Source: Parafrankia irregularis | GTDB taxonomy: Bacteria > Actinomycetota > Actinomycetes > Frankiales > Frankiaceae | DNA length: 57,975 nt | Direction of reading: 5' to 3' | Assembly: GCF_001536285.1 (NCBI RefSeq) | Contig: NZ_FAOZ01000043.1 | Location: 1-57,975 of the forward strand | In this document: piece by piece, positions 1 to 57,975 of the stretch | Layout: every line of letters starts with the position of its first letter | How positions within the stretch are numbered: position 1 is the stretch's first letter | Made by a program: the position numbers and the translations under genes | The notes under the pieces: model-generated | Told to the model about the DNA's origin: nothing | What the model saw: only the letters and a program-made list of their open reading frames with translations | Databases searched by the model: none

Positions 1-1229
1 CGTGCCCATTCCTTGCGGGAGCGGATGGCGGTGTCGACATCCGTCGCGATGGCGCGCCGGGCGCCGACGGTGGCCCGCTCGCGGGGGATCTCGGCGAACG
101 GGTCCCAGTTGAAGAACCGGCAGGCGTTCTCCCAGGTGATCTTGTTGATCTCCTCGTCGGTCGCTCCGGCGCCGTTCAGCTCGTTGAGGACGAACTCGGG
201 CGCGTCCGGCCAGATCGAGTCGGAGTGCGGGTAGTCGCATTCCCAGGCGATGTTGTCGATGCCGATCTCGCGGCGCAGCTTCAGCGAGGTCGGGTCGGTG
301 ACGTAGCAGGCCAGGGAGTGCTCGCGGAACACCTCGCTGGGCAGCCGGCCACCGAAGTCGCGGCGTAGCCACTTCTGGTTGGTGTAGTGCCGGTCGCAGC
401 GGTCGAGGTAGAACGGGATCCAGCCGATACCGCCCTCGGAGAAGGCGAACTTCAGCCCCGGGTAGTTCCGCATCGCCGGGCCCCACAGCAGGTCCTGCAC
501 GGCCAGCGACGAGATCTGGCAGGCCAGGATGATCAGGTTGTCGATCGGGCCGTCGGGTGCCAGCTTCAGCGCACCGAACCCGGTGCCGATGTGCAGGCAC
601 ATCACGGTGCCGGTGTCGGAAAGGGCCTCGAACACCGGGCCCCAGTAGGTCAGGTCGTGGTAGCTGGGGAGCCCTTCCAGATGTGGCAGTTCGGGCATGG
701 TGACGGCCCGGGCGCCCTTGGCGGCGACGCGGCGGATCTCGTCGACCATCAGCTGCGGGTCCCAGGTGGGCAGCAGCGCGAGCGGGATGAACCGGCCCGG
801 GTACGTGCCGCACCAGTCGTCGATGTGCCAGTCGTTGTACGCCTGGATCATGACGACCGTCAGGGGGTCCTTGAAGTGGTTCAGGTGCCCGGCCGAGAAC
901 CCCGCGAAGGTCGGGAAGCACATCGAGGCCAGAATGCCGTTGCGGTCCATGTCCCGCACCCGGTCATGGATGTCGTAGACGGCGGGGCGCATCTCGGCGA
1001 AGCCTGCGGGATCCTTGGCCCATTCCTCCGGTGGCCAGGAGACGACGGCGTTCAGGCCGCTGACACCGGTGACCCGACCCTGGTAGATCCACCTGTCCAC
1101 ACCGGACTCGTCGGTCTCGACGTGCGGGGCCTGGTCGGCCAGCCCGGCCGGGACGTGGTTGGTGAACATGTCGGGCGGCTCGACCACGTGGTCGTCGATG
1201 CTCACCAGCACCATGTCGTCGACGTTCAT
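1..1229 (-). CDS. Amidohydrolase 2 family protein (3' end beyond window)
   Basis: Metal-dependent amidohydrolase of the amidohydrolase-2 (TIM-barrel) family, whose members hydrolyse or decarboxylate ring acids and related substrates. I translated the minus strand directly: the ATG is at 1229 and 409 codons are open to the left edge, so the C-terminus is missing. The start region reads SIDDHVVEPPDMF (residues 10-22), with the D-x-H-like metal site near the N-terminus. LHIGTG, a SEGGIGWIPFYLDR stretch and CDYPHSDSIWP follow in the order expected for the family. It is the last visible gene of a minus-strand set with a flavin-fold protein, an SDR and a CoA-transferase, suggesting catabolism of an aromatic or alicyclic acid. 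The substrate cannot be read from sequence. Confidence 0.85.
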   Translation of the reverse strand, partial: MNVDDMVLVSIDDHVVEPPDMFTNHVPAGLADQAPHVETDESGVDRWIYQGRVTGVSGLNAVVSWPPEEWAKDPAGFAEMRPAVYDIHDRVRDMDRNGILASMCFPTFAGFSAGHLNHFKDPLTVVMIQAYNDWHIDDWCGTYPGRFIPLALLPTWDPQLMVDEIRRVAAKGARAVTMPELPHLEGLPSYHDLTYWGPVFEALSDTGTVMCLHIGTGFGALKLAPDGPIDNLIILACQISSLAVQDLLWGPAMRNYPGLKFAFSEGGIGWIPFYLDRCDRHYTNQKWLRRDFGGRLPSEVFREHSLACYVTDPTSLKLRREIGIDNIAWECDYPHSDSIWPDAPEFVLNELNGAGATDEEINKITWENACRFFNWDPFAEIPRERATVGARRAIATDVDTAIRSRKEWA

Positions 1230-1330
1230 GACCCTCCTCGACGAGTGAGATGGCCCGGCGGTCGTGTCCGGCCAGGCTTTTTTGGGGGCGCAGGCCTGCT
1301 GCGGTCCGCCGTCGTGTGCTCCGGCGGTTC

Positions 1331-1783
1331 TCACATCTTTCGGAAATCCCAGCTGGTGACTTTCTCCGGGGTCAGCCGCAGCCAGGCGTGCCGCCCGTCG
1401 TAGTGCATCTCGTCGCGGCCGGTGTACTTACGGGCGAAGAGCAGCTCGGGCTTTTCGAGCTCGGCATCCGGCGTGCTGCTCCGGGGAGCCTCTCCGACGC
1501 TTTCGAGCTTTCCGCGGAGTTCGACTCCGTGCAGCTCGTTGAAGGCATGCCCGCCGTCCACGAGGACGGCCACCCGCGGATCACGGGCGATGTCCGTCCA
1601 GCGCTGGCTCTTCACGACCGAGTTGAGCCAGAGCGCGGCGCCGTCCCAGACGAACCACAGCGGAGTCAGATGCGGTCCGCTCGGGCCGGACGTCGCCACC
1701 CGGCAGGTCCGCTCCTCGGCGAGGAAGGCATCGATCTCAGCCGGGCTCATGGCGATCCGGCGGCCCCGACGCTGCTCTTTCAT
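1331..1783 (-). CDS. Pyridoxamine 5'-phosphate oxidase-fold flavin/F420-binding protein
   Basis: Small split-barrel protein (150 aa) of the PPOX superfamily, which binds FMN or F420 and reduces small substrates. The N-terminal half carries a typical pattern: a helix with FLAEERTCRVAT, then GPHLTPLWFVWDGAALW, then SQRWTDIARDPRVAVLVDGG, the strand-turn-strand and cofactor-facing segments of the fold. The C-terminus holds the family-like WLRLTPEKVTSWDFRKM. Length is normal for the family. It sits 101 bp upstream of the amidohydrolase and 76 bp after the SDR, all on the minus strand, so they may share a transcript. FMN versus F420 cannot be decided; F420 is plausible in an actinomycete. Confidence 0.8.
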   Translation of the reverse strand: MKEQRRGRRIAMSPAEIDAFLAEERTCRVATSGPSGPHLTPLWFVWDGAALWLNSVVKSQRWTDIARDPRVAVLVDGGHAFNELHGVELRGKLESVGEAPRSSTPDAELEKPELLFARKYTGRDEMHYDGRHAWLRLTPEKVTSWDFRKM

Positions 1784-1859
1784 CGTCTTCTGTCCCTCGT
1801 GAATGTCGAAGATCTGCTGGGCGGTGGGTCTGCGCAGCCGGCCCGGGGCTTCGGCCAGC

Positions 1860-2684
1860 TCATCGGCCGAGAAGGAATTTCACGACGGGCGTGGCCGGGG
1901 GGAAGGACTCGGCGATACCGGCGCTGAAGTAGCCCGAGTCGGCGGTGAGGGTGATGCCGTTGACGGCCGAGGCGGCGTCACTGCAGAGGAACAGCAGCGG
2001 GTAGGCCTGCTCCAGCGGGGTCGCGGGCAGGGAGCCCACCTCGGCGCGGTAGTCGGTGCCGAAGCCGAGCCACCGCTCCTCGTTCGCCCGGGCGAGGGGG
2101 GTGTCGGTGGGTCCGGGGCAGATCGCGTTGATCCGCACGCCCTGCTTCAGCAGGGGCATCGCCTGGGACGCGACGTAGGCGCAGACGGCCCGCTTGCTCC
2201 ACATGTAGTCGGCCTTGCCGTGGTCCACCGCCCACTTCGTGGCCTCGTCGAAGTCGGTGATGGCGAGGTACTCCCGCAGCAGCGGCAGGTCCGACTCCCA
2301 GCCCAGGCCGGCGGCGGAGGAGATGAAGCCGATGGCGGAGCCGCGGGGCAGCAGCCCGCCGGCGAGAAGGCGGTCGATGAGGTAGCGGTGGCCGATGAAG
2401 TTGATGCGTTCGATGCCGGGGGTTCCGTCGGCGACGCCGGCGGCGAGCAGCAGGGCGTGGACGGGGCCGCCGAGCTCGTCGACGGCGGTGTCGATGGAGG
2501 CGGCGTCGGCGAGATCGACGTGGATGGCCTTGGCACCCGGGAGCGTGACCTCGGCGTAGTCGGCGACGAGCACCTCGGCGCCGGCGCTCAGCGCGAGCTC
2601 CGCGGCGGCGGCGCCCATGCCGGTGGCACCGCCGACCACCAGGACCCGCTTCCCGTCGAAGCGGAAGGCGTCGAACAGCGTCAT
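1860..2684 (-). CDS. SDR family NAD(P)-dependent oxidoreductase
   Basis: Short-chain dehydrogenase, 274 aa, a cytosolic alcohol/ketone oxidoreductase. The Rossmann start is RVLVVGGATGMG (about residues 14-25), with the glycine-rich TGxxxGxG motif in slightly altered form. An acidic VADYAE after strand two favours NAD over NADP. The catalytic pair appears as YMWSKRA, preceded by a serine-containing FISSAAGLGW, and RINAICPGPTDTPL follows. The layout, with an insert between the Ser and the Tyr, resembles coniferyl-alcohol dehydrogenase-like SDRs. It lies 34 bp from the CoA-transferase stop and is probably in the same operon. The substrate is unknown. Confidence 0.85.
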   Translation of the reverse strand: MTLFDAFRFDGKRVLVVGGATGMGAAAAELALSAGAEVLVADYAEVTLPGAKAIHVDLADAASIDTAVDELGGPVHALLLAAGVADGTPGIERINFIGHRYLIDRLLAGGLLPRGSAIGFISSAAGLGWESDLPLLREYLAITDFDEATKWAVDHGKADYMWSKRAVCAYVASQAMPLLKQGVRINAICPGPTDTPLARANEERWLGFGTDYRAEVGSLPATPLEQAYPLLFLCSDAASAVNGITLTADSGYFSAGIAESFPPATPVVKFLLGR

Positions 2685-2718
2685 GTCAGTGTCTCCAGGT
2701 TCTTCGTCGGGGTGCGTG

Positions 2719-3936
2719 TCACGCGACCACGCCGCGGATCTTCAGGTCGAGGACGGCATCCTGATCGAGACCGAGCTCGGCGAGGATCTCGTCGCCGTGC
2801 TCGTTGAACAGCGGCGCGCGTCCCGTCGGCGCGGGCTGGCTGCCGTACTGGACAGGGGCGGCAGCGAGGCGGAACGGGATGCCGGTCGCGGTGGTGCACT
2901 CCTGGACGTAACCGTTGGCGACGGACTGCGGGTCCGCGGCGGCTTCCAGGGTGTCCTGGACGACGGTCCACTGGCCGACGAAGCCCGCCAGCCGCTCGCG
3001 CCACTCGGCCAGCGGGTGCGCCGCGAAGGTGCTCTCGAGGATCGCGATGGCCTCCCTGCTGTTCGCCATCAGGGCGGCGTGGTCGGCGAACCGGGGGTCG
3101 GTCGCGAGATCGGGACGGCGGATGACCTCGCACATCGGTGGCCAGTATCGGCCGGCCTGCAGACAGGTGAAGGAAAGCCAGCGGCCGTCCTTGGTCTGGT
3201 AGTTGCCGGTGAGCGGGTTGGACCGCGGCGCGCCGGCGGGTGGCGGGGTCCATGGAATGTCGAGCAGCAGGGAGAGGGCGAGGGCCTGGCCCATCGCCCA
3301 CATGCCGGTCGACATGAGAGAGACGTCGACCTCGGTGGCCTCGCCGGTGCGCTCGCGATGGAACAGCGCGCCCATGATGCCGCCGGCGATGGTCATGGCG
3401 CCGATGGAGTCCCCGAAGCCGGGCGCGGGCGGAACCGGTACGTGGCCGTACTCGGGCCGCATGACGCCGACGGCGGCGCCGGCCCGGGACCAGAAGGCCA
3501 GCGAGTCGTAGGCACCACGGTCGGCTTCGGGGCCGCGTTCGCCCTGGCCGGTGCCCCGGACGTAGATGATTTTCGGGTTGTGGGCGCGGATGTCGTCGAC
3601 GTCGACGCGCAGCTTGGCCCGCACGCTGGGCAGCTTGTTGGTGAGGAAGACGTCGCAGGTGCCCGCGAGCCGGTAGAGGATCTCGCGGCCGGCCTCGGAG
3701 GTGAGGTCGAGGCCCAGGCTGCGCTTGCCGCGGTTGGAGTGCTCCATCAGCACGTGGACGTCCTTGGGAACAACCGCCACGCCGGACGAGGCCAGCGCGC
3801 GCATCGCGTCACCGCGCTCGACGTGCTCGATCTTGATCACGTCGGCGCCCCAGTCGGCGAGCAGCGCGGACGCCGCGGGTACGAACGTGTGCTCGGCGAC
3901 CTCGAGGATCCGCACCCCCTGCATCACCGCGGTCAT
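2719..3936 (-). CDS. CaiB/BaiF (family III) CoA-transferase
   Basis: Family III CoA-transferase, 405 aa, which moves CoA between carboxylic acids by way of an aspartyl anhydride. The N-terminus GVRILEVAEHTFVPAASALL and ADWGADVIKIEHVERGD is diagnostic. The probable catalytic aspartate is in EATEVDVSLMSTG (about residue 200). I chose the ATG at 3936 because an AGGAG lies 7 bases upstream; a GTG at 3942 is the alternative. It would be the first gene of the minus-strand catabolic operon and would activate the acid as a CoA thioester for the downstream SDR. Two inverted repeats in the upstream region may be operators. Confidence 0.9.
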   Translation of the reverse strand: MTAVMQGVRILEVAEHTFVPAASALLADWGADVIKIEHVERGDAMRALASSGVAVVPKDVHVLMEHSNRGKRSLGLDLTSEAGREILYRLAGTCDVFLTNKLPSVRAKLRVDVDDIRAHNPKIIYVRGTGQGERGPEADRGAYDSLAFWSRAGAAVGVMRPEYGHVPVPPAPGFGDSIGAMTIAGGIMGALFHRERTGEATEVDVSLMSTGMWAMGQALALSLLLDIPWTPPPAGAPRSNPLTGNYQTKDGRWLSFTCLQAGRYWPPMCEVIRRPDLATDPRFADHAALMANSREAIAILESTFAAHPLAEWRERLAGFVGQWTVVQDTLEAAADPQSVANGYVQECTTATGIPFRLAAAPVQYGSQPAPTGRAPLFNEHGDEILAELGLDQDAVLDLKIRGVVA

Positions 3937-4038
3937 GTGCACGCTCCTGTCTCATCTCCGGTGGCGGCCGCGGGGCTCGTCACGGCACGGGCACGAGACA
4001 GTCGACGTGGTAACCGTGGCTGCACACCCACCCCTTAT

Positions 4039-4087
4039 GCGACTAGCGGTCGCTTATCCGTTGGTGAGTATGCGAGCGGCGCTCGCA
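4039..4087. promoter_or_regulatory. Two inverted repeats upstream of the CoA-transferase operon
   Basis: The 3937-4446 gap contains no convincing gene. It holds two palindromes about 100-150 bp upstream of the CoA-transferase start: GCGAC-5-GTCGC at 4039-4053 and TGCGAGC-3-GCTCGCA at 4071-4087. Spacing and symmetry suit a dimeric regulator such as TetR. Assignment to the TetR gene at 6246 is a guess. Confidence 0.35.
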
Positions 4088-4360
4088 CAGTGTCAAGATG
4101 GGCCCGGCGGCCTCGGCGGCGCACCACGTTGGATCGGCGAGCGCCGGCGTATCGGTGGGGCAGGGCCAGCCCAGACCGGCGCACCGTCATCGGCGGCGTT
4201 GCCGCGGGCGTGGCCTGGGCGAGCCTGACCCCGGTCCGGGCGTCAACGAACTGGCTTCGGGGCCCATCAGCCAATCCGCACTGGACGCGGTGGCTGCCCG
4301 CCTGGATCGCGACATCATCGAACTCCGTCACGACATCCACCGTGATGGGAAGAGACGTGA

Positions 4361-4405
4361 CATTGGCCGCCGGACCCGTGCTGTACGCGGGTCCGGCGGC
4401 CAATG
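4361..4405. terminator. Strong stem-loop after SGNH hydrolase gene
   Basis: Perfect inverted repeat with 18-bp arms (4361-4378 and 4388-4405, arm begins CATTGGCCGCCGG) and a 9-nt loop. It lies about 40 bp beyond the stop of the minus-strand SGNH hydrolase gene. It has no T-tract, as is common for actinobacterial terminators. Confidence 0.7.
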
Positions 4406-4446
4406 CGGCTTCGGCAGTGGGTCCTCGACGAGCTGGATGGGTCGGT

Positions 4447-5778
4447 TCAGCCGTGGCAGGTGACGGAGCGGAGCAGCTCCAGGTTCACGGCATCAGCCAT
4501 CGCCTGGTAGCCGGCGAGGTTGGGGTGGAGGTTGTCCACTGAGGCGTAGGCCGACCGAAGAATGGACGGGTTGGCCGGGTCGCGCAGCGCGGCGTCGAAG
4601 TCGACGAAACCGTCAGCGAGCGTCTGCGTGCGGATCCAGGTGTTGATCGTCTGACGGTGCTGTTCGCTGTCGGGTGCGAGGAGAGTGCCGTCGACCAGAG
4701 CGTTGGACGCCGGTGTGATGGTTCCCAGCCAGATCTTGAGGCCGGCGGCGTGCGCACGGTCGATCAGCTGGGTGTATCCGGTGATGAGCTCGTCGGCGGT
4801 CGCGCCGCCCAGGCCCAGGTCGTTGATGCCTTCGAGCGCCAGCACACCCGCGGCGCCGGCCAAGGCCTGGGCGTCGACGTCGAAACGTGAGAGGCCGCTT
4901 GGACCGGTCTGCAGCGGCTGGCCGTCGGTGAGGAGCTGGTTGCCGCCGATTCCCGCGTTGACGACGGAGATCGGAATGCCGCCGGCGTCCAGGCGGCGCT
5001 GAAGCCTGTCGGGATACCGTCCGTTCTTGTCCGCCACCGAGGCGTCGGCGGGGATGCTGAGAGCGGTGGCTCCGACGAAGCCGTCGGTGATGGAGTCACC
5101 GAACGCGACGACCGCGCTGGTCTGGGCGGGAGCGACCACGTCGACTCCGTTGACGAACAACCAGGCGCCGGTCCGTCCGAGATAGCTCCCACCGGACTCG
5201 CGCTGGCTGAGGTCGCCGCTCAGGGAAAGCGAGTAGTAGGACGTCGCGTTGGCGTTCCAGTGCTTGGTCGGCGCGATGTAGATTCCGGGAACATAGAGAC
5301 TGACCGCCAGCGGCTCAAAGGCTGTGAACGTCAGTGAAGCTGGATCGCTCACCACATCCTGGCCGGCGGGAATCGTCACCGAAGCGGAGTTCTGGAAGGT
5401 CAGGGGCACGATGTCCCTCGCCGCGGCGCCGTTCGTCTGCACACCAACCGTGACCCGGCCGAAAGTTACCGGAGTCGTGCCGAAGCGGTTCGACAGGTGG
5501 ATTCGGAGGCTCGATCCGCCCAGGTGCGGAGTCACGATCATCCGGAGTGTCTGGCGGGTCAGGGTCTGCGGAGTCAGGGCGCCGGTGGCGTCCGTGGGCA
5601 CGATCGAGTCCGTGGGGCTCGCGGCCCAGCTCGCGACCCAGTGAGTCCCGGTGCAGCTCGCCGGGGTCGTCGCGGCCGCCGGTGTAGGTGCCGGACCTAA
5701 GCCGAGCCCGACTCCGGCCGCCAGGAGCGCCGCGGCCGCTCCGAGCACGCCTGTTCTCTTTCGTCTGCCTGTGAACAC
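4447..5778 (-). CDS. Secreted SGNH/GDSL-family hydrolase
   Basis: Exported esterase or acylhydrolase of the SGNH family, about 443 aa. The N-terminus is a signal peptide: TGRRKRTG followed by an alanine/leucine-rich core (GAAAALLAAGVGLGLG) and an Ala-rich cleavage zone. Block I is VVAFGDSITDG with the nucleophilic Ser, block II is around NAGIGGNQLL, block III is EGINDLG, and block V is DNLHPNLAGY, which supplies Asp and His. An N-terminal beta-rich region of about 200 residues precedes the catalytic domain, as in larger actinobacterial members. I chose the GTG at 5778, 12 bases after AAGGAG; the open frame reaches a TTG at 5790. It is transcribed alone and ends at a strong hairpin. Confidence 0.88.
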   Translation of the reverse strand: MFTGRRKRTGVLGAAAALLAAGVGLGLGPAPTPAAATTPASCTGTHWVASWAASPTDSIVPTDATGALTPQTLTRQTLRMIVTPHLGGSSLRIHLSNRFGTTPVTFGRVTVGVQTNGAAARDIVPLTFQNSASVTIPAGQDVVSDPASLTFTAFEPLAVSLYVPGIYIAPTKHWNANATSYYSLSLSGDLSQRESGGSYLGRTGAWLFVNGVDVVAPAQTSAVVAFGDSITDGFVGATALSIPADASVADKNGRYPDRLQRRLDAGGIPISVVNAGIGGNQLLTDGQPLQTGPSGLSRFDVDAQALAGAAGVLALEGINDLGLGGATADELITGYTQLIDRAHAAGLKIWLGTITPASNALVDGTLLAPDSEQHRQTINTWIRTQTLADGFVDFDAALRDPANPSILRSAYASVDNLHPNLAGYQAMADAVNLELLRSVTCHG

Positions 5779-6245
5779 GGCAACTATCAACTCCTTCGCC
5801 TCAGGGCAATTGAATGCGCGGCACTTTCCGCAGTCTTTCTCCTGCGTATGTCGCCGGGCAGTTCAGGGATCATAGGGAGGGAATGTGAGACTCGAAAGGG
5901 GGTCGAGGTCTCGCTTGCGGATACTCCGTTGAAGCCGCGCCGGCCGGGCGCTGTGGTTCATCGGAATGGCGACAGCCGAATACGTTTGCCGGGGTGACGC
6001 ACCGCTGAGGTCTGCTCGTGCGGGTCCGCTGGTCGGCTCGGTTGCTCGGTTGCCCGGTTGCCCGGGAGCCCGGGTGACTGGTCGCGATCCGCGGCGGTCT
6101 CGGCCTTCGGGCGGTGCCCGTTGTTCTCCGCCGGTGCCCCACCGACTCGGTGCGGCCTGCGCCGCCGCTCGGACGTCCCGTCAGTGGCTATCGTGTCCGT
6201 CGAGTAGACGGCGGGATCGGAGCGGTGTGGTGGGAGGTGCCGGGC
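5779..6245. other. Divergent intergenic region
   Basis: Gap between the minus-strand SGNH hydrolase and the plus-strand TetR gene. No coding frame with actinobacterial codon use or a family motif was found. It presumably holds two divergent promoters, but no confident -35/-10 pair is seen. Confidence 0.4.
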
Positions 6246-6890
6246 GTGGCCGAGACCTCCGGGGTCGGGAGCCGGGGCCGGCGTAGCGAACTGCGGGTCG
6301 CGCAGCGGGCGTTCACCCGTGCCCGGTTCATCGACGCGGCGGTGGAGGCGTTCGCCGAGCACGGCTACGTCCGCACCACCATCGATGAGATCGTCCAACG
6401 CGCCGGGGCCACCAAGGCGACCTTCTACCTGCACTTCCGTGGCAAGGCCGACATCCTGGTCGAGCTGAACGGGCGTGTGCTGGAGGCCTTCGACGGCATC
6501 TATGTCGATCTCGGCGACCTCACCCGGGCTCCTACCTGGGAGGGGATCAGGGCCTGGCTGGCGCGCGCCGTCGAACGCTGGGAGCGGGTGCGCGACTATG
6601 TGGCCCCCCTCTGGGAGGGAGCGGTCGTCGAGCCGGAGATCCGGGCGCTCACCGAAGGCGACTATGACAGGCAGGTCGAGTACCTCGCCGCGGCGCTCGC
6701 CGCCGCGCGTGACGATCTGACCCAGGCCGACGCCGAGATCACCGCGGCCATCCTGCTGATGCCGCTGCAGCACTTCTTCAGCAAGTTCATCCACGGCCAG
6801 CAGGTCGACATCGACCGCGTGCTCGACGCGCTCGCCTCAGCCTGGCTCGCGATCATCCTCCACGGCGCCCCGCCGCGATCCCGAGGCTGA
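6246..6890 (+). CDS. TetR/AcrR family transcriptional regulator
   Basis: TetR-type repressor, 214 aa. The N-terminal helix-turn-helix is clear: FIDAAVEAFAEHGYVRTTID, then EIVQRAGATKATFYLHFRGK (roughly residues 25-70). The C-terminal ligand domain is all-helical with no specific signature. The open frame extends 44 codons further upstream, but the GTG at 6246 has GGGAGG 8 bases before it and gives the normal family length. It may control the LLM/SDR operon just downstream or the CoA-transferase operon; both have palindromes in their upstream regions. Its ligand is unknown. Confidence 0.88.
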   Translation: MAETSGVGSRGRRSELRVAQRAFTRARFIDAAVEAFAEHGYVRTTIDEIVQRAGATKATFYLHFRGKADILVELNGRVLEAFDGIYVDLGDLTRAPTWEGIRAWLARAVERWERVRDYVAPLWEGAVVEPEIRALTEGDYDRQVEYLAAALAAARDDLTQADAEITAAILLMPLQHFFSKFIHGQQVDIDRVLDALASAWLAIILHGAPPRSRG

Positions 6891-7220
6891 TCAGCCCGAG
6901 GTGGCGCTGCTGTTGCGCCACGACGCACAGCGGCTGGCCTGCGGTCCAGTCGGGCTCTCGACCCGGTGGTGCGCCGCCGGGCCCCCTGGCCCCTGCCCCT
7001 CCTGATCCGGCTGGCTGTCGAGCCTGATCCGGCCGGCCACCCGGCGAGATCTCCGCACTGCCCCGATGGCGAGCAGGCCGTTCGTGCGCGCCGCCGCCGA
7101 GTCGCACGCGGCGGCCGGGTGATCTCTGCCCGCTGGGCGCATCCGACGGAGTGCCCAGGCGCCCAGGTGCCCCGTGTCCAGGTGTCCTCTCTCGTTCCGG
7201 AAGACTCGTATGCCATTGAC

Positions 7221-7262
7221 TGGACTCATAGTCCATTTTATGGTCGATAGGTCTTAGCTATC
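7221..7262. promoter_or_regulatory. Palindromes upstream of LLM/SDR operon
   Basis: The 510-bp gap 6891-7400 carries no gene. In its more AT-rich right half are TGGACT-3-AGTCCA (7221-7235) and GATAG-7-CTATC (7246-7262), about 140-180 bp before the oxidoreductase start. They are candidate operators for the TetR protein encoded directly upstream. Confidence 0.4.
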
Positions 7263-7400
7263 GGTCGAGGCAGACAGAGCCCGGGCGGACGTGTGGATCT
7301 CGTCGGCTCACCCCAGCCCCCAGTGGGGCGAAGGGGCGATCCGACCGCAGGAAGCGGCCGGGCCAGGAAGACCGTGACCCGGAACGCAGGGAGCAGATCG

Positions 7401-8642
7401 ATGCGATTCTCGATGATCTTCGAGGCCCAGCTCGCCTCGCCGACGCCCGACCGCGAGCGACAACTGCTGCGGGACTGCGTCGAGCAGGCGGTGGCCGCCG
7501 AGGCCGCCGGCTTCGACGGTGTGTGGGCTGTGGAGCACCATTCGTTGACCCGTTACTCGCACATGAGCGCCCCGGAGATCTTCCTGGCCGCGGTGGCGGC
7601 CCGTACCTCCCGCATCCGGATCGGGCACGGCGCCGTCTGCATGCCGTTCAACTTCAACTACCCGACCCGGGTCGCCGAACGGATCGCCATGCTCGACGTG
7701 CTCTCGGGCGGCCGGCTCGACGTCGGCGCCGCGCGCGGGGCGACCGCGCAGGAGGCGGCGCTCGCCAACGTCGACCCCGAGCGAACCTACGCCGAGATCG
7801 AGGAGGCGCTGCGCATCATCGGCCGGGCCTGGCAGGAGGAGACGTTCGAGTGGCACGGCGCGCTGCTCGACATCGCCGCCCCGGAGGGCAACGAACGGCA
7901 CACGATCCTGCCCCGCCCGGTCCAACGTCCACATCCGCCGTTGTTCCTGGCCTGCACCAAACCCGACACGGTCCGCCGCGCGGCCACCTACGGTGTCGGG
8001 GCTCTGATCTTCGGCTTCGCCGGACTCGACAGCGTCCGGCTGCAGAAGCGGATGCACGCCGAGACCGTCGCGACCCGCACCGGCGAGGAGTTCGTCTCGT
8101 CGGTCGTGAACGACAGCTTCATCGCCCTGGCACCGACCATCGTGCTCGACGACGCCGCCGAGGCGCGCCGCGTCGGGGCCCGCGGCCAGCGGTTCTTCGG
8201 CGAGTCGATCGGTTACTGGGGCGGCCGGCGGCCCACCCCGGCCGGCGACCACACCCACGACGACGACAACATCGCCTACATGCGGCGTCTCGCGGCCGAG
8301 ATGACCGCCCGCTACGACCGAGGCGAGCTGCCGATGGTGAAGGACCGCTCCCTCGCGGCAGCCAGTTTCAACATCGACCACGCCTACGGCGACGCGGAGA
8401 CGGCCGTCGACTACGTCCGCGAGCTCGAGGCGGCCGGTGTGGACGAGGTCATGTGCCTGAGCCAGATGGGAACCGTCGAGCAGGAGATCTGTCTGGAGAC
8501 CATTCGGCAGTGGGGGGAGAACGTGATTCCGCGGTTCCGAGCCCCCGGCACCGGCGATCCCTCCTCACGGCCCGGGATCCGCGCCGCGCAGGAGGCGCTG
8601 GCCGCCACAGCATCCGCCGCGGCTCCGGTGGTGTCGGCATGA
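7401..8642 (+). CDS. LLM class flavin-dependent oxidoreductase (luciferase-like monooxygenase)
   Basis: TIM-barrel oxidoreductase, 413 aa, of the bacterial luciferase-like family using FMN or F420. The start MRFSMIFEAQLASP and the FDGVWAVEHHSLTRYSHMSAP segment (the EHH motif of the alpha-luciferase subgroup) are diagnostic. They are followed by TSRIRIGHGAVCMPFN and RIAMLDVLSGGRLDVGAARG. I took the ATG at 7401, which has a GGGAG upstream and starts at the first beta strand; the frame stays open 36 codons further. The stop overlaps the start of the next SDR gene (ATGA), so the two are translationally coupled. It probably catalyses an oxygenation or dehydrogenation step in a catabolic pathway. 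Confidence 0.9.
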   Translation: MRFSMIFEAQLASPTPDRERQLLRDCVEQAVAAEAAGFDGVWAVEHHSLTRYSHMSAPEIFLAAVAARTSRIRIGHGAVCMPFNFNYPTRVAERIAMLDVLSGGRLDVGAARGATAQEAALANVDPERTYAEIEEALRIIGRAWQEETFEWHGALLDIAAPEGNERHTILPRPVQRPHPPLFLACTKPDTVRRAATYGVGALIFGFAGLDSVRLQKRMHAETVATRTGEEFVSSVVNDSFIALAPTIVLDDAAEARRVGARGQRFFGESIGYWGGRRPTPAGDHTHDDDNIAYMRRLAAEMTARYDRGELPMVKDRSLAAASFNIDHAYGDAETAVDYVRELEAAGVDEVMCLSQMGTVEQEICLETIRQWGENVIPRFRAPGTGDPSSRPGIRAAQEALAATASAAAPVVSA

Positions 8643-9415
8643 CCGGCGGCACCGAAGCCACCCGCGCGGCTGGTGCGCCCGGCCCGCTCGCTCCGCTCGC
8701 CGGAAAGGTCGCCCTGATCACCGGCTCGGCCCGCGGGCAGGGCGAGGTGACCGCGCGTCGGTTCGTGGCGGCCGGCGCCCAGGTGATGATCACTGACATT
8801 CTGGCCGGCGAGGGCGCGAAGGTCGCGGCCTCGCTCGGCGACGCCGCCGTCTTCCAGGAACTGGACGTCCGTGACGAGACGGCCTGGGCCGCGGCGGTGG
8901 CGGCGCTGCGCGCCTCGTTCGGCCGCCTCGACGTGCTCGTCAACAACGCGGCCATCCACTGGATCCGCCCGCTGCTCGAGGACAACGCGGCCGACCTCGA
9001 TCGGCTGCTCGCGGTCAACCTGCGCGGCCCCTTCCTCGGGATCCAGGCCTGCGTGCCGCTGATGCTCGAGGGCGACGGCGGCTCCATCATCAACATCTCC
9101 TCCATCGCGGGCGTGAAGGCGTTCCGGGGGCACGGCGTCTATGGAGCCGCGAAATGGGCGCTGCGGGGCATGTCCAAGGTCGCGGCCCTGGAACTGGCCC
9201 CGCGGATCCGGGTGAACTGCATCCTGCCCGGCGCGATCGACTCACCGATGCTGCCGCCCGGAGCCGCCGAACGAGTCTCCGCGGGCACCCCGATGGGTCG
9301 GCTCGGCCGGTCCGACGAGATCGCCGAAGGAGCCCTCTACCTGGCGTCCGCCGCGTCGTCCTACACCACCGGCACGGATCTTGTCATCGACGGCGGCTCC
9401 ACCACCGGACCCTGA
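8639..9415 (+). CDS. SDR family oxidoreductase
   Basis: Classical short-chain dehydrogenase, 258 aa. It has KVALITGSARGQG (cofactor glycines, about residues 23-35), MITDI (the Asp favours NAD), NNAAIHW, then SSIAG with the catalytic Ser. YGAAKWAL carries the Tyr-x3-Lys pair, and VNCILPGAIDSPM and the C-terminal TGTDLVIDGGSTT follow. All catalytic residues are present. The ATG overlaps the preceding LLM oxidoreductase stop by 4 bases. Likely a hydroxysteroid or 3-hydroxyacyl type dehydrogenase working with the LLM enzyme; the substrate is not readable. Confidence 0.92.
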   Translation: MTGGTEATRAAGAPGPLAPLAGKVALITGSARGQGEVTARRFVAAGAQVMITDILAGEGAKVAASLGDAAVFQELDVRDETAWAAAVAALRASFGRLDVLVNNAAIHWIRPLLEDNAADLDRLLAVNLRGPFLGIQACVPLMLEGDGGSIINISSIAGVKAFRGHGVYGAAKWALRGMSKVAALELAPRIRVNCILPGAIDSPMLPPGAAERVSAGTPMGRLGRSDEIAEGALYLASAASSYTTGTDLVIDGGSTTGP

Positions 9416-9456
9416 CCATGGCTCCGGACCAGGTGTCGGCGGCCGTGGCACGGCGG

Positions 9457-9490
9457 GGAACAGGCGAGCACGTCCTCACCGGCCTGTTCC
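9457..9490 (+). terminator. Possible terminator after SDR operon
   Basis: Inverted repeat GGAACAGGC (9457-9465) / GCCTGTTCC (9482-9490) with a 16-nt loop, about 40 bp after the SDR stop. It is weaker than the hairpin at 4361 and has no T-run. Confidence 0.4.
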
Positions 9491-9634
9491 TGACCAGAAA
9501 AGATGTTTCGTCGGCCCGGCAGGTCACATTCATTGATCCCTGACAATCACACCGTATATCAAAAGGAACTAAAGCCGCATTTCCAGGCATAGCTCGGGTA
9601 AACAGGTGACGCCGCAGTTGTTCTGCAAACTTCG

Positions 9635-9663
9635 TTGTCGCCGGGTATCGGAGTTGTTACGCT
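9635..9663 (+). promoter_or_regulatory. Candidate promoter for the lectin gene
   Basis: TTGTCG at 9635-9640, a 17-base spacer, then TACGCT at 9658-9663: a reasonable housekeeping-type -35/-10 pair. It sits about 175 bp upstream of the lectin start, in a 422-bp gap (9416-9837) that otherwise holds only a possible terminator. Confidence 0.35.
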
Positions 9664-9837
9664 GAATCCGCGGAGGTTCGCTCGACTTGTTAGCGGCCGA
9701 CTTCCCGTTCGGGGGATCCGTGTCTTGACACGAGTGGGCCGACCAGTCTGGGTCGGTCGGGCGAACAGAATTCGCAGTACCCGCTGTTCCAGTTAAAGCG
9801 TGACCTGACGGGTCGCGCCGGCAGAAGGGGTAGGCGT

Positions 9838-10095
9838 ATGTCTCTTTATCACACTGAGATCCAGTGGGGCGGCCCGGGGGCGGAATGGCACAAGGACGCC
9901 GACCTGCAGATCGTCATCGGCAACCGGCACCAGGTCGTGCCCTCGTCGGGCCGGCCGGAGACCGGGACACAGGTGACCTGGTCGGGCCCCCAGGGCAACG
10001 GCAGCATCACGTTCTTCGACAACGGCGCGTCGTTCCAGGGCGCGGCGCAGTTCCCCGGCGAGGGTCCGGTCGCCTACCGCGGGTCGGCGGCGTAG
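9838..10095 (+). CDS. Small OAA-type lectin domain protein
   Basis: Small protein of 85 aa that I recognise as one repeat of the OAA (Oscillatoria agardhii agglutinin) lectin family, whose members bind high-mannose glycans. The N-terminal YHTEIQWGGPGAEWH matches the family's xxENQWGGxxAPWH segment. The GSITFFDNG and FQGAAQFPGEGPVAYRG strands match the conserved GTMTY..GEGPIGFRG ending. Known members have two or four tandem repeats of about 66 residues; here there is one. There is no signal peptide. The gene stands alone with a good upstream gap. The family call rests on motif memory; glycan binding is inferred. Confidence 0.75.
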   Translation: MSLYHTEIQWGGPGAEWHKDADLQIVIGNRHQVVPSSGRPETGTQVTWSGPQGNGSITFFDNGASFQGAAQFPGEGPVAYRGSAA

Positions 10096-10440
10096 GAACC
10101 CTTTCGGTGAACCCTCGGTAACACGAGAAGAATTCCACGGCGACGACCTGGGTATGCAGCTCGCTGCCCTCGGCGTCGTCGTGGGATTCCCCGTATCCCG
10201 GAAGAATTTGGGTTGGTGGCCACGTCCGTCGGGCCCGCTTCCGCTTACCGAGCTCGATTTGGCAGGGGAAAATCCGGATCCGGTGGTGCATCACACAAAC
10301 TTGACGCCAGGGAAGTGTCCCCTGGTGTTCTGAGTTCGCTGATTCGTGGACTTGGTACGGTGCCCGGCCCGCGTGCTGTGCAGATCGAGTCGCGCTGTTG
10401 CATCGGCGATGTCCACCTGTGCCTAGCCGCCGATCAGTCA
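10096..10440. other. Intergenic region without recognised genes
   Basis: The 345-bp stretch after the lectin gene. Open frames on both strands show no family motif and irregular codon use. Composition is somewhat less GC-rich than the flanks. Nothing else seen. Confidence 0.4.
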
Positions 10441-10592
10441 TGATCAGAGATGCGTAGACGCCGTGTCCGTCCGCGGTTCCGGCGCCGGAGTTCGCCGGTC
10501 AGCCCCACCAGCAGGTAGACCACGGGTGCCGCCTTCCCAGCGGTGCCGGTTTCTTCCGCCCGGTGCAGACGCCTCCACCTCACCGCCGGTCA
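10441..10592 (-). pseudogene. Truncated copy of the P-loop kinase gene
   Basis: Directly downstream of the minus-strand VOC gene. One frame reads PVVYLLVGLTG, identical to the start of the intact kinase at 15946, and then diverges exactly inside the P-loop: the intact gene continues SGKTT, this copy continues ELRRRN and stops. The spacer between the VOC stop and this segment also resembles the intact locus, but the ATG overlapping the VOC stop is lost. The rest of the kinase is absent. It is therefore a 5' remnant left by duplication or deletion, with a breakpoint near 10494. Confidence 0.75.
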
Positions 10593-10965
10593 GGGTCCTT
10601 CGAGGCCGATGACGGTGCCGAACGGGTCGATGATCTGGCAGATCCTTCGTCCTTCCGACACGGTGAGCGGGCCGCGGTGGTGGACGCAGCCCGCGGTGAG
10701 CAGGCGTCGGCGGGTGGCGTCGCGGTCGGTGACGGCCCAGTAGACGACGGGTGATCCGCCGCGGGGGTTGCGGTCGTCGTCGGCCTGGTGGAAGCCGATC
10801 TCGACGCCGGCGACGGTGAGCCAGGCGTAGACCGTTTCGCCGTCGATGTCGAGTCGGACGTCGGCGCCGAGCTGGTCTGCCCACCAGCGTGCGGATGTCT
10901 CGGGGTCGTCGGCGAACGTCATGACGGTGGTGACGGGGCCGAACATCAGGTGGCACCTCTCCGCG
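10494..10965 (-). repeat. Inverted duplication, arm 1 (partner about 15575-16043)
   Basis: The segment covering the VOC gene, its ribosome binding region and the first part of the kinase gene is repeated in opposite orientation at about 15575-16043. The two VOC proteins differ at only about 11 of 118 positions by eye. The arms enclose the tRNA-Thr, the broken NUDIX gene, two kinases and a methyltransferase. Confidence 0.8.
10590..10946 (-). CDS. VOC (glyoxalase/bleomycin resistance-like) family protein, copy 1
   Basis: 118-aa vicinal-oxygen-chelate protein with two beta-alpha-beta-beta-beta halves. It starts MFGPVTTVMTFADDPETSA, has VAGVEIGFHQADDD in the middle and ends ICQIIDPFGTVIGLEGP, the typical DPxGN-like end of the fold. 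The start at 10946 gives exact alignment with the second copy at 15593; the frame extends 17 codons upstream. VOC proteins bind metal or sequester small molecules; no specific function can be assigned. It is the inverted near-duplicate of the gene at 15593 and is followed by a kinase remnant, while the other copy has the intact kinase. Confidence 0.85.
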   Translation of the reverse strand: MFGPVTTVMTFADDPETSARWWADQLGADVRLDIDGETVYAWLTVAGVEIGFHQADDDRNPRGGSPVVYWAVTDRDATRRRLLTAGCVHHRGPLTVSEGRRICQIIDPFGTVIGLEGP

Positions 10966-11032
10966 GACGGGTGGCAGGGTCGGCGCAGTGTTGGCAACGC
11001 GGCGACCTCGGTCCGGTATCGTGGAGCGGCCG

Positions 11033-11108
11033 GCCGGCGTGGCGCAATTGGTAGCGCACTCGACTTGTAATCGAGCGGTTAGGGGTTCGAGTCCCCTCGC
11101 CGGCTCCA
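11033..11108 (+). tRNA. tRNA-Thr (anticodon UGU)
   Basis: Complete cloverleaf with an acceptor stem GCCGGCG/CGCCGGC and a D arm GCGC-AATTGGTA-GCGC. The anticodon stem is CTCGA/TCGAG around loop CTTGTAA (anticodon TGT), and the T arm is AGGGG-TTCGAGT-CCCCT. The discriminator is T and the CCA end is encoded at 11106-11108. Such 3' ends are common integration targets, but I found no second copy of the 3' end in the window. Confidence 0.97.
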
Positions 11109-11706
11109 GATAGATGGCCCCTGACCTGCGGTTTTGCAAAGTTGAAGATCATCTATTCAAGATCAAACCGGGTTGGTGTGCGCATGGTGTGCGCATTTCG
11201 CGTTGGCGCGCTGGGGCGATCTTGGTTCGGGTGCCATCTTTGGTCGGCCGAGGCCGGGGCCTGCGGTCGCGACACCACCCCGATGACGGTTACATTCCGT
11301 TAGTTTCGGTCGTACTGGGATGTGGGTGGGATCGTCGAGAACGACGCGCGTCGGCTGACGGCTATCGACGCACCGCCTCACCCCGTGTCACCCCGGCACG
11401 GGGATTGGGCGTCCACGGCGCAGTCGGGGCCGGTGGCGGCGCTGCGGGCGCGGACGATCGCCATCCCGCGGAACGGATGCCCCCACCATCCGCCCCGGCA
11501 TGGTCGTCCCGGCCTCCGCAAGTGTGTGGCGCTCATGGTGCTCGCGAAGGACGCCAAGGCGGGTGGACCGCTACGGTGACGTCATCCCGGCGTGGCTACC
11601 TGTGCATCGGGATCGAGGAGGCGGCCTTCCGCGTTTCGGGTTACCAGCCCGACCTCGTTCGGTTTCCGCCAGGCACTGGCCGGCGGCTGGGTCCTACGGT
11701 GGTGGG
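11109..11706. other. Gene-poor region downstream of tRNA-Thr
   Basis: Nearly 600 bp without a recognisable gene. The first 100 bases are comparatively AT-rich and contain a tandem GGTGTGCGCAT pair at 11173-11195. The rest has open frames with no family motif. It could be the remains of an older insertion at the tRNA 3' end. Confidence 0.4.
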
Positions 11707-12181
11707 GTGACCGACGCGGTGGGTGGCCGTGCAGCGTTTCAGGTCCTGGTCCTGCCCTACCGGCCGACCGGGCACGGTACGCAGTACGCCCTGTTCCGGC
11801 GTGCTGACGCGGCCTGCTGGCAGGGTGTCGCCGGTGGTGGCGAGGCGGGTGAGTCCCCGCTGCGGGCCGCCCGGCGGGAAGCCGCCGAGGAAGCCGGCCT
11901 GGTTGGTGAACGCGAGTTCGTCCCGCTGGACGCGCGGGCCACGATCCCCGTCGTCCACGTCACGGGGAGTTCACCTGGGGGCCGAGGTGCTGGTGATCCC
12001 GGAGTACGCGTTCGGTGTCCGAGCGGAGGACGCCGAGGTGACGTTGTCGGACGAGCACACCGAGTACGGCTGGTTCGGTCTCGACGGCGCGGCGAGGGCC
12101 GTGCGGTGGGATTCGAACCGCACCGCCCTGTGGGAGCTGGATCATCGGCTACGCCACGGCATCGGTTGCCGCGTCGCCTGA
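11707..12181 (+). pseudogene. NUDIX hydrolase, frameshifted
   Basis: NUDIX hydrolase resembling the NudB-like group (dihydroneopterin triphosphate or dATP pyrophosphatases). From the GTG at 11707, the frame encodes AAFQVLVLPYRPTGHG, the substrate loop WQGVAGGGEAGESPLRAARR and the Nudix helix ending REAAEEAGL. It then runs off course at about 11965-11985. The protein resumes in the next frame as HLGAEVLVIPEYAFGV and continues to TEYGWFGLDGAARAVRWDSN, the normal family C-terminus. One base gained (or two lost) in a G-rich run near CGGGGAG explains it. Either a genuine pseudogene or a sequencing error. Confidence 0.75.
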
Positions 12182-12203
12182 GAGGCCACCCCGATAGCCC
12201 GCG

Positions 12204-12764
12204 TCAGGCCGTTTTGGTGAGGAAAGCGGTGATCGCCTCCGGGCCGGGGTGGTAGCCGTCGCTGGTGTCGACGGTGAGCCGCGGGAGGTCCAGGCGGATG
12301 TCGGCGAAGGCGTCCAGGGCGTGGCGGCCCGCGGCGATGTCGTCGAGGAGGTTCTGGTCGCCGTGGGCGGCGCGGTGGGGGTCGAGCCCGGCGCGGGTGG
12401 CGATCCGCTGGTGCGCCACGGCCGGGTCGACGGTGGCGCGGATGATCCGCACGTCGGCGTGGGCGGTGAGTGGTTCCAGGTGAGGTGTCCAGAGCCGGTC
12501 CTGGAACGCGGCCTCGGCCACGAGGGTGACACCGGCCTTCGTGAGGGTTTCCAGCACGCCGAAGAAGGCGTGGAGGGTGGGGATGTTGAGGGGGTCGTTT
12601 CCGCCGGCCTGGTAGCCGGGGCTGGCCAGGACCATCCCCTGCTTGATCTCGTCGCGGATCACCGCCGGGCAGCCGACCATCGCGGCGATCGCGCGGGCGA
12701 GGGTGGTCTTGCCGGTTCCTGGCGGGCCGCTGACGACGGCCAGCACCGGCCTCCCCATGGCCAT
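12204..12764 (-). CDS. P-loop kinase-like ATPase
   Basis: 186-aa single-domain P-loop protein of the small-molecule kinase type. The Walker A is VVSGPPGTGKTTLARA (about residues 10-25), followed by IRDEIKQGM. A LVAEAAFQD segment resembles Walker B, and VRIIRATVDPAVAHQRIATR is a lid-like arginine-rich helix. Length and order resemble AAA/zeta-toxin-like or adenylate-kinase-fold proteins, with no assignable substrate. The ATG at 12764 and one at 12758 are both possible. It lies 4 bp from the stop of the upstream methyltransferase gene and is probably coupled to it. Confidence 0.8.
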   Translation of the reverse strand: MAMGRPVLAVVSGPPGTGKTTLARAIAAMVGCPAVIRDEIKQGMVLASPGYQAGGNDPLNIPTLHAFFGVLETLTKAGVTLVAEAAFQDRLWTPHLEPLTAHADVRIIRATVDPAVAHQRIATRAGLDPHRAAHGDQNLLDDIAAGRHALDAFADIRLDLPRLTVDTSDGYHPGPEAITAFLTKTA

Positions 12765-12767
12765 CCG

Positions 12768-13580
12768 TCATCCTCCCAAGCACGGAGACTCGTCCGCGCC
12801 TGGGCGTCCGAGGCGGATGAGGAACTCGTTGTCTTCCTCGTAGGTGTCGGAACTGGAGTGCTGGGCGAGTACCTCACGAATGCGCGCCTCGAAGGAGTCG
12901 ATCCTCGCCCCGAAGAGTGGGGGTGCCGCAAAAGAGGTGGAGTACAGGTAGCCCAGGATGCTATCGGCGGTCCAGATCCTTCTGACGGGAACCCTCACCT
13001 CTTCGACCTTGTGGAACGGGGACTCGGACAGAATCTCACTGTAGGAGAGATCATGGTGCGAAAACACTCCGCTGCCGGCTCGCCGCTGCTCGCCCAGGAA
13101 CTCCTGGATGACCGCCCGCACGGCCTTCTTCCACTCGTTGCTGGCCTCCCAGAAGCCGCTGTCGCCGAAGATAGCGACGGCACCGCCATCGTGGATGATG
13201 TGCTCCAATGACGCCAGCACTCGCGGCTGGTCCATCCAGTGGAAGGCGCGACAGATGGTCACGAGAGAGGCCTGCCAGCCGGCGGGAGCAGTGAAACTCT
13301 CGGCGGAGACGCTAAAGAATCTGATCATTCTGTCTGGGGAGGCAAATGGCTGGCAGTTGTTCTCTGCCAGCTCCAGCATCTCGGGATCGGGATCGACGCC
13401 GATAATGTCGATGAACGATTCGTGGAGGGCCTGAATCACTTGACCGGTGCCAGTCCCGAGATCCAGCAGTGCCCGGTGAGGCTCACCAGCCACGGCGTCT
13501 GTCAGGACATGGGCAACCTCGGGTGGGATTCCAGGCCGGAGTTTGCTGTAGTAGCCGGCCGCGCCTGCAAAATTGCTCAT
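12768..13580 (-). CDS. Class I SAM-dependent methyltransferase
   Basis: 270-aa methyltransferase. Motif I is RALLDLGTGTGQVIQAL (around residues 37-53), followed by the acidic GVDPDPEMLELAE of motif Post-I. ICRAFHWMDQPRVL is the AFHWxD pattern of ubiquinone/trans-aconitate-type methyltransferases. I took the ATG at 13580, spaced 6 bases after AAGG, over the ATG at 13586. The gene is less GC-rich in third positions than its neighbours, hinting at separate acquisition. It precedes the kinase at 12204 by 3 bp. The substrate is probably a small molecule; unknown. Confidence 0.85.
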   Translation of the reverse strand: MSNFAGAAGYYSKLRPGIPPEVAHVLTDAVAGEPHRALLDLGTGTGQVIQALHESFIDIIGVDPDPEMLELAENNCQPFASPDRMIRFFSVSAESFTAPAGWQASLVTICRAFHWMDQPRVLASLEHIIHDGGAVAIFGDSGFWEASNEWKKAVRAVIQEFLGEQRRAGSGVFSHHDLSYSEILSESPFHKVEEVRVPVRRIWTADSILGYLYSTSFAAPPLFGARIDSFEARIREVLAQHSSSDTYEEDNEFLIRLGRPGADESPCLGG

Positions 13581-13962
13581 ACCCATCCTTCGCGATCTCG
13601 GCGAGACTAGCAGCGAACATGTGGGCGGAGAAGGTGAACCGTGGCCGGTGGGTTGTCGGCCGCAAGCGGTGTCGTGCGTCTCCGATCAGGACGATCTCCC
13701 GGGTGGACTCGGGCCGGCGCGTGCCCGCCCGCATGGCTCCGGGTACGTCGGCTCCCCGCTGTCTCCGAGGTGTGCCAGGTCGGAGACAGGAGCGCCGAGG
13801 GCCTGGAGCACCATCAGGGAAGGCGTGGGGATCAGGCGCAGCGAAGCCGGTACGACCATGCTGGCGTACGGCGCGGTGATCCGGCATGGCCCCCTCGTCG
13901 AACTCTGTGGCACTGACATGCGACAGGGTGACGATAGGGGCGAGATCCGTGGATCGCGTGAT
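13581..13962. other. Intergenic region without recognised gene
   Basis: Between the methyltransferase start and an SDR scrap. Several overlapping open frames exist on both strands, but none has a motif, a ribosome binding site or steady codon bias. Probably degraded sequence. Confidence 0.4.
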
Positions 13963-14080
13963 GCCTGATCGAGGGGGATGATGCCGGGCACGATGGTGTT
14001 GCGGTGGGTGTGTGGGGCGATTTCGATGGCGAGGGCGCGGATGAGTCCTTCGAGGGCGGCTTTCGAGGCGGTGCAGGCGC
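13963..14080 (-). pseudogene. Scrap of a short-chain dehydrogenase gene
   Basis: In one minus-strand frame about 40 codons read CTASKAALEGLIRALAIEI and then NTIVPGIIPLDQ. This is the catalytic-Lys helix and following strand of an SDR (normally YxASKAALEGLTRALAxELA ... VNxIxPG). A stop (TAG) precedes it and no N-terminal Rossmann part is found, so only a fragment remains, directly behind the kinase at 14089. Confidence 0.7.
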
Positions 14081-14088
14081 CGATAGTT

Positions 14089-14619
14089 CTAGGGGACTGC
14101 CAGAATGGCCTGGGCGGTCTCCGCCGGTGCGAGATCGGTGGTATCGATGAGGTGGGCGCGGGATGTGATCCATGGCAGTGCCTCGCTGTAGGTGGCGAGG
14201 TGGCTCAGGCGCCAGTCGCGGGCGGCGCTGCTTCGTTCCGGGTCGCCGGGGAACAGATCGTGCATGACGATTCTTTCCCGGAGGGCGTGTTGGTCCGCGT
14301 GGAGAGCGACGTGAAGGGTGTCCAGGCTCCTTTTCGCGAGTCCGGCGAAGATTTCCTCCGCGTATGCCTCTTCCAGGAGGGTCATGGGAGCGATGACGGT
14401 TCTGCTGGTGGACTCGACGACTTCTGCGATGGTAGCGATCGTGAGGCGCCGCCACGCAGGAAGGTCCTGGAAGTCGCCGGTCGGGACAGGGATGAGGTCG
14501 CGGAGCAGGAAACCTATCTCTTCGGGGTCGAAGACGATCGCGTGTGGGATGAGGGCCTTCAGCGCATCCGCCGTGGTGGTTTTCCCGACTCCGAACGGAC
14601 CGTTAATCCAAATGATCAC
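14089..14619 (-). CDS. TmrB-like P-loop kinase/ATPase
   Basis: 176-aa protein opening MIIWINGPFGVGKTTTADAL, the Walker A with the WINGxFGVGKT form seen in the tunicamycin-resistance (TmrB)-like ATP-binding family. IVFDPEEIGFLLRD follows and is also typical. A LHADQHALRERI segment and a C-terminal helix complete the length usual for this group. TmrB binds tunicamycin at the membrane; many homologues are uncharacterised. The start ATG at 14619 fits the family's very short N-terminus. It stands alone on the minus strand, with an SDR fragment behind it. Confidence 0.82.
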   Translation of the reverse strand: MIIWINGPFGVGKTTTADALKALIPHAIVFDPEEIGFLLRDLIPVPTGDFQDLPAWRRLTIATIAEVVESTSRTVIAPMTLLEEAYAEEIFAGLAKRSLDTLHVALHADQHALRERIVMHDLFPGDPERSSAARDWRLSHLATYSEALPWITSRAHLIDTTDLAPAETAQAILAVP

Positions 14620-14933
14620 AAGGATTCCTTGATCGTACTTTATCGGCTGGTCGATGCCCGTCTGATGCGGTGGATGCGCTCCGGCGAGTTGAACAGCGAC
14701 GGCGGTCCGGAGGAGACAGCCGCCGACGGTGCCCTCGCCCGGGGAGCGGGCCGGGTACGCGGCGACGGCTGCCCTGCGCGCCTCCGCCGGTCATGACCGA
14801 GCAGGTGATCCGCGGCTACGACGCCGGCTGATGCGTCTACGCGCCTGGAAGGATGACCAGCTCCTCGCGCGAGGTCCGCTGACGAGGCCTGAGCTGGAGA
14901 CGGGGCACACTGCGGAGTCCTCCAGGGCACGGG
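14620..14933. other. Intergenic region
   Basis: Between two minus-strand genes. No motif-bearing frame was found; presumed promoter for the kinase at 14089 and the downstream end of the NUDIX gene. Confidence 0.35.
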
Positions 14934-15395
14934 TCAACGCAGGATCATCGGCTTCTCGGGTGGGCCTTCGGCGAGTACCCAGGTGACGAGTTCGCTGAGG
15001 CCGTGAGGGTAGACCGTCTCGCGGGTGGTCCGCAGGTTCTCCAGCGTCCACCAGCGGTGGGATCGGATGTTGTCTGTCTGGGTGGCTCGGTCCGGGTCGA
15101 TGTCGCCGGGTGCGATACGCGAGAGGAAGTACTTCTCGACCTGGCGGACCGTGAGGCCGCCGACCGGGTGATGCGTGCTGCGTTCGGCGATCTGGGCGCT
15201 GAGGTCGACCTTCTCGGCGCCGAGTTCCTCGCGTAGTTCCCGGAGCACGGCGGTGGGGTAGTCCTCGCCCGGTTCCAGGCCCCCGCCCGGGCTGGCCCAG
15301 AAGCCGTCGTTCTCGTCGTAGTGGAGCAGCAGGACACGCTGGTCGGGGTCAAGAACGACGGCTCGGGCCGCCTTCCGCAGCGGCGGGGTGCGCAT
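14934..15395 (-). CDS. NUDIX hydrolase
   Basis: 153-aa NUDIX protein. It starts MRTPPLRKAARAVVLDPDQ and has RVLLLHYDENDGFWASPGGG followed by the Nudix helix LEPGEDYPTAVLRELREELG, all acidic metal ligands present. The C-terminal RWWTLENLRTT is the family's usual end strand. The ATG at 15395 was chosen because the domain begins there; the open frame continues 65 codons upstream with no family similarity. It hydrolyses a nucleoside-diphosphate-X compound; the substrate is unknown. It is divergently oriented from the VOC gene at 15593. Confidence 0.88.
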   Translation of the reverse strand: MRTPPLRKAARAVVLDPDQRVLLLHYDENDGFWASPGGGLEPGEDYPTAVLRELREELGAEKVDLSAQIAERSTHHPVGGLTVRQVEKYFLSRIAPGDIDPDRATQTDNIRSHRWWTLENLRTTRETVYPHGLSELVTWVLAEGPPEKPMILR

Positions 15396-15574
15396 GGCGC
15401 CAGTCTGGCAGCCGGCTTCGTCCCGCCCGACGAGGTACCGGTGCCCACGGCGCCGAGGCCGCGATGCCTGGACGATCGCCAGGGTGTACGTCGTGGTTTC
15501 CCCGATGGGTTCCGGTGCCACCGGACCGACCTCGCCAACGGACACGACTGGGTAGCCTCTCCAGAGCATCGCCT

Positions 15575-16043
15575 GCCTGCGGAGAGCCACCGATGTTCGG
15601 TCCCGTCACCACCGTCATGACCTTCGCCGTGGACCCCGAGAGATCCGCACGCTGGTGGGCAGGCCTGCTTGGCGCCGAGGTTCATCTCGACGTCGACGGG
15701 GAGTCGGTCTACGCCTGGCTCACCGTCGCCGGCGTGGAGATCGGTTTCCACCAGGCCGACGACGACCGCAACCCCCGCGGCGGGTCACCCGTCGTCTACT
15801 GGGCCGTCACCGACCTCGACGCCACCCGCGGGCGCCTCCTCACCGCGGGCTGCGTTCACCATCGCGGCCCGCTCACCGTGTCGGCAGGACGAAGGATCTG
15901 CCAGATCATCGACCCGTTCGGGACCGTCATCGGCCTCGAAGGACCATGATCGGCGACGTGGTGGAGACATCGGTACCGGCCCGAGGGAACGGCTCCGAGG
16001 GGAAAGCCGAACCGGTGGTCTACCTGCTAGTTGGTCTGACCGG
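15575..16043 (+). repeat. Inverted duplication, arm 2 (partner about 10494-10965)
   Basis: Contains the VOC gene and the kinase 5' end, matching arm 1 in reverse. Similarity includes the pre-start sequence (CGGAGAG..GCCACC) and ends at the P-loop codons of the kinase. Confidence 0.8.
15593..15949 (+). CDS. VOC family protein, copy 2
   Basis: 118 aa, near-identical to the minus-strand protein at 10590 (about 11 differences by eye, mostly in the first 40 residues). It has the same VAGVEIGFHQADDD core and DPFGTVIGLEGP end. Its stop overlaps the ATG of the kinase gene at 15946 (ATGA), so the two are translationally coupled and probably act together. This arrangement is the intact form of the unit whose other copy lost the kinase. 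The specific ligand is unknown. Confidence 0.88.
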   Translation: MFGPVTTVMTFAVDPERSARWWAGLLGAEVHLDVDGESVYAWLTVAGVEIGFHQADDDRNPRGGSPVVYWAVTDLDATRGRLLTAGCVHHRGPLTVSAGRRICQIIDPFGTVIGLEGP

Positions 16044-16497
16044 GTCGGGTAAAACCACCTACGCGACCTGGCGACTGGAGCCCGCCGGCGCGGTCCGACT
16101 GTCCGTGGACGAGCTCGTCCATGCCCGGCACGGCCGATACGGCGTGGACTACCTGGAGCGGGACTACTTCGCTCTGGAGGCCCCGGTCATCACCGAGGTG
16201 CGTGCCCGCCTCGTCGAACTGGTCGTAGCGGGGCGGGACGTCGTGCTGGACCACGGCCTATGGCTGCGTTCCACCCGTCGGGAGTGGAAACAGGTCGTCG
16301 AGGACGCCGGCGGGCAGTGGCGGCTGCTGTACTTTCCCGTCCCCCATCCGGAACTACTGCGGCGCCTGGCGGCGCGGAACCTGCGGGACGATGCGAACGC
16401 GCTGACGGTGACGGAGTCCGCGCTCGACGACTTCTACGCCCGCTTTGAGGCCCCTCACCGCGAGGGCGAGGAGATCATCGAACCCGGATCGTTCTGA
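15946..16497 (+). CDS. P-loop kinase-like ATP-binding protein
   Basis: 183-aa protein with Walker A VYLLVGLTGSGKTTYATWRL (about residues 25-44). DVVLDHGLWLRSTRREW resembles Walker B plus a basic lid helix, and LLYFPVPHPELLRRLAARN is the typical arginine-containing lid. It belongs to the broad AAA/adenylate-kinase-like group of small-molecule kinases (some are resistance phosphotransferases). It is coupled to the VOC gene by a 4-base overlap. The first 20 residues (MIGDVVETSVPARGNGSEGK) look like a non-domain leader. The truncated second copy sits at 10441. Confidence 0.85.
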   Translation: MIGDVVETSVPARGNGSEGKAEPVVYLLVGLTGSGKTTYATWRLEPAGAVRLSVDELVHARHGRYGVDYLERDYFALEAPVITEVRARLVELVVAGRDVVLDHGLWLRSTRREWKQVVEDAGGQWRLLYFPVPHPELLRRLAARNLRDDANALTVTESALDDFYARFEAPHREGEEIIEPGSF

Positions 16498-16544
16498 TCA
16501 GCCACCTTGGGCACGGTGACTGCCAACCTGGTTGAGCGGAAGCC

Positions 16545-16561
16545 CACTGGCTAGGCCAGTG
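16545..16561. terminator. Small hairpin after kinase gene
   Basis: CACTGGC-TAG-GCCAGTG, 7-bp arms, about 50 bp after the kinase stop. A weak terminator or an operator for the NUDIX gene that starts at 16674. Confidence 0.3.
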
Positions 16562-16673
16562 CCTTTGCCCCCGCTTCGAAGACCAGCGGACATCAGAGCC
16601 CGCCAACCCCGTGAGAACCCCAGACAGCAGCATGATCAAAATAGGCCAGGTGGCATTAGAGCAGGAGGTCACG

Positions 16674-17168
16674 ATGGCATCGAGGCCGGTGGTGCCGATT
16701 GTGCGCAGGTCGGCTCGTGCGGTGTTGATCGATGACGAGGCCCGGCTGGTGACGATCAAACGGACCAAGCCCGGGGCGGCGCCGTACTGGACGACGCCGG
16801 GCGGAGGGATCGAGTCGGACGATCCGAGCAGGCAGGCGGCGCTGGAGCGTGAGCTGCTGGAGGAACTGGGCGCGACGGCTGTCGTGGGTCAGGAGGTGAC
16901 GCTGGTAACGACACCAGCTGATGGCGGCCAGTCCGTGCAGTACTTCTTCGCGGCTCGTTTGATCAGGCTCGATGCGTCGTTGCGATCCGGTGATGAGTAC
17001 GCCGACGCCGGCCGGGGCGGCTATGAGGTGGAGCGGATACCGCTTGATCAGCTCGCCGAGTACGACCTCAGGCCCGCGAAGATCAAGGATTTCATCAGCG
17101 AGAACCGCGCGGCGCTCCTCGCTGCGGCCGGGAGCCGGCGCTGTGATGATCAATTCGGTGCCGGGTGA
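16674..17168 (+). CDS. NUDIX hydrolase
   Basis: 164-aa NUDIX protein. RSARAVLIDDEARLVTIKRT starts the fold. YWTTPGGGIESDDPSRQAAL then ERELLEELGATA is the Nudix box with its glutamates, and YEVERIPLDQLAEYDLRPAK is the end strand and helix. The ATG at 16674 follows an AGGAGG; open sequence further upstream is ignored for that reason. The substrate is unknown. Its stop faces the stop of the minus-strand operon ending at 17189, so the two are convergent with about 20 bp between. Confidence 0.88.
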   Translation: MASRPVVPIVRRSARAVLIDDEARLVTIKRTKPGAAPYWTTPGGGIESDDPSRQAALERELLEELGATAVVGQEVTLVTTPADGGQSVQYFFAARLIRLDASLRSGDEYADAGRGGYEVERIPLDQLAEYDLRPAKIKDFISENRAALLAAAGSRRCDDQFGAG

Positions 17169-17188
17169 CGCCAGCCTGAACGCGACAC

Positions 17189-18028
17189 TCACCGAGATCC
17201 GCAGGCTGTGCGCGCGAGGTCGGCGATGCTGGTAAAGCTGTCTGCGCCGAGATGCTGGCAGGCATCCAGGAAATGGGATGCAAACGTGGCGAAGGCTTCG
17301 TTGATCGTGCCGTTGTCGTGGAGAAAGTCCCACCAGTGGAAGGTGATTACTCCCATCCCGGCTGGCTTGGCGATGTTCATCACGAATGCCGCGATTTCAC
17401 GTGGAGTGTTCTGGCGCATGTTTCTGGGTGATACCGACGTGGTCTGGTAGATCACCGTTGCCGAGCCTGCTGTGTAGCAGGGGCGTCGCCGTTTTGCCTC
17501 TGCGCGGTCTTCCGGCTGGTCGGGATCAAGGCCGAGGGCCTGGACTTCGTGGTTCATAAGGGCACGGCTGAGGTGGAACCCCGCGGTCGTGCAGCGAGCG
17601 GCCACTGTCTCGTCGATGAAGTTGTGCGGTGGTATGAGCGTCGACGTGCCGAGATCGTCGCGGAAAGCGCGCAACACCTGCAGGAGTAGATCCACCCGTC
17701 TACGGCTGGGGGCGACGAGTTCGGGTGTGCCGGGGCCGTGAGCGGTTGGGTGGTCGGCATGGGTGAGTCCATGGACCGCGATGTCCGCCTTCCCGAGGCT
17801 GAGTTGCTGGTCGAAATAGGTACGCAGGCCGCGGTCCGCGAGGGAGCGGCGTGGGTGTCCGCAGGCTTCGCGGCGAGTCGCTGCCTCGCCGAGACATCCT
17901 GAGGCGGGGAAAGGAACGACGCCCAGCACGATGGGCCGGCCGCGCCAGACGTCCCGGTCGAGCAGTGTGAGCAGGTGCGGCGGGGTGCCGCTGTGAATGT
18001 CGTCGAGCCGTATGCAGAGGGTCACCAT
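17189..18028 (-). CDS. Polysaccharide deacetylase-like (DUF2334-type) protein
   Basis: 279-aa protein related to the NodB-type carbohydrate esterases. It starts MVTLCIRLDDIHSG with the RDD-like metal Asp pair, has IAVHGLTHADHP (the HG-x-TH metal histidine motif) and IPPHNFIDETV (the usual P-P-H/x-N strand), and ends with VITFHWWDFLHD, the catalytic-His region. These match the DUF2334 branch of the polysaccharide deacetylase superfamily. No signal peptide, so cytoplasmic. It is the last of eight genes transcribed together. It may deacetylate an N-acetylated sugar intermediate made by the operon; this is inference. Confidence 0.75.
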   Translation of the reverse strand: MVTLCIRLDDIHSGTPPHLLTLLDRDVWRGRPIVLGVVPFPASGCLGEAATRREACGHPRRSLADRGLRTYFDQQLSLGKADIAVHGLTHADHPTAHGPGTPELVAPSRRRVDLLLQVLRAFRDDLGTSTLIPPHNFIDETVAARCTTAGFHLSRALMNHEVQALGLDPDQPEDRAEAKRRRPCYTAGSATVIYQTTSVSPRNMRQNTPREIAAFVMNIAKPAGMGVITFHWWDFLHDNGTINEAFATFASHFLDACQHLGADSFTSIADLARTACGSR

Positions 18029-18071
18029 GAGCGTCTCCGAGGATCTGGGGATATCGGGCTGTGGTGGCCGC

Positions 18072-20783
18072 TCAGTTCGCCGTGAGCGCGATGGTGGGTT
18101 GCTGGGCGCGGAGGAACTGGGCGAGGGAGGCGATGCGCGTCAGTGGGGCCAGGTCCGGCCGTGGCAGGGGATCCTCGCTGAGAAGGCGGGATACCGCTTC
18201 ACCGACGGCGGTGTGCAGTGGCGAGTCGTCGATGACCGTGTCGTGCAGGAGACGGCCGTCCTGGTGGGCGGTGATCCGGTGCTGGTTGCGGTCGAGCTGC
18301 CAGCCGTCCGGGGCAGTGACGGGGTCGAGGTGTGCGGTGAATCTGGTTCGCCCGGCGTGCACGGTGATGTGGCGGTGCCTGTCGTCGGAGGGCCGCCGGC
18401 CTCGGCTCCAGTGGCGGTCGCTGACCTGTCCGGTCCTGGGCGCGCCGCCGAGGACGATGGTAGACCCGGTGATCGTCGAGGCGAGTTCGAGGCTTGTGGC
18501 ATGGCCGTCGACGGCGAGGGTCGATCTTTCGGTCAGCGCGGAGACGAACATGCGCGGGTCGTAGGTGGCGGTCAGCTCGCAGCGCCGCGGGTCGTCGCCG
18601 AGGTAGGTGGCCCAGGCGTCGGCGGGCAGAAACTGGCGCAGCGCGGTGAGCATGTGCAGCCATTCGTAGCCGAGCACGCCGTAGGAGCGATCGACGAAGC
18701 GACCGCGGGCGATGTCGGCGGTGCGGTCCTTGCTGAACGTGATGCCGATGTGGTCGAGCGGCGCGTCGGGCTCCAGCTCGGCGATGAGTCGACGCAGTGT
18801 GTCGAGTGCGCGGCTGTGTCGGTACTGATCGACGAGGGCCAGCCGGGCGCCACGGTGGGCTGCCAGCAACGCGGTCAGCTCCGCGATCTCGTGTCCCTGA
18901 CAGGCAGGCTTTTCCAGCAGTATCCGTGCCGCCGGGTCTCGGCCCAGGATGGCGCGGAGGACCGGCAGATGATCGGCGGTGGGGCAGCAGATCGACCACA
19001 GCGCCACGGCCGACGCGACGGCGTCGGGCAGCCCGTCGATGCCGGAGGTGAAACTACGGAATCCCCGGGGAAGGTCCTGGTGCTTGGGATCGAGGATGGT
19101 CAGCGAGGCGCCTGCTTTGGCGAGGATCTCAGAGTGCAGGCGTCCGGCGACGCCGTAGCCGACGACACAGGCGTGCAGCCCGCTGACATCGGACGGGGTG
19201 GTGCGGGCATCACCGGTCGGGGCCGGATCGCGGGCTGGCGGTCCCGCGAGGTAGGTGTCGTAGTACGCCTCGTAGAGCCCGGCCGATCGGAGGAGGTCGT
19301 CGACGGCCTCGGTGTGCACTCCAGGTGTGAGCTGGTCAGCGGTGCGGCAGAGCCAACCGGTGGCGATCAGCGTGCCGGCTCGGTAGGCGTCGTAACCCTG
19401 GTTGGGTATCGCGTCGGCTTCGTACAGGTTGAGTGACCGGCCGTCGCCGAGGACGGTGGCGTGGTGCCCGCCGGCGAGACGGTACCTGCGCCCGATGCCG
19501 GGGATGGGCGTGGCCTGTTCTGCGTAGCGGGTGGTGGCCAGCAGGCTGAAGTCCTGGGTGGCGAAGGGCGCGAGGAACACGTCGTCGCGCAGGAGCGCCA
19601 GGTCCGCGGTGGTCAGGGCGTCATCCCCCGTGGTGCCAACGATGAGGAACGGGGCTGTCGCGCGTAGTGCATCGGCGACACGGCGGTGGGTGGGGTAGCC
19701 CGACTCGGCGGCGAGGATGAGAGCGAGCGGGTCAGTGTCGACGATGTGGACCTGGGCGCCTTGGGCGCGCAGGTTCCCGGCGAGCCGGGAGCCGAGCTCG
19801 CCGAAACCGATCACGAGCACCTGGCGTCCGATGATCTTGTGGGCGGCCAGCAGGCTGCGTAGGCGGCGGGCGCAGGAGTCCGCGATCTCCGGGTAGCCGA
19901 GCCGGGTCTTGAGCTCGGAGCGGGCGAGATTGAGCACTGGGATCGCCAATGGCCCGGCGGCGGCGATGCGCTTGAGCCCGGAGACGGTCAGCTCGACGGC
20001 GGCGTCGACACGCCGGGAGGCGTCCTTGCTGCCATAGCCCTGCGCGATGAACCCGCCGTCGTCGATGACGAGCACCCGGCATCCGGCGGCGTGGGCGCCA
20101 TCGATGAAGGCATCGACGCCTGCCCGCGCTGCCGCCAGTTCGCTGTGGTGGCTTTCGGGCGCGTTGATGGCCGTGTTGTCCAGGACGGCGCTGGCGATGC
20201 CGTGGGCGAGCAGGGTGGCGTGGACCCGGTCGCGCCGCTGGGTGCGGTCACCCTTGGCGAGGGCGTAGATCCTCGATGCGGGGATTCCTGCGCGGTGGAT
20301 GGCCAGCAGGAAGCCGAGGGTGTTCTCGACGTAGTGATCGCGAAAGATCAGAGCCCAGCATTCGAGGCCGAGATCTGTGGTGGCGTACCGGTCGATGAGC
20401 GGGAGATGGGCGCGGATGCGGTCCAGTTCGCCGCTGCTGTGGCGGCGTAGCCGCATCACCAGCTCGTCGATGAGCCGGGCCGCTTCCCGTGCGCCAGCGG
20501 GGTGGGAGTCGAGCAGGATCTCAAGGTGCGGTTCGGACTCCAGCGGGTGGGCTTGGGCGTCCGGAACGGGCGGGTAGGTGGCGCGCCAGCGGACTGTGAG
20601 GTCCGCTGGCGCGCCACCGCTCAACGGCACGACCGCTGTGTCGGGGTGCGGAAACTCGACCGGCAGTCCGTGCGCGGCGGTGATCTGCACGAGCGCCGCG
20701 CGTAGTTCGTCTGGGCTCAGCGGGCCGTGCACGACGCGCCATTCCTGGTCGCGCGGTGCGGCTGTCAGGGCTGGAGTGGTCAT
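18072..20783 (-). CDS. Fusion of SAHH-like NAD-binding domain with Gfo/Idh/MocA oxidoreductase
   Basis: Unusual 903-aa two-enzyme fusion. Residues about 120-510 resemble S-adenosylhomocysteine hydrolase: VLVIDDGGFIAQG (237-249), then a NLARSELK segment in place of the usual NVNDSVTK. The NAD site is VLVIGFGELGSR (322-333), with IVDTDPLALILAAE after it. The usual N-terminal substrate signatures of SAHH are not seen. After a short linker (about 515-532), residues 535-903 are a MocA-type dehydrogenase: CVVGYGVAGRLHSEI (539-553) and ILLEKPACQG (621-630) with the EKP lysine. Both Rossmann sites look intact. Seventh gene of the operon; 29 bp separates it from the phosphotransferase. A redox isomerisation of a nucleoside, sugar or cyclitol is plausible. 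Confidence 0.82.
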   Translation of the reverse strand: MTTPALTAAPRDQEWRVVHGPLSPDELRAALVQITAAHGLPVEFPHPDTAVVPLSGGAPADLTVRWRATYPPVPDAQAHPLESEPHLEILLDSHPAGAREAARLIDELVMRLRRHSSGELDRIRAHLPLIDRYATTDLGLECWALIFRDHYVENTLGFLLAIHRAGIPASRIYALAKGDRTQRRDRVHATLLAHGIASAVLDNTAINAPESHHSELAAARAGVDAFIDGAHAAGCRVLVIDDGGFIAQGYGSKDASRRVDAAVELTVSGLKRIAAAGPLAIPVLNLARSELKTRLGYPEIADSCARRLRSLLAAHKIIGRQVLVIGFGELGSRLAGNLRAQGAQVHIVDTDPLALILAAESGYPTHRRVADALRATAPFLIVGTTGDDALTTADLALLRDDVFLAPFATQDFSLLATTRYAEQATPIPGIGRRYRLAGGHHATVLGDGRSLNLYEADAIPNQGYDAYRAGTLIATGWLCRTADQLTPGVHTEAVDDLLRSAGLYEAYYDTYLAGPPARDPAPTGDARTTPSDVSGLHACVVGYGVAGRLHSEILAKAGASLTILDPKHQDLPRGFRSFTSGIDGLPDAVASAVALWSICCPTADHLPVLRAILGRDPAARILLEKPACQGHEIAELTALLAAHRGARLALVDQYRHSRALDTLRRLIAELEPDAPLDHIGITFSKDRTADIARGRFVDRSYGVLGYEWLHMLTALRQFLPADAWATYLGDDPRRCELTATYDPRMFVSALTERSTLAVDGHATSLELASTITGSTIVLGGAPRTGQVSDRHWSRGRRPSDDRHRHITVHAGRTRFTAHLDPVTAPDGWQLDRNQHRITAHQDGRLLHDTVIDDSPLHTAVGEAVSRLLSEDPLPRPDLAPLTRIASLAQFLRAQQPTIALTAN

Positions 20784-20812
20784 GATGTCCCTCGCTGGGG
20801 GCGGCGGCGGTG

Positions 20813-21865
20813 TCAGCGGCGTGCGGTCAGCTCGTGGAGAAGGGCGTCGGTGGCGGCTTGGTGGTCAAGCAGGATGCGCGCGGCCCGGTGGCGATGGAGC
20901 CAGAACTCGTCGAGGGCGTCCTGGAACAGGCCCGGCTTGAGGTAGTGCTGCTTGACGCCGTACAGGCTGGTGAGCAGCTGCAGTAGCGCGACCCGGGCGC
21001 AGGCGCGGATGTCGTCGGCCGCAGCTCGGGGGTTGGCCTCCAGGTAGCTTTCGATCAGTGTGCGGGCCGTGGCGAGCCAGTCCGTCGTCGTGGCGACGGT
21101 GTTGGGGTAGAAGGCGACCCGGCCCAGCTCGTATGCCAGGAAGAACGGGTCCGGCGGCCGGAAGTCGATGACCGCGCGGAGGCGGTCGTCGTCGAAGAGC
21201 AGGTTGACCGGGCTGTAGTCGCCGTGCAGGACCTGTGTGGTGAGCGTGGGCAGGTCAGCCAGGAGGCGGGGGATCTCATCGAGAACCTGTCGCCGCTCGG
21301 CGAGGGTGCGGACGGCGACGGCGTCGAACGAGTCCACCGGGCCTGTCGCGAGGCGGGCCTCGGCGATGTCCGTGAGGCGGTCGATGGTCGCGGCAAGCTC
21401 GGCGACGTCGACGGCGAGCCAGCTGCGTGCCTGCGTGGAGGGTGCGGCGCTCGCGGGCAGGGCCGCGAAGGTGGTGTGGATGAGGCCGAGGGCGTTGCCG
21501 GCGCCACGTGCCTGGCCCGCGGTGAGCGCGGTGGTGACGACCTTCCCGGGCATCCATTCCCACACGGATATCGGGTAGGGGGTGCTGGCGTCGATCAGGT
21601 GGCCGGCATTGTTACGGAGCAGCTCGGCGACCGGCACACCGTGCTGTCCGCCGAGCGCCGACAGCTCGATCGCGTCGGCCTCGCCGGTCAGGTCGGTGCC
21701 TGGAAGGTAGTTCTTAACGAAGACGTCGCCGTCCGCGCACGTCGCCCGGTAGTTGATCGTGCCCTGCCCGATGGGGAGCTGGTCCAGGCGCTGAGGGGTG
21801 AGCCCGTAGCTGCGTGTGAGAACGTCAGCGATCAAGGTTGTCGGGTCGGTGGTGAGATCAGTCAT
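20813..21865 (-). CDS. APH/homoserine kinase II-like phosphotransferase
   Basis: 350-aa protein-kinase-fold small-molecule phosphotransferase. PIGQGTINYRATCADGDVFVKNYLPG is the nucleotide loop and conserved lysine, in two contiguous stretches of residues 27-52. TQVLHGDYSPVNLLFDDDRL is the Brenner-type catalytic loop (HGDxxxxN), and AVIDFRPPDPFFLAYELGR carries the metal-binding Asp. Family members phosphorylate amino sugars, homoserine, choline or methylthioribose. Its start overlaps the stop of the glycosyltransferase gene by 4 bases. In this operon it could activate a sugar, or act as a self-protection kinase. Confidence 0.87.
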   Translation of the reverse strand: MTDLTTDPTTLIADVLTRSYGLTPQRLDQLPIGQGTINYRATCADGDVFVKNYLPGTDLTGEADAIELSALGGQHGVPVAELLRNNAGHLIDASTPYPISVWEWMPGKVVTTALTAGQARGAGNALGLIHTTFAALPASAAPSTQARSWLAVDVAELAATIDRLTDIAEARLATGPVDSFDAVAVRTLAERRQVLDEIPRLLADLPTLTTQVLHGDYSPVNLLFDDDRLRAVIDFRPPDPFFLAYELGRVAFYPNTVATTTDWLATARTLIESYLEANPRAAADDIRACARVALLQLLTSLYGVKQHYLKPGLFQDALDEFWLHRHRAARILLDHQAATDALLHELTARR

Positions 21866-22998
21866 CGACGGTGGTCTCCGGTCAGGTGTGGGCGTGGTCG
21901 GTGTGGGGGCGGCTCACCCGGGAGCAGTTCCGCGGCGAGTGCCTGGTAGATCTGGCCGATGCGTCTCCACCGGCTGGCCGACTCGCCCGGCGGCCGGCGG
22001 GCCGGCGGGCCGGCGGCGTGTCCCGGTGATGTCAGCATCGCCTCGGCGGAGGCCAGCGCTCCGCCGAGGCCGTCCTCGGCGGGTGCCAGCCACCGAGAGT
22101 GACCTTGGGTGATTTCTCTTACTGCGGGCAGGTCGGGGGCGATCACCGGTACCCGATAGCAGGTGGCCGTGGTCACCGAACTGGGGTGCAGCACGTCGGC
22201 GAAGAAGCCGTAACCTGCGTCGGTCCGGTAGGGGCAGACAGCGGCGTGCGCGGAGGCGTAGAGGTGGCCGGCCTGCTCCGGGGGCACCCGATGCGGATAC
22301 CAGATCAGCCGGCCGCCGGAACCCGCGACGACGCGCCCAAGATCAGCCGATATCGCGGGATCACGGCTGGCGCCGGCGATGAGCAGCCGTGCACGGTGGG
22401 TGTGGGCGAGGAAGGCCGCGGCCGTGGCGGGCACGTCCTTGTACCGGGTGATGTGGCCCATCAGCAGGAATAGCGGCTCGTCGCCGCCTACCTGCTCCAC
22501 CATCGCGGCGATGGCTCCAGTCGGCGGCTGCCCGGGGTCGTCCAGCCCGGCCCAGCCGACCACCCGCACGTCCGCGCCCGTTCGCGCGCGCAGTGACACC
22601 CCGTCGGCGTGCGTGTGGCACAGGACGAGGTCCGCGAGGCCGAGAACCTCCTGGGCCACGGCGTCGTCGGTGTCCGTCACCGCGCCGCCGTCGATCGGGT
22701 GGAGATTATGGACCGTCCACACGATGCGCCATCCGGCGCGTCGCAGCCGGGCCAGGGCCGCCAGCAGTTCGGCGGCGGCCCGTGGTGTGCGGACCCCCTC
22801 GGCGGGATCGTGGTAAAGCCGCTTGAGCCGGTGAAGGTTCACCACCCCGGGCGGATGTGTCGCCTTCAGGCTCGCGAGGCCCGGGCTGAAATCCAAGGGG
22901 AGTGCCGGCGGGGCGTGCCGGTGCAGGTGCGCGAAGTACGGACTCGGCCAGCGCGGATAGTCCGTAATCATCACCCATCGGCGGGTCGGCGTCGTCAT
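21862..22998 (-). CDS. Glycosyltransferase (GT-B type)
   Basis: 378-aa glycosyltransferase. It starts RRWVMITDYPRWPSPYFAHL. IVWTVHNLHPIDG is the acceptor-domain loop, LADLVLCHTHAD ends the first Rossmann fold, and FLLMGHITRYKDVPATAAAF begins the donor domain. GYGFFADVLHPSSVTTAT and PVIAPDLPAVREI match the nucleotide-sugar binding region of family-4-like enzymes, although the usual E-x7-E pattern is altered. The ATG at 22998 overlaps the stop of the upstream isomerase-like gene by 4 bases. Donor and acceptor are unknown; the operon suggests a glycosylated small molecule rather than cell-wall work. Confidence 0.8.
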   Translation of the reverse strand: MTTPTRRWVMITDYPRWPSPYFAHLHRHAPPALPLDFSPGLASLKATHPPGVVNLHRLKRLYHDPAEGVRTPRAAAELLAALARLRRAGWRIVWTVHNLHPIDGGAVTDTDDAVAQEVLGLADLVLCHTHADGVSLRARTGADVRVVGWAGLDDPGQPPTGAIAAMVEQVGGDEPLFLLMGHITRYKDVPATAAAFLAHTHRARLLIAGASRDPAISADLGRVVAGSGGRLIWYPHRVPPEQAGHLYASAHAAVCPYRTDAGYGFFADVLHPSSVTTATCYRVPVIAPDLPAVREITQGHSRWLAPAEDGLGGALASAEAMLTSPGHAAGPPARRPPGESASRWRRIGQIYQALAAELLPGEPPPHRPRPHLTGDHRR

Positions 22999-23801
22999 GG
23001 GCGGTCCTCCAGACCGGAGCGCCACCAGGCGGCGGCGCGGCGGTACCGCACCAGACAGCTCTGCTGGTCGCGGTCGGCACCCGTCCACTCGAACGCGATC
23101 TCGACAGACCTGTCGTGACTCAGGGCCCCGAACGTCCGTGCCACGATCCGGTGGCCGGCGCCGGTCAGGCCGTCGCCGTTGTCGCTGACGTGCACGGCCC
23201 CGGTATGTGGGACGAGCTGTGACAGGTTTCCGGCAAGAGCGTCGGGGATGGCGGAGCACAACCAGGCGCGGTGGACCTGGTCAGTGTCCATGAGGACTTC
23301 GAGCCCCGAAGTGCGTTTGAGGTGCGCGGCGGCTGAGGTGAGCGCGTCCGCCGTGAACCACGCCGGATCATGCAACTCGACCAGCGTGGTCAGCCCGTAC
23401 GGGGCAGCGAGATCCGGCACCGCCAGGTCGGACCACTGCCATTCGTCGAGGACGCGCCGGGCCAGCAGACGGACCGCGCGGGCTCCCAGCACGGCGGCGG
23501 CGCGCCCCAGCCGGTCAAGCTCGGCGCTCGCCTGCTGGTACGTCTCCGTGCCCGGCCGGACGAAGTCGGCCAGGTCGAGGTCCGCGGTGACCATGGTGAT
23601 CGGCACACCCATCCGGCATCGGCGAGCCCAACGGCTAAGGGTGGCGATGTCGCGTCTGGCGACGTCGAACCCGCGCGGGCCGCCCCGCAGATGCAGAAAG
23701 GGAAGCTGGTGAGCTGTCGCGAGTGCGAGCAGGTCCTCCAGCTCGATGTGGCGGATGCCGATGCTGTAGAGCCCGATGGCCGTCGGTGGTGTGCCGGTCA
23801 T
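22995..23801 (-). CDS. Sugar phosphate isomerase/epimerase-like TIM-barrel protein
   Basis: 268-aa protein of the xylose-isomerase-like TIM barrel superfamily (endonuclease IV, IolE, IolI). The N-terminus ends strand 1 with GLYSIGIRHIELEDLLALA. PFLHLRGGPRGFDVARRDI, VPITMVTADLDLADFVRPG, RAVRLL, LTTLVELHDPAWF, VLMDTDQVHRAWL and TGAVHVSDN follow as successive strands. ELHD and the MDTDQ and HVSDN strands hold the likely metal ligands (Glu, Asp, His). Coupled on both sides (ATGA overlaps). It would epimerise or dehydrate a sugar or inosose intermediate, consistent with the MocA and dehydrogenase partners. Confidence 0.78.
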   Translation of the reverse strand: MTGTPPTAIGLYSIGIRHIELEDLLALATAHQLPFLHLRGGPRGFDVARRDIATLSRWARRCRMGVPITMVTADLDLADFVRPGTETYQQASAELDRLGRAAAVLGARAVRLLARRVLDEWQWSDLAVPDLAAPYGLTTLVELHDPAWFTADALTSAAAHLKRTSGLEVLMDTDQVHRAWLCSAIPDALAGNLSQLVPHTGAVHVSDNGDGLTGAGHRIVARTFGALSHDRSVEIAFEWTGADRDQQSCLVRYRRAAAWWRSGLEDRP

Positions 23802-24688
23802 GACCATTCCAGGATCACGAACGGGGCGGCGGGCCGCCGCGACCCGGCCAGCGCGGCGTAGAACGGCCCGGCCTGCTCGCCCGGGATCCGGGCGAACCAG
23901 CCCGGCGCACCGTCGGGGTCGACGGTGGCGGTGACCCAGCGCAGCGCTGTCTGGAACATCGCCCGCCGCATCTCGCCATCGTGGCCGGCGAGTTCGTGCA
24001 TCCCTGCTACGACAGCGCCGTGTCGGTGCACGGCCGCAGCGGACAGGTCCGCCTCCGTTGCCGGCGTTCCCAGCAGCCCGAGAAGCCCGCCCGGCGCTGT
24101 CAGTGTCAGAGCCTGCGCTGCTCGTCCGGTGCAGTCGATGACGATCGGTTGCGACGCCGCACGCGGCGGTTCGGCCAGCACGGTGACGCCCGGCAAGGTC
24201 GCCAGAGCGGGCCGCGGGTGCTGGGTCACGACCTCGACCTGGGCCACGCCGAGCCGGGCGAGCTCCAGAGCGCAGCCCACCGCGACCGGGCCACCGCCGA
24301 GGACCAGGACCGTGCGGTGGGTACGGCAGTGTGCCACCCAACTGTCCAGGCCCAGAGCGGCCATCACCTGGAAGCGGGCAGCCGCGACATGCTCGGCTCG
24401 GGCGCCCTGCGGCACGGGCAGCCCACGGGGGTCACGGGGTGCGGCGGCGGCGCCGTGGGGCACGGGGATCAGCAGCTGGTCACCGCTTGGCCGACCGACG
24501 ATCGTCATGTACCCGGCCTCGTGATCGGCGCCGTTCACCGTGGCGGCCAGGCGTCGCAGTTCGGTCCCGGGGCTGACCACGCTGTAGCACGCGGTCGACC
24601 AACCTGGTGGCACCGACACGGGTGGCACGACGACGGCGGCACCGCGCCGGAAGAGGATCCGGGCCCCCGCATGCGTGGACCTGGTCAT
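23798..24688 (-). CDS. Zinc-type alcohol dehydrogenase-like protein lacking the Zn ligands
   Basis: 296-aa medium-chain dehydrogenase-like protein, shorter than the usual 340 or so. WSTACYSVVSPGTELRRLA matches the SxISPGTE segment of the threonine/sorbitol dehydrogenase relatives found in polysaccharide clusters and of BchC. The NAD site is TVLVLGGGPVAVGCALELAR, followed by QVEVVTQHPRPALA. The Cys-His-Glu zinc ligands and the four-cysteine structural zinc lobe are not seen, so catalysis would have to differ. Start ATG at 24688, overlapping the HAD gene stop. Probable role: oxidation or isomerisation of the operon's sugar intermediate. Confidence 0.72.
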   Translation of the reverse strand: MTRSTHAGARILFRRGAAVVVPPVSVPPGWSTACYSVVSPGTELRRLAATVNGADHEAGYMTIVGRPSGDQLLIPVPHGAAAAPRDPRGLPVPQGARAEHVAAARFQVMAALGLDSWVAHCRTHRTVLVLGGGPVAVGCALELARLGVAQVEVVTQHPRPALATLPGVTVLAEPPRAASQPIVIDCTGRAAQALTLTAPGGLLGLLGTPATEADLSAAAVHRHGAVVAGMHELAGHDGEMRRAMFQTALRWVTATVDPDGAPGWFARIPGEQAGPFYAALAGSRRPAAPFVILEWS

Positions 24689-25398
24689 GGCCACCGTTCC
24701 AGGAGGTCGGGGAGTTCCCCCACGTGAGTGATCACTGGGGTGTCGCCTGGCAGGCCATGCGGCCGAGGCCCGGAGCACACCAACGCGGCCCGCATCCCGA
24801 AGGCGCGTGGGCCGAGGACGTCCAGGCCGACGGTGTCGCCGACGAACAGGATCATCTCCGGCGGGCATTCGGCTTCGCCCCGGGCAGCGTCGGCGACGGC
24901 GGCATAGAACCGGGGGTCGGGTTTAGCGACCGCGAAGTCGCTCGACAGCACGAGGGAGTCGAAACACCCCGCCAGCCCGGCGGCGGCGAGGGTGCGTTGC
25001 CGGTGGGCGACCGGCCGCTGGGTGTTGCACGCCAGGACGAGCGTCCGTCCCGTACCGCGAAGCGCCTGGACCGCCCGCGCGGCGCGCGGATCTACGGCAC
25101 CATCAGGCACGGCCCTCCACAGGGCGGCAACCACCGCTGCCAGGTCCGGTGTCTCGAGGCCCAGACGGCGCCACGCAGCGGTGAGGATCACCTCCCACGG
25201 CGTCTGGACACCTCTCCGATACGCGGCCTTGGCCTCGGCCCGAGCCTCCTCGACCGCCTCCTCGAGCCCCGCGGGGCTCGGACGACCCAGACGATGCTCC
25301 AGCACGGCCACGACATCGCGCCCGGATGGCGACGGCCCAGGCTCGGCCAGCGTGCCGCCGAAGTCCAGCGCCACCGCGGCCACCGCTCGCTCACCCAC
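24685..25398 (-). CDS. HAD family hydrolase
   Basis: 237-aa haloacid dehalogenase-fold phosphatase. Motif I is VAALDFGGTLAEPG (the DxxGT form, the second Asp replaced by Gly-Gly spacing, so the acid/base residue needs checking). Motif II is LVLACNTQRP, motif III lies near AKPDPRFYAAV, and motif IV is ILFVGDTVGLDVLGPRAFGM. I took the GTG at 25398, which overlaps the upstream HprK-like gene, giving a normal N-terminus. It would dephosphorylate a sugar phosphate made in the same operon. The reading D-F-G-G-T rather than D-x-D-G-T is a real oddity. Confidence 0.82.
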   Translation of the reverse strand: MGERAVAAVALDFGGTLAEPGPSPSGRDVVAVLEHRLGRPSPAGLEEAVEEARAEAKAAYRRGVQTPWEVILTAAWRRLGLETPDLAAVVAALWRAVPDGAVDPRAARAVQALRGTGRTLVLACNTQRPVAHRQRTLAAAGLAGCFDSLVLSSDFAVAKPDPRFYAAVADAARGEAECPPEMILFVGDTVGLDVLGPRAFGMRAALVCSGPRPHGLPGDTPVITHVGELPDLLERWP

Positions 25399-26239
25399 GG
25401 CTGGCCCCCTCGCGTGCCAGGGACTCGACCGCCGCCGCCAGCACGTCTGGGGTGCCGCGGGCCCACCAGCAGCGCACGGTGGACGCGAGCAGGCGCACCA
25501 GCTGCATCCTGCGGCGGACCAGATCCGGGCTTTCCAGGAGCGACAGCGGGTCCGCAGCCGCATCGTCGAGGACCTTGGCCAGCAGATGGCCGCTCGCACG
25601 ACACAACGCGTTCATTGCCACGCGCTCGTCGCACGCCACCGGCGGTGACCCGAATGCTCCGCCATCGACAGCCACCATCACAATGCCCGCGAGCCTGGGT
25701 GCCCCACCGCTGAACCCGGGCAGGCTCACGGCGAGATCCACGAGCTCGCCGTCCTGTTCGGCGAAAGCGAGAGCAGGAAACCAGCGCGTCACGTCAGCGC
25801 GCCGTACGACGAAGGCGCGGGTGCCTCCCACCACAACGGCGACGCCCCGGGCGTCGAGTCGTACGAGGCAGGTGTCTCCCGCGACCGGGGACCACCCCAT
25901 TGATTGGATCATGCCCAGGGCGGTGAGGCTCTTTCCGGCGCCGTGGTCGCCGATCAACAGCATCGCCTGGCCCGCCTTTGCCACCGCGACCCCATGCACG
26001 CTCAGTGTTTCGGTACCGAGATGCCCGACGTGGAGCCCAGCGTTGATGATTCGACGGGTGTCGGCCGGCCCTGCCGAGTCGTTGATCCTGAGCGCATCAG
26101 GTCCGCCGTGCCCGTCGGCGGGCGGGCCGCAGACACCGGGGATCTGTGCCGAGAGTATGGGCCACCACCTGCCCAGGTGCGGCGCGCCCTTGACTTCCAG
26201 ACGCGTGCCAGCGCTGCGGATCAACCAGCCCCTGGTCAC
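25391..26239 (-). CDS. HPr kinase-like (HprK-related) P-loop protein
   Basis: 282-aa protein resembling the C-terminal catalytic domain of HPr serine kinase. It has GVAVAKAGQAMLLIGDHGAG then KS (Walker A, about residues 80-100), GDTCLVRLDARGVAVVVGG after the second strand, and LAGIVMVAVDGGAF as a Walker-B-like strand. HprK-like paralogues occur in peptide and polysaccharide clusters, modifying partners other than HPr. The GTG at 26239 follows AAGGAGGG. It is the first gene of the eight-gene operon and overlaps the HAD gene by 8 bases. No HPr or PqqD-like partner is visible nearby, so its target is unknown. Confidence 0.75.
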   Translation of the reverse strand: MTRGWLIRSAGTRLEVKGAPHLGRWWPILSAQIPGVCGPPADGHGGPDALRINDSAGPADTRRIINAGLHVGHLGTETLSVHGVAVAKAGQAMLLIGDHGAGKSLTALGMIQSMGWSPVAGDTCLVRLDARGVAVVVGGTRAFVVRRADVTRWFPALAFAEQDGELVDLAVSLPGFSGGAPRLAGIVMVAVDGGAFGSPPVACDERVAMNALCRASGHLLAKVLDDAAADPLSLLESPDLVRRRMQLVRLLASTVRCWWARGTPDVLAAAVESLAREGASRG

Positions 26240-26352
26240 GGCGCACCCTCCTTGATCCATATGTGAGGTTCGCCGGACGACCTGGGTCGCGTCGTCCGGC
26301 TTGGCGTCGACCCGGCTGTGGCCTGGATCTGTCAGCGATCCTGCCGCCGTGG

Positions 26353-26946
26353 TCACATCCGGGGCAGATGAACATCGAGTGCTCGCAGGCTGTCGCGAAC
26401 GCGTGCGAGCACTGCGAGGTCATCGAAAACCATGCCGGGATCGGCTCGGGCGACACTGGGGCATCGGCGGGGCAGAAGCGGTCTCGGTTCCTCTACTTGA
26501 GCGAGTATCGGCGCCTCGATCTGGCACCAGGTGACTTTTCCTTGTCCGGTGGGTGCCGGATAGTAGGCCGCGGCAATGCTCAACGCTTCCACGACGTGGA
26601 GGCCTCGGCCGTTTTCGTCATGGACGTACTGTGTCTGAAGAACGGGTGGCGCTGGATTGCGGTCCCAGACTTCGATGATGAGGCTCGAGGCGGTCCAACT
26701 GATACGCATGGCGATGACGGCGGGGCCGGGGTATGTCGGCGTTTCGGTGGCGCGGACGGCGTTGGTGACGATTTCTGACACCAGGAGTGTGCTGGTTTCG
26801 ATGAGGTCTGGAAGTCCCCAGCTGTCCAACAGGTGGGCTGTCGTGCCCCGTGCCAGGGCCGGGGCGGTCGTGATGGCGGTGAACTGGTGGACGCTTGCCC
26901 GCAGGTGGGCGGTCGGCTGCGGGCAAGCGGCGGACGGGAGGTTCAC
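26353..26946 (-). CDS. ATP-binding (histidine-kinase-like ATPase) regulatory protein
   Basis: 197-aa GHKL-fold protein of the anti-sigma-factor/RsbW type common in actinomycetes. The N box is STLLVSEIVTNAVRAT, the G1 box is LIIEVWDRNPAPP and the G2 box is ENGRGLHVVEAL. The extra C-terminal stretch of about 50 residues is not typical. The GTG at 26946 overlaps the preceding gene's stop. It lies 113 bp upstream of the HprK-led operon, on the same strand, and could regulate it, though a separate promoter in 26240-26352 is equally likely. Targets (sigma factor or anti-anti-sigma) are not in view. Confidence 0.8.
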   Translation of the reverse strand: MNLPSAACPQPTAHLRASVHQFTAITTAPALARGTTAHLLDSWGLPDLIETSTLLVSEIVTNAVRATETPTYPGPAVIAMRISWTASSLIIEVWDRNPAPPVLQTQYVHDENGRGLHVVEALSIAAAYYPAPTGQGKVTWCQIEAPILAQVEEPRPLLPRRCPSVARADPGMVFDDLAVLARVRDSLRALDVHLPRM

Positions 26947-27299
26947 GCTGGATTGGGCAGGGGAAACCGCTGCGTGGTCTGCGTGCCGGGGATGACGAGC
27001 ACCGTCGCCCCGAGGCTCTCGATCTCCCTCTGGATCGTTCGGCGTACCGCCGGGATCGACGAGAACTGGTGGGGGCCTGCGATCAGGACCCCGCAGCCTT
27101 CGGTGCGTAGAAGGGCGTCGAGGATGACGGTGAGGCCAGCGCGGATGATCCGGCCTGGCGGCGTGTTGCGGTCGACGAGGATCTCGCTCAGCGTCAGGCC
27201 TTCTGCCTGGGCGTGGGCGGTGAGAAGATCGTGGAGGCGTTCTATCTCGGTTTCGTCGTCGCTTTCCAGCGAGATGTAGCCGTAGAAGGTTTGCGGCAC
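26943..27299 (-). CDS. Resolvase N-terminal-like protein (non-catalytic?)
   Basis: 118-aa protein that looks like the N-terminal domain of a serine recombinase without the DNA-binding part. It has TFYGYISLESDDETEIERLH, TLSEILVDRNTPPGRIIRAG and GVLIAGPHQFSSIPAVRRTI, ending with LGATVLVIPG. The catalytic serine of true resolvases (YxRxS near the N-terminus) is replaced by YGYISLES, and the R-x3-R pair is not evident, so recombinase activity is unlikely. The GTG at 27299 follows AAGGAG. Its stop overlaps the ATPase gene start (GTGA), so the two form a pair. Function unknown; seen in actinomycetes beside such ATPases. Confidence 0.6.
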   Translation of the reverse strand: MPQTFYGYISLESDDETEIERLHDLLTAHAQAEGLTLSEILVDRNTPPGRIIRAGLTVILDALLRTEGCGVLIAGPHQFSSIPAVRRTIQREIESLGATVLVIPGTQTTQRFPLPNPA

Positions 27300-27366
27300 G
27301 GAACTCCTTCCATTGGGGCCGGTCGAGGCGGTAGAGCGACAGTGGGTGTGCCGACTCCCGGACTGA

Positions 27367-27678
27367 TCACAGGCGCCATCCAGCACACCCGGCCATGGGG
27401 CCAGGTTCTTGCTGCTCCCTGCGGTTAGCCCGCAATTTCCTTTGCTGGTGCGCAGAAGGTCGGGAGGTGGTCGTGATGACGGCGGCTGCCTCCGGCGGGC
27501 GCTGGCCGCACTCGACGCGCAGGACGTCGAACCCGGCCTGGATCAGGCGGTCGGTGGCCTGGCGGTAGACGTGGGCCTCGGCGTGGCTGGATCCCGGAGT
27601 GCGCTGGAAGCGGTTGTGGGCACCGCGGTCGCTGAAGCGGCGGGCGATGATGCCGGGGTCGGCTTCGAGGATGACCAT
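27367..27678 (-). pseudogene. C-terminal remnant of a P-loop nucleotide kinase-like protein
   Basis: About 100 codons beginning MVILEADPGIIARRFSDRG then HNRFQRTPGSSHAEAHVYRQ. The LEADPxxIAxRFxxRG pattern is the lid region of thymidylate-kinase-like proteins. A TAG lies about 20 codons upstream of this ATG, and no Walker A is found upstream in any frame. I therefore read it as the 3' part of a decayed gene, although a short expressed protein cannot be excluded. Confidence 0.5.
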
Positions 27679-27927
27679 TCGACCGCGGACGTTCCGGCGG
27701 CCCAGCCGCGGGCCTCGGCGCCGCTACCTGCGCAGGTGATGCCTTCGTCATGCATCGGTCCGTGTCCTTCGCAGGGCCGGGGCTGCCGGTCCGGTGGCCC
27801 GCGACCGCTCTGCCTGGCGCTTCCGTGGGAACGTGCACGATGCGCTCCTCTGCTGGACCGGGAATCCGGAGTGTTCTCGCCGCGCTAGGGATATGACACA
27901 CTCCGCGCCAGACCTGTGACAGATCGA

Positions 27928-27958
27928 GAACTGTTCCCACCCTGGGTGGGAACAGTTC
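27928..27958. promoter_or_regulatory. 31-bp perfect palindrome, probable operator
   Basis: Arms GAACTGTTCCCACCC and GGGTGGGAACAGTTC separated by one T, 38 bp before the GTG of the regulator at 27996. A third GTTCCCA half-site follows at once (27954-27960). The gap 27679-27995 has no intact gene. Likely autoregulatory operator of the downstream regulator; attenuation by the hairpin is the alternative. Confidence 0.6.
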
Positions 27959-27995
27959 CCACTCACCCGACACGGCCGGCATGAGGGGAGCCACC

Positions 27996-29354
27996 GTGCA
28001 GACTGACAACGCGAAAGGCCGGCCAGCTCGTGCCCGGTACCACGCCCAGGCCCAGGCGCTGAGGGAGGCACGCCAGGCGGAGATCTCCGGATTGGCACGC
28101 GCGATGAGCACCGCGTGGCGCACCGTCGACCGGGCCACAGTTCGAGACGCTATCCAGGGTCACCGGGGCGGGAAACCAGTCCCTCTGCCCACGTTGGAAA
28201 TATCCGAAGGCCTCGACCGCGCGTTGGAAGCGGACGGTGAGCTGCTGGCGCTCTGGCAGTCAGCGGTGATGGAGGACACCGCCATCCGCATCCGCCTTCC
28301 CATCCCCGCGGATGGACTTCCCCCCACCGCGGGGATCACAGTGGAACCACACCGACCCGAGGAGGTGAGAGCGACGGACAGACGCGACGTGCTCCGTTTG
28401 GGCGTAGCAGCTCCCACCATGGCCGCTGCTCTCGCCCTCGCCGAAAATGCGTCCCATGCGCTTTCGGCCCAACCGTCAGAATGGACGGTCGCCCAGCTCG
28501 ACGAAGGCACCACCGCCATCGCCGAGTCCTACTGGTCCACGCCCCACGACCAGCTCCTCGCGACTCTCCTCGACTGCTACCAGCAGGCCGAGTCGATCGG
28601 CCGCGCCACCCGCCTGCCCGCAGCCCAGGCACGGATCTCCGGGATCGCCGGCCAATACGCCTACTACCTCGCCCGCCTCGGCTACCACTCCGGTGACCGC
28701 AGGCTCGCGACAGCCTTCGGAGTCGTCGCCGAGCAGTACGCCGCCGCCGCCGAGGACCCGTTGCTGTCCGGCGCCGTCGCTGGTCTTCGCTCGTGCAGCG
28801 CGTTCAACGCCAGCCGCTACGCCGAAGCGGCGCGGGTCGCAGAAGCCGCCCTACGCGCTCCCGATGTTCACGAGTACACCGCGCCCCGCCTCGCCGCCTA
28901 CCTCGCGTCCGCGGAGGCGGCAGCCGGCCGACCACCGCGCGCACGTGCCGCGCTCGAGCGGATGAACGAACTCCCACTCCCGGCAACCCGGCTCCCCGGA
29001 CCCGGCCACTTCGACCCCGCCGAACGCACGCTCTACCACGCACTCACCCTCGCCGAGCTCGACGACCCCGTAGCCCCCCATCACGCGCAGAACGCGATCG
29101 AAATCTACCCGTCCGAGCACGTGGAAGGATCCGCGCTCGCTTGGTGCGCCCTGGCCCGCGGTCTCAGCCAGGACGACCCCGGACAAGCCGCTAACGCCGC
29201 AGTCCACGCCCTGACCCTGTCCAACACCTGGCCCGCGGCCACCGTCGTCCAGCGAGCCCGCCGTGTCCACGCCCAGCTCACCGTCGACCACCGGCATGCC
29301 CCGGAAGTCATCGCGCTCGGCAAGAAGCTCGACATTCCCGCCACAATCGTCTGA
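27996..29354 (+). CDS. TPR-containing transcriptional regulator-like protein
   Basis: 452-aa protein of the actinobacterial regulator type with an N-terminal DNA-binding-like helical region and a long TPR C-terminus. The N-terminus (DNAKGRPARARYHAQAQALR, then LARAMSTAWRTVDRATVRDA) resembles the degenerate XRE domain of such proteins. A basic junction TDRRDVLRLGVAAPTMAAAL precedes helical repeats such as LATLLDCYQQAESIGRATRL and FNASRYAEAARVAEAALRAP, which are TPR-like. I took the GTG at 27996 with GGGGAG upstream rather than the ATG at 27981. It has a 31-bp palindrome in front, suggesting autoregulation. Ligand and regulon unknown. Confidence 0.72.
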   Translation: MQTDNAKGRPARARYHAQAQALREARQAEISGLARAMSTAWRTVDRATVRDAIQGHRGGKPVPLPTLEISEGLDRALEADGELLALWQSAVMEDTAIRIRLPIPADGLPPTAGITVEPHRPEEVRATDRRDVLRLGVAAPTMAAALALAENASHALSAQPSEWTVAQLDEGTTAIAESYWSTPHDQLLATLLDCYQQAESIGRATRLPAAQARISGIAGQYAYYLARLGYHSGDRRLATAFGVVAEQYAAAAEDPLLSGAVAGLRSCSAFNASRYAEAARVAEAALRAPDVHEYTAPRLAAYLASAEAAAGRPPRARAALERMNELPLPATRLPGPGHFDPAERTLYHALTLAELDDPVAPHHAQNAIEIYPSEHVEGSALAWCALARGLSQDDPGQAANAAVHALTLSNTWPAATVVQRARRVHAQLTVDHRHAPEVIALGKKLDIPATIV

Positions 29355-29580
29355 TAGATACCCCCAGGCTCAGGGTTTGACGATCTTCCGGGGAGAACGG
29401 TCGGTTACCTGATCTTCGCCGTGGGCGTGTCCTTGCGGCGCGGACACCTGTGGTCTGGGTTGCCCTCGGTAGGACGGGAAAACGGTGGGGCGGGCACGAT
29501 GAGTTCTTGTGACGGGCCTGGAGGGCATGGGCGGGACGGCATGCAGCAGCCGGGTCTGTTCGGCGTCGACCGGTGAGGTG

Positions 29581-30045
29581 ATGGCTGCCGAGCCGGTGCT
29601 GATGGCGTTGCACGCCGAGTACTACGAGCTGATCTGGCAGGGGCTGAAGACGCACGAGTTCCGGCGCCGGTTCCTGGAGGGCCGCCCGGTTCGCTGGTTT
29701 GTCTACCTGAACGCGCCGGTGTCGCGGCTGGCGGCGGTCATCGATCTGGGGCCGGCGGTGGTGGATGCGCCGGAGCGGGTCGCGGCGATCGCGGAGCGGG
29801 CCCGGGTGGGTAACGGCGCGAGCGTGTTGGAGTACGTGCGGGACCTGGAGCGGGCCTTCGCGATTCCGATCCTGGGTGTCACCGAGTACTCGGGCCGGTC
29901 CGTCGAGGAGCTGCGGACCGAGCCGGGTGGGTTCCATCCGCCGCAGGGTTATGTCCGGTTGAGGGGGCATCCGCGGCTGTTGGCGGTGTGCGAGAAGATC
30001 GCGGCGGACAGCCCGCTGCGCGAGATGTCCGTGCATCATCACTGA
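29581..30045 (+). CDS. ASCH/PUA-like domain protein
   Basis: Small protein of about 154 aa from the ATG at 29581; the frame is open back to a GTG at 29509 and the start is uncertain. VLMALHAEYYELIWQGLKTH then EFRRRF is the start of an ASCH-type fold, in which a beta strand ending in a basic cluster binds RNA or a nucleotide. RWFVYLNAPVSRLAAVIDLG is the second strand pair. ASCH proteins are linked to translation or RNA processing, and some are RNases. No operon partner is obvious; the next gene, TSCPD, starts 245 bp on. Confidence 0.65.
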   Translation: MAAEPVLMALHAEYYELIWQGLKTHEFRRRFLEGRPVRWFVYLNAPVSRLAAVIDLGPAVVDAPERVAAIAERARVGNGASVLEYVRDLERAFAIPILGVTEYSGRSVEELRTEPGGFHPPQGYVRLRGHPRLLAVCEKIAADSPLREMSVHHH

Positions 30046-30290
30046 TGCCGCCGCGGTGGCGGCGCCGGATCCCCCTGGAGGGATATCCGGCTATGACTGC
30101 GATGCACGGCCGGACGAGAGTGTACGGGCCGATGCCTGCGCTACGAAGCGGGATTCTCCGCTGCCTTATGCTGGCATCGCGGTCCGACCACAACATCTCG
30201 CACTTCTCGTTATGCGATGCCGCTACTGGTTGTGGTTGCCGTTGGATGTGGCTGTGCAGGATGAACGTGTCAATCGAGAGGAATTGCCTG

Positions 30291-30701
30291 GTGGACGCGA
30301 CGCTGACGAGGGAAACCCACACGTCCGGAGGGATGGTACGGCGGGCGCCGCGCCATCGGCGGTCCGTGACGAGGGCCTTCACCGTCGGCGGTGCCTACGG
30401 TTTCCTCATCACCTCGGTGCATGCCGATGGGTCGCTGGCGGACATTCATCTGATCATGGCGAAGCAGGGGTCCACGCTGAGGGGGATGGCGGAGACCATC
30501 TCGTCGGCGATCTCGACGGGTCTGGCGCATGGTGTGCCGCTGGCGACGTTCGTCGCGCAGTTCACCGGCCTGCGGTTCGAGCCGTCGGGCGTGACCGACG
30601 ATCCTGAGATCCCGCAGGCGATGTCGATCATCGACTATGTGGTGCGGCGTCTGGCGCTGGATTTCCCACCGGCGGGCGGCTCTGCCCGGGGAAAGTTCTA
30701 G
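30291..30701 (+). CDS. Stand-alone TSCPD domain protein
   Basis: 136-aa protein whose second half is a TSCPD domain, normally the C-terminal part of B12-dependent ribonucleotide reductase. AYGFLITSVHADGSLADIHL then AKQGSTLRGMAETISSAIST and GLAHGVPLATFVAQFTGLRF match the reductase's GKAGSTLRGLxEAL...GVPL pattern closely. The domain's cysteines are not seen. The GTG at 30291 follows GAGAGGAA by 8 bases. Stand-alone TSCPD proteins are of unknown function; a regulatory link to nucleotide reduction would fit the NUDIX-rich surroundings. Confidence 0.75.
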   Translation: MDATLTRETHTSGGMVRRAPRHRRSVTRAFTVGGAYGFLITSVHADGSLADIHLIMAKQGSTLRGMAETISSAISTGLAHGVPLATFVAQFTGLRFEPSGVTDDPEIPQAMSIIDYVVRRLALDFPPAGGSARGKF

Positions 30702-30874
30702 CCGGCGTCGGCTCGTCAGGCTTCCCCGCGGTCCGCTTGGGGAGCCACCTGTTTCTGCCTGGCCGGGGTCTGCGCGGAGCTCGTCGCGGACCCCGGCCAG
30801 CTCGGACGAGTCGTGTGTGGCGGGTGGCGGTCGAGCGGGTCCGTCCGCGGGATCGGCAGCGGCGCCGGATGGCT

Positions 30875-31714
30875 TTACGTCGGCGCAGACAGTGTGATCA
30901 CGAGGCGGTCTGCTTCGCGGGTCAGCGGGCCGGCCAGGTCCGGGTGGTCGCCGTGGTGGCTGGTCATTCTCAGGAGTTCGGCGCACATGAACAGCCGGGC
31001 CAGGGCGCCGGATCGGCACGACAGGTCCTCGGTGAACAGGTCCGACACCCGGGTGGCGACCGTGGGGACGAGGAGCGAGAACGCCAACAGGGTCGCGGCG
31101 TCGAGCCCGCGCGGTCCCAGGCCCCAGCCCTCCCAGTCCAACAGGACCATGCGCGGGGCGGTCAGGTTCGCCCAGTGCACATCGGCGTGCGCCGGCACCC
31201 ACTCGTCCACCCTCGGGTCCACGGCCGGGCCGGCGTACTCGGAGATCCTCCTGTCGATCAGGTCCTGCCGGACCGCGACGCGGGTCGTGGTCGCCCCGGC
31301 GAGTGCGGTGAGTGATCCGCGCAGGGTCTCCCACCATCCGTCGGACAGGCCCTGCGGTTCTGTCCGCAGTTCCGGTGTGGAGCTGACCGTGGGTGCTTTG
31401 ACGCGGGTCGTCTCGTCGGCCCGCCACACCAGGTCCCGTGAGGAGTCGGCCCACCGCACGGACCCCAATAGTTGGGGTTTCGACACGCCGGTGAGGACGG
31501 AGGCGCATTCCTCCCCGGCCCAGATCCGTTCGTTGATCCGTGACACGGGACGGAATTGGATCTTGACCCAGGTTCCCCGGTCGGTGCCGAATCCGACCGA
31601 TTTACCGCCCCATCCGAAGGCCGGATGCGCACGGTCCAGATCCACGCGGAGCGCTGCCGTGCAGTGGTCGAGTACGTCCGGGACGGGGGTTTCCCGCAGA
31701 TCGAGCACCGTCAT
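30875..31714 (-). CDS. APH-type phosphotransferase
   Basis: 279-aa aminoglycoside-phosphotransferase-fold protein. Motifs are WVPAHADVHWANLTAPRMVL (catalytic loop, HADxxxxN) and LLDWEGWGLGPRGLDAATLL, where the metal-binding Asp is in the LDWE variant. The N-terminal lobe is short, with GTWVKIQFRPVSRIN holding the ATP-binding lysine. The ATG at 31714 was selected over the longer frame. The substrate is unknown, and it may be a resistance or metabolite kinase. It is 47 bp downstream of the NUDIX gene on the same strand, so they may be co-transcribed. Confidence 0.8.
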   Translation of the reverse strand: MTVLDLRETPVPDVLDHCTAALRVDLDRAHPAFGWGGKSVGFGTDRGTWVKIQFRPVSRINERIWAGEECASVLTGVSKPQLLGSVRWADSSRDLVWRADETTRVKAPTVSSTPELRTEPQGLSDGWWETLRGSLTALAGATTTRVAVRQDLIDRRISEYAGPAVDPRVDEWVPAHADVHWANLTAPRMVLLDWEGWGLGPRGLDAATLLAFSLLVPTVATRVSDLFTEDLSCRSGALARLFMCAELLRMTSHHGDHPDLAGPLTREADRLVITLSAPT

Positions 31715-31761
31715 CCCTCGATGCTCACCTGGGACCGGCGCGCGATCTCCAGTGGGTTCGG

Positions 31762-32271
31762 TCAGGGCATGTAGCCGGCTGGCGCGGTCGGGGCCGTGAC
31801 GGGCAGCCCCCACCGGACGGCGGCCACGCGCCGTACCTGTGCCGCCTGTTCGAGGGCGGGCTGGCCCCAGCCGAGCAGGCCGGGCGCGCAGGCCAGCGAG
31901 GTCATCAATCGCCGGTAGGTCCGCCCTCCGTCCGGGTCCGGACGCCGGGTGTCGAACCGGCTGATCCTCGCCGTCATCCGGACCTGCGCGTACGGGGCCC
32001 GGCCGGGCCGGTGTACCTCCTGGAAGCCGAGGTAGACGGGCTGGAGGATCTCGACCTGGCTCTCCTCCCGTGCTTCGCGCACGAGGGTGTCGACCAGCCC
32101 GCGGTCACGGTCCTCGGGGGTTCCTCCGGGCAGGTTGTGCCAGCCGTCGATGTCCTGGAGCAGCACGCGGCCGGTGGTGTCGAGGAGCCATCCGTAGACC
32201 TGTGTCACGGGGAGGTGCGGCGGGACTATCGCCCGTGGCCACCACCGAAACGCCGCACCGTCGTCACCCAT
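31762..32271 (-). CDS. NUDIX hydrolase
   Basis: 169-aa NUDIX protein. VTQVYGWLLDTTGRVLLQDI leads to GWHNLPGGTPEDRD, and the Nudix helix DTLVREAREESQVEI contains the metal-binding glutamates. The C-terminal YRRLMTSLACAPGLLGWGQP is characteristic of a Streptomyces-type NUDIX subgroup with a methyltransferase/phosphotransferase neighbourhood. Substrate unknown. A 33-base hairpin at 32507 lies between this gene and the upstream methyltransferase, so the two are likely separate transcripts. Confidence 0.85.
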   Translation of the reverse strand: MGDDGAAFRWWPRAIVPPHLPVTQVYGWLLDTTGRVLLQDIDGWHNLPGGTPEDRDRGLVDTLVREAREESQVEILQPVYLGFQEVHRPGRAPYAQVRMTARISRFDTRRPDPDGGRTYRRLMTSLACAPGLLGWGQPALEQAAQVRRVAAVRWGLPVTAPTAPAGYMP

Positions 32272-32506
32272 CTGGTGACCGTAGACGGATCCTGCGCCGG
32301 CCGGCCGAGTAGGCGCCGGAAAGAAGCCGGTCTCGGTGGGAATGTCGGCCGGCCGTCGCGCGGGCTTTCGGGTGACGGTTGTGGCCTGGTGCGATCGGTG
32401 TGGGTCGGTTCGCGGCCGAGGTCCTCGCGTCCGCTGGCCTTCTCCAAGCCTCGGGGATCCGTCCGTTCATCCGCGCTGCTCGGGATCTGCGACGACCCTC
32501 GCGCTG

Positions 32507-32539
32507 GTGATCTTGTCCCCCGTTGGGGGACAAGATCAC
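32507..32539. terminator. Perfect 15-bp-arm hairpin
   Basis: GTGATCTTGTCCCCC, loop GTT, GGGGGACAAGATCAC. It lies 82-114 bp past the methyltransferase stop (minus strand) and 236 bp upstream of the NUDIX start. Terminator for the methyltransferase operon or operator of the NUDIX gene. The gap 32272-32620 has no gene. Confidence 0.5.
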
Positions 32540-32620
32540 TATCGATGGTGTGGCATCGCGCACCTCGGGCGATCACATGCGGACGGCCTGCCACTCCCGT
32601 CTTGTTCCAGAGAAGGACGG

Positions 32621-33781
32621 TCACTCCCAGCCGAGGACGACCTGGGCACGCGCCGCCGTGACCATCTGGCCGGGTCGTGGGGTGTCCCCGGCGCTGGAGG
32701 GTGGGTGGATCCGGATGCGGGGATCGGGGCCTTCACGGCGCTGGCTGTCCCAGATCTGGACGTCGTAGGCGAGCAGGTCGGCGGTCCGGTGTCGGTCGGG
32801 GCCGTAGGCGGCGGCCCGAATCTCCACGGTGTTGTCGGGGTGGGGTTCGAGGTCGAGGAAGGTGAGGGTGTCTCGGGTCCACACCGCCGACACGCCGCCG
32901 GGGTACGGGGAGCCGAGCGGTGCCCGTTGGTCGCTGACGGTCTCGAGGTACAGCCGGCCGTAGACCGGCTGGGTGGTGGCGAGCGCCAGGTCCAGGCGCG
33001 GGATCAGGAGGGCGGGCAGGGTCACACCGGTCCGGACGAGGTGCTGGGGTCCGCGGACGGCGTCCCGGAGCGCGGCGGGGTCCACGTCGTGGCCGGCGGC
33101 GTCGAGGCGTGCCCTGGCGGTGAGGAACACCGCGGTGCGCCGGGGGCGTGGGGTGTGTCCGGGGACGGGCCGGATCGAGTCGGAGACGAGCAGGTCGCGG
33201 TCCCGGGTGAACGCCACCGTGCGTTCGAGGCCGCGTAGGCGCAGCGGGAGGACGAGCCGTCCGCCGTCGGCAACCTCCCGGGCCAGCGCCGGGTGGATGC
33301 CGGTCGGGTCGTGCAGCAGGACACGGTCGTAGGGCAGGTGCGGTCGGGCTGTGAGGTCCCCACCGACCACCGTGATGTTGCTGTGGCACAGAGTGTGCAG
33401 GCCGGTGGTGTTGCCGCGGATCGCGGCGGGGTCGAAGTCGGTGGTCAGGACGGTGCCGCAGCGGCCCGTCAGCACGGACAACAGCGCCGTGCTGTAGCCG
33501 TCCGGGGCTCCGATCTCCAGGATCCGGTCGCCGGGCTGGACGTCGAGCTGGTCGAGCATCACCGTGACCGTGGCGGGCGTCGACGCCCACGCCTCGTACC
33601 CGCGCCGGGCGGCGGCGCGGTGCGTCTCCTCGGCGGGGAGGCCGGGCAGGAAGCGCTCGCGTGGCACGGTCCGCAGCGCCGCCTGCACCGGCGCGGACAG
33701 CGGTGTCGTGGCGAGGATCCGCTCGACCATCGCCGCGCGCGGCGCCCGGGTCGACGTGTTCGCCGTGCCGCCGGCGGTCAT
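32621..33781 (-). CDS. PCMT-like SAM-dependent methyltransferase
   Basis: 386-aa protein with an N-terminal protein-isoaspartate-methyltransferase-like domain and a C-terminal domain of about 170 residues typical of actinobacterial 'methyltransferase domain' proteins. MLDQLDVQPGDRILEIGAPD then GYSTALLSVLTG is motif I, and TTDFDPAAIRGNTTGL the post-I acidic loop. The length is that of the FxLD-system and ATP-grasp-associated methyltransferases of RiPP clusters. No precursor or maturase is in view, so that role is not claimed. The ATG at 33781 overlaps the DUF397 gene's stop, as expected for that pairing. Confidence 0.78.
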   Translation of the reverse strand: MTAGGTANTSTRAPRAAMVERILATTPLSAPVQAALRTVPRERFLPGLPAEETHRAAARRGYEAWASTPATVTVMLDQLDVQPGDRILEIGAPDGYSTALLSVLTGRCGTVLTTDFDPAAIRGNTTGLHTLCHSNITVVGGDLTARPHLPYDRVLLHDPTGIHPALAREVADGGRLVLPLRLRGLERTVAFTRDRDLLVSDSIRPVPGHTPRPRRTAVFLTARARLDAAGHDVDPAALRDAVRGPQHLVRTGVTLPALLIPRLDLALATTQPVYGRLYLETVSDQRAPLGSPYPGGVSAVWTRDTLTFLDLEPHPDNTVEIRAAAYGPDRHRTADLLAYDVQIWDSQRREGPDPRIRIHPPSSAGDTPRPGQMVTAARAQVVLGWE

Positions 33782-34008
33782 GGCGCCGTGGGCAGCAGGT
33801 CGTCGAAGTCGCCGTCTTTCGCCGCCTGCACGAAGTTGGCGAGCGCGGCCGGTGAGCTGCGCAGCGCCGGGCCGAGACCAGAGCGGATCAGGACGCGGGT
33901 GCCGTCGACTGCCACCTCGAGGACGTCGGAGGCCGGGTGCGCGGGGTGGGAGGGCCGCCGCCACTCCAGCGTGGAGAGAACCGGGGTGTTGGTGAGGGAT
34001 CGGGACAC
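33778..34008 (-). CDS. DUF397 domain protein
   Basis: 76-aa protein of the DUF397 family, small partners of XRE regulators in actinomycetes. It has LEWRRPSHPAHPASDVLEVA, GTRVLIRSGLGPALRSSPAA and ANFVQAAKDGDFDDL, matching the usual W+SS...CVEVA...V+VRDS...FT...W..FL..V+.GEF pattern in relaxed form. The GTG at 34008 follows AAGGA. Its stop overlaps the methyltransferase start, so it is translated with it. Its exact function is unknown. Confidence 0.7.
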   Translation of the reverse strand: MSRSLTNTPVLSTLEWRRPSHPAHPASDVLEVAVDGTRVLIRSGLGPALRSSPAALANFVQAAKDGDFDDLLPTAP

Positions 34009-34099
34009 GGTTTCCTTCGCTCAGGCGGGTGAGGGGACGGCCGGCCTCGCGCCGCGCGGGACAGCGTGGGCCTGGCCGGATGGTGGGAGGTGAGGGGTG

Positions 34100-34948
34100 T
34101 TATCGGGGCAGGGCCCGACGGACGGCGGTGAGGCGCATCACCGGCAAGGTGATGCGCACACCGCTGTGCTCCGCGCCCCGGACGAGGGCCTGTTCGTACC
34201 TGCCGACGAGCCGCTGGTCTGTGATCGTGCTTCTCATCAGCTGTGCCGTGGACGGGCCACCGGGTGTGACAGGGCGGGAGAGGTAGGCCTTCACCGCGTC
34301 GACTTCCCGGAGATCCACATGGACCCAGTCGCAGCGGGGAAGCCCGGCGTCCAGGCCTGTCAGCTGGCCCGCGAGGACGAGTCCGCGTTCGCTGAGGCGG
34401 CGCGCGGCGCGTAGCGCGGGGGTCGCGTTCCCGACGGCGGTGTGGACGAGATCGACCTCGGACGGGTCGATGCCCTGCCAGTCGAGCTCCACCCGTTGTT
34501 CGGCGTGCAGCGGCTCGCGGATCGACAGGCGCCCGCCCACCTCGAGGACCCGCGCGGCCTCGGCCATCAGGCCGCGCAGCGGCGCGCGGTAGGCGAACAC
34601 CCGGTTGGCGACGACGACCTGCGCCGACGCGGATGGCAGGTCCAGGGTGAACGGGTCCGTACCGATCCAGCGGACAGTGCCTGCGCCGGGCATCGGCCTC
34701 GCCTGCCGGATCACGGGCACCCGCGGGGTGACGGTCGACACGGTGCCCTCGGGGCCGACGCGTCGCAGCGCCTCCAAGGTGAGCAGCGCGGTCTCGTCGC
34801 CGAGGTTGACGACATGCTCACCGGGCCTGATGCCGGCGTCGTCGAGGATCTGGGCGCATTCGACCTGCGCGCGGCGCTGGTCGACCGACGTCGTTCCCGC
34901 GGCCCAGCCGGGCGTGGGCCACGCCTGCGCCGGCTCCGTCATACGCAT
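34100..34948 (-). CDS. Class I SAM-dependent methyltransferase
   Basis: 282-aa protein. ILDDAGIRPGEHVVNLGDET is a modified motif I (N-L-G-D-E in place of D-x-G-x-G), then EGTVSTVTPRVPVIRQARPM, VVVANRVFAYRAPLRGLMAE (motif IV region) and LEVGGRLSIREPLHAEQRVE (LxxGGR..IxEP motif). The altered motif I may weaken SAM binding. The ATG at 34948 follows GGGAGG by 9 bases; a second ATG lies two codons in. It heads the three-gene methyltransferase/DUF397 set and is divergent from the HAD gene at 35181. Substrate unknown. Confidence 0.75.
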   Translation of the reverse strand: MRMTEPAQAWPTPGWAAGTTSVDQRRAQVECAQILDDAGIRPGEHVVNLGDETALLTLEALRRVGPEGTVSTVTPRVPVIRQARPMPGAGTVRWIGTDPFTLDLPSASAQVVVANRVFAYRAPLRGLMAEAARVLEVGGRLSIREPLHAEQRVELDWQGIDPSEVDLVHTAVGNATPALRAARRLSERGLVLAGQLTGLDAGLPRCDWVHVDLREVDAVKAYLSRPVTPGGPSTAQLMRSTITDQRLVGRYEQALVRGAEHSGVRITLPVMRLTAVRRALPR

Positions 34949-35180
34949 CGCATCCGCCCTCCCGAACGTGATCGCCTTGGCCGGGCGGAGCGGCTGGGAT
35001 ATCCGGGCTTGCGGGCCCGCCCGTTCTCCGGCCTGTCCAGGAAACCCGGCCCCCGGTGCGGGCGGTACCGTCCACTCTCCGTCCAACCGCGACCGGTCGA
35101 CGACGGAAGGTGGCGGCCTTCGGTAGTTTCCCCCGAAACGTTGCGACCATTCCCTGTTCGACCAGCCTGGAGGGCACCGC

Positions 35181-35837
35181 GTGCCGATCGGATCAGTGTT
35201 CTTCGACGTCGGGGAGACGATCGTGGACGAGTCCCGGGAGTACGGGACGTGGGCGGACTGGCTGGGGGTGCCGCGGCACACGTTCTCCGCCGTGTTCGGC
35301 GCGGTGATCGCCCGCGGGTTGGACTACCGGCTGGTGTTCCAGGTGTTCCGGCCCGGGTTCGACCTCCAGGTGGAACGGGAACGGCGCGCGGCGGCCGGGC
35401 GGCCGGAGTCGTTCGGTGAGGACGACCTGTACGCCGACGCCCGGCCCTGCCTGGCGGCGCTACGCGCCGACGGCCTGCGGGTCGGGCTGGCGGGTAACCA
35501 GACCGCCCGCGCCGAAACCCTCCTGCGGGCGTTGGACCTGCCCGTCGACGTGATCGGCACCTCGGACGGCTGGGGTGTGGAGAAACCCGCGGCGGGCTTC
35601 TTCCAGCGCCTGATCGCCGAGGCGGGCTGCCCGGCCGGGGAGATCCTGTACGTCGGGGACCGGCTCGACAACGACATCCGCCCCGCGCAGGCCGCCGGTT
35701 TGGCGACCGCGCTGGTGCGCCGGGGCCCGTGGGGCCACATCCTCACCGAGCCGGCCGTTGCCGACGGCTGCCTGTTCCACCTCGACTCGCTGGTCGACCT
35801 CCCCGATCTGGTGCGCGCCCACAACGCGGCGCGCTGA
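35181..35837 (+). CDS. HAD family hydrolase
   Basis: 218-aa HAD phosphatase. Motif I is VFFDVGETIVDE (DxGET form), motif II is GLAGNQTARAE, motif III is the VEKPAAGFF lysine and motif IV is ILYVGDRLDNDIRPAQAAGL. A helical cap sits between motifs I and II (YGTWADWLGVPRHTFSAVFG). The GTG at 35181 follows GGAGGG. It is the D-x-G-E-T type seen in actinobacterial neighbours of methyltransferases. It likely removes phosphate from a small metabolite. Its stop is 17 bp from the stop of the convergent XRE gene. Confidence 0.87.
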   Translation: MPIGSVFFDVGETIVDESREYGTWADWLGVPRHTFSAVFGAVIARGLDYRLVFQVFRPGFDLQVERERRAAAGRPESFGEDDLYADARPCLAALRADGLRVGLAGNQTARAETLLRALDLPVDVIGTSDGWGVEKPAAGFFQRLIAEAGCPAGEILYVGDRLDNDIRPAQAAGLATALVRRGPWGHILTEPAVADGCLFHLDSLVDLPDLVRAHNAAR

Positions 35838-35854
35838 CACCCCCCGGGGTGAGG

Positions 35855-37150
35855 TCAGGGTGCCGGTGACAGCGCTCGGATCCGCCCGTCGAGGTGCCGG
35901 CCGTGCGCGCTGTCTCCCAGCAGGGGCCGCAGCGCGCGGACACGGTCCAGGCCGGTCGCGTACCAGTCGACGGTGAGCGCCTCGATCGCCTGGCCGAGGT
36001 AGTCCGCGACGCGGTCACCATCCCCGCCACAGGCGCCCGCGAGATCGGCCAGCACCACGATCCGCTGCTTGCCTCCCCGCGTCCCGAGCCCGCCGGCCGC
36101 CGCCGTGAGCCGGCGGGCGGCCTCCGCGTGATCGCCGGTGGTGAGGGCGGCGTAGCCGGCGAAGGAGTCCAGCCGGGCCGCGTCGTAGAAGTCGAACCAG
36201 GCCAGACCGCTGCCCCCGTCGGGTAGTGACGCTTCGGCGAGGTCGATCTGGTGACGGCTGGCCGCCGGGGCGCAGCTTCTGGCCTCGATCTCCGAGGACA
36301 CACCGTGCAACCATGAGCGGACGAGGGGATCGACGCCGTGCCAGCAGTGCTGCAACGCGGCGGTGATCAGGTTCCGCGCAGCGTCGGGATCCCGCCCCCA
36401 GCCGGGCACGAAGGCCATATGGCCCAGGACCGCGGCGGCGAACGCGTGGTCCCCGGCCTCCCTGCTGGCGGTGAGCGCGACCTCGTAGCACCGTGAGGCG
36501 ACGGCCGGCTGACCGAGATCGAAGAAGGCGAGGCGGCCGGTGAGCAACGCCGACTGGACCAGCCCGGCGGCGAGCGCCACGCGGTCCGCGCCACGGGCTC
36601 CGCGCACGAGCGCGACACCCAGATGGGTGTGCGCGTAGGACGCCTCGAACAACGGACCCGCGGGGCTGGTCCAGTAGAGCTCCCACTGCCCCTGGGCGAT
36701 CCTCGCGTAGGCGCCGGGTGCCACCTCGGACGACCCGGCCGGCGTAGCGCCGTCGGCCGGTGTCGCGGACAGAAGCGGGCTCAGCAGCGGCAGCGTTCCC
36801 GCTCCCAGCATCGCGCGCAGGACCGCGGCGCGGTCCCAGTACTCGCTGGCCATGCCGTCCTCCCGTCTCCTCGACGTGTCAGGGCGCATCCTGAGCTCCT
36901 CCTCTGTCAGGAGGCCGAGCTCGCTCGCGGGTTTCCCGAACAGGGTCACCAGGTGCTTGCGGTACCGAGGTTCGGGACGGCGCTCACCGGTCTCCCAGCG
37001 GCGGACCGTGTTGGCCGACAGACCGGTGTAGGTCTCACCGGCCCGGTCCATCTCCGCGCCGACGCGGCGGGCGACCTCGTCCTGCGACCAGCCACGCTCG
37101 AGCCGTTCCCAGGCCAGGTTCCGGTTCGGAGGATGACGGTGACCTGCCAC
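35855..37150 (-). CDS. XRE family transcriptional regulator with TPR domain
   Basis: 431-aa regulator. The N-terminal XRE helix-turn-helix is plain: LAWERLERGWSQDEVARRVG, then YTGLSANTVRRWETGERRPE and RYRKHLVTLFGKPASELGL (residues about 12-78). A long TPR-like region follows (for example LPDGGSGLAWFDFYDAARLD and AGYAALTTGDHAEAARRLTA). It is typical of the actinobacterial regulators that accompany DUF397 proteins. The start ATG at 37150 is the only good one. Its neighbours are the HAD gene (convergent) and, 374 bp upstream, the end of the integrase gene. Targets unknown. Confidence 0.88.
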   Translation of the reverse strand: MAGHRHPPNRNLAWERLERGWSQDEVARRVGAEMDRAGETYTGLSANTVRRWETGERRPEPRYRKHLVTLFGKPASELGLLTEEELRMRPDTSRRREDGMASEYWDRAAVLRAMLGAGTLPLLSPLLSATPADGATPAGSSEVAPGAYARIAQGQWELYWTSPAGPLFEASYAHTHLGVALVRGARGADRVALAAGLVQSALLTGRLAFFDLGQPAVASRCYEVALTASREAGDHAFAAAVLGHMAFVPGWGRDPDAARNLITAALQHCWHGVDPLVRSWLHGVSSEIEARSCAPAASRHQIDLAEASLPDGGSGLAWFDFYDAARLDSFAGYAALTTGDHAEAARRLTAAAGGLGTRGGKQRIVVLADLAGACGGDGDRVADYLGQAIEALTVDWYATGLDRVRALRPLLGDSAHGRHLDGRIRALSPAP

Positions 37151-37524
37151 TGCCCACCTCCCACAGATCGTCCGGCAGGAGCCGTCGACGGCACGACGCT
37201 AGCCGACCTGCTACCTTCCGTCATCATCCGGTCGCCAGTGGACGGGCTGTGGACGGCACCGGCCCACGCCGGCGACCGCGCCTGCTGGCCGGCGGGGCCG
37301 GACGATCGGGAACCGGACGAACGGACCCGGAACCTGACCCGCACCCCCGACCATCAGGCCGACCCGCGACGACGTACTGGCGGGGTCGTGGCCACCGCCG
37401 AACGGGGGTCGCGGTGGCGCCGCAGGACGCCGGGTCGGGTTGCCGCGCGCCGATCACGCCCGTGCTGGGTCCGGCGGAGCCGCCGCCGGGGAACCGGTCC
37501 CGCGTTCGCGTCGTGCGCGGTCCT
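37151..37524. other. Intergenic region at the left edge of the conjugative element
   Basis: 374 bp without a gene or tRNA. It should contain the attachment site if the integrase acts next to its own gene; I see no tRNA and no repeat of the tRNA-Thr 3' end. Presumed promoter of the XRE gene at its left end. Confidence 0.4.
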
Positions 37525-37585
37525 GCCAGGCAGAAGGGAGGGCCCGGACACCGTCACGGTGTCCGGGCCCTCCCTTCTGCCTGGC
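37525..37585. repeat. 30-bp-arm perfect palindrome at the integrase stop
   Basis: Arms 37525-37554 and 37556-37585 are exact complements around a single C; the left arm begins GCCAGGCAGAAGGGAGGGCC. It touches the integrase TAG. It could be a terminator for the minus-strand integrase transcript, but 30 perfect pairs with almost no loop would also suit a recombination or binding site, or a rare cruciform. Confidence 0.85.
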
Positions 37586-39075
37586 TATTCCTTGATGGTG
37601 CGGGCGCTTTTCTGGCGGGGGATGAGACGGGCGACGCCTTCGGCTATCTCGCGGGCGAGTTCGGGGAGGATATGGGCGTAGGTGTCCGCGGTGATGGCGA
37701 TGCTGGCGTGTCCGAGGAGTTCCTGGACGGCTTTGATATCGGCGCCGGCCGCGAGGGCGAGGGTCGCCGCTCCGTGCCGCAGATCGTGCAGGCGGATCGG
37801 AGGTAGGCCGGCGGCGGCGACGAGCTCCTTGAAATGCTTGGTGACCTCATCGGGAATGAGCGGAGAGCCGTTGGGTTCGGTGAAGACGAGACCGTTGTCG
37901 GCCCAGTGCGCGCCGTGGGAGAGACGGTGGGCGTTCTGGCGGGCACGGCGGTGACGGAGAACCGTGACGGTGTCGGCGTCGAGGGAGATCTGCCGGTCTC
38001 CGGCATCGGATTTCGGGGCGCCCATCTCGGTGTCCGCCCCGTACTGGGTGATCTGCCAGCGGACGGTGAGGCTGCCCTCGTCGAGATCGAGATCGGTCCA
38101 GTGGACACCGCAGGCCTCTCCACGGCGCAGACCACGGTGGGCGATGAGGTGATACAGCTCGTAGTACCGGTCGTTCCGTGCTTCCGCGAGGTCGAGGAAA
38201 GCACCGGTCTGGGCCGGGGTCCACACCATCACCGGTGAGGGAACCTCGCCGGTGGCGCGCCAGCGGGCGACACGTTCCTTCGTCCACAGCAACGCCTTGG
38301 GTCGCTTCCCGGAAGGGAGCTCGACCCACGCCGCCGGGTTGAACGTGATCAGACCGATGCGGATGCCGTGGTTGAGCGCCGCGCGCAGCGTGGCCCGGAT
38401 CCGCTGTTTGTAGGCGTCGCTGGTGACTTTCTGCCCCTTGAACATCTCCCGACGCTCGGGGTCCTTCCCGGCGCGGATCCGCCGGATCGTCTCGTTACGG
38501 ATGTCGATCCGGTCGAACATGTCATCGAGATGGCCGATCGTGAGCTGATCGAGCCGGATGTCCCCGATGAACGGCACCAGGTGCATGCGGATCGATACCT
38601 CGTACCCTTCGCGGGTGGACCGTCGGATCGTGCGACGTCCCGCCAGCCAGGTGTATAGCCATTCCCCGACAGTGATCTGCGGGTTGAGGTCGGCACGGCG
38701 CCGGTACCTTTCCTTGACCACGGCGGGATCCGGCAGCGGATCCCCGGCTTTGATCGCGTCGAGGATGAGGTCCCGGATCTGGCCGACGCCGTGGCTGTCG
38801 CTCCCGGGAATGGCCACGAGATCCTGGATATTCCTGATCTCGTCGCTGGCCGCGTCGTGCGAAGGAAGACCAGACCGGCGCGCTTCCTGCCGGCGGCCGT
38901 CGGCGCTCGGAGGAAGGTCCACGCGGTAGTGCCAGGTCCCGTGATGGGAACTCCAGATACCGTTCCTCCTGCGGAGCTTCGGGCAGCTGTTTCCCAGCTG
39001 CCGGCGGGTTTCCGGGTCGCGGCATCCGCACCGCTTGAAGATCGATCCGTTCGGGTTAGCCATGGGACTCGTCAC
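37585..39075 (-). CDS. Tyrosine site-specific integrase of the conjugative element
   Basis: 496-aa phage-type integrase. The N-terminal region has a KRCGC...SCPKL cysteine cluster (residues 15-34), common in actinobacterial element integrases. A core-binding domain (ITVGEWLYTWLAGRRTIRRS) follows, then the catalytic domain with HRGLRRGEACG (catalytic Arg around 317), HDLRHGAATL (His430, Arg433), LGHASIAIT (His456) and DTYAHI (Tyr466), all present. The GTG at 39075 has GGAG nearby; an ATG lies four codons on. It inserts and excises the element, with the small excisionase gene 105 bp upstream on the same strand. It ends inside a 30-bp-arm palindrome. Confidence 0.93.
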   Translation of the reverse strand: MTSPMANPNGSIFKRCGCRDPETRRQLGNSCPKLRRRNGIWSSHHGTWHYRVDLPPSADGRRQEARRSGLPSHDAASDEIRNIQDLVAIPGSDSHGVGQIRDLILDAIKAGDPLPDPAVVKERYRRRADLNPQITVGEWLYTWLAGRRTIRRSTREGYEVSIRMHLVPFIGDIRLDQLTIGHLDDMFDRIDIRNETIRRIRAGKDPERREMFKGQKVTSDAYKQRIRATLRAALNHGIRIGLITFNPAAWVELPSGKRPKALLWTKERVARWRATGEVPSPVMVWTPAQTGAFLDLAEARNDRYYELYHLIAHRGLRRGEACGVHWTDLDLDEGSLTVRWQITQYGADTEMGAPKSDAGDRQISLDADTVTVLRHRRARQNAHRLSHGAHWADNGLVFTEPNGSPLIPDEVTKHFKELVAAAGLPPIRLHDLRHGAATLALAAGADIKAVQELLGHASIAITADTYAHILPELAREIAEGVARLIPRQKSARTIKE

Positions 39076-39180
39076 GGGCGCTCCAGTAGCAGGCGAAGAA
39101 TGTGGTGGGCCCGGCCGGTCGGATAATCGAATACGCCGCCCGGGAACGCATTCGATTCAGCCCGGTCGTTTCGTTTCCTG

Positions 39181-39402
39181 TCAAGCGGATTCCCCATTTT
39201 CTTTGTGAATCCCGAGAAGGTGTTTGAGGGGTGCGGTGGGTACCTGGTAGCGGCCTTTGATGCGGAGTACGGGGACGGGGAACTCGTCGCGGGCGGCGAG
39301 TTCGTAGGCCTTCGTCCGGCCGATACCGAGGATTTCACCGGCGGTGACAATGCCGACTCGTGCCCCGAGCTGATCTATTTCTTTTTCAGTCCACGTCTTC
39401 AC
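39181..39402 (-). CDS. Excisionase-type helix-turn-helix protein
   Basis: 73-aa DNA-binding protein of the AlpA/Xis type. IVTAGEILGIGRTKAYELAA followed by FPVPVLRIKGRYQVPTAPLK and HLLGI is the MerR-like winged helix found in recombination directionality factors. The GTG at 39402 follows GAGGAG, giving a typical length; the open frame further upstream is not needed. Located just upstream of the integrase gene, same strand, so int and xis are probably co-transcribed. It should steer the integrase toward excision and may bind near the palindrome or attachment site. Confidence 0.85.
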   Translation of the reverse strand: MKTWTEKEIDQLGARVGIVTAGEILGIGRTKAYELAARDEFPVPVLRIKGRYQVPTAPLKHLLGIHKENGESA

Positions 39403-39513
39403 TCGACTCCTCGCGAGGACGGGTGCGGTTCTCCTCTGGGGGCGGGCGAGCCTCGGCGCTGCTTCCCGAAAGGGCTCCCCGAGAGGCACGGGAAAGGGCC
39501 GGGGGCGTCCGCC

Positions 39514-39537
39514 GGGCGGGCGGGCGGGCGGGCGGGC
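39514..39537 (+). repeat. (GGGC)6 tandem repeat
   Basis: Six GGGC units in a row within an even longer G-rich stretch, about 112 bp upstream of the excisionase start (which is on the minus strand). It could form a G-quadruplex or be a slippage-prone tract affecting xis/int expression. Confidence 0.8.
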
Positions 39538-39598
39538 GGCGCGGCGGTGCCGGCGCGGACCGTCGCGCGCCGGGGCGGGCGCCCCCGGGTCCGAAGAT

Positions 39599-39680
39599 GA
39601 TCTGACGGTGATCTGACTGTTATTGCGTGTGCAACTTGTGTCAGATCACCGTCAGATCACTGTCAGATCACCGTCAGGTC
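39599..39680. repeat. 11-bp repeat array A (GTCAGATCACC)
   Basis: On the right are three direct copies (39640-39650, 39651-39661, 39662-39672) plus a degenerate fourth (39673-39683), exactly 11 bp apart. On the left are inverted copies at 39599-39606 (partial) and 39607-39617. A 22-base AT-richer core, TGTTATTGCGTGTGCAACTT plus two bases, separates them. It lies between the excisionase gene and the methyltransferase gene end, so it can affect the xis/int promoter. The unit contains GATC. Confidence 0.88.
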
Positions 39681-39705
39681 CTGTTTATGCAGGTCAGAGC
39701 TGGTG

Positions 39706-40572
39706 TCAGGTCTGCTGGTCGGGTATCGGCCGGGTGGTGAAAAGCAGGATGTCCTCGTGGGCGGTGACGTGGAGGGGGGTGCCGGCGGCGTGGGCGGTGC
39801 GGGCGTTGTGGAGGGCGAAGAACGTCGTGCGGGACACCAGACGGCCTTGGCGCAGACCGGCGAGGAGCGCCGCGGCGCGGGCGACGCGGACGAGCCCGAC
39901 CTGCTGGGCGCTGTGCAGGATCGCGCCGGGAAGGTCGACGAGCTCGCCGTCCTGGCGGTACGGACGCACCGCGACCGCGACGATTCCACCGGGGCGGAGA
40001 AGGGCCGCGGCGCCGGTGAGAATCTCGGTGAATCCGGCCAGGAGATCGGTGAGGTCGGTGTTGGCGAGGTTTCCCCTGCCGGTGCTGTAGGTGTAGTCCC
40101 GTTTCCGGACCCCGTTCTCACGGTCCGCCTCGACAGTGCCGTGGGTCGCTTTCCCATAGGGCGGCGAGGTGAGCACCAGCGCGGCCTTTCCCCGCGCGGC
40201 CTCGGGGGCGAGGTCGGGGAGCTGGCGGGAGTCTCCGGTGAGGAGCCGGATGGTCCCGGTGGCGCCCTGGGTGAGCGCGAGGGTGGCGTTGGCGCGACCG
40301 ATGACGGCCCAGCGGGACTCGTATTCGATCCCGAGGGCGTTCCGTCCGAGGTGGGCGGCCTCCACCAGTGTGGTGCCGATACCGCACATGGGGTCGACGA
40401 TAAGATCACCGGGCTCGGTGAAGGCGTCGATGATGTGCCGGGCGAGAGCGGGCAGCATCCGGGCGGGATGCGCCAGGGATTCGGGCACGTATCGGTTCAG
40501 CCGCTGGAAACGGGGATGGGTCTGCGATACCGCCCAGACGGTGAGCGGGACGGGGATATGGCGGTCAGCCAC
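39706..40572 (-). CDS. DNA-methyltransferase-like (TSPPYG type) protein
   Basis: 288-aa SAM-dependent methyltransferase with amino-methylase motifs. FTEPGDLIVDPMCGIGTTLV (motif I, DPMCGIGTT) precedes the LVLTSPPYGKATHG motif IV, the SPPY tetrad of N6-adenine or N4-cytosine DNA methylases and also seen in TRM11-like enzymes. The order is I before IV, with a C-terminal ALLRPGGIVAVAVRPYRQDG. A GTG at 40572 or 40578 overlaps the stop of the upstream partner gene. No recognised target-recognition domain, so DNA versus RNA target is undecided. Its position between two GATC-containing repeat arrays makes a DNA target attractive. Confidence 0.78.
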   Translation of the reverse strand: MADRHIPVPLTVWAVSQTHPRFQRLNRYVPESLAHPARMLPALARHIIDAFTEPGDLIVDPMCGIGTTLVEAAHLGRNALGIEYESRWAVIGRANATLALTQGATGTIRLLTGDSRQLPDLAPEAARGKAALVLTSPPYGKATHGTVEADRENGVRKRDYTYSTGRGNLANTDLTDLLAGFTEILTGAAALLRPGGIVAVAVRPYRQDGELVDLPGAILHSAQQVGLVRVARAAALLAGLRQGRLVSRTTFFALHNARTAHAAGTPLHVTAHEDILLFTTRPIPDQQT

Positions 40573-41167
40573 GCGCACCACCACCGGGCTTGGCGAACAC
40601 GGCCAGATCGGTGTGGACCGGATGCAGGGGCCCGTGATCGGACGGGATGTCCGCCGGGGGGTGAAGGCCGTCGTCCTGGATGGGACTGGTGAGGATGATG
40701 ATGTGCTGGAGGTAGCGCAGCCCGGCTGCACGGGCTGCGGTGATGGTGTCCGCGAGCGGATCGGCGGACCCGCCGGCAGGGGTGTGCACGGTGAGGCAAT
40801 ATCCCCCGGGTCGGAGCATGCGGGCGAGGGTGCTCAGGTCGGCGAGAAGTGTTTCCGGGCTGGCGGCGGGCGGGTGGTCGATGACGAGTCCCGCGTCGCC
40901 GTCCCAGTTTCTGGTGCTGCCGGGAATGGTGCCCTCCGGTGTGCGGCGGAGCGCGATGTAGCGGCGCCGAAGATAGTCAGCGGCCCCGGTGAGGATTCCC
41001 CTGTCGTCGAGGCTGATGACAAGGTCGCGCGTGTTGCTGAAGGTAGCGAGGGCGCGGGCGGCGGCCTCGGCGGGGAGAGCCCCGGAGATTTCCGGGGTGG
41101 CGGTGGGCCAGACGGTGAGCGGAATGATCCGCGGCTGTGTGGTTCGGCTGGGACGGGGCTGGGGCAT
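40565..41167 (-). CDS. Methyltransferase-like partner protein
   Basis: 200-aa protein, probably related to the following methyltransferase by duplication. Both have a PLTVW segment near the N-terminus (RIIPLTVWPTATPEISGALP here, IPVPLTVWAVSQTHPRFQRL there). The middle holds GLVIDHPPAA, where an SPPY motif would be expected but has become HPPAA. LARMLRPGGYCLTVHTPAGG (the LRPGG strand) and DLAVFAKPGG at the end follow. The catalytic tetrad is lost and motif I is missing, so it may be a specificity or regulatory subunit. The ATG at 41167 follows GGAGG, and the stop overlaps the next start. Divergent from the conjugation genes. Confidence 0.65.
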   Translation of the reverse strand: MPQPRPSRTTQPRIIPLTVWPTATPEISGALPAEAAARALATFSNTRDLVISLDDRGILTGAADYLRRRYIALRRTPEGTIPGSTRNWDGDAGLVIDHPPAASPETLLADLSTLARMLRPGGYCLTVHTPAGGSADPLADTITAARAAGLRYLQHIIILTSPIQDDGLHPPADIPSDHGPLHPVHTDLAVFAKPGGGARG

Positions 41168-41261
41168 TCGGTTCCTCCGCACGGGAATTCCGGCGCACGC
41201 CACCCTGGGAAGGGCGGCGGGCGGCGGGATGGGGTGTGTGGGGCCGAGTGTTTTCCAGACC

Positions 41262-41450
41262 GTCTGACGGTGATCTGACACAGATCTGACTCTGATCATC
41301 TGCGGGGTTCACGGCAGCGTTGTTGATCAGAGTCAGATCACCGTCAGATCAGTGTCAGATCACCGTCAGATCGCTTCCGGAGGCCTTTTCGCCCTGTCTG
41401 CCTGGGCGTGGACGAGTGTCAGATCAGTGTCAGATCACCGTCAGATGGGG
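41262..41450. repeat. 11-bp repeat array B (GTCAGATCACC)
   Basis: Three blocks in register with an 11-bp period. Inverted copies lie at 41262-41268 (partial), 41269-41279 and 41280-41290. Direct copies lie at 41332-41342, 41343-41353, 41354-41364 and 41365-41375. A third block has copies at 41418-41428, 41429-41439 and 41440-41450 (degenerate). It sits in the 41168-41505 gap between the divergent methyltransferase and conjugation transcripts. Every good copy contains AGATC. Same unit as array A, so one protein probably binds both. Confidence 0.9.
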
Positions 41451-41505
41451 TGTGGCGTCCTTGGGGCCGACCGAAACACAGGGCCTCACGGACGGGAGTC
41501 CATCC

Positions 41506-42243
41506 ATGGCGGTGCACGATTTTGAGGACACGACGGGATCGGCGTTGGATCTGGTCGAGACGTCGTTTCTGACCCTGACGGAATCCCCGGGTGGGCTGGG
41601 GGTGAACGGCGCCGATTTCCCGGGTTTGGCGGACCGGTGGTTCGGTCTGCGGGACCTGCGGGTGGAGATGACTCGGCCGCAGGCCTCGTGGGCGACCCGG
41701 AACGCGGTGTGGGCGTTTCTTCTCGCGGCGCGGGACGTGGACGCGTGGAAGGTCGCGGCCGTGGGAATGGCGATGCCGGCGCTGCGGCATATCACGGCCA
41801 CGCTGGCCCCGGTCTACCGCGGCGAGGCCGCCGATCTGGACGCGGAGGTGCTGACCGGCTTTATCGACGTGTACGCCGGGCTGCCCGCCGGGACGCGGGG
41901 AATCCCCGGCCGTCTGGCGTTCGGTGCCTACGAGGCGGGGCTGGTCGAGGTGGCCGGCTATCGCAAGCCCGGAATGGACCTTCCGGTCCTGGGCGCCTTG
42001 CCGCGGCCGTGGCTCGAGCCTCGGTGGTTGCTCGCGCAGGCGGTGGAACGGGCGGTGATCAGCCCGCCGGACGCGCGGCTGCTGGCGCTGACCCGGCTGC
42101 AGGGGGTGACGGTGGCGGCGGTGTCCGAGCGCAGCGGTGTCCCGGGTGAGGAGCTCGCGATCCGCCGCGACGCCGCGGAGCTGGAGCTGGCCGTCGCGGT
42201 CGGGGCCGGTGAGCTGGGCCCCGGCACGGGTGGTGGCCGATGA
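41506..42243 (+). CDS. Hypothetical conjugation-operon protein with possible HTH
   Basis: 245-aa protein that I do not recognise as a named family. The central part is helical (VEMTRPQASWATRNAVWAFL; VAAVGMAMPALRHITATLAP). Near the C-terminus LALTRLQGVTVAAVSERSGV then GEELAIRRDAAELELA has the helix-turn-helix look of sigma region 4 or LuxR-like domains. The ATG at 41506 is preceded by GGGAG. Its stop overlaps the pilin-like gene (ATGA). As the first gene right of repeat array B it is a candidate binder of the repeats, but nothing in the sequence proves it. Confidence 0.55.
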   Translation: MAVHDFEDTTGSALDLVETSFLTLTESPGGLGVNGADFPGLADRWFGLRDLRVEMTRPQASWATRNAVWAFLLAARDVDAWKVAAVGMAMPALRHITATLAPVYRGEAADLDAEVLTGFIDVYAGLPAGTRGIPGRLAFGAYEAGLVEVAGYRKPGMDLPVLGALPRPWLEPRWLLAQAVERAVISPPDARLLALTRLQGVTVAAVSERSGVPGEELAIRRDAAELELAVAVGAGELGPGTGGGR

Positions 42244-42887
42244 CCCGGTTCTCGGCGGTGTGGGTCCGGCTGGTGCGTGCGGTGCGTCGTCGGGTGGGGC
42301 GGGTGCCGGCGGACCTGTGGCTCGGGGTGTGCGCGGGGCTCGCCGGAGGGCTGGGGTGGGTCCTGAGCCCGGCCGGGTCCGCTCCCGGTCCCGGGTGGGA
42401 ACTGATCGGCTCGCCGGCGGGGTGGGCCCGGGTCGCCGCGGCGGTGCTGTGCGCGGTGTTCGCGCTGCTTCTCCTGGTGTGTGACGAGCCGTGGCTTGCC
42501 CGGGGCGCGGGGAGTGAGGCGGACCGGCGGCGGCTGTTGCGGCTGGCGGTGCTGCTGGCCGGGGTCGTCGTCGGGGTCATCGTCCTGGCGGGGGTGTCCG
42601 ATGCGGCGGTGGTGGCGCAGGTGGCTCCGCCTCCGCCGGCCGGGGTGTCGACCGCGCCGGATCTGAAGACCGTGTTGGACAACGCGCGGAACTGGATGAT
42701 GGGGATCCTCGCGACGGTCGCGACGTTCTTCTTCACGCTTGGGGCGGCGCGGTACGCGAGCGCGAACGGGGATCCCGGCGAGGTCGAGCGGGCGAAGGGC
42801 TCGTTCCGTAACGCGGCGCTCGGCTACGGGTTGGCCGTCCTCGCCCCGCTCCTGGTGAAGGCCTTGCAGTCCGTGGTCGGTGCCTGA
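42240..42887 (+). CDS. Conjugative pilin-like membrane protein
   Basis: 215-aa membrane protein with two N-terminal hydrophobic segments (about residues 28-45 and 62-80), a third near LLRLAVLLAGVVVGVIVLAG and two C-terminal ones. The C-terminal region NWMMGILATVATFFFTLGAA, then GDPGEVERAKGSFRNAALGY and GLAVLAPLLVKALQSVVGA resembles the VirB2/TrbC-like pilin segment of actinobacterial type IV systems. The ATG at 42240 overlaps the previous stop (ATGA), and its own stop is TGATG-linked to the next gene. Probably a pilus or transfer-channel subunit. The long N-terminal extension is unusual for VirB2. Confidence 0.7.
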   Translation: MTRFSAVWVRLVRAVRRRVGRVPADLWLGVCAGLAGGLGWVLSPAGSAPGPGWELIGSPAGWARVAAAVLCAVFALLLLVCDEPWLARGAGSEADRRRLLRLAVLLAGVVVGVIVLAGVSDAAVVAQVAPPPPAGVSTAPDLKTVLDNARNWMMGILATVATFFFTLGAARYASANGDPGEVERAKGSFRNAALGYGLAVLAPLLVKALQSVVGA

Positions 42888-44260
42888 TGCCCCGACCACC
42901 GCGCAGGCCACGGCGGCCGTGGGCACGGCGGGCCGGGGTGGCGGTGTGTGTGCTGGTGGTGGGTGCGGGGGTGCTGGCCGGGTCGGTCGGGGTCGCCGAC
43001 GCGGTCACGGTTCCGGCTCCTCCGGCGGCGTCTCCCGCACCCGCTCCGGCCGGGACTCCGGCGCGGCAGGTGGACCCCTCCGCCCCGGAGGCGGGGGCAT
43101 CCCCGTCGGCGCCGTCCCCCTCCGCCGGGGCGACACCCGACCCTTCCGCCGGGGCCACCCCCCGTCCCTCCGCCGGGGCTCCGGCGGCGGACAGCGGTAC
43201 CGGCGACGTCCCGCCGCCACCGTCGGCGGAGCTCGCGCCGACGGCCCCGGCGGACCCGAGTGAGGATCCGGCGGCGGGGCAGCCGACCCCGACCCCGAAC
43301 CCGCAGCCCGGGGCGTCCCCGGACCCGAACGCGGGCGGTGACGGCGGCTGGGTGAGCAGCCTGCTCTCGTTCGGCTGGCTCGATATTCCGGGGCGGATCC
43401 TGAGGGCGATCAACGGTTGGTTCGCCGGGCTCGTCGAGGCGGCGGTCGAGCCGGTCGTACGCCTGCTCGGTCAGACGGTGCTGTCCACCCCGGACGTGAC
43501 CCAGCAGCCACGGGTCCGGGAGCTGTGGAAAGGCACCCTGCTGATCGCGGACAGTCTGATGCTGCTGGTCCTGATGGCCGGCGGTGTCGCCGCGATGGGC
43601 TACGACAGCGTGCAGACCCGCGCCACCGCCAAAGAGATGTTGCCGCGGATGATCCTCGGGTTCGGCGCCGCGAACCTCTCCCTGCCCCTGATGAGCTGGG
43701 CCATCACCGCCGCGAACGCCCTGTCCCGGGCCTTCACGGACATGGGCGGCCTCGACAGCAGCGGCGCGTTCAGTGCGCTACTCACCGTGCTGGCCGCCGG
43801 CGCCCTGGCCGATATCTTCCTGGTCCTGCTCGCGATCGGCGTGGTCGGGCTGATGGTGATGCTGATCGTCGGGTGGATCATCCGGGTGGCGGCGATGATG
43901 GCCCTGGCCGTCGCCGGCCCGCTGCTGCTGATCTGCCATGGCCTGCCCTGGACCGAGGGCGCGGCGAACCTGTGGTGGCGGGCCCTCGGGAGCTGCCTGG
44001 CGGTGCAGGTCGGCCAGTCGGTCCTGCTCACCCTGGGCATCCGGGTCCTGCTCGCCACCGATGACGGCGCCTACAACCCGATCCCGACGTCGGACACCCT
44101 GGCGAACCTGCTCACCTCCGCCGCCTTGTTCTACCTCGCCGTGAAGATCCAGTCGTATGCCACCCAGCACCTGATGGGCGGCGGCCGGTCGACCGTCGTG
44201 TCGCTGGTGAAGTACCGGCTGCTGCGCCAAGGCGCCCGCCGGCTCGGTATCCCGCTCTGA
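42887..44260 (+). CDS. VirB6/TrbL-like conjugative membrane protein
   Basis: 457-aa protein. An N-terminal signal/membrane anchor (AGVAVCVLVVGAGVLAGS) is followed by a Pro/Ala/Ser/Thr-rich region of about 110 residues with eight-residue repeats (SAGATPDP, SAGATPRP, SAGAPAAD; 24-bp period in DNA). Five or six hydrophobic segments then appear, for example LLIADSLMLLVLMAGGVAAM and ALADIFLVLLAIGVVGLMVM. The arrangement matches VirB6/TrbL-type channel proteins of Gram-positive type IV systems. The extracellular proline-rich stretch may span the thick cell wall. Translated in overlap with the pilin-like gene. Confidence 0.75.
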   Translation: MPRPPRRPRRPWARRAGVAVCVLVVGAGVLAGSVGVADAVTVPAPPAASPAPAPAGTPARQVDPSAPEAGASPSAPSPSAGATPDPSAGATPRPSAGAPAADSGTGDVPPPPSAELAPTAPADPSEDPAAGQPTPTPNPQPGASPDPNAGGDGGWVSSLLSFGWLDIPGRILRAINGWFAGLVEAAVEPVVRLLGQTVLSTPDVTQQPRVRELWKGTLLIADSLMLLVLMAGGVAAMGYDSVQTRATAKEMLPRMILGFGAANLSLPLMSWAITAANALSRAFTDMGGLDSSGAFSALLTVLAAGALADIFLVLLAIGVVGLMVMLIVGWIIRVAAMMALAVAGPLLLICHGLPWTEGAANLWWRALGSCLAVQVGQSVLLTLGIRVLLATDDGAYNPIPTSDTLANLLTSAALFYLAVKIQSYATQHLMGGGRSTVVSLVKYRLLRQGARRLGIPL

Positions 44261-44330
44261 CCGGCCTTACCGCCATCCCCCTTTCTCCTCTCCCTTTCTC
44301 GTTCTGTCGCCTGAAAGGTCGTACTCACGC

Positions 44331-45293
44331 ATGCCTGAAATACCCGGATCTGACAGGGTTCGTATTCCCTCCGATGTCGACCGGCCGGACCGGATCCTGG
44401 CCGGTCTGACTGCCCGGCAGCTGACGTTGCTCGCGCCACCGGTGCTGCTCGCTCTCGCGGTGTACTGGACGGCGTCGCCGTATCTGCCGCTGCCGGTGGT
44501 GGCGCTGCTGGTGGTGCCGCTGCTCGGCGCCGGTGTGGCGCTCGCGTTGGGGCAGCGCGGCGGGCTGACCGCGGACCGGTACGCCACCGCGGCCCTGGCC
44601 CACCACCGCACCCCCAAGGTCCAGATCGTCGCCCCCGACGGGGTGCCCGCGCAGCCCGGCTGGGTCCCGGACATCCCCGCCGCCCGCCGCCGCAAGCCCG
44701 TGGCGGCCAGGCCGCTGGCCGCCGGAGTCGACGCGGCCGGTGTCGTCGACCTGCACGGCGCGGTCGCCGTCGTCGCCGAGATCGCCGGGGTGAACCTGGC
44801 CCTGGCCGGTGACGCCGACACCGCGCGGAAGGTCACCGGCTACGGGCGGATGCTCAACGCCCTGTCCGGCCCGGTCCAGATCACCCTCCGCGGCGTACCG
44901 GTCCGCCTCGACCCGCACCTGGACCGGCTTCGTGCCCTCGCGGAGCAGGCACCCCACCCGGCACTGGCCGCCGCTGCCCGCGATCACGCCGTGTTCCTCG
45001 GCGATCTCGCGGCGACCCGGCAGCTGCGGACCCGGCAGATCCTGCTCACCGCCCACGAACCCATCCCGCCGGGCCGCGGTGGGCGGGACACCGCCGCCGC
45101 CACCGCGGCACGCCGCATCGAGGAAGCCCTCGGCCTGCTCGCCGCCGCCGGGCTACGCGGCCGGATCCTCACCGGCCCGGAGCTGACCGCCCTGCTCGCC
45201 GCCGCCGCCGACCCTGCCGGCCCGCCGCCCCCCGAGCACGTCACCGCGACCGGCCCGGTCCGCGGCCACACCCCGATCGGAGCCCGCCGATGA
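44331..45293 (+). CDS. PrgI/VirB3-like type IV secretion protein
   Basis: 320-aa protein of the PrgI-like family of actinobacterial conjugation systems. RILAGLTARQLTLLAPPVLL and LPVVALLVVPLLGAGVALAL give the two membrane segments in the first 80 residues. A cytoplasmic domain with repeated VHL/GVNLAL-type strands follows (for example HGAVAVVAEIAGVNLALAGD and GPVQITLRGVPVRLD). The cytoplasmic part is typical of SCO6880-like proteins that pair with the next ATPase gene. The ATG at 44331 follows a GAAAGG. Its stop overlaps the VirB4 start (ATGA). Probably anchors the VirB4 ATPase. Confidence 0.75.
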   Translation: MPEIPGSDRVRIPSDVDRPDRILAGLTARQLTLLAPPVLLALAVYWTASPYLPLPVVALLVVPLLGAGVALALGQRGGLTADRYATAALAHHRTPKVQIVAPDGVPAQPGWVPDIPAARRRKPVAARPLAAGVDAAGVVDLHGAVAVVAEIAGVNLALAGDADTARKVTGYGRMLNALSGPVQITLRGVPVRLDPHLDRLRALAEQAPHPALAAAARDHAVFLGDLAATRQLRTRQILLTAHEPIPPGRGGRDTAAATAARRIEEALGLLAAAGLRGRILTGPELTALLAAAADPAGPPPPEHVTATGPVRGHTPIGARR

Positions 45294-47257
45294 GCCGCAC
45301 CCGCCACCGCCCGCACCTCGCCCCGCCCTCAGCCGGCCGCCGGCCTCTGCTTCCCGGCCGCAGGCAGGGGGCAGGCACGGGGCTCCCGGCACAGGGCCCG
45401 GCACTGTTCACCCCACCGGCGCTGCTGGTCGAGTCGGGGCAGGTCGAGGTCAGTGGGATCTGCGCGACCACCATCGTCGTGGTCGGCTACCCACGGGAAG
45501 TCGGCCCCGGGTGGATGGAGCCGCTGCTCGCCTACCCGGGCCGGGTCGATGTCGCCCTGCATGTGGACCCGACCCCACCCGCGGTGGCGGCGCTGCGGCT
45601 GCGCCGCCAGCTGGGCCGCCTCGAGTCCGACCGCCGTGCCGACGCCGCCGCGGGGCGGCTCGTCGACCCCGAGCTCGACGCCGCCGCCGCGGACGCGGGC
45701 GAGCTGGCCCGCCAGGTCGCCCGCGGCGAGGCACGCCTGTTCCGCGTCGGCCTGTATCTGACCGTCTACGCCGACACCCGCGACCAGCTCGCCGAGGAGG
45801 CCGCGCGGGTCACCGCGCTCGCGCACAGCCTGCTGCTCACGGTCCGCCGGGCCCGGTACCGGACGGTGCAGGGCTGGGTCTCGACCCTGCCCCTCGGCCT
45901 GGACCTCCTCCACATCCGCCGCGCGTTCGACACCGAAGCGCTGGCCGCGGGGATCCCGTTCACCACCCCCGACCTGCCACTGCCCGACGTGGACCGCCCC
46001 GGTGCGGCGCCCGTCGTCTACGGCACGAACCTGTACTCCGCCGGGATCGTGAGCGCTGATCGGTGGGCGCAGCCGAACTACAACTCGGTCACCACCGGCG
46101 CTTCCGGTGCCGGGAAGAGCTTCCTAATGAAGATCGACGTTCTGCGTTCCCTCTACCAGGGCGTCCACGTCACGGTCATTGATCCGGAGGACGAGTACGC
46201 CCGGCTCGCCGACGCCGTCGGTGGGACCCGCCTCGCTCTCGGCGCCCCCGGAGTCCACCTCAACCCGCTCGACCTGCCGGCTCACTCCCGCCAGGACCCC
46301 GACCTGCTGACGCGGCGCGCTCTGTTCTGCCACACCCTGATCTCCACGTTGCTCGGTGACCGCACCGGCCCCGACAGCGGTCTGGGCGCGGGGGACCGGG
46401 CGGTGTTGGACGCGGCGATCCTCACCGCCTACCAGCAGGCGGGCATCACCCACGATCCGAGCACCTGGACCCGGCCCGCGCCCCTGCTCGCCGACGTCGC
46501 CGCCGCCCTCACCGGTCTCGAGGACCCGGCGGGCCCCGCGCTCGCCGCCCGTCTCGCCCCGTTCGTGTCGGGGTCGCACGCCGGTCTGTTCGCGCATCCG
46601 ACCAGCACCCAGCCCACCGGGCATCTCGTCGTCTACTCCCTGCGTGCCCTGCCCGATGAGCTGAAAGCGGTCGGGACGCTGCTCACGCTGGACGCGATCT
46701 GGCGAGGCGTCGCTGACCCGGCGAAGCGACGCCGACGCCTGGTCGTGGTGGACGAGGGCTGGCTGCTCATGTCGCACCCCGCCGGTGCGAGGTTCCTGTT
46801 CCGGCTGGCGAAGGCGGCCCGCAAGCACTGGGCCGGGCTCGCCATCGCGACCCAGGACTCCGCCGACCTGCTCGGCTCCGAGCTGGGGCGGGCGGTCGTC
46901 GCGAACAGTGCGACGCAGATCCTGCTGCGTCAGGACCCCAGCGTGATCGACGAGCTGCGCCGCGTCTACAAGCTCACCGACGGCGAGGCCACCCAGTTGC
47001 TCACCGCCGGCCCCGGCGACGCCCTCCTGCTCACCGGGACCGGGCAGCGCACCGCCCTGCACGTCCTCGCCTCACCGGCCGAATACGACCTGATCACCAC
47101 AGACCCGGTCGACACCACCACCGGCATCGATTCCGGTGACGGCGACCTGCTCGACGCGGCCCGTCCGCAGACCCCCGCCCAGGCGGAGACCGGTGTGGGT
47201 CGTGGTCCACGCCGGCCGGCTGCCCGGCCGGTGGACGACGACACCGACCCGTTCTAA
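45290..47257 (+). CDS. VirB4/TraC-type conjugation ATPase
   Basis: 655-aa cytoplasmic ATPase that powers pilus assembly and DNA transfer. Walker A is TGASGAGKSFLMKID (residues about 269-283). Walker B is RLVVVDEGWLLMSHPA, with Asp488 and Glu489. An N-terminal domain of about 250 residues (ICATTIVVVGYPREVGPGWM; VALHVDPTPPAVAALRLRR) is typical of VirB4. The downstream WAGLAIATQDSADLLGSELG is the VirB4 sensor region, with the conserved ATQ. Overlaps the PrgI-like gene. The 3' end is followed by a 129-bp gap before the coupling protein. Confidence 0.92.
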   Translation: MSRTRHRPHLAPPSAGRRPLLPGRRQGAGTGLPAQGPALFTPPALLVESGQVEVSGICATTIVVVGYPREVGPGWMEPLLAYPGRVDVALHVDPTPPAVAALRLRRQLGRLESDRRADAAAGRLVDPELDAAAADAGELARQVARGEARLFRVGLYLTVYADTRDQLAEEAARVTALAHSLLLTVRRARYRTVQGWVSTLPLGLDLLHIRRAFDTEALAAGIPFTTPDLPLPDVDRPGAAPVVYGTNLYSAGIVSADRWAQPNYNSVTTGASGAGKSFLMKIDVLRSLYQGVHVTVIDPEDEYARLADAVGGTRLALGAPGVHLNPLDLPAHSRQDPDLLTRRALFCHTLISTLLGDRTGPDSGLGAGDRAVLDAAILTAYQQAGITHDPSTWTRPAPLLADVAAALTGLEDPAGPALAARLAPFVSGSHAGLFAHPTSTQPTGHLVVYSLRALPDELKAVGTLLTLDAIWRGVADPAKRRRRLVVVDEGWLLMSHPAGARFLFRLAKAARKHWAGLAIATQDSADLLGSELGRAVVANSATQILLRQDPSVIDELRRVYKLTDGEATQLLTAGPGDALLLTGTGQRTALHVLASPAEYDLITTDPVDTTTGIDSGDGDLLDAARPQTPAQAETGVGRGPRRPAARPVDDDTDPF

Positions 47258-47386
47258 CCCGCCCCGCACCACATCCCGGCCCGGTCGTGCCGCCGACGAA
47301 ACCCCCCGGCGGCGGCACGACGCCGGCCCGGCGATCCCGTCCGGCCATGTCCTGTGTGTCCTGCTCGTAAGCCTGGAGGCACCTTC

Positions 47387-49480
47387 GTGATTCTCGCCAG
47401 TTCGGCCCCCTCCGCGGGGCTCCCCCCCGTTCCTCCTCCGCCCCCTCCGCCCGCTCCGGAGGTGCCGGTGTGGCTCACCGATCCCGGCCGGATCCTCACC
47501 GGTGTAAGCAGCTGGCTGGCCGGCCATGCCGGCTGGTGGCCGCTCGCCGTCCTCACCGTTGCCCTGGTGGTGGCGGCGGGTTACGCCCGGGGCCGGGTCC
47601 GTGCCCACCGGCACGCGGTACTGCTCGACGGGGCGCGGACGGTGGAGATCCTGACCCCGCCCGAGGTGTCCGCCCACGCCGCGGAGATCTTCTGGGGGCA
47701 GATGGGTGGCCTGCAACGCCCCTTCTGGGAACGGCTGTTCCACGGCCAGCCCCATCTGGGCTGGGAACTGCTCGCCACCCGCGCCGGGACCGTGATCCGG
47801 CTGTGGGTCCCCGGCCCGGTCCCACCGGGCATGGTGGAGCGGGCGGTGCAGGCCGCGTGGCCCGGCGCCCGGACCACGACCCGCCCGGCGGACGCGCCGC
47901 TGCCGGGGGACGCGCTGGCGATCGGCGGGCAACTCCGCCTCGCCCAGGTCGACGTCCTCCCGCTACGCGCCGACACCTCCGGCGACCCGATCCGCTCCCT
48001 GCTCAGTGCCGCGTCCGAGCTCGACGACGACGAAGCCGCCGTCGTCCAGCTGCTGGCCCGGCCGGTCACCGGACGGCGTCTGACCCTGGCACGGCGTGCG
48101 GCGGCACGCCAACGGGGCCAGTACACGCCCAGCCCGGTGGGTCGCGCCCTCGACCTGATCACCCCTCACGCCGGGCCCCGCCCGGCGGCCGGGCAGGTCG
48201 TGGGCCAGACCGGGCCGACCCCGCCGGAGGACTCCGCAGCGTCGCGCGCCATGGGCATCAAGGCGGTCGGGCCGCGGTGGGAGGCGACGGTCACCTACGC
48301 GGCGGCTCACCTGACCCCACCCGACGACACCGACGAGCAGCGTCGTGCCGTGGTGATGCTGCGCGGCCGGGCCCACGCGTTGGCCTCCGCGTTCGCCTTG
48401 TACTCCGGCCACAACTATTTGCGCCGGCTTCGCCTGCCCCACCCGGTTCCGCTGCTCGCCGCCCGCCGGCTACGCCGCGGGGACCTGCTCGCCGTCACCG
48501 AACTCGCCGCCCTCGCCCACCTGCCCTTGGACACCGCCGTCCCGGGACTGTCCCGCGCGGGCGCCGCGGCCGTCGCACCGCCCGCCGGGATCCCCGAAGC
48601 CGGACCCCGCGTCAAGCCGCTGGGCATGTCCGAGGCCGGCCGGCGCCGTCCGGTGGGGCTGAACGTCGCCGACGCCCGCCACCACGTCCACGTCGTCGGT
48701 GCCACCGGCTCCGGCAAATCGACGCTGCTGGCGAACATGATCCTCGCCGACGCGGAAGCCCGCCGCGGTCTCGCGGTCTTCGACCCCAAGGGCGACCTCG
48801 TCAACGACGTCCTGGCCCGGCTGCCCGAGGACGCCGCCAGCAGGGTTGTGCTCCTCGACCCCGAAGACCCCGCCGCCCCACCGTGTCTGAACATCCTCGA
48901 CGGCGGCGACCCCGACCTCGCCACCGACCAGCTCGTCGGGATCTTCCGCCGGATCTGGTCCGATAGCTGGGGGCCGAGGACCGACGACCTGCTCCGCGCG
49001 ACCTGCCTGACCCTGCTCGAACGCCGCACCCGGACCGGGATCACGCCGACGTTGAAGGACATCGTCGGCGTCCTCACCGCGACGAACACGCGACGCCAGG
49101 CCACCGAGGGCGTGACCGATCCGATCCTGATCAGTTTCTGGACCTGGTACGAGCAGCTGTCCGACGGGGCCCGCGCCGCCGCGATCGGCCCGATCCTCAA
49201 CAAACTCCGCGCACTGCTGCTGCGTGGGTTCGCCCGCCAGGCCCTCGCCGCGGGTCCGTCGACCGTGGACCTGCGTGAGGTCCTCGACCACGGCGGGATC
49301 CTCCTCGTCCGCATCCCCAAAGGCGTGATCGGCGAGGACGCGTCCCGCATCGTCGGCTCCGTCGTGCTCGCGAAAATCTGGCAAACCGTGTTGCACCGGG
49401 CCCGCCTGGACCCCGATCAGCGTCCCGACGCCACCTGTTTCCTTGACGAGGCGGTGCGCCACGAAGCGCTGCAGGTCTGA
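47387..49480 (+). CDS. VirD4/TraG-type coupling protein, exon 1 (split by group II intron)
   Basis: First 689 codons of a type IV coupling protein, the DNA-pumping ATPase that brings the relaxosome to the channel. An N-terminal membrane segment (AGWWPLAVLTVALVVAAGYA) follows a proline-rich start. Walker A is VVGATGSGKSTLLANMI (about 436-452). The exon ends at 49453 with CFLDEA, the Walker B Asp-Glu (687-688). The frame continues 8 codons into the intron and stops at 49480. Joined to 51658-52077 it gives 828 codons, in phase. The GTG at 47387 follows GGAGG. Without splicing the protein would lose its Walker B context and C-terminus. Confidence 0.9.
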   Translation: MILASSAPSAGLPPVPPPPPPPAPEVPVWLTDPGRILTGVSSWLAGHAGWWPLAVLTVALVVAAGYARGRVRAHRHAVLLDGARTVEILTPPEVSAHAAEIFWGQMGGLQRPFWERLFHGQPHLGWELLATRAGTVIRLWVPGPVPPGMVERAVQAAWPGARTTTRPADAPLPGDALAIGGQLRLAQVDVLPLRADTSGDPIRSLLSAASELDDDEAAVVQLLARPVTGRRLTLARRAAARQRGQYTPSPVGRALDLITPHAGPRPAAGQVVGQTGPTPPEDSAASRAMGIKAVGPRWEATVTYAAAHLTPPDDTDEQRRAVVMLRGRAHALASAFALYSGHNYLRRLRLPHPVPLLAARRLRRGDLLAVTELAALAHLPLDTAVPGLSRAGAAAVAPPAGIPEAGPRVKPLGMSEAGRRRPVGLNVADARHHVHVVGATGSGKSTLLANMILADAEARRGLAVFDPKGDLVNDVLARLPEDAASRVVLLDPEDPAAPPCLNILDGGDPDLATDQLVGIFRRIWSDSWGPRTDDLLRATCLTLLERRTRTGITPTLKDIVGVLTATNTRRQATEGVTDPILISFWTWYEQLSDGARAAAIGPILNKLRALLLRGFARQALAAGPSTVDLREVLDHGGILLVRIPKGVIGEDASRIVGSVVLAKIWQTVLHRARLDPDQRPDATCFLDEAVRHEALQV

Positions 49481-50095
49481 GAGCGGCAGGTAGCCGCTGA
49501 TGACCGTAACACCGGGTGGGGTGAAAGGACCCACCGCCAGCCAGTCGCAGCTGGCTGGTGAAGCTGAGGACAGTCCGATCCGGGAAACGCCGGTGAGGGC
49601 GGGAGCAGTCCTGACAACGACGGGACGGCCTGGAACTACCAGACAGGCCGGGTCCGGCAAGCGAGACGGAAAGGTGTACGAGAGGAACCGGCGTGTGAAG
49701 CCCCGTAAGCGAGGAACCAGCTCCAACCTGGTGGATATGGGCTGGGATGCAGCGCGTGACCGTCGCGATCAACTGTTGATGGTCAACTCCGTAACCGTGT
49801 CTGCTTCGACGGGAAGGAGGCCAGTGGGAATGCCTGCGGCGTACCACTGGCGATGCTGCCGGGGAAGAGTCGGGCACCTCCTCCGTCAACCGGTGTGCAG
49901 TGAACGTGGGAACCATCCGTGGCCGCCCTACCCGCCGGGACACCGTCCCGGCGAAGGGCAGGACCGTTGTCGTCTGACGGCCACGCGATGGGACGGAGGA
50001 CCCGTAGTAGTCCGAGCGCGGGAAAGCCGCGTACATGGCGAAGGGGTCCAGCAAGTCAAGCAGCCGAAGAACTGGAATGCCAGGAGGGTACGCCG

Positions 50096-51532
50096 GTGAA
50101 TACCGACGCATCGACGGAAGCGCTCATGCGGGCGCGCCGTCGGGTACTGGGGATCCAGACCAAGCTGCACCGCTGGGCGACCAGCGATCCTCACCAAAGG
50201 TTCGATGATCTGTTCAATCTCGTCACCGACCCGGCTTTCCTTTTGGTGGCCTGGGATCGGGTGCGGGGCAACAAAGGCGCCAGGACCGCCGGCGTGGACG
50301 GCCGCACCGCGCGGTCGATCCAGGTGACGGACGGTGTCGAGCAGTTCCTCGACGAGCTTCGCGGCTCGCTGAAGGACCGCTCGTTCACCCCGTTGCCGGT
50401 GGCGGAACGGATGATCCCGAAAGCCGGCGGGCAGCTACGCCGGCTGGGGATCCCGACCGTCGCCGACCGGGTGGTCCAGGCGTCGCTGAAGCTGGTGTTG
50501 GAGCCGATCTTCGAGGCGGATTTCCGCCCGTGTTCCTACGGGTTCCGTCCGAACCGCCAGGCCAGGGACGCCGTCGCCGAGATCGTCTTCCTCACGACCA
50601 ACAAAGCACAGTACGACTGGATCGTCGAGGGAGACATCAAGGCGTGCTTCGACGAGATCGACCACACGGCCCTGATGGGCCGGGTGCGTCGACGAGTCGG
50701 AGACAAGCGTGTCCTGAACCTGGTGAAGGCATTCTTGAAAGCTGGCATCCTCACGCAGGAACGCCAGCTCCGCAAGACCGATGCCGGCGCCCCGCAAGGG
50801 GCGATCCTCTCACCGTTGCTGAGTAACGTGGCCCTGTCGGTGCTGGACGATTTCATCGCCCACGCACCGGGCGGCCCGTCGACCAGTCCGCATTTTCGGG
50901 CCAAGCGTCGTCGGCAGGGCCTGCCGAATTTCCGGCTGGTCCGTTACGCCGATGACTGGTGCCTGATGGTGGCAGGTGACCGCGACCATGCGGAAACCCT
51001 GCGTGAGGAGATCGCGGGGGTTCTGTCCACGATGGGCCTACGCCTGTCCGAGGGCAAGACCCTGATCACCCATATCGACGAGGGTCTGGACTTCCTGGGG
51101 TGGCGCATCCAACGCCACCTGAAGAAGGGGACGACAGATCGGCGCTTCGTCTACACCTACCCGGCGAAGAAATCTCTCGCCAATATCACCATGAAGGTGA
51201 AGGCGTTGTGCGGGCAGACCACGAACCAAGACCTGGCCGACCTGCTACCTGGCCTCAACCAGGCACTGCGGGGCTGGTGCACCTACTTCCAGCCAGGGGT
51301 GTCCTCCAGAACGTTCCAGTACCTGCGCGCTTTCGTCTGGAAGCACGTCTGGGAATGGATCCGGAGGAAGCATCCCAAGAACAATTGGAAGGAACTCCGC
51401 CGCCGCTACTGCGACGGCGGCTGGTGGCCCAGCAGCAACGGGATAACCCTCTTCAACCCCGGCGAGGTACGCACGACCACCTACCGGTACCGAGGAAAGG
51501 TCATCCCCACGCCATGGCCGGTCGAACAGTGA
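50096..51532 (+). CDS. Group II intron reverse transcriptase/maturase
   Basis: 478-aa intron-encoded protein. RT domains are seen from VAWDRVRGNKGARTAGVDG, PVAERMIPKAGGQLRRLGIP and SYGFRPNRQARDAVA through LVRYADDWCLMVAG, where YADD is the polymerase active site. GLDFLGWRIQRHLKK (RT7) and a maturase X domain with RGWCTYFQPGVSSRTFQYLR come next. The C-terminus HPKNNWKELRRRYCDGGWWP then GITLFNPGEVRTTTYRYRGK is the group II maturase-specific domain. No HNH endonuclease follows, so homing would use an endonuclease-free route. The GTG at 50096 follows AGGAGGG. It should help splicing and retromobility. Confidence 0.95.
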   Translation: MNTDASTEALMRARRRVLGIQTKLHRWATSDPHQRFDDLFNLVTDPAFLLVAWDRVRGNKGARTAGVDGRTARSIQVTDGVEQFLDELRGSLKDRSFTPLPVAERMIPKAGGQLRRLGIPTVADRVVQASLKLVLEPIFEADFRPCSYGFRPNRQARDAVAEIVFLTTNKAQYDWIVEGDIKACFDEIDHTALMGRVRRRVGDKRVLNLVKAFLKAGILTQERQLRKTDAGAPQGAILSPLLSNVALSVLDDFIAHAPGGPSTSPHFRAKRRRQGLPNFRLVRYADDWCLMVAGDRDHAETLREEIAGVLSTMGLRLSEGKTLITHIDEGLDFLGWRIQRHLKKGTTDRRFVYTYPAKKSLANITMKVKALCGQTTNQDLADLLPGLNQALRGWCTYFQPGVSSRTFQYLRAFVWKHVWEWIRRKHPKNNWKELRRRYCDGGWWPSSNGITLFNPGEVRTTTYRYRGKVIPTPWPVEQ

Positions 51533-51565
51533 GGAGCGCCATCATGCCCGAGCGGGACCTGCGGA

Positions 51566-51599
51566 GAGCCGGATGCGTAGAGATGCGCATGTCCGGTTC
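51566..51599 (+). ncRNA. Group II intron domain V
   Basis: 34-nt hairpin. The lower stem GAGCCGGA/TCCGGTTC carries the AGC triad (51567-51569). It is followed by a 6-bp upper stem, a GAGA tetraloop and a two-base TG bulge on the 3' side. All conserved domain V features are present, so the ribozyme core looks active. Confidence 0.93.
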
Positions 51600-51657
51600 G
51601 GGAAGCGGCTCGCGGAATCCCACCGGTGGAGACACCGGCAGGGCGCCGCGAGTCGAC

Positions 51658-52077
51658 TTTCACCAAAATTTCTTGACGATGCCGGGGGCGGTGGAGGACA
51701 TGCTCGCCGAGGCCCGAGGCTACCGGCTGTCCATGACCCTCGCCCACCAGCATCTGCGCCAGTTGCCTGATGACCTGGCGGACGCGCTGAGTACGAACGC
51801 ACGCAGCAAGCTGTTCTTCGGCGTATCCCCGAAAGACGCCGCGGACCTGGCCCGGCATGTCAGCCCGGTCCTCACCCAGCACGACCTCGCCCGGCTACCC
51901 GCCTGGACGGCCGCGGCCCGCCTCGTCGTGAACCAGGAGGACACCGCGGCGTTCACCCTGCGGACCCGACCCCTGACGCCCCCGGTGCCGGGCCGGGCGG
52001 ACGCGCTGCGGGAAGCCGCCCGGCGCCACGCCGTGGTACCTGATGCCGGGCGCGGCCCGCGAGGAGGCCGGCCGTGA
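51658..52077 (+). CDS. VirD4/TraG-type coupling protein, exon 2
   Basis: Last 139 codons of the coupling protein after splicing. It opens FHQNFLTMPGAVEDMLAEAR, then GYRLSMTLAHQHLRQLPDDL, the AHQ sensor-like region that follows Walker B in this family. SKLFFGVSPKDAADLARHVS and a proline-rich tail GRGPRGGRP follow. There is no start codon here, and it cannot be expressed alone in a meaningful form. Its TGA overlaps the GTG of the next gene (52074), keeping the operon's coupling once the intron is removed. Confidence 0.9.
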   Translation, partial: FHQNFLTMPGAVEDMLAEARGYRLSMTLAHQHLRQLPDDLADALSTNARSKLFFGVSPKDAADLARHVSPVLTQHDLARLPAWTAAARLVVNQEDTAAFTLRTRPLTPPVPGRADALREAARRHAVVPDAGRGPRGGRP

Positions 52078-53045
52078 GCGAGCGGGAACAGACCCTGCTG
52101 GGGTTGGCGGGCCGGCTCACCTCCCGGGACCGGTGGATCTTCGCGATGCTGCGCGAACACCGTGTCCTGACCCGCCACCAGCTCACCCGCCTGGCGTTCA
52201 CCGGTGAACGGATGACCCGGCTGCGTCTGGCGACCCTGCACCAGCTCCACACCGTCGACCGGCTCCGCCCCTACTACCTGTGGGGACGCGGCACCGGCCC
52301 GTACTACTACATCCTCGGCCCCGCCGGTGCGGCGATCCTCGCCGCCGAACGCGGCCTGAGTGTCGCCGACCTCGGTTACCGCCGCGACAAGCTGCACGCC
52401 TGGGCGAACTCCCCACGGCTGGCCCACCTCGTCGGTGTCAACACCGTCTTCACCGCCTTCGCCCACGCCAGCCGGTCCCGCCCCGACGACGAGGGGCTGA
52501 CCGTCTGGTGGTCCGAACAACGCGCCTCCGGCCTGTGGGGCCAGTGGATCCGCCCCGACGGCTACGGCACCTGGCAGACCGGTCGCAGGCGGCTCGACTT
52601 CTTCGTCGAGTTCGACACCGGCAGTGAGTCGCTGTCCCAGGTCGCCCGCAAGATCCCCGGCTACACCCGCCTCGCCGCCTCGAGCGGCCTGACCAGCCCC
52701 GTCCTGATCTGGCTGCCGTCGGTGAACCGGGAACGGGAACTACGCGCCCGGCTCGCGACGACACCGGCCGGGGTCGTCATCGTCACCGCCGCGCCCGCGC
52801 CGCTGACCGCTCCCGCCCCGCCCCGCGCTCCGGCCGACCTCGCGCCCGCCGGGCCGGTCTGGCTGCCCCTGAACACCTCCACCCGCACCGACCTCGACGG
52901 CCTCACCCACCGGTACGGCACACCGATCACCACCCGGTCCCCGCTCGACACCCCCGAACCCGGCCAGGAGGACGACACCGACCCGGCTCCCAGCCCACGC
53001 CAACCCCCGCTGAGTTTCGGCCCCCCGCCACCGCTGGGACGCTGA
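52074..53045 (+). CDS. Replication-relaxation family protein
   Basis: 323-aa protein of the replication-relaxation (MobC-like) family of mobile actinobacterial elements. A winged-helix start (DRWIFAMLREHRVLTRHQLT, RLAFTGERMTRLRLATLHQL) is followed by RPYYLWGRGTGPYYYILGPA and LDFFVEFDTGSESLSQVARK, the nuclease-like fold of the family. The C-terminal 90 residues are proline-rich and low in complexity. Overlaps the coupling-protein stop (GTGA) and abuts the next gene. Probably assists relaxase loading at the transfer origin; the relaxase itself is not in the window. Confidence 0.82.
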   Translation: MSEREQTLLGLAGRLTSRDRWIFAMLREHRVLTRHQLTRLAFTGERMTRLRLATLHQLHTVDRLRPYYLWGRGTGPYYYILGPAGAAILAAERGLSVADLGYRRDKLHAWANSPRLAHLVGVNTVFTAFAHASRSRPDDEGLTVWWSEQRASGLWGQWIRPDGYGTWQTGRRRLDFFVEFDTGSESLSQVARKIPGYTRLAASSGLTSPVLIWLPSVNRERELRARLATTPAGVVIVTAAPAPLTAPAPPRAPADLAPAGPVWLPLNTSTRTDLDGLTHRYGTPITTRSPLDTPEPGQEDDTDPAPSPRQPPLSFGPPPPLGR

Positions 53046-53984
53046 GTGGGCCGGCTGTTCGCCGGACTGTGCGCCCTGCTCCTCGCGGTGCCGCTGCTCG
53101 CCGGTGCCGCCGCCGCGGGCATCCTCGGCGGTGGCAGCGGCGGCGGAACGTCGCAGCCGCCGCCCTCCCCAGCGGCGGAGCAACAGATCCCCGCCGACTA
53201 TCAGCGGTTGTATGCCGCTGCCGCGGCCACCTGCCCCGGGCTGTCCTGGAGCGTGCTGGCCGCGGTCGGGAAAGTCGAGACCGACCACGGCCAGAACCCG
53301 GACTGGACCTCCGACGCCGGCGGGCCGATGCAGTTCGAGCCCGCCACGTTCGCCGCCTACGGGGTCGACGGCGACGCCGACGGCACCGCCGACATCAACA
53401 ATCCCGCCGACGCCATCTACTCCGCCGCGCACTATCTCTGCGCCTCCGGCGCACGTGACGGCGCGAACATTCCCGCCGCGCTCTACACCTATAACAAGGA
53501 CAATTCCTATGTCGCGCGTGTTCTCACCCAGGCTGACGTCTACACCAGCGCTGACATTTCCGTCACCACCGGGCCGTCGGAGGCGGCGCTGACCGCGGTG
53601 GACTACGCCACCGCCCAGCTCGGTCTGCCGTATCTGTGGGGTGGGGATGGCCCCCAGTTGACTGAACTACCAGATGGCCGGGTCAAGGTCACCGGCGGTT
53701 TTGACTGCTCGGGTCTGACTCGTGCTGCCTATGCGGCAGCCGGGGTCAACTTGCCCCGAACCGCCCAGCAACAGTACGAAGCGGGACCGCTGGTTCCCGC
53801 AAGCTCGGTCCTGCAGCCGGGGGACCTGCTGTTCTTCGGGACCGGGCCTGGTGATGTCACGCACGTCGGGATTGCAATCTCGTCAACTCAAATGATTAAT
53901 GCTCCTCATCGGGGTGCCGTCGTCCGCATCGACTCGATCTGGCGCAATCTTGTAGGGGTAACACGGCCTGCGGATCGGGGATGA
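53046..53984 (+). CDS. Lytic transglycosylase plus NlpC/P60 peptidase
   Basis: 312-aa secreted wall hydrolase of conjugation systems. A signal-like N-terminus (LFAGLCALLLAVPLLAGAAA) is followed by a transglycosylase-like domain (WSVLAAVGKVETDHGQNPDW; GPMQFEPATFAAYGVDGD) with the catalytic Glu in VETDHG. The C-terminal NlpC/P60 domain carries the Cys in GGFDCSGLTRAAYAAAGV and the His in GDVTHVGIAIS. Both catalytic pairs are present. The GTG at 53046 directly follows the previous stop. From about 53640 the codons become noticeably less GC-rich (for example ATG ATT AAT GCT CCT CAT), unlike the first half. It opens the peptidoglycan for the transfer apparatus. Confidence 0.9.
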   Translation: MGRLFAGLCALLLAVPLLAGAAAAGILGGGSGGGTSQPPPSPAAEQQIPADYQRLYAAAAATCPGLSWSVLAAVGKVETDHGQNPDWTSDAGGPMQFEPATFAAYGVDGDADGTADINNPADAIYSAAHYLCASGARDGANIPAALYTYNKDNSYVARVLTQADVYTSADISVTTGPSEAALTAVDYATAQLGLPYLWGGDGPQLTELPDGRVKVTGGFDCSGLTRAAYAAAGVNLPRTAQQQYEAGPLVPASSVLQPGDLLFFGTGPGDVTHVGIAISSTQMINAPHRGAVVRIDSIWRNLVGVTRPADRG

Positions 53985-54142
53985 AGGTGACCACGGTGTG
54001 GCTGGATAGGAATAGTGATTTTCGCTGTGTGTCCGTCCACCGTCGTAACCGAAGGGCATGGCGACAATCAGACCACTGGATCGCGTGGAGGTTCCGGCGT
54101 GGTGAGCGCCCGTTCTCTGCGTCTGTCCGCTGGAGTAGGGCG

Positions 54143-55387
54143 ATGATCGATACTGAGAATGAGTCGCGAGACTTGGCCGCGCTGGTAGTGCCTTGTGTCG
54201 GATGCCTGCGAGACACGGGCGAGCTGTTCGAGCCGTACCGTCTGCTGGACGGAACTGGGCGTGTTGTGGAGCCGGTCACGGTCTATTTGAAGGATCTGCA
54301 GGCAGCAGGCCGGTCGGCGGCAACGCAACGCTCCTATGGGCTGGACCTTCTTCGCTGGTTCCGTTTCCTGTGGGCGGTTGATGTGTCCTGGGATGCGGCG
54401 GGCAGAGTCGAAGCGCGTGACTTCTCCAGCTGGCTGAGAACTATCGACAAGCCGGCGCGGAGCCAGCGAACGAGGAAAGTATCGGGGGCGGGGCGCCCGA
54501 ACCCAGTCACGGGAAGGCCGGCCCCGGGGGTGAAGTATGCGGCCCGTACAGTCGCGCATAGCGAAACCGTCCTGCGCGCCTTCTATGATTGCCACCGGCG
54601 CTGGGGTAGTGGGCCTGTCATAAATCCGTTTCCGCTGGTCCGGCAGCGGGAGGACCAGGGACGGCCCCATGCACACCATAATCCGCTGGAGCCGTTTCGC
54701 AACACGAGGGTCGGCTTGTATCGTCCGGGCATCCCGAAGCGGGTACCTCGCGCGATCCCGGACGAGCGCTTCAACGAGTTGTTCGCGGCGTTGCTGAGCC
54801 ACCGCGACCGTGCACTGGTTGCGTTTTACGTGTCAACCGGTGCTCGCGCGTCCGAGCTGTTGGGGGCTACCCAGGTTGATGCTGACCCAGGCCAGCAATT
54901 GATCAGCGTTGTGAGGAAAGGTTCCCGGACAATCCAGCGGCTGCCGGCGTCTCCGGATGCCTTCGTATGGCTTCGTCTGTATCAGCAGGAGGTTCATGAT
55001 CTGGCGCCGTCCGGACCGGACTGCCCCCTCTGGTGGACATTGCGGCGGCCGGCTCGCCCCTTGACTTATCATGCCGCCAGGGCGGCCCTCAACCGGGCGC
55101 AGGCCATGTTGGGGAGTAACTGGACCTTGCATGATTTTCGTCATACGGCCGCCTACCGTATGGCACGGGATCCCCAGGTGGCATTGACCGACGTGCAATG
55201 GGTCCTCGGGCACGCCAGCCTGACGACGACGCAGATCTACACGACACCGTTCGAAGACGAGGTCCTCGCCGGAATGCGCGCTCACCATGCCCGCCAGGCC
55301 GCGGGCCTTGTCGCGCCACCGCCTCCGCCGGCCGTGGGATACCGGCCTGACAGCCTGCAGGTCCTTTTCCCCGGGAGAACGCCGTGA
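54143..55387 (+). CDS. Tyrosine recombinase 1 of a multi-recombinase module
   Basis: 414-aa tyrosine recombinase. Motifs are STGARASELLG (Arg235), HDFRHTAAYR (His330, Arg333), VLGHASLTTTQIY (His357) and the nucleophile Tyr366. The N-terminal core-binding part begins near VEPVTVYLKDLQAAGRSAAT. I took the ATG at 54143, with GGAGTAGGG upstream; the frame is open to 53981. Its stop overlaps the GTG of the next recombinase gene. It is not similar to the element integrase in its N-terminus, and it lies behind the wall-hydrolase gene in less GC-rich DNA. It may have inserted into the element as a unit. Confidence 0.88.
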   Translation: MIDTENESRDLAALVVPCVGCLRDTGELFEPYRLLDGTGRVVEPVTVYLKDLQAAGRSAATQRSYGLDLLRWFRFLWAVDVSWDAAGRVEARDFSSWLRTIDKPARSQRTRKVSGAGRPNPVTGRPAPGVKYAARTVAHSETVLRAFYDCHRRWGSGPVINPFPLVRQREDQGRPHAHHNPLEPFRNTRVGLYRPGIPKRVPRAIPDERFNELFAALLSHRDRALVAFYVSTGARASELLGATQVDADPGQQLISVVRKGSRTIQRLPASPDAFVWLRLYQQEVHDLAPSGPDCPLWWTLRRPARPLTYHAARAALNRAQAMLGSNWTLHDFRHTAAYRMARDPQVALTDVQWVLGHASLTTTQIYTTPFEDEVLAGMRAHHARQAAGLVAPPPPPAVGYRPDSLQVLFPGRTP

Positions 55388-57894
55388 CCGAGGTCTTGGA
55401 TCGGCCGGATCCATCCATCGGGTCACATTCCATTGTCAGGAAACCCGGGACGATGCGCGGCACCGCTGGCGCTGCCGCGCGTCTGCGGATACAGTTCCCG
55501 CCGCGGGCAGTTCCGGGGTCGTGGCCGGAAACCTTCCTTGGCAGTCGTGACATCGTTGAGCTCCTTGTTCCCCCGCCCTACGGGTCTGACAAGCAGGCCG
55601 TGCAATGGAAACGACGCAGCGGCATCACCGGCGTCCTGCGGTGGCTGCAGGGCCATTCAGGCGCTACCTGGCAGCAGCGATGGCTCGCCACAGGAGTGCA
55701 GGAGATCGACGGGAAGCACTGGCGGGAAATAGCCGTGCAATGGCTGCGGGGAGTCGGCGACGACACCAACGAGCCCTGTCTCTCGACTGGCCTGCTCGCC
55801 TTGATCTGCGGGGATGTGATCCGGCCCGGGGTGCGGTGGATGATGACCCGTCATTCCCCGCGTTTCCAAGCGGCCATGGAACGTTCCCGTGACCCCGACG
55901 GTTTCGCCCGGCTGCGGGCCTGCGCGCGGGAGAACCCTGCCGCGGCGCCGCTGATGGTCCGTCTCGCTCTCTACCGCACCGCCACGATCATGGCTTGCAA
56001 AGGCGGACTCATCGCCGATATCGTCCCCGGCGATTGCGTGGAGTTGCTGGACGTCCAAAGCTCGGTGCAGGCCAAAGGTGGAACCTGCAAGACCTATTTT
56101 TACCAGCTCCTGCACGACGCCGGGATCTTCTCTCCCGATGCGCCACCCACGATACGGGCCTTCCGCGGCGCAACCGGACAGCTCACCGTCGAGGCGCTCG
56201 TGGATCGGTTCGCTCTACGCTGCCGGCCGGTGCGGAATCTCCTCGTCGAGTATCTGCGTTACCGGCAGCCAGCAGTGGACTACGTCAGCTTGAAGGAACT
56301 CGCGGAAAAGCTCGCGGGCCTGTTCTGGGGAGACCTGGAGCGCCACCATCCCGGAATCTACTCCCTCCACCTTCCCGACGAGGTCGCCACGGCTTGGAAG
56401 CAACGCATCCAAGTGAGAACTACGAAGGCGGCCGACACTGACGGGGGTTTCGTCGACGTGGAGACCCCGCGGGCGAACGCCAAGAGCTGCATGTTCGCAG
56501 TCCGTGCCTTCTATCTTGACATTGCGCAGTGGGCGTTGGAAGACCCAGCCCGTTGGGGCCCTTGGGCCGCGCCCTGCCCCGTCACGCCTGCCGACGTCAA
56601 TCGGTGGAAAGAGCGGATGCGCCGCAAGGCGCGGATGGACCAGCGCACCCGCGAGCGCCTGCCGCACCTGCCCGCCCTTGTCCGCATTGTCGAGAAGCGT
56701 CGCCATGACACCGCGGAGCGTCTCGCCGTCGCTCGCCGCACCGACCCCGGTGAGACCTTCACCATCGCGGACCGCACATTTCTACGGCCACTCATGCCGA
56801 CCGCTGGCGGCACGAAGGTCTGGGCCGACGACCAGAACAGCGGCGTTCGCCACGACCTGACCTTTGAAGAACACGAAGCGTTCTGGGCATGGGCAACGGT
56901 GGAAATCCTGCGACACACCGGAATCCGGGCAGAGGAACTCCTCGAACTCACCCACCACAGCTTCATCCAATACCAGCTTCCCGCCACCGGCGAGCTGGTT
57001 CCCCTCCTACAGATAGCGCCGTCAAAAACTGACACCGAACGCCTTCTGCTGATCAGCCCGGAACTCGCCGACGTCCTCAGCGCCGTGGTCTGCCGCGTCC
57101 GCGACGCCACTGGAACCGTGCCTCTCGTCCCCTCCTACGACATCCACGAATGCGTCTGGCTTCCGCCGATGCCTCTGCTGTTCCAACGACGCTGGGGCGC
57201 CGAAAACCGAGCGATACCACGCCGGTCCATCGAGAAGGCGCTCAGCAACGCCCTCGCACACTCCGGACTGACTGGACCGGACCAAAAGCCCCTCGACTTC
57301 ACCCCGCACGACTTCCGCCGCATCTTCGTCACCGACGCTGTCATGAGCGGACTCCCACCCCACATCGCCCAGGCCATCTGCGGGCACCGCGACATCAACA
57401 CCACGATGGGCTACAAGGCGACCTACCCCGAGGAAACGATCGAAGCGCACCGCGCATGGATCTCCCGACGCCGTTCCGTGCGCCCCAGCGAAGAATACCG
57501 GACACCGACGGAACAAGAATGGGAAGACTTCTTCGGCCACTTTCAACGGCGCAAAGTATCCCTCGGCACCTGCGGGCGCGCCTACAACACTCCGTGCATC
57601 CATGAACATGCCTGCATTCGATGCCCGATGCTGCGGCCTGACCCGGCCCAGCGGCCACGACTCGTCGAGGTTCATGACAACCTGCAAGCACGCATCAGCG
57701 AAGCCGAACAGCAAGGATGGCTCGGCGAAATCGAGGGCCTCACCATCAGCCTCGCCGCCGCCGAAGCAAAACTCACCGATCTCGACCGCCTCACCAACCG
57801 GCAGACCACCGTCCACCTCGGCATGCCCAGTGTCCATCACCTCGTCGCACGCACCATCACCACCAATGCGCCCGAGAACCGGTCACCCGAGTAG
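55384..57894 (+). CDS. Large tyrosine recombinase 2 of a multi-recombinase module
   Basis: 836-aa tyrosine recombinase, twice the normal size. The catalytic domain is C-terminal: LRHTGIRAEELLELTHH (Arg515), the APSKTDTERLLL lysine region, TPHDFRRIFVTDAVMS (His642, Arg645) and CGHRDINTTMGYKATYP (His668, Tyr677). It ends with a cysteine/histidine cluster, CIHEHACIRCPMLRPDPAQ, and a helical tail, as in TnpB-type proteins of Tn554-like elements. A long N-terminal region (about 500 residues) has no family motif I can name. The GTG at 55384 overlaps the first recombinase stop. The third, small gene expected of such modules would lie beyond 57975. Confidence 0.85.
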   Translation: MTEVLDRPDPSIGSHSIVRKPGTMRGTAGAAARLRIQFPPRAVPGSWPETFLGSRDIVELLVPPPYGSDKQAVQWKRRSGITGVLRWLQGHSGATWQQRWLATGVQEIDGKHWREIAVQWLRGVGDDTNEPCLSTGLLALICGDVIRPGVRWMMTRHSPRFQAAMERSRDPDGFARLRACARENPAAAPLMVRLALYRTATIMACKGGLIADIVPGDCVELLDVQSSVQAKGGTCKTYFYQLLHDAGIFSPDAPPTIRAFRGATGQLTVEALVDRFALRCRPVRNLLVEYLRYRQPAVDYVSLKELAEKLAGLFWGDLERHHPGIYSLHLPDEVATAWKQRIQVRTTKAADTDGGFVDVETPRANAKSCMFAVRAFYLDIAQWALEDPARWGPWAAPCPVTPADVNRWKERMRRKARMDQRTRERLPHLPALVRIVEKRRHDTAERLAVARRTDPGETFTIADRTFLRPLMPTAGGTKVWADDQNSGVRHDLTFEEHEAFWAWATVEILRHTGIRAEELLELTHHSFIQYQLPATGELVPLLQIAPSKTDTERLLLISPELADVLSAVVCRVRDATGTVPLVPSYDIHECVWLPPMPLLFQRRWGAENRAIPRRSIEKALSNALAHSGLTGPDQKPLDFTPHDFRRIFVTDAVMSGLPPHIAQAICGHRDINTTMGYKATYPEETIEAHRAWISRRRSVRPSEEYRTPTEQEWEDFFGHFQRRKVSLGTCGRAYNTPCIHEHACIRCPMLRPDPAQRPRLVEVHDNLQARISEAEQQGWLGEIEGLTISLAAAEAKLTDLDRLTNRQTTVHLGMPSVHHLVARTITTNAPENRSPE

Positions 57895-57975
57895 GGCCAT
57901 CCTCTCACACCCGTCCAGCCAACGACTCAACCGAGACAAATATGATCTGTCCGACTTGCGCAAGTTCAGAGAACC
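57895..57975. other. Right edge of window
   Basis: 81 bases after the recombinase stop, with lower GC. It contains a GACTTGCGCAAGTTC near-palindrome (57952-57966) around TTGCGCAA. No start codon with a clear ribosome binding site is seen before the edge. Confidence 0.4.

Follow-up and report, generated by a model that had tools for sequence, protein, structure and literature searches.

Gene organization of the element

The window, which is the whole stretch of 57,975 nucleotides analyzed here, is contig C43 of the 9.5 Mb genome of Parafrankia irregularis (G000). An integrative element with its integrase, probable excisionase, methyltransferase and conjugation genes and two repeat arrays, A and B, was annotated in it from about 37 kb rightward, as follows.

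37585-39075, minus strand: int, tyrosine integrase
39181-39402, minus strand: xis candidate, small HTH_17-like protein, probable excisionase (Pfam score below the cut-off)
39596-39680, both strands: array A, two minus-strand units facing three plus-strand units and one variant
39706-40731, minus strand: mt1, N6_N4 DNA methylase family, with a TSPPY motif
About 40565-41167, minus strand: mt2, methyltransferase-like partner of mt1, assigned from position and sequence reading, without a Pfam match
41262-41290, minus strand: array B left block, inverted, with a GTCTGAC half copy at 41262 and exact copies at 41272 and 41283
41332-41372, plus strand: array B central block, four direct units at 41332, 41343, 41354 and 41365
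41418-41447, plus strand: array B right block, direct units at 41418 and 41429 and a one-mismatch copy at 41440
41451-41462, plus strand: TGTGGCGTCCTT motif, common to many leaders of the operon, candidate nic region
41506-42243, plus strand: orf41506, first gene of the conjugation operon, without a Pfam match
42240-42887, plus strand: T4SS pilin
42887-44260, plus strand: TrbL/VirB6-like protein (below the Pfam cut-off)
44331-45293, plus strand: PrgI family
45290-47257, plus strand: VirB4-like ATPase (P-loop_TraG)
47354-52077, plus strand: VirD4-like coupling protein in two pieces, 47354-49480 and 51679-52077
52074-53045, plus strand: Replic_Relax (MOBC) relaxase, the proposed array-binding protein

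Array A is located upstream of the xis candidate and int, both on the minus strand, and array B between the divergent mt2 (minus) and orf41506 (plus). These positions agree with the initial annotation, which had array A upstream of xis/int and array B between the methyltransferase and conjugation operons. The VirD4-like gene is interrupted by an insertion carrying an intron-type reverse transcriptase. The Replic_Relax gene directly follows VirD4 in the conserved T4SS operon, and the next plus-strand gene encodes an NlpC/P60 protein, followed by two tyrosine recombinase genes. The VirB4, PrgI, pilin and TrbL-like genes set the element apart from AICEs, which employ an FtsK/TraB-type dsDNA translocase instead of a T4SS. 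Homologs of orf41506 stand first in the operon in the related elements found. On reading, the C-terminal helices of its product look like a sigma-region-4-type HTH; profile searches identified no Pfam or PDB relative that would support a DNA-binding fold, and the AlphaFold model computed from three sequences (pLDDT 54.0) was not used.

The 11-bp repeat arrays

The core of the array A unit, GTCAGATC, is present in exact form at positions 39599 and 39610 on the minus strand and 39640, 39651 and 39662 on the plus strand, with a one-mismatch plus-strand copy at 39673. The step within a block is 11 bp. Measured between starts, the distance from one facing block to the other is 30 bp; the 22-bp spacer between them, TGTTATTGCGTGTGCAACTTGT, contains a TTGC/GCAA dyad. 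The steps inside the blocks of array B are also 11 bp, and the last unit of its right block (41440) reads GTCAGATG. The central block of array B is the proposed main binding site of the relaxase. The 3' bases of the unit are variable (GTCAGATCACC, ...ACT and ...AGT).

The window contains 15 exact core matches and eight same-strand pairs exactly 11 bp apart, compared with at most eight core matches and no same-strand 11-bp pair in 200 Markov-1 resamples of the window. The full 11-mer with at most one mismatch gave 10 matches against 1.34 expected, a count reached in 0 of 100 shuffles. The two arrays of 11-bp period that had been noticed at these sites are thus confirmed as real repeats, far above chance.

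Occurrence of the unit in other genomes

The tandem pattern GTCAGATCANNGTCAGATC was found in 7 of 35 Frankiaceae genomes, including that of the window, with no occurrence in the reversed control. In a sample of the phylum, two of 396 genomes contained the tandem unit, one of them G000. Scanning 84,980 species genomes for an exact 19-mer returned 10 stretches, six of them from Frankiaceae. The other four hold a single 19-mer match each, which is about the chance level in 257 Gb (estimated at ~2), and searches of two of these (L035 and L037) for the relaxase and orf41506 gave no match. Related elements with the window's unit reside in other Parafrankia and in a few other Frankiaceae. The earlier remark that no known actinobacterial element uses this repeat is uncontradicted in the open-licence papers searched, but does not extend to the genomes, where related Frankiaceae elements do use it.

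The matches in the 35 Frankiaceae genomes correspond to 15 contig loci, 11 of which adjoin genes of this element family (G000 C43 and C4; G001 C143; G002 C15, C17, C47, C119 and C130; G003 C169 and C237; G022 C49); several G002 contigs end near array B, so that the loci probably outnumber the elements. The remaining four (G000 C48, G001 C189, G008 C1 and G023 C2) carry the tandem unit or array A and no recognised genes of the element family, conjugation genes included, in the stretch examined. Together with their rarity in the phylum, the 11 loci support the assignment of the arrays to the element. The initial annotation had considered that repeats missing from related elements, or spread widely over the host chromosome apart from conjugation genes, would speak against an element-specific role, and on this point the 15 loci give a mixed answer. 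At G023 C2, a relaxase relative with a stop is located some 14 kb from the tandem unit.

Conservation of the phase among divergent units

Homologs of orf41506 are present in 21 of the 35 Frankiaceae genomes, as are, likewise in 21, homologs of the relaxase. The unit upstream of orf41506 is clade-specific. Among 20 distant orf41506 loci (L123-L142), only L123 retains the GTCAGATC unit. The corresponding unit is TTCAGATCACC in L126 and L127, CTGACAG in L124, L125, L128 and L141, CGCTGTC in L129 and L131-L133, CGCTGGCA in L130 and L134, and of the CTGGGCA/CGCTGG type in L136-L140 and L142. L135 has none of these units, yet contains 5-mer pairs at offset 11. Outside the Frankiaceae, orf41506 heads the operon in 13 of 14 loci (L166-L177 and L179, not L178). 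Reading of these upstream regions revealed CTGAGTC-like repeats in L176 and TGTTCGC/TGTGCGC in L177, each with seven 11-bp steps, as well as TTGAACA units in L169 and CTCAGA in L171 and L172, with little phased repeat visible in L166, L167, L168 and L175. Methylation of a GATC inside the unit was rejected as a general switch, the units of clade U2 (CTGTCAG), L176 and L171 being without GATC.

The 11-bp phase is conserved across these units. It was assessed by an offset test that makes no assumption about the unit sequence, compares 34 offsets and caps the counts at 15 per element. The test was applied to 22 representatives with less than 65% orf41506 identity; L009, L055 and L058 were dropped for their decayed orf41506. 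Offsets 11, 22 and 33 ranked first to third, with z values of 23.4, 10.6 and 5.7, respectively, and the count at offset 11 was 129, versus 15.8 for the null (null maximum 32). The offset-11 signal persisted when the GTCAGATC and TTCAGATC clades were left out (18 elements, z 15.1) and among the elements outside the Frankiaceae (12 elements, z 11.5). A coding control of 400 bp from the representatives' own genes was not enriched (20 at offset 11 versus 29.8 expected), and a control tile 800-1200 bp upstream, available for 21 elements, showed a weak excess at offset 11 (58 versus 33.3) with offset 9 leading. Taken individually, 14 of 26 elements exhibit a significant offset-11 signal (p < 0.01) and the other 12 do not; clade U2 (L124, L128 and L141) has a count of zero at offset 11 and steps of 21-23 bp. 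Counts of repeated 7-mers proved unspecific as an array test, other tiles of the same loci scoring equally high, and a free EM motif search on the upstream regions drifted to low complexity and was replaced by the offset test.

The MOBC relaxase

A single relaxase-family gene was recognised in the element, that at 52074-53045. It matches PF13814 (Replic_Relax) with 151.3 bits against a cut-off of 25.3. CONJscan recognises the PF13814 relaxase superfamily as MobC (PMC5357655), and MOBC relaxases are related to PD-(D/E)XK nucleases according to a 2025 review (PMC12857230). Residues R160, P161, D162, E179, D181, E185 and K193 are the same in every one of 32 aligned relaxase rows, which represent 28 distinct genes, four of them entered twice, and D162, E179, D181 and K193 are also invariant in all 14 rows of a second alignment. 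In a wider set, two rows of which (L171 and L173) are fragments, R160 is changed in L168, L170 and L175, and E185 in L175. From the motif, D162, E179, D181 and K193 may be read as PD-(D/E)XK-like catalytic residues. The N-terminal ~100 residues are variable and, with an HTH pattern read in residues 18-102, probably form a winged helix. The AlphaFold model of the relaxase, computed from one sequence, was unusable (pLDDT 37.4). A profile search of the PDB identified no solved relative and a scan of viral contigs no relative, and PLSDB contains relatives in 3 of 72,556 plasmid records.

Searches of the whole G000 genome gave no match to MOBP, MOBQ or MOBT, for which the controls matched, and none to MOBV, a weak result since no control matched. 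One MOBF relaxase, TrwC, is encoded on contig C47, outside the window. TrwC occurs somewhere in 19 of the 35 Frankiaceae genomes and in 12 of the 21 with orf41506 homologs, the nine without it being G001, G002, G003, G005, G009, G011, G017, G022 and G023.

Five loci have the relaxase without a recognised T4SS operon (L180-L184), with a VirD4-like piece near the relaxase in L184. No clear array was found in the 16-17 kb upstream, the downstream side being scarcely covered, and the occurrence of arrays therefore follows orf41506 together with the T4SS operon, not the relaxase by itself. Signals at offset 13 in L182, L183 and L184 look like short local tandem duplications and were rejected as arrays. 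The genes near the L182 signal include those for MIP and luciferase-like proteins.

Array A: shared unit, conserved core and stand-alone copies

Arrays A and B share their unit in three sister clades. Where the mt1-xis interval was read in the sister clades (L126 and L127; L124, L125 and L128), array A carries the array B unit of its own element; the interval examined in L131 and L132 contains no array A. A common unit that changes in step at both sites over three clades fits a single protein that would act at both.

A 60-bp core of array A is identical at 53-58 of 60 positions between the window and L009, L051, L052, L055, L058, L059, L060 and L062, and the 25-26 bp flanks match those of the window at only 2-12 positions, a range that includes the L060 flanks as compared in the wrong orientation. 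Among the other loci, the flanks are partly related: those of L055 and L058 are nearly identical, and L060 and L062 agree at 25 of 29 positions on the right. L052, L060 and L062 have array A without array B, and in L060 and L062 it adjoins a lanthipeptide-type cluster (gene families of L062 assigned by blastp to L060). Conservation of a stand-alone array A suggests a function in cis, such as an oriT used in trans; alternatively, these copies may be remnants. Array A was rejected as an attachment site, as in the ICEs there are element genes on both sides of it.

Deletion derivatives that retain the arrays

Three loci, one in the window's own genome and two in congeners (L009, L055 and L058), contain arrays A and B, a remnant of orf41506 and Replic_Relax. 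Tblastn searches of the three detected no int, xis, pilin, VirB6, PrgI, VirB4 or N-terminal part of VirD4, and a trace of mt2 in L055 alone; blastn detected short traces of mt1 in all three. A large serine recombinase is encoded on the array A side, identified by Pfam in L009 and L055 and by blastp family in L058. The orf41506 remnants are truncated or run into other sequence. In L055 and L058 the frame appears, on reading, to enter VirD4-end-like sequence after about residue 207; blastn of this piece gave no match.

Compared with the window, the dN/dS of orf41506 is 0.84, 0.66 and 0.63 in the three derivatives and 0.39-0.42 in intact elements; between L058 and L055 it is 1.34, a value based on few changes. 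The relaxase dN/dS relative to the window is 0.35 for the L009 copy and 0.30 for the L058 copy, with 0.30-0.38 for other elements, and 0.29 between the L009 and L058 copies. The L055 relaxase is broken by one stop. L009 and L058 thus keep the arrays and a relaxase under selection while orf41506 decays, a combination that fits the cis site and trans enzyme of a mobilisable element better than an operator and its regulator. All three loci may be mobilizable derivatives.

The derivatives also bear on the proteins that might bind the arrays. Because the arrays are kept where xis and int are not recognisable and only short methyltransferase traces are left, the integrase, the excisionase and the methyltransferases were rejected as binders. 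The excisionase had been among the proteins suggested for binding in the initial annotation, as had the 41506 product, which becomes a weaker candidate given the decay of its gene in derivatives that keep the arrays. The companion suggestion, that one protein co-ordinates excision and transfer, agrees with the unit shared by A and B and changing together in three sister clades.

Candidate nic motif

A TGTGGC(G/T)T-type motif is found between array B and the orf41506 start in many of the 25 elements tested, at varying positions. Its best total score was 289.1, versus a null maximum of 251.8 from 10 less exhaustive runs, in which half the number of seeds and a smaller number of iterations were used, and 7 of the 25 sites score under 9. 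The central block of array B is 79-119 bp from the motif at 41451, which resembles the distance between the TraX repeats and nic in pAD1, the nic of the window being a candidate. A consensus fold of the operon leader yielded only three pairs and no compensatory change.

Proposed function and alternatives

We propose that the arrays are docking sites for the MOBC relaxase of the element, array B being the binding region of oriT and array A a second site for the same protein, and estimate the probability of this reading at roughly 0.58. Relaxase molecules would line up next to one another along a single face of the helix, with their winged-helix domains on the 11-bp phased units, and would nick near array B, perhaps at the TGTGGCGTCCTT motif at 41451. 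Array A, beside xis/int, may be a second oriT or may couple transfer to excision. The letters of the unit would serve as an address private to each relaxase lineage and drift along with it, and the 11-bp phase would be fixed by geometry. Plasmid iterons, operators of a master regulator and a transfer origin had all been offered as possible functions in the initial annotation; the transfer origin is the best supported of these.

An unlikely but still serious alternative is that the arrays are operators, to which the 41506 product or another regulator of the element would bind cooperatively, switching xis-int from array A and the divergent methyltransferase and conjugation promoters from array B. 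Array B occupies a divergent promoter region, also the expected place for an operator, which is a point against the relaxase. The positions of the arrays suit promoters in general, those seen are directly upstream of orf41506, whose product has the HTH-like C-terminus, and the relaxase loci that lack the T4SS operon showed no array. The joint change of the A and B units would also suit a regulator. Since all proteins of an element diverge together, the relaxase is not picked out by clade-specific units on their own. However, orf41506 is truncated or extended into other sequence and under much weaker constraint in the very derivatives that keep both arrays, its product has no Pfam or PDB relative with a DNA-binding fold, and array A of L052, L060 and L062 has no adjoining ICE gene of this family to control.

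The other alternatives are considerably less probable. Phased direct repeats are typical of iterons, and replication of the excised circle might start at the arrays through Replic_Relax, a family with 'replication' in its name, or through another initiator. A Mob protein can eventually serve as a replication initiator (PMC3218068). This is nonetheless improbable, as the scan of the window genes at 37585-57894 recognised no Rep gene, G000 has no Rep_trans match, array B is tied to the T4SS operon, and relatives of the relaxase are nearly absent from the PLSDB plasmid records. Still less credit can be given to array A as a set of arm-type sites for the integrase/excisionase, with array B as a decoy or remote enhancer. 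Array A does adjoin xis/int, and the centre of its dyad is variable, but in L009, L055 and L058 the arrays lie towards a large serine recombinase, the array A loci L052, L060 and L062 yielded no integrase of this family, and the element genes on both sides of the ICE array A leave no attachment junction. In parC of plasmid R1, a promoter is flanked on either side by 11-bp direct repeats, which the arrays resemble; a partition centromere bound by a ParR/RHH-type protein is the least probable of all, with no partition gene pair recognised among the window genes scanned.

Relation to known transfer origins

The closest known mechanism is that of the Enterococcus plasmid pAD1, in which direct repeats are bound by a MOBC relaxase. 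TraX of pAD1 is a MOBC relaxase with a restriction-endonuclease-like active site and an N-terminal wHTH, the latter probable here, and binds five direct repeats in oriT about 70-120 bp from nic (PMC12857230). The direct repeats of the window, likewise apart from the candidate nic, would be bound in the same manner by analogy. pAD1 has two oriT sites (PMC7117660), and the element has two array sites. The window differs from pAD1 in its combination of direct and inverted blocks, its exact 11-bp phase, the placement of one site upstream of the T4SS operon and the other upstream of xis, its context of an actinobacterial integrative element and a nic that is a candidate. In oriT of the Clostridium plasmid pCW3, a wHTH protein, TcpK, also binds tandem short repeats; unlike the relaxase proposed here, TcpK is an accessory protein and its box measures 9 nt (PMC6137059), and the pCW3 relaxase TcpM is recombinase-like (PMC12857230).

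Actinobacterial T4SS-type ICEs such as Fcci3350 are VirB4/VirD4-based integrative elements like the one described here, with Frankia among the hosts (PMC3218068). That survey, however, limits relaxases to MOBF (TrwC), which leaves MOBC elements outside its criteria, and in the parts of it consulted direct repeats concern att sites, with no oriT repeats described. The open-licence papers searched gave no description of the transfer origin of an actinomycete or Frankia MOBC T4SS element. Staphylococcal oriT mimics offer a parallel of diverged oriT subtypes with copies on plasmids without transfer genes (PMC8136818); those are other plasmids in another host phylum, and a mimic role of array A is hypothetical.

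As a more speculative generalization, which we consider rather unlikely as a whole, actinomycete MOBC elements may share a geometric code, in which a relaxase array of fixed phase and freely evolving letters gives each lineage a private oriT. The 60-bp core of array A would then be a portable oriT copied onto serine-recombinase islands and, separately, onto islands of lanthipeptide genes that lack transfer genes, which would ride on co-resident elements. Finding arrays by phase instead of sequence would make oriT prediction possible, and the phase rule would reveal, for each silent island, the elements able to mobilise it. The natural pairs of relaxase and array would provide material for the study of how DNA-binding specificity changes. 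A complete lack of genetic tools has been noted for Frankia (PMC3218068), and the arrays may be of use in developing such tools.

Insertion and recombinase genes downstream

The VirD4-like coupling protein gene of the window is interrupted by an insertion (49480–51679) that contains a reverse transcriptase, which reads as probably of the group II type. The VirD4-like gene of locus L059 is unbroken (17026–19554). At the window's right end, two consecutive tyrosine recombinase genes resemble a recombinase-in-trio (RIT) element; no third tyrosine recombinase gene was confirmed between this pair and the contig end.

Window, about 50126–51532: intron-type reverse transcriptase, inside the insertion
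Window, 53981–57894: two consecutive tyrosine recombinase genes, downstream of NlpC

Surroundings of array A

Array A, the repeat cluster found beside xis/int in the window, lies just past a lanthipeptide-type cluster in L060 (G008) and L062 (Protofrankia coriariae, G023). PCMT genes also occur near the serine-recombinase derivatives L009 and L055. In L010 (contig C48 of the window's genome, G000), direct repeat units at 7118–7152 lie close to the contig end, and no gene of the window's own element family was found within the 7.7 kb examined. By reading, a GCAGGTC(A/G)-type motif recurs on the mt1 side, some 35–60 bp from the centre of array A, and is present also in clades with different repeat units.

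L060, 10065–18844, and L062, 621–9731: lanthipeptide-type cluster (dehydratase, LanC-like and PCMT genes)
Window, 39680–39715, also L009, L051, L056 and L057: GCAGGTC(A/G)-type motif

The orf41506 leader and mt2

Several orf41506 leaders among the more distant loci (L129, L131–L133, L136–L142) carry an upstream GTCCTT or TCCTT able to pair with AAGGAC, the ribosome-binding site of orf41506. The pairing could form a translation-blocking hairpin; the alignment fold did not support it. The methyltransferase mt2 (window 40565–41167) reads DHPP where a catalytic PPY-type motif would be expected; it could be that mt1 is paired with an inactive methyltransferase here.
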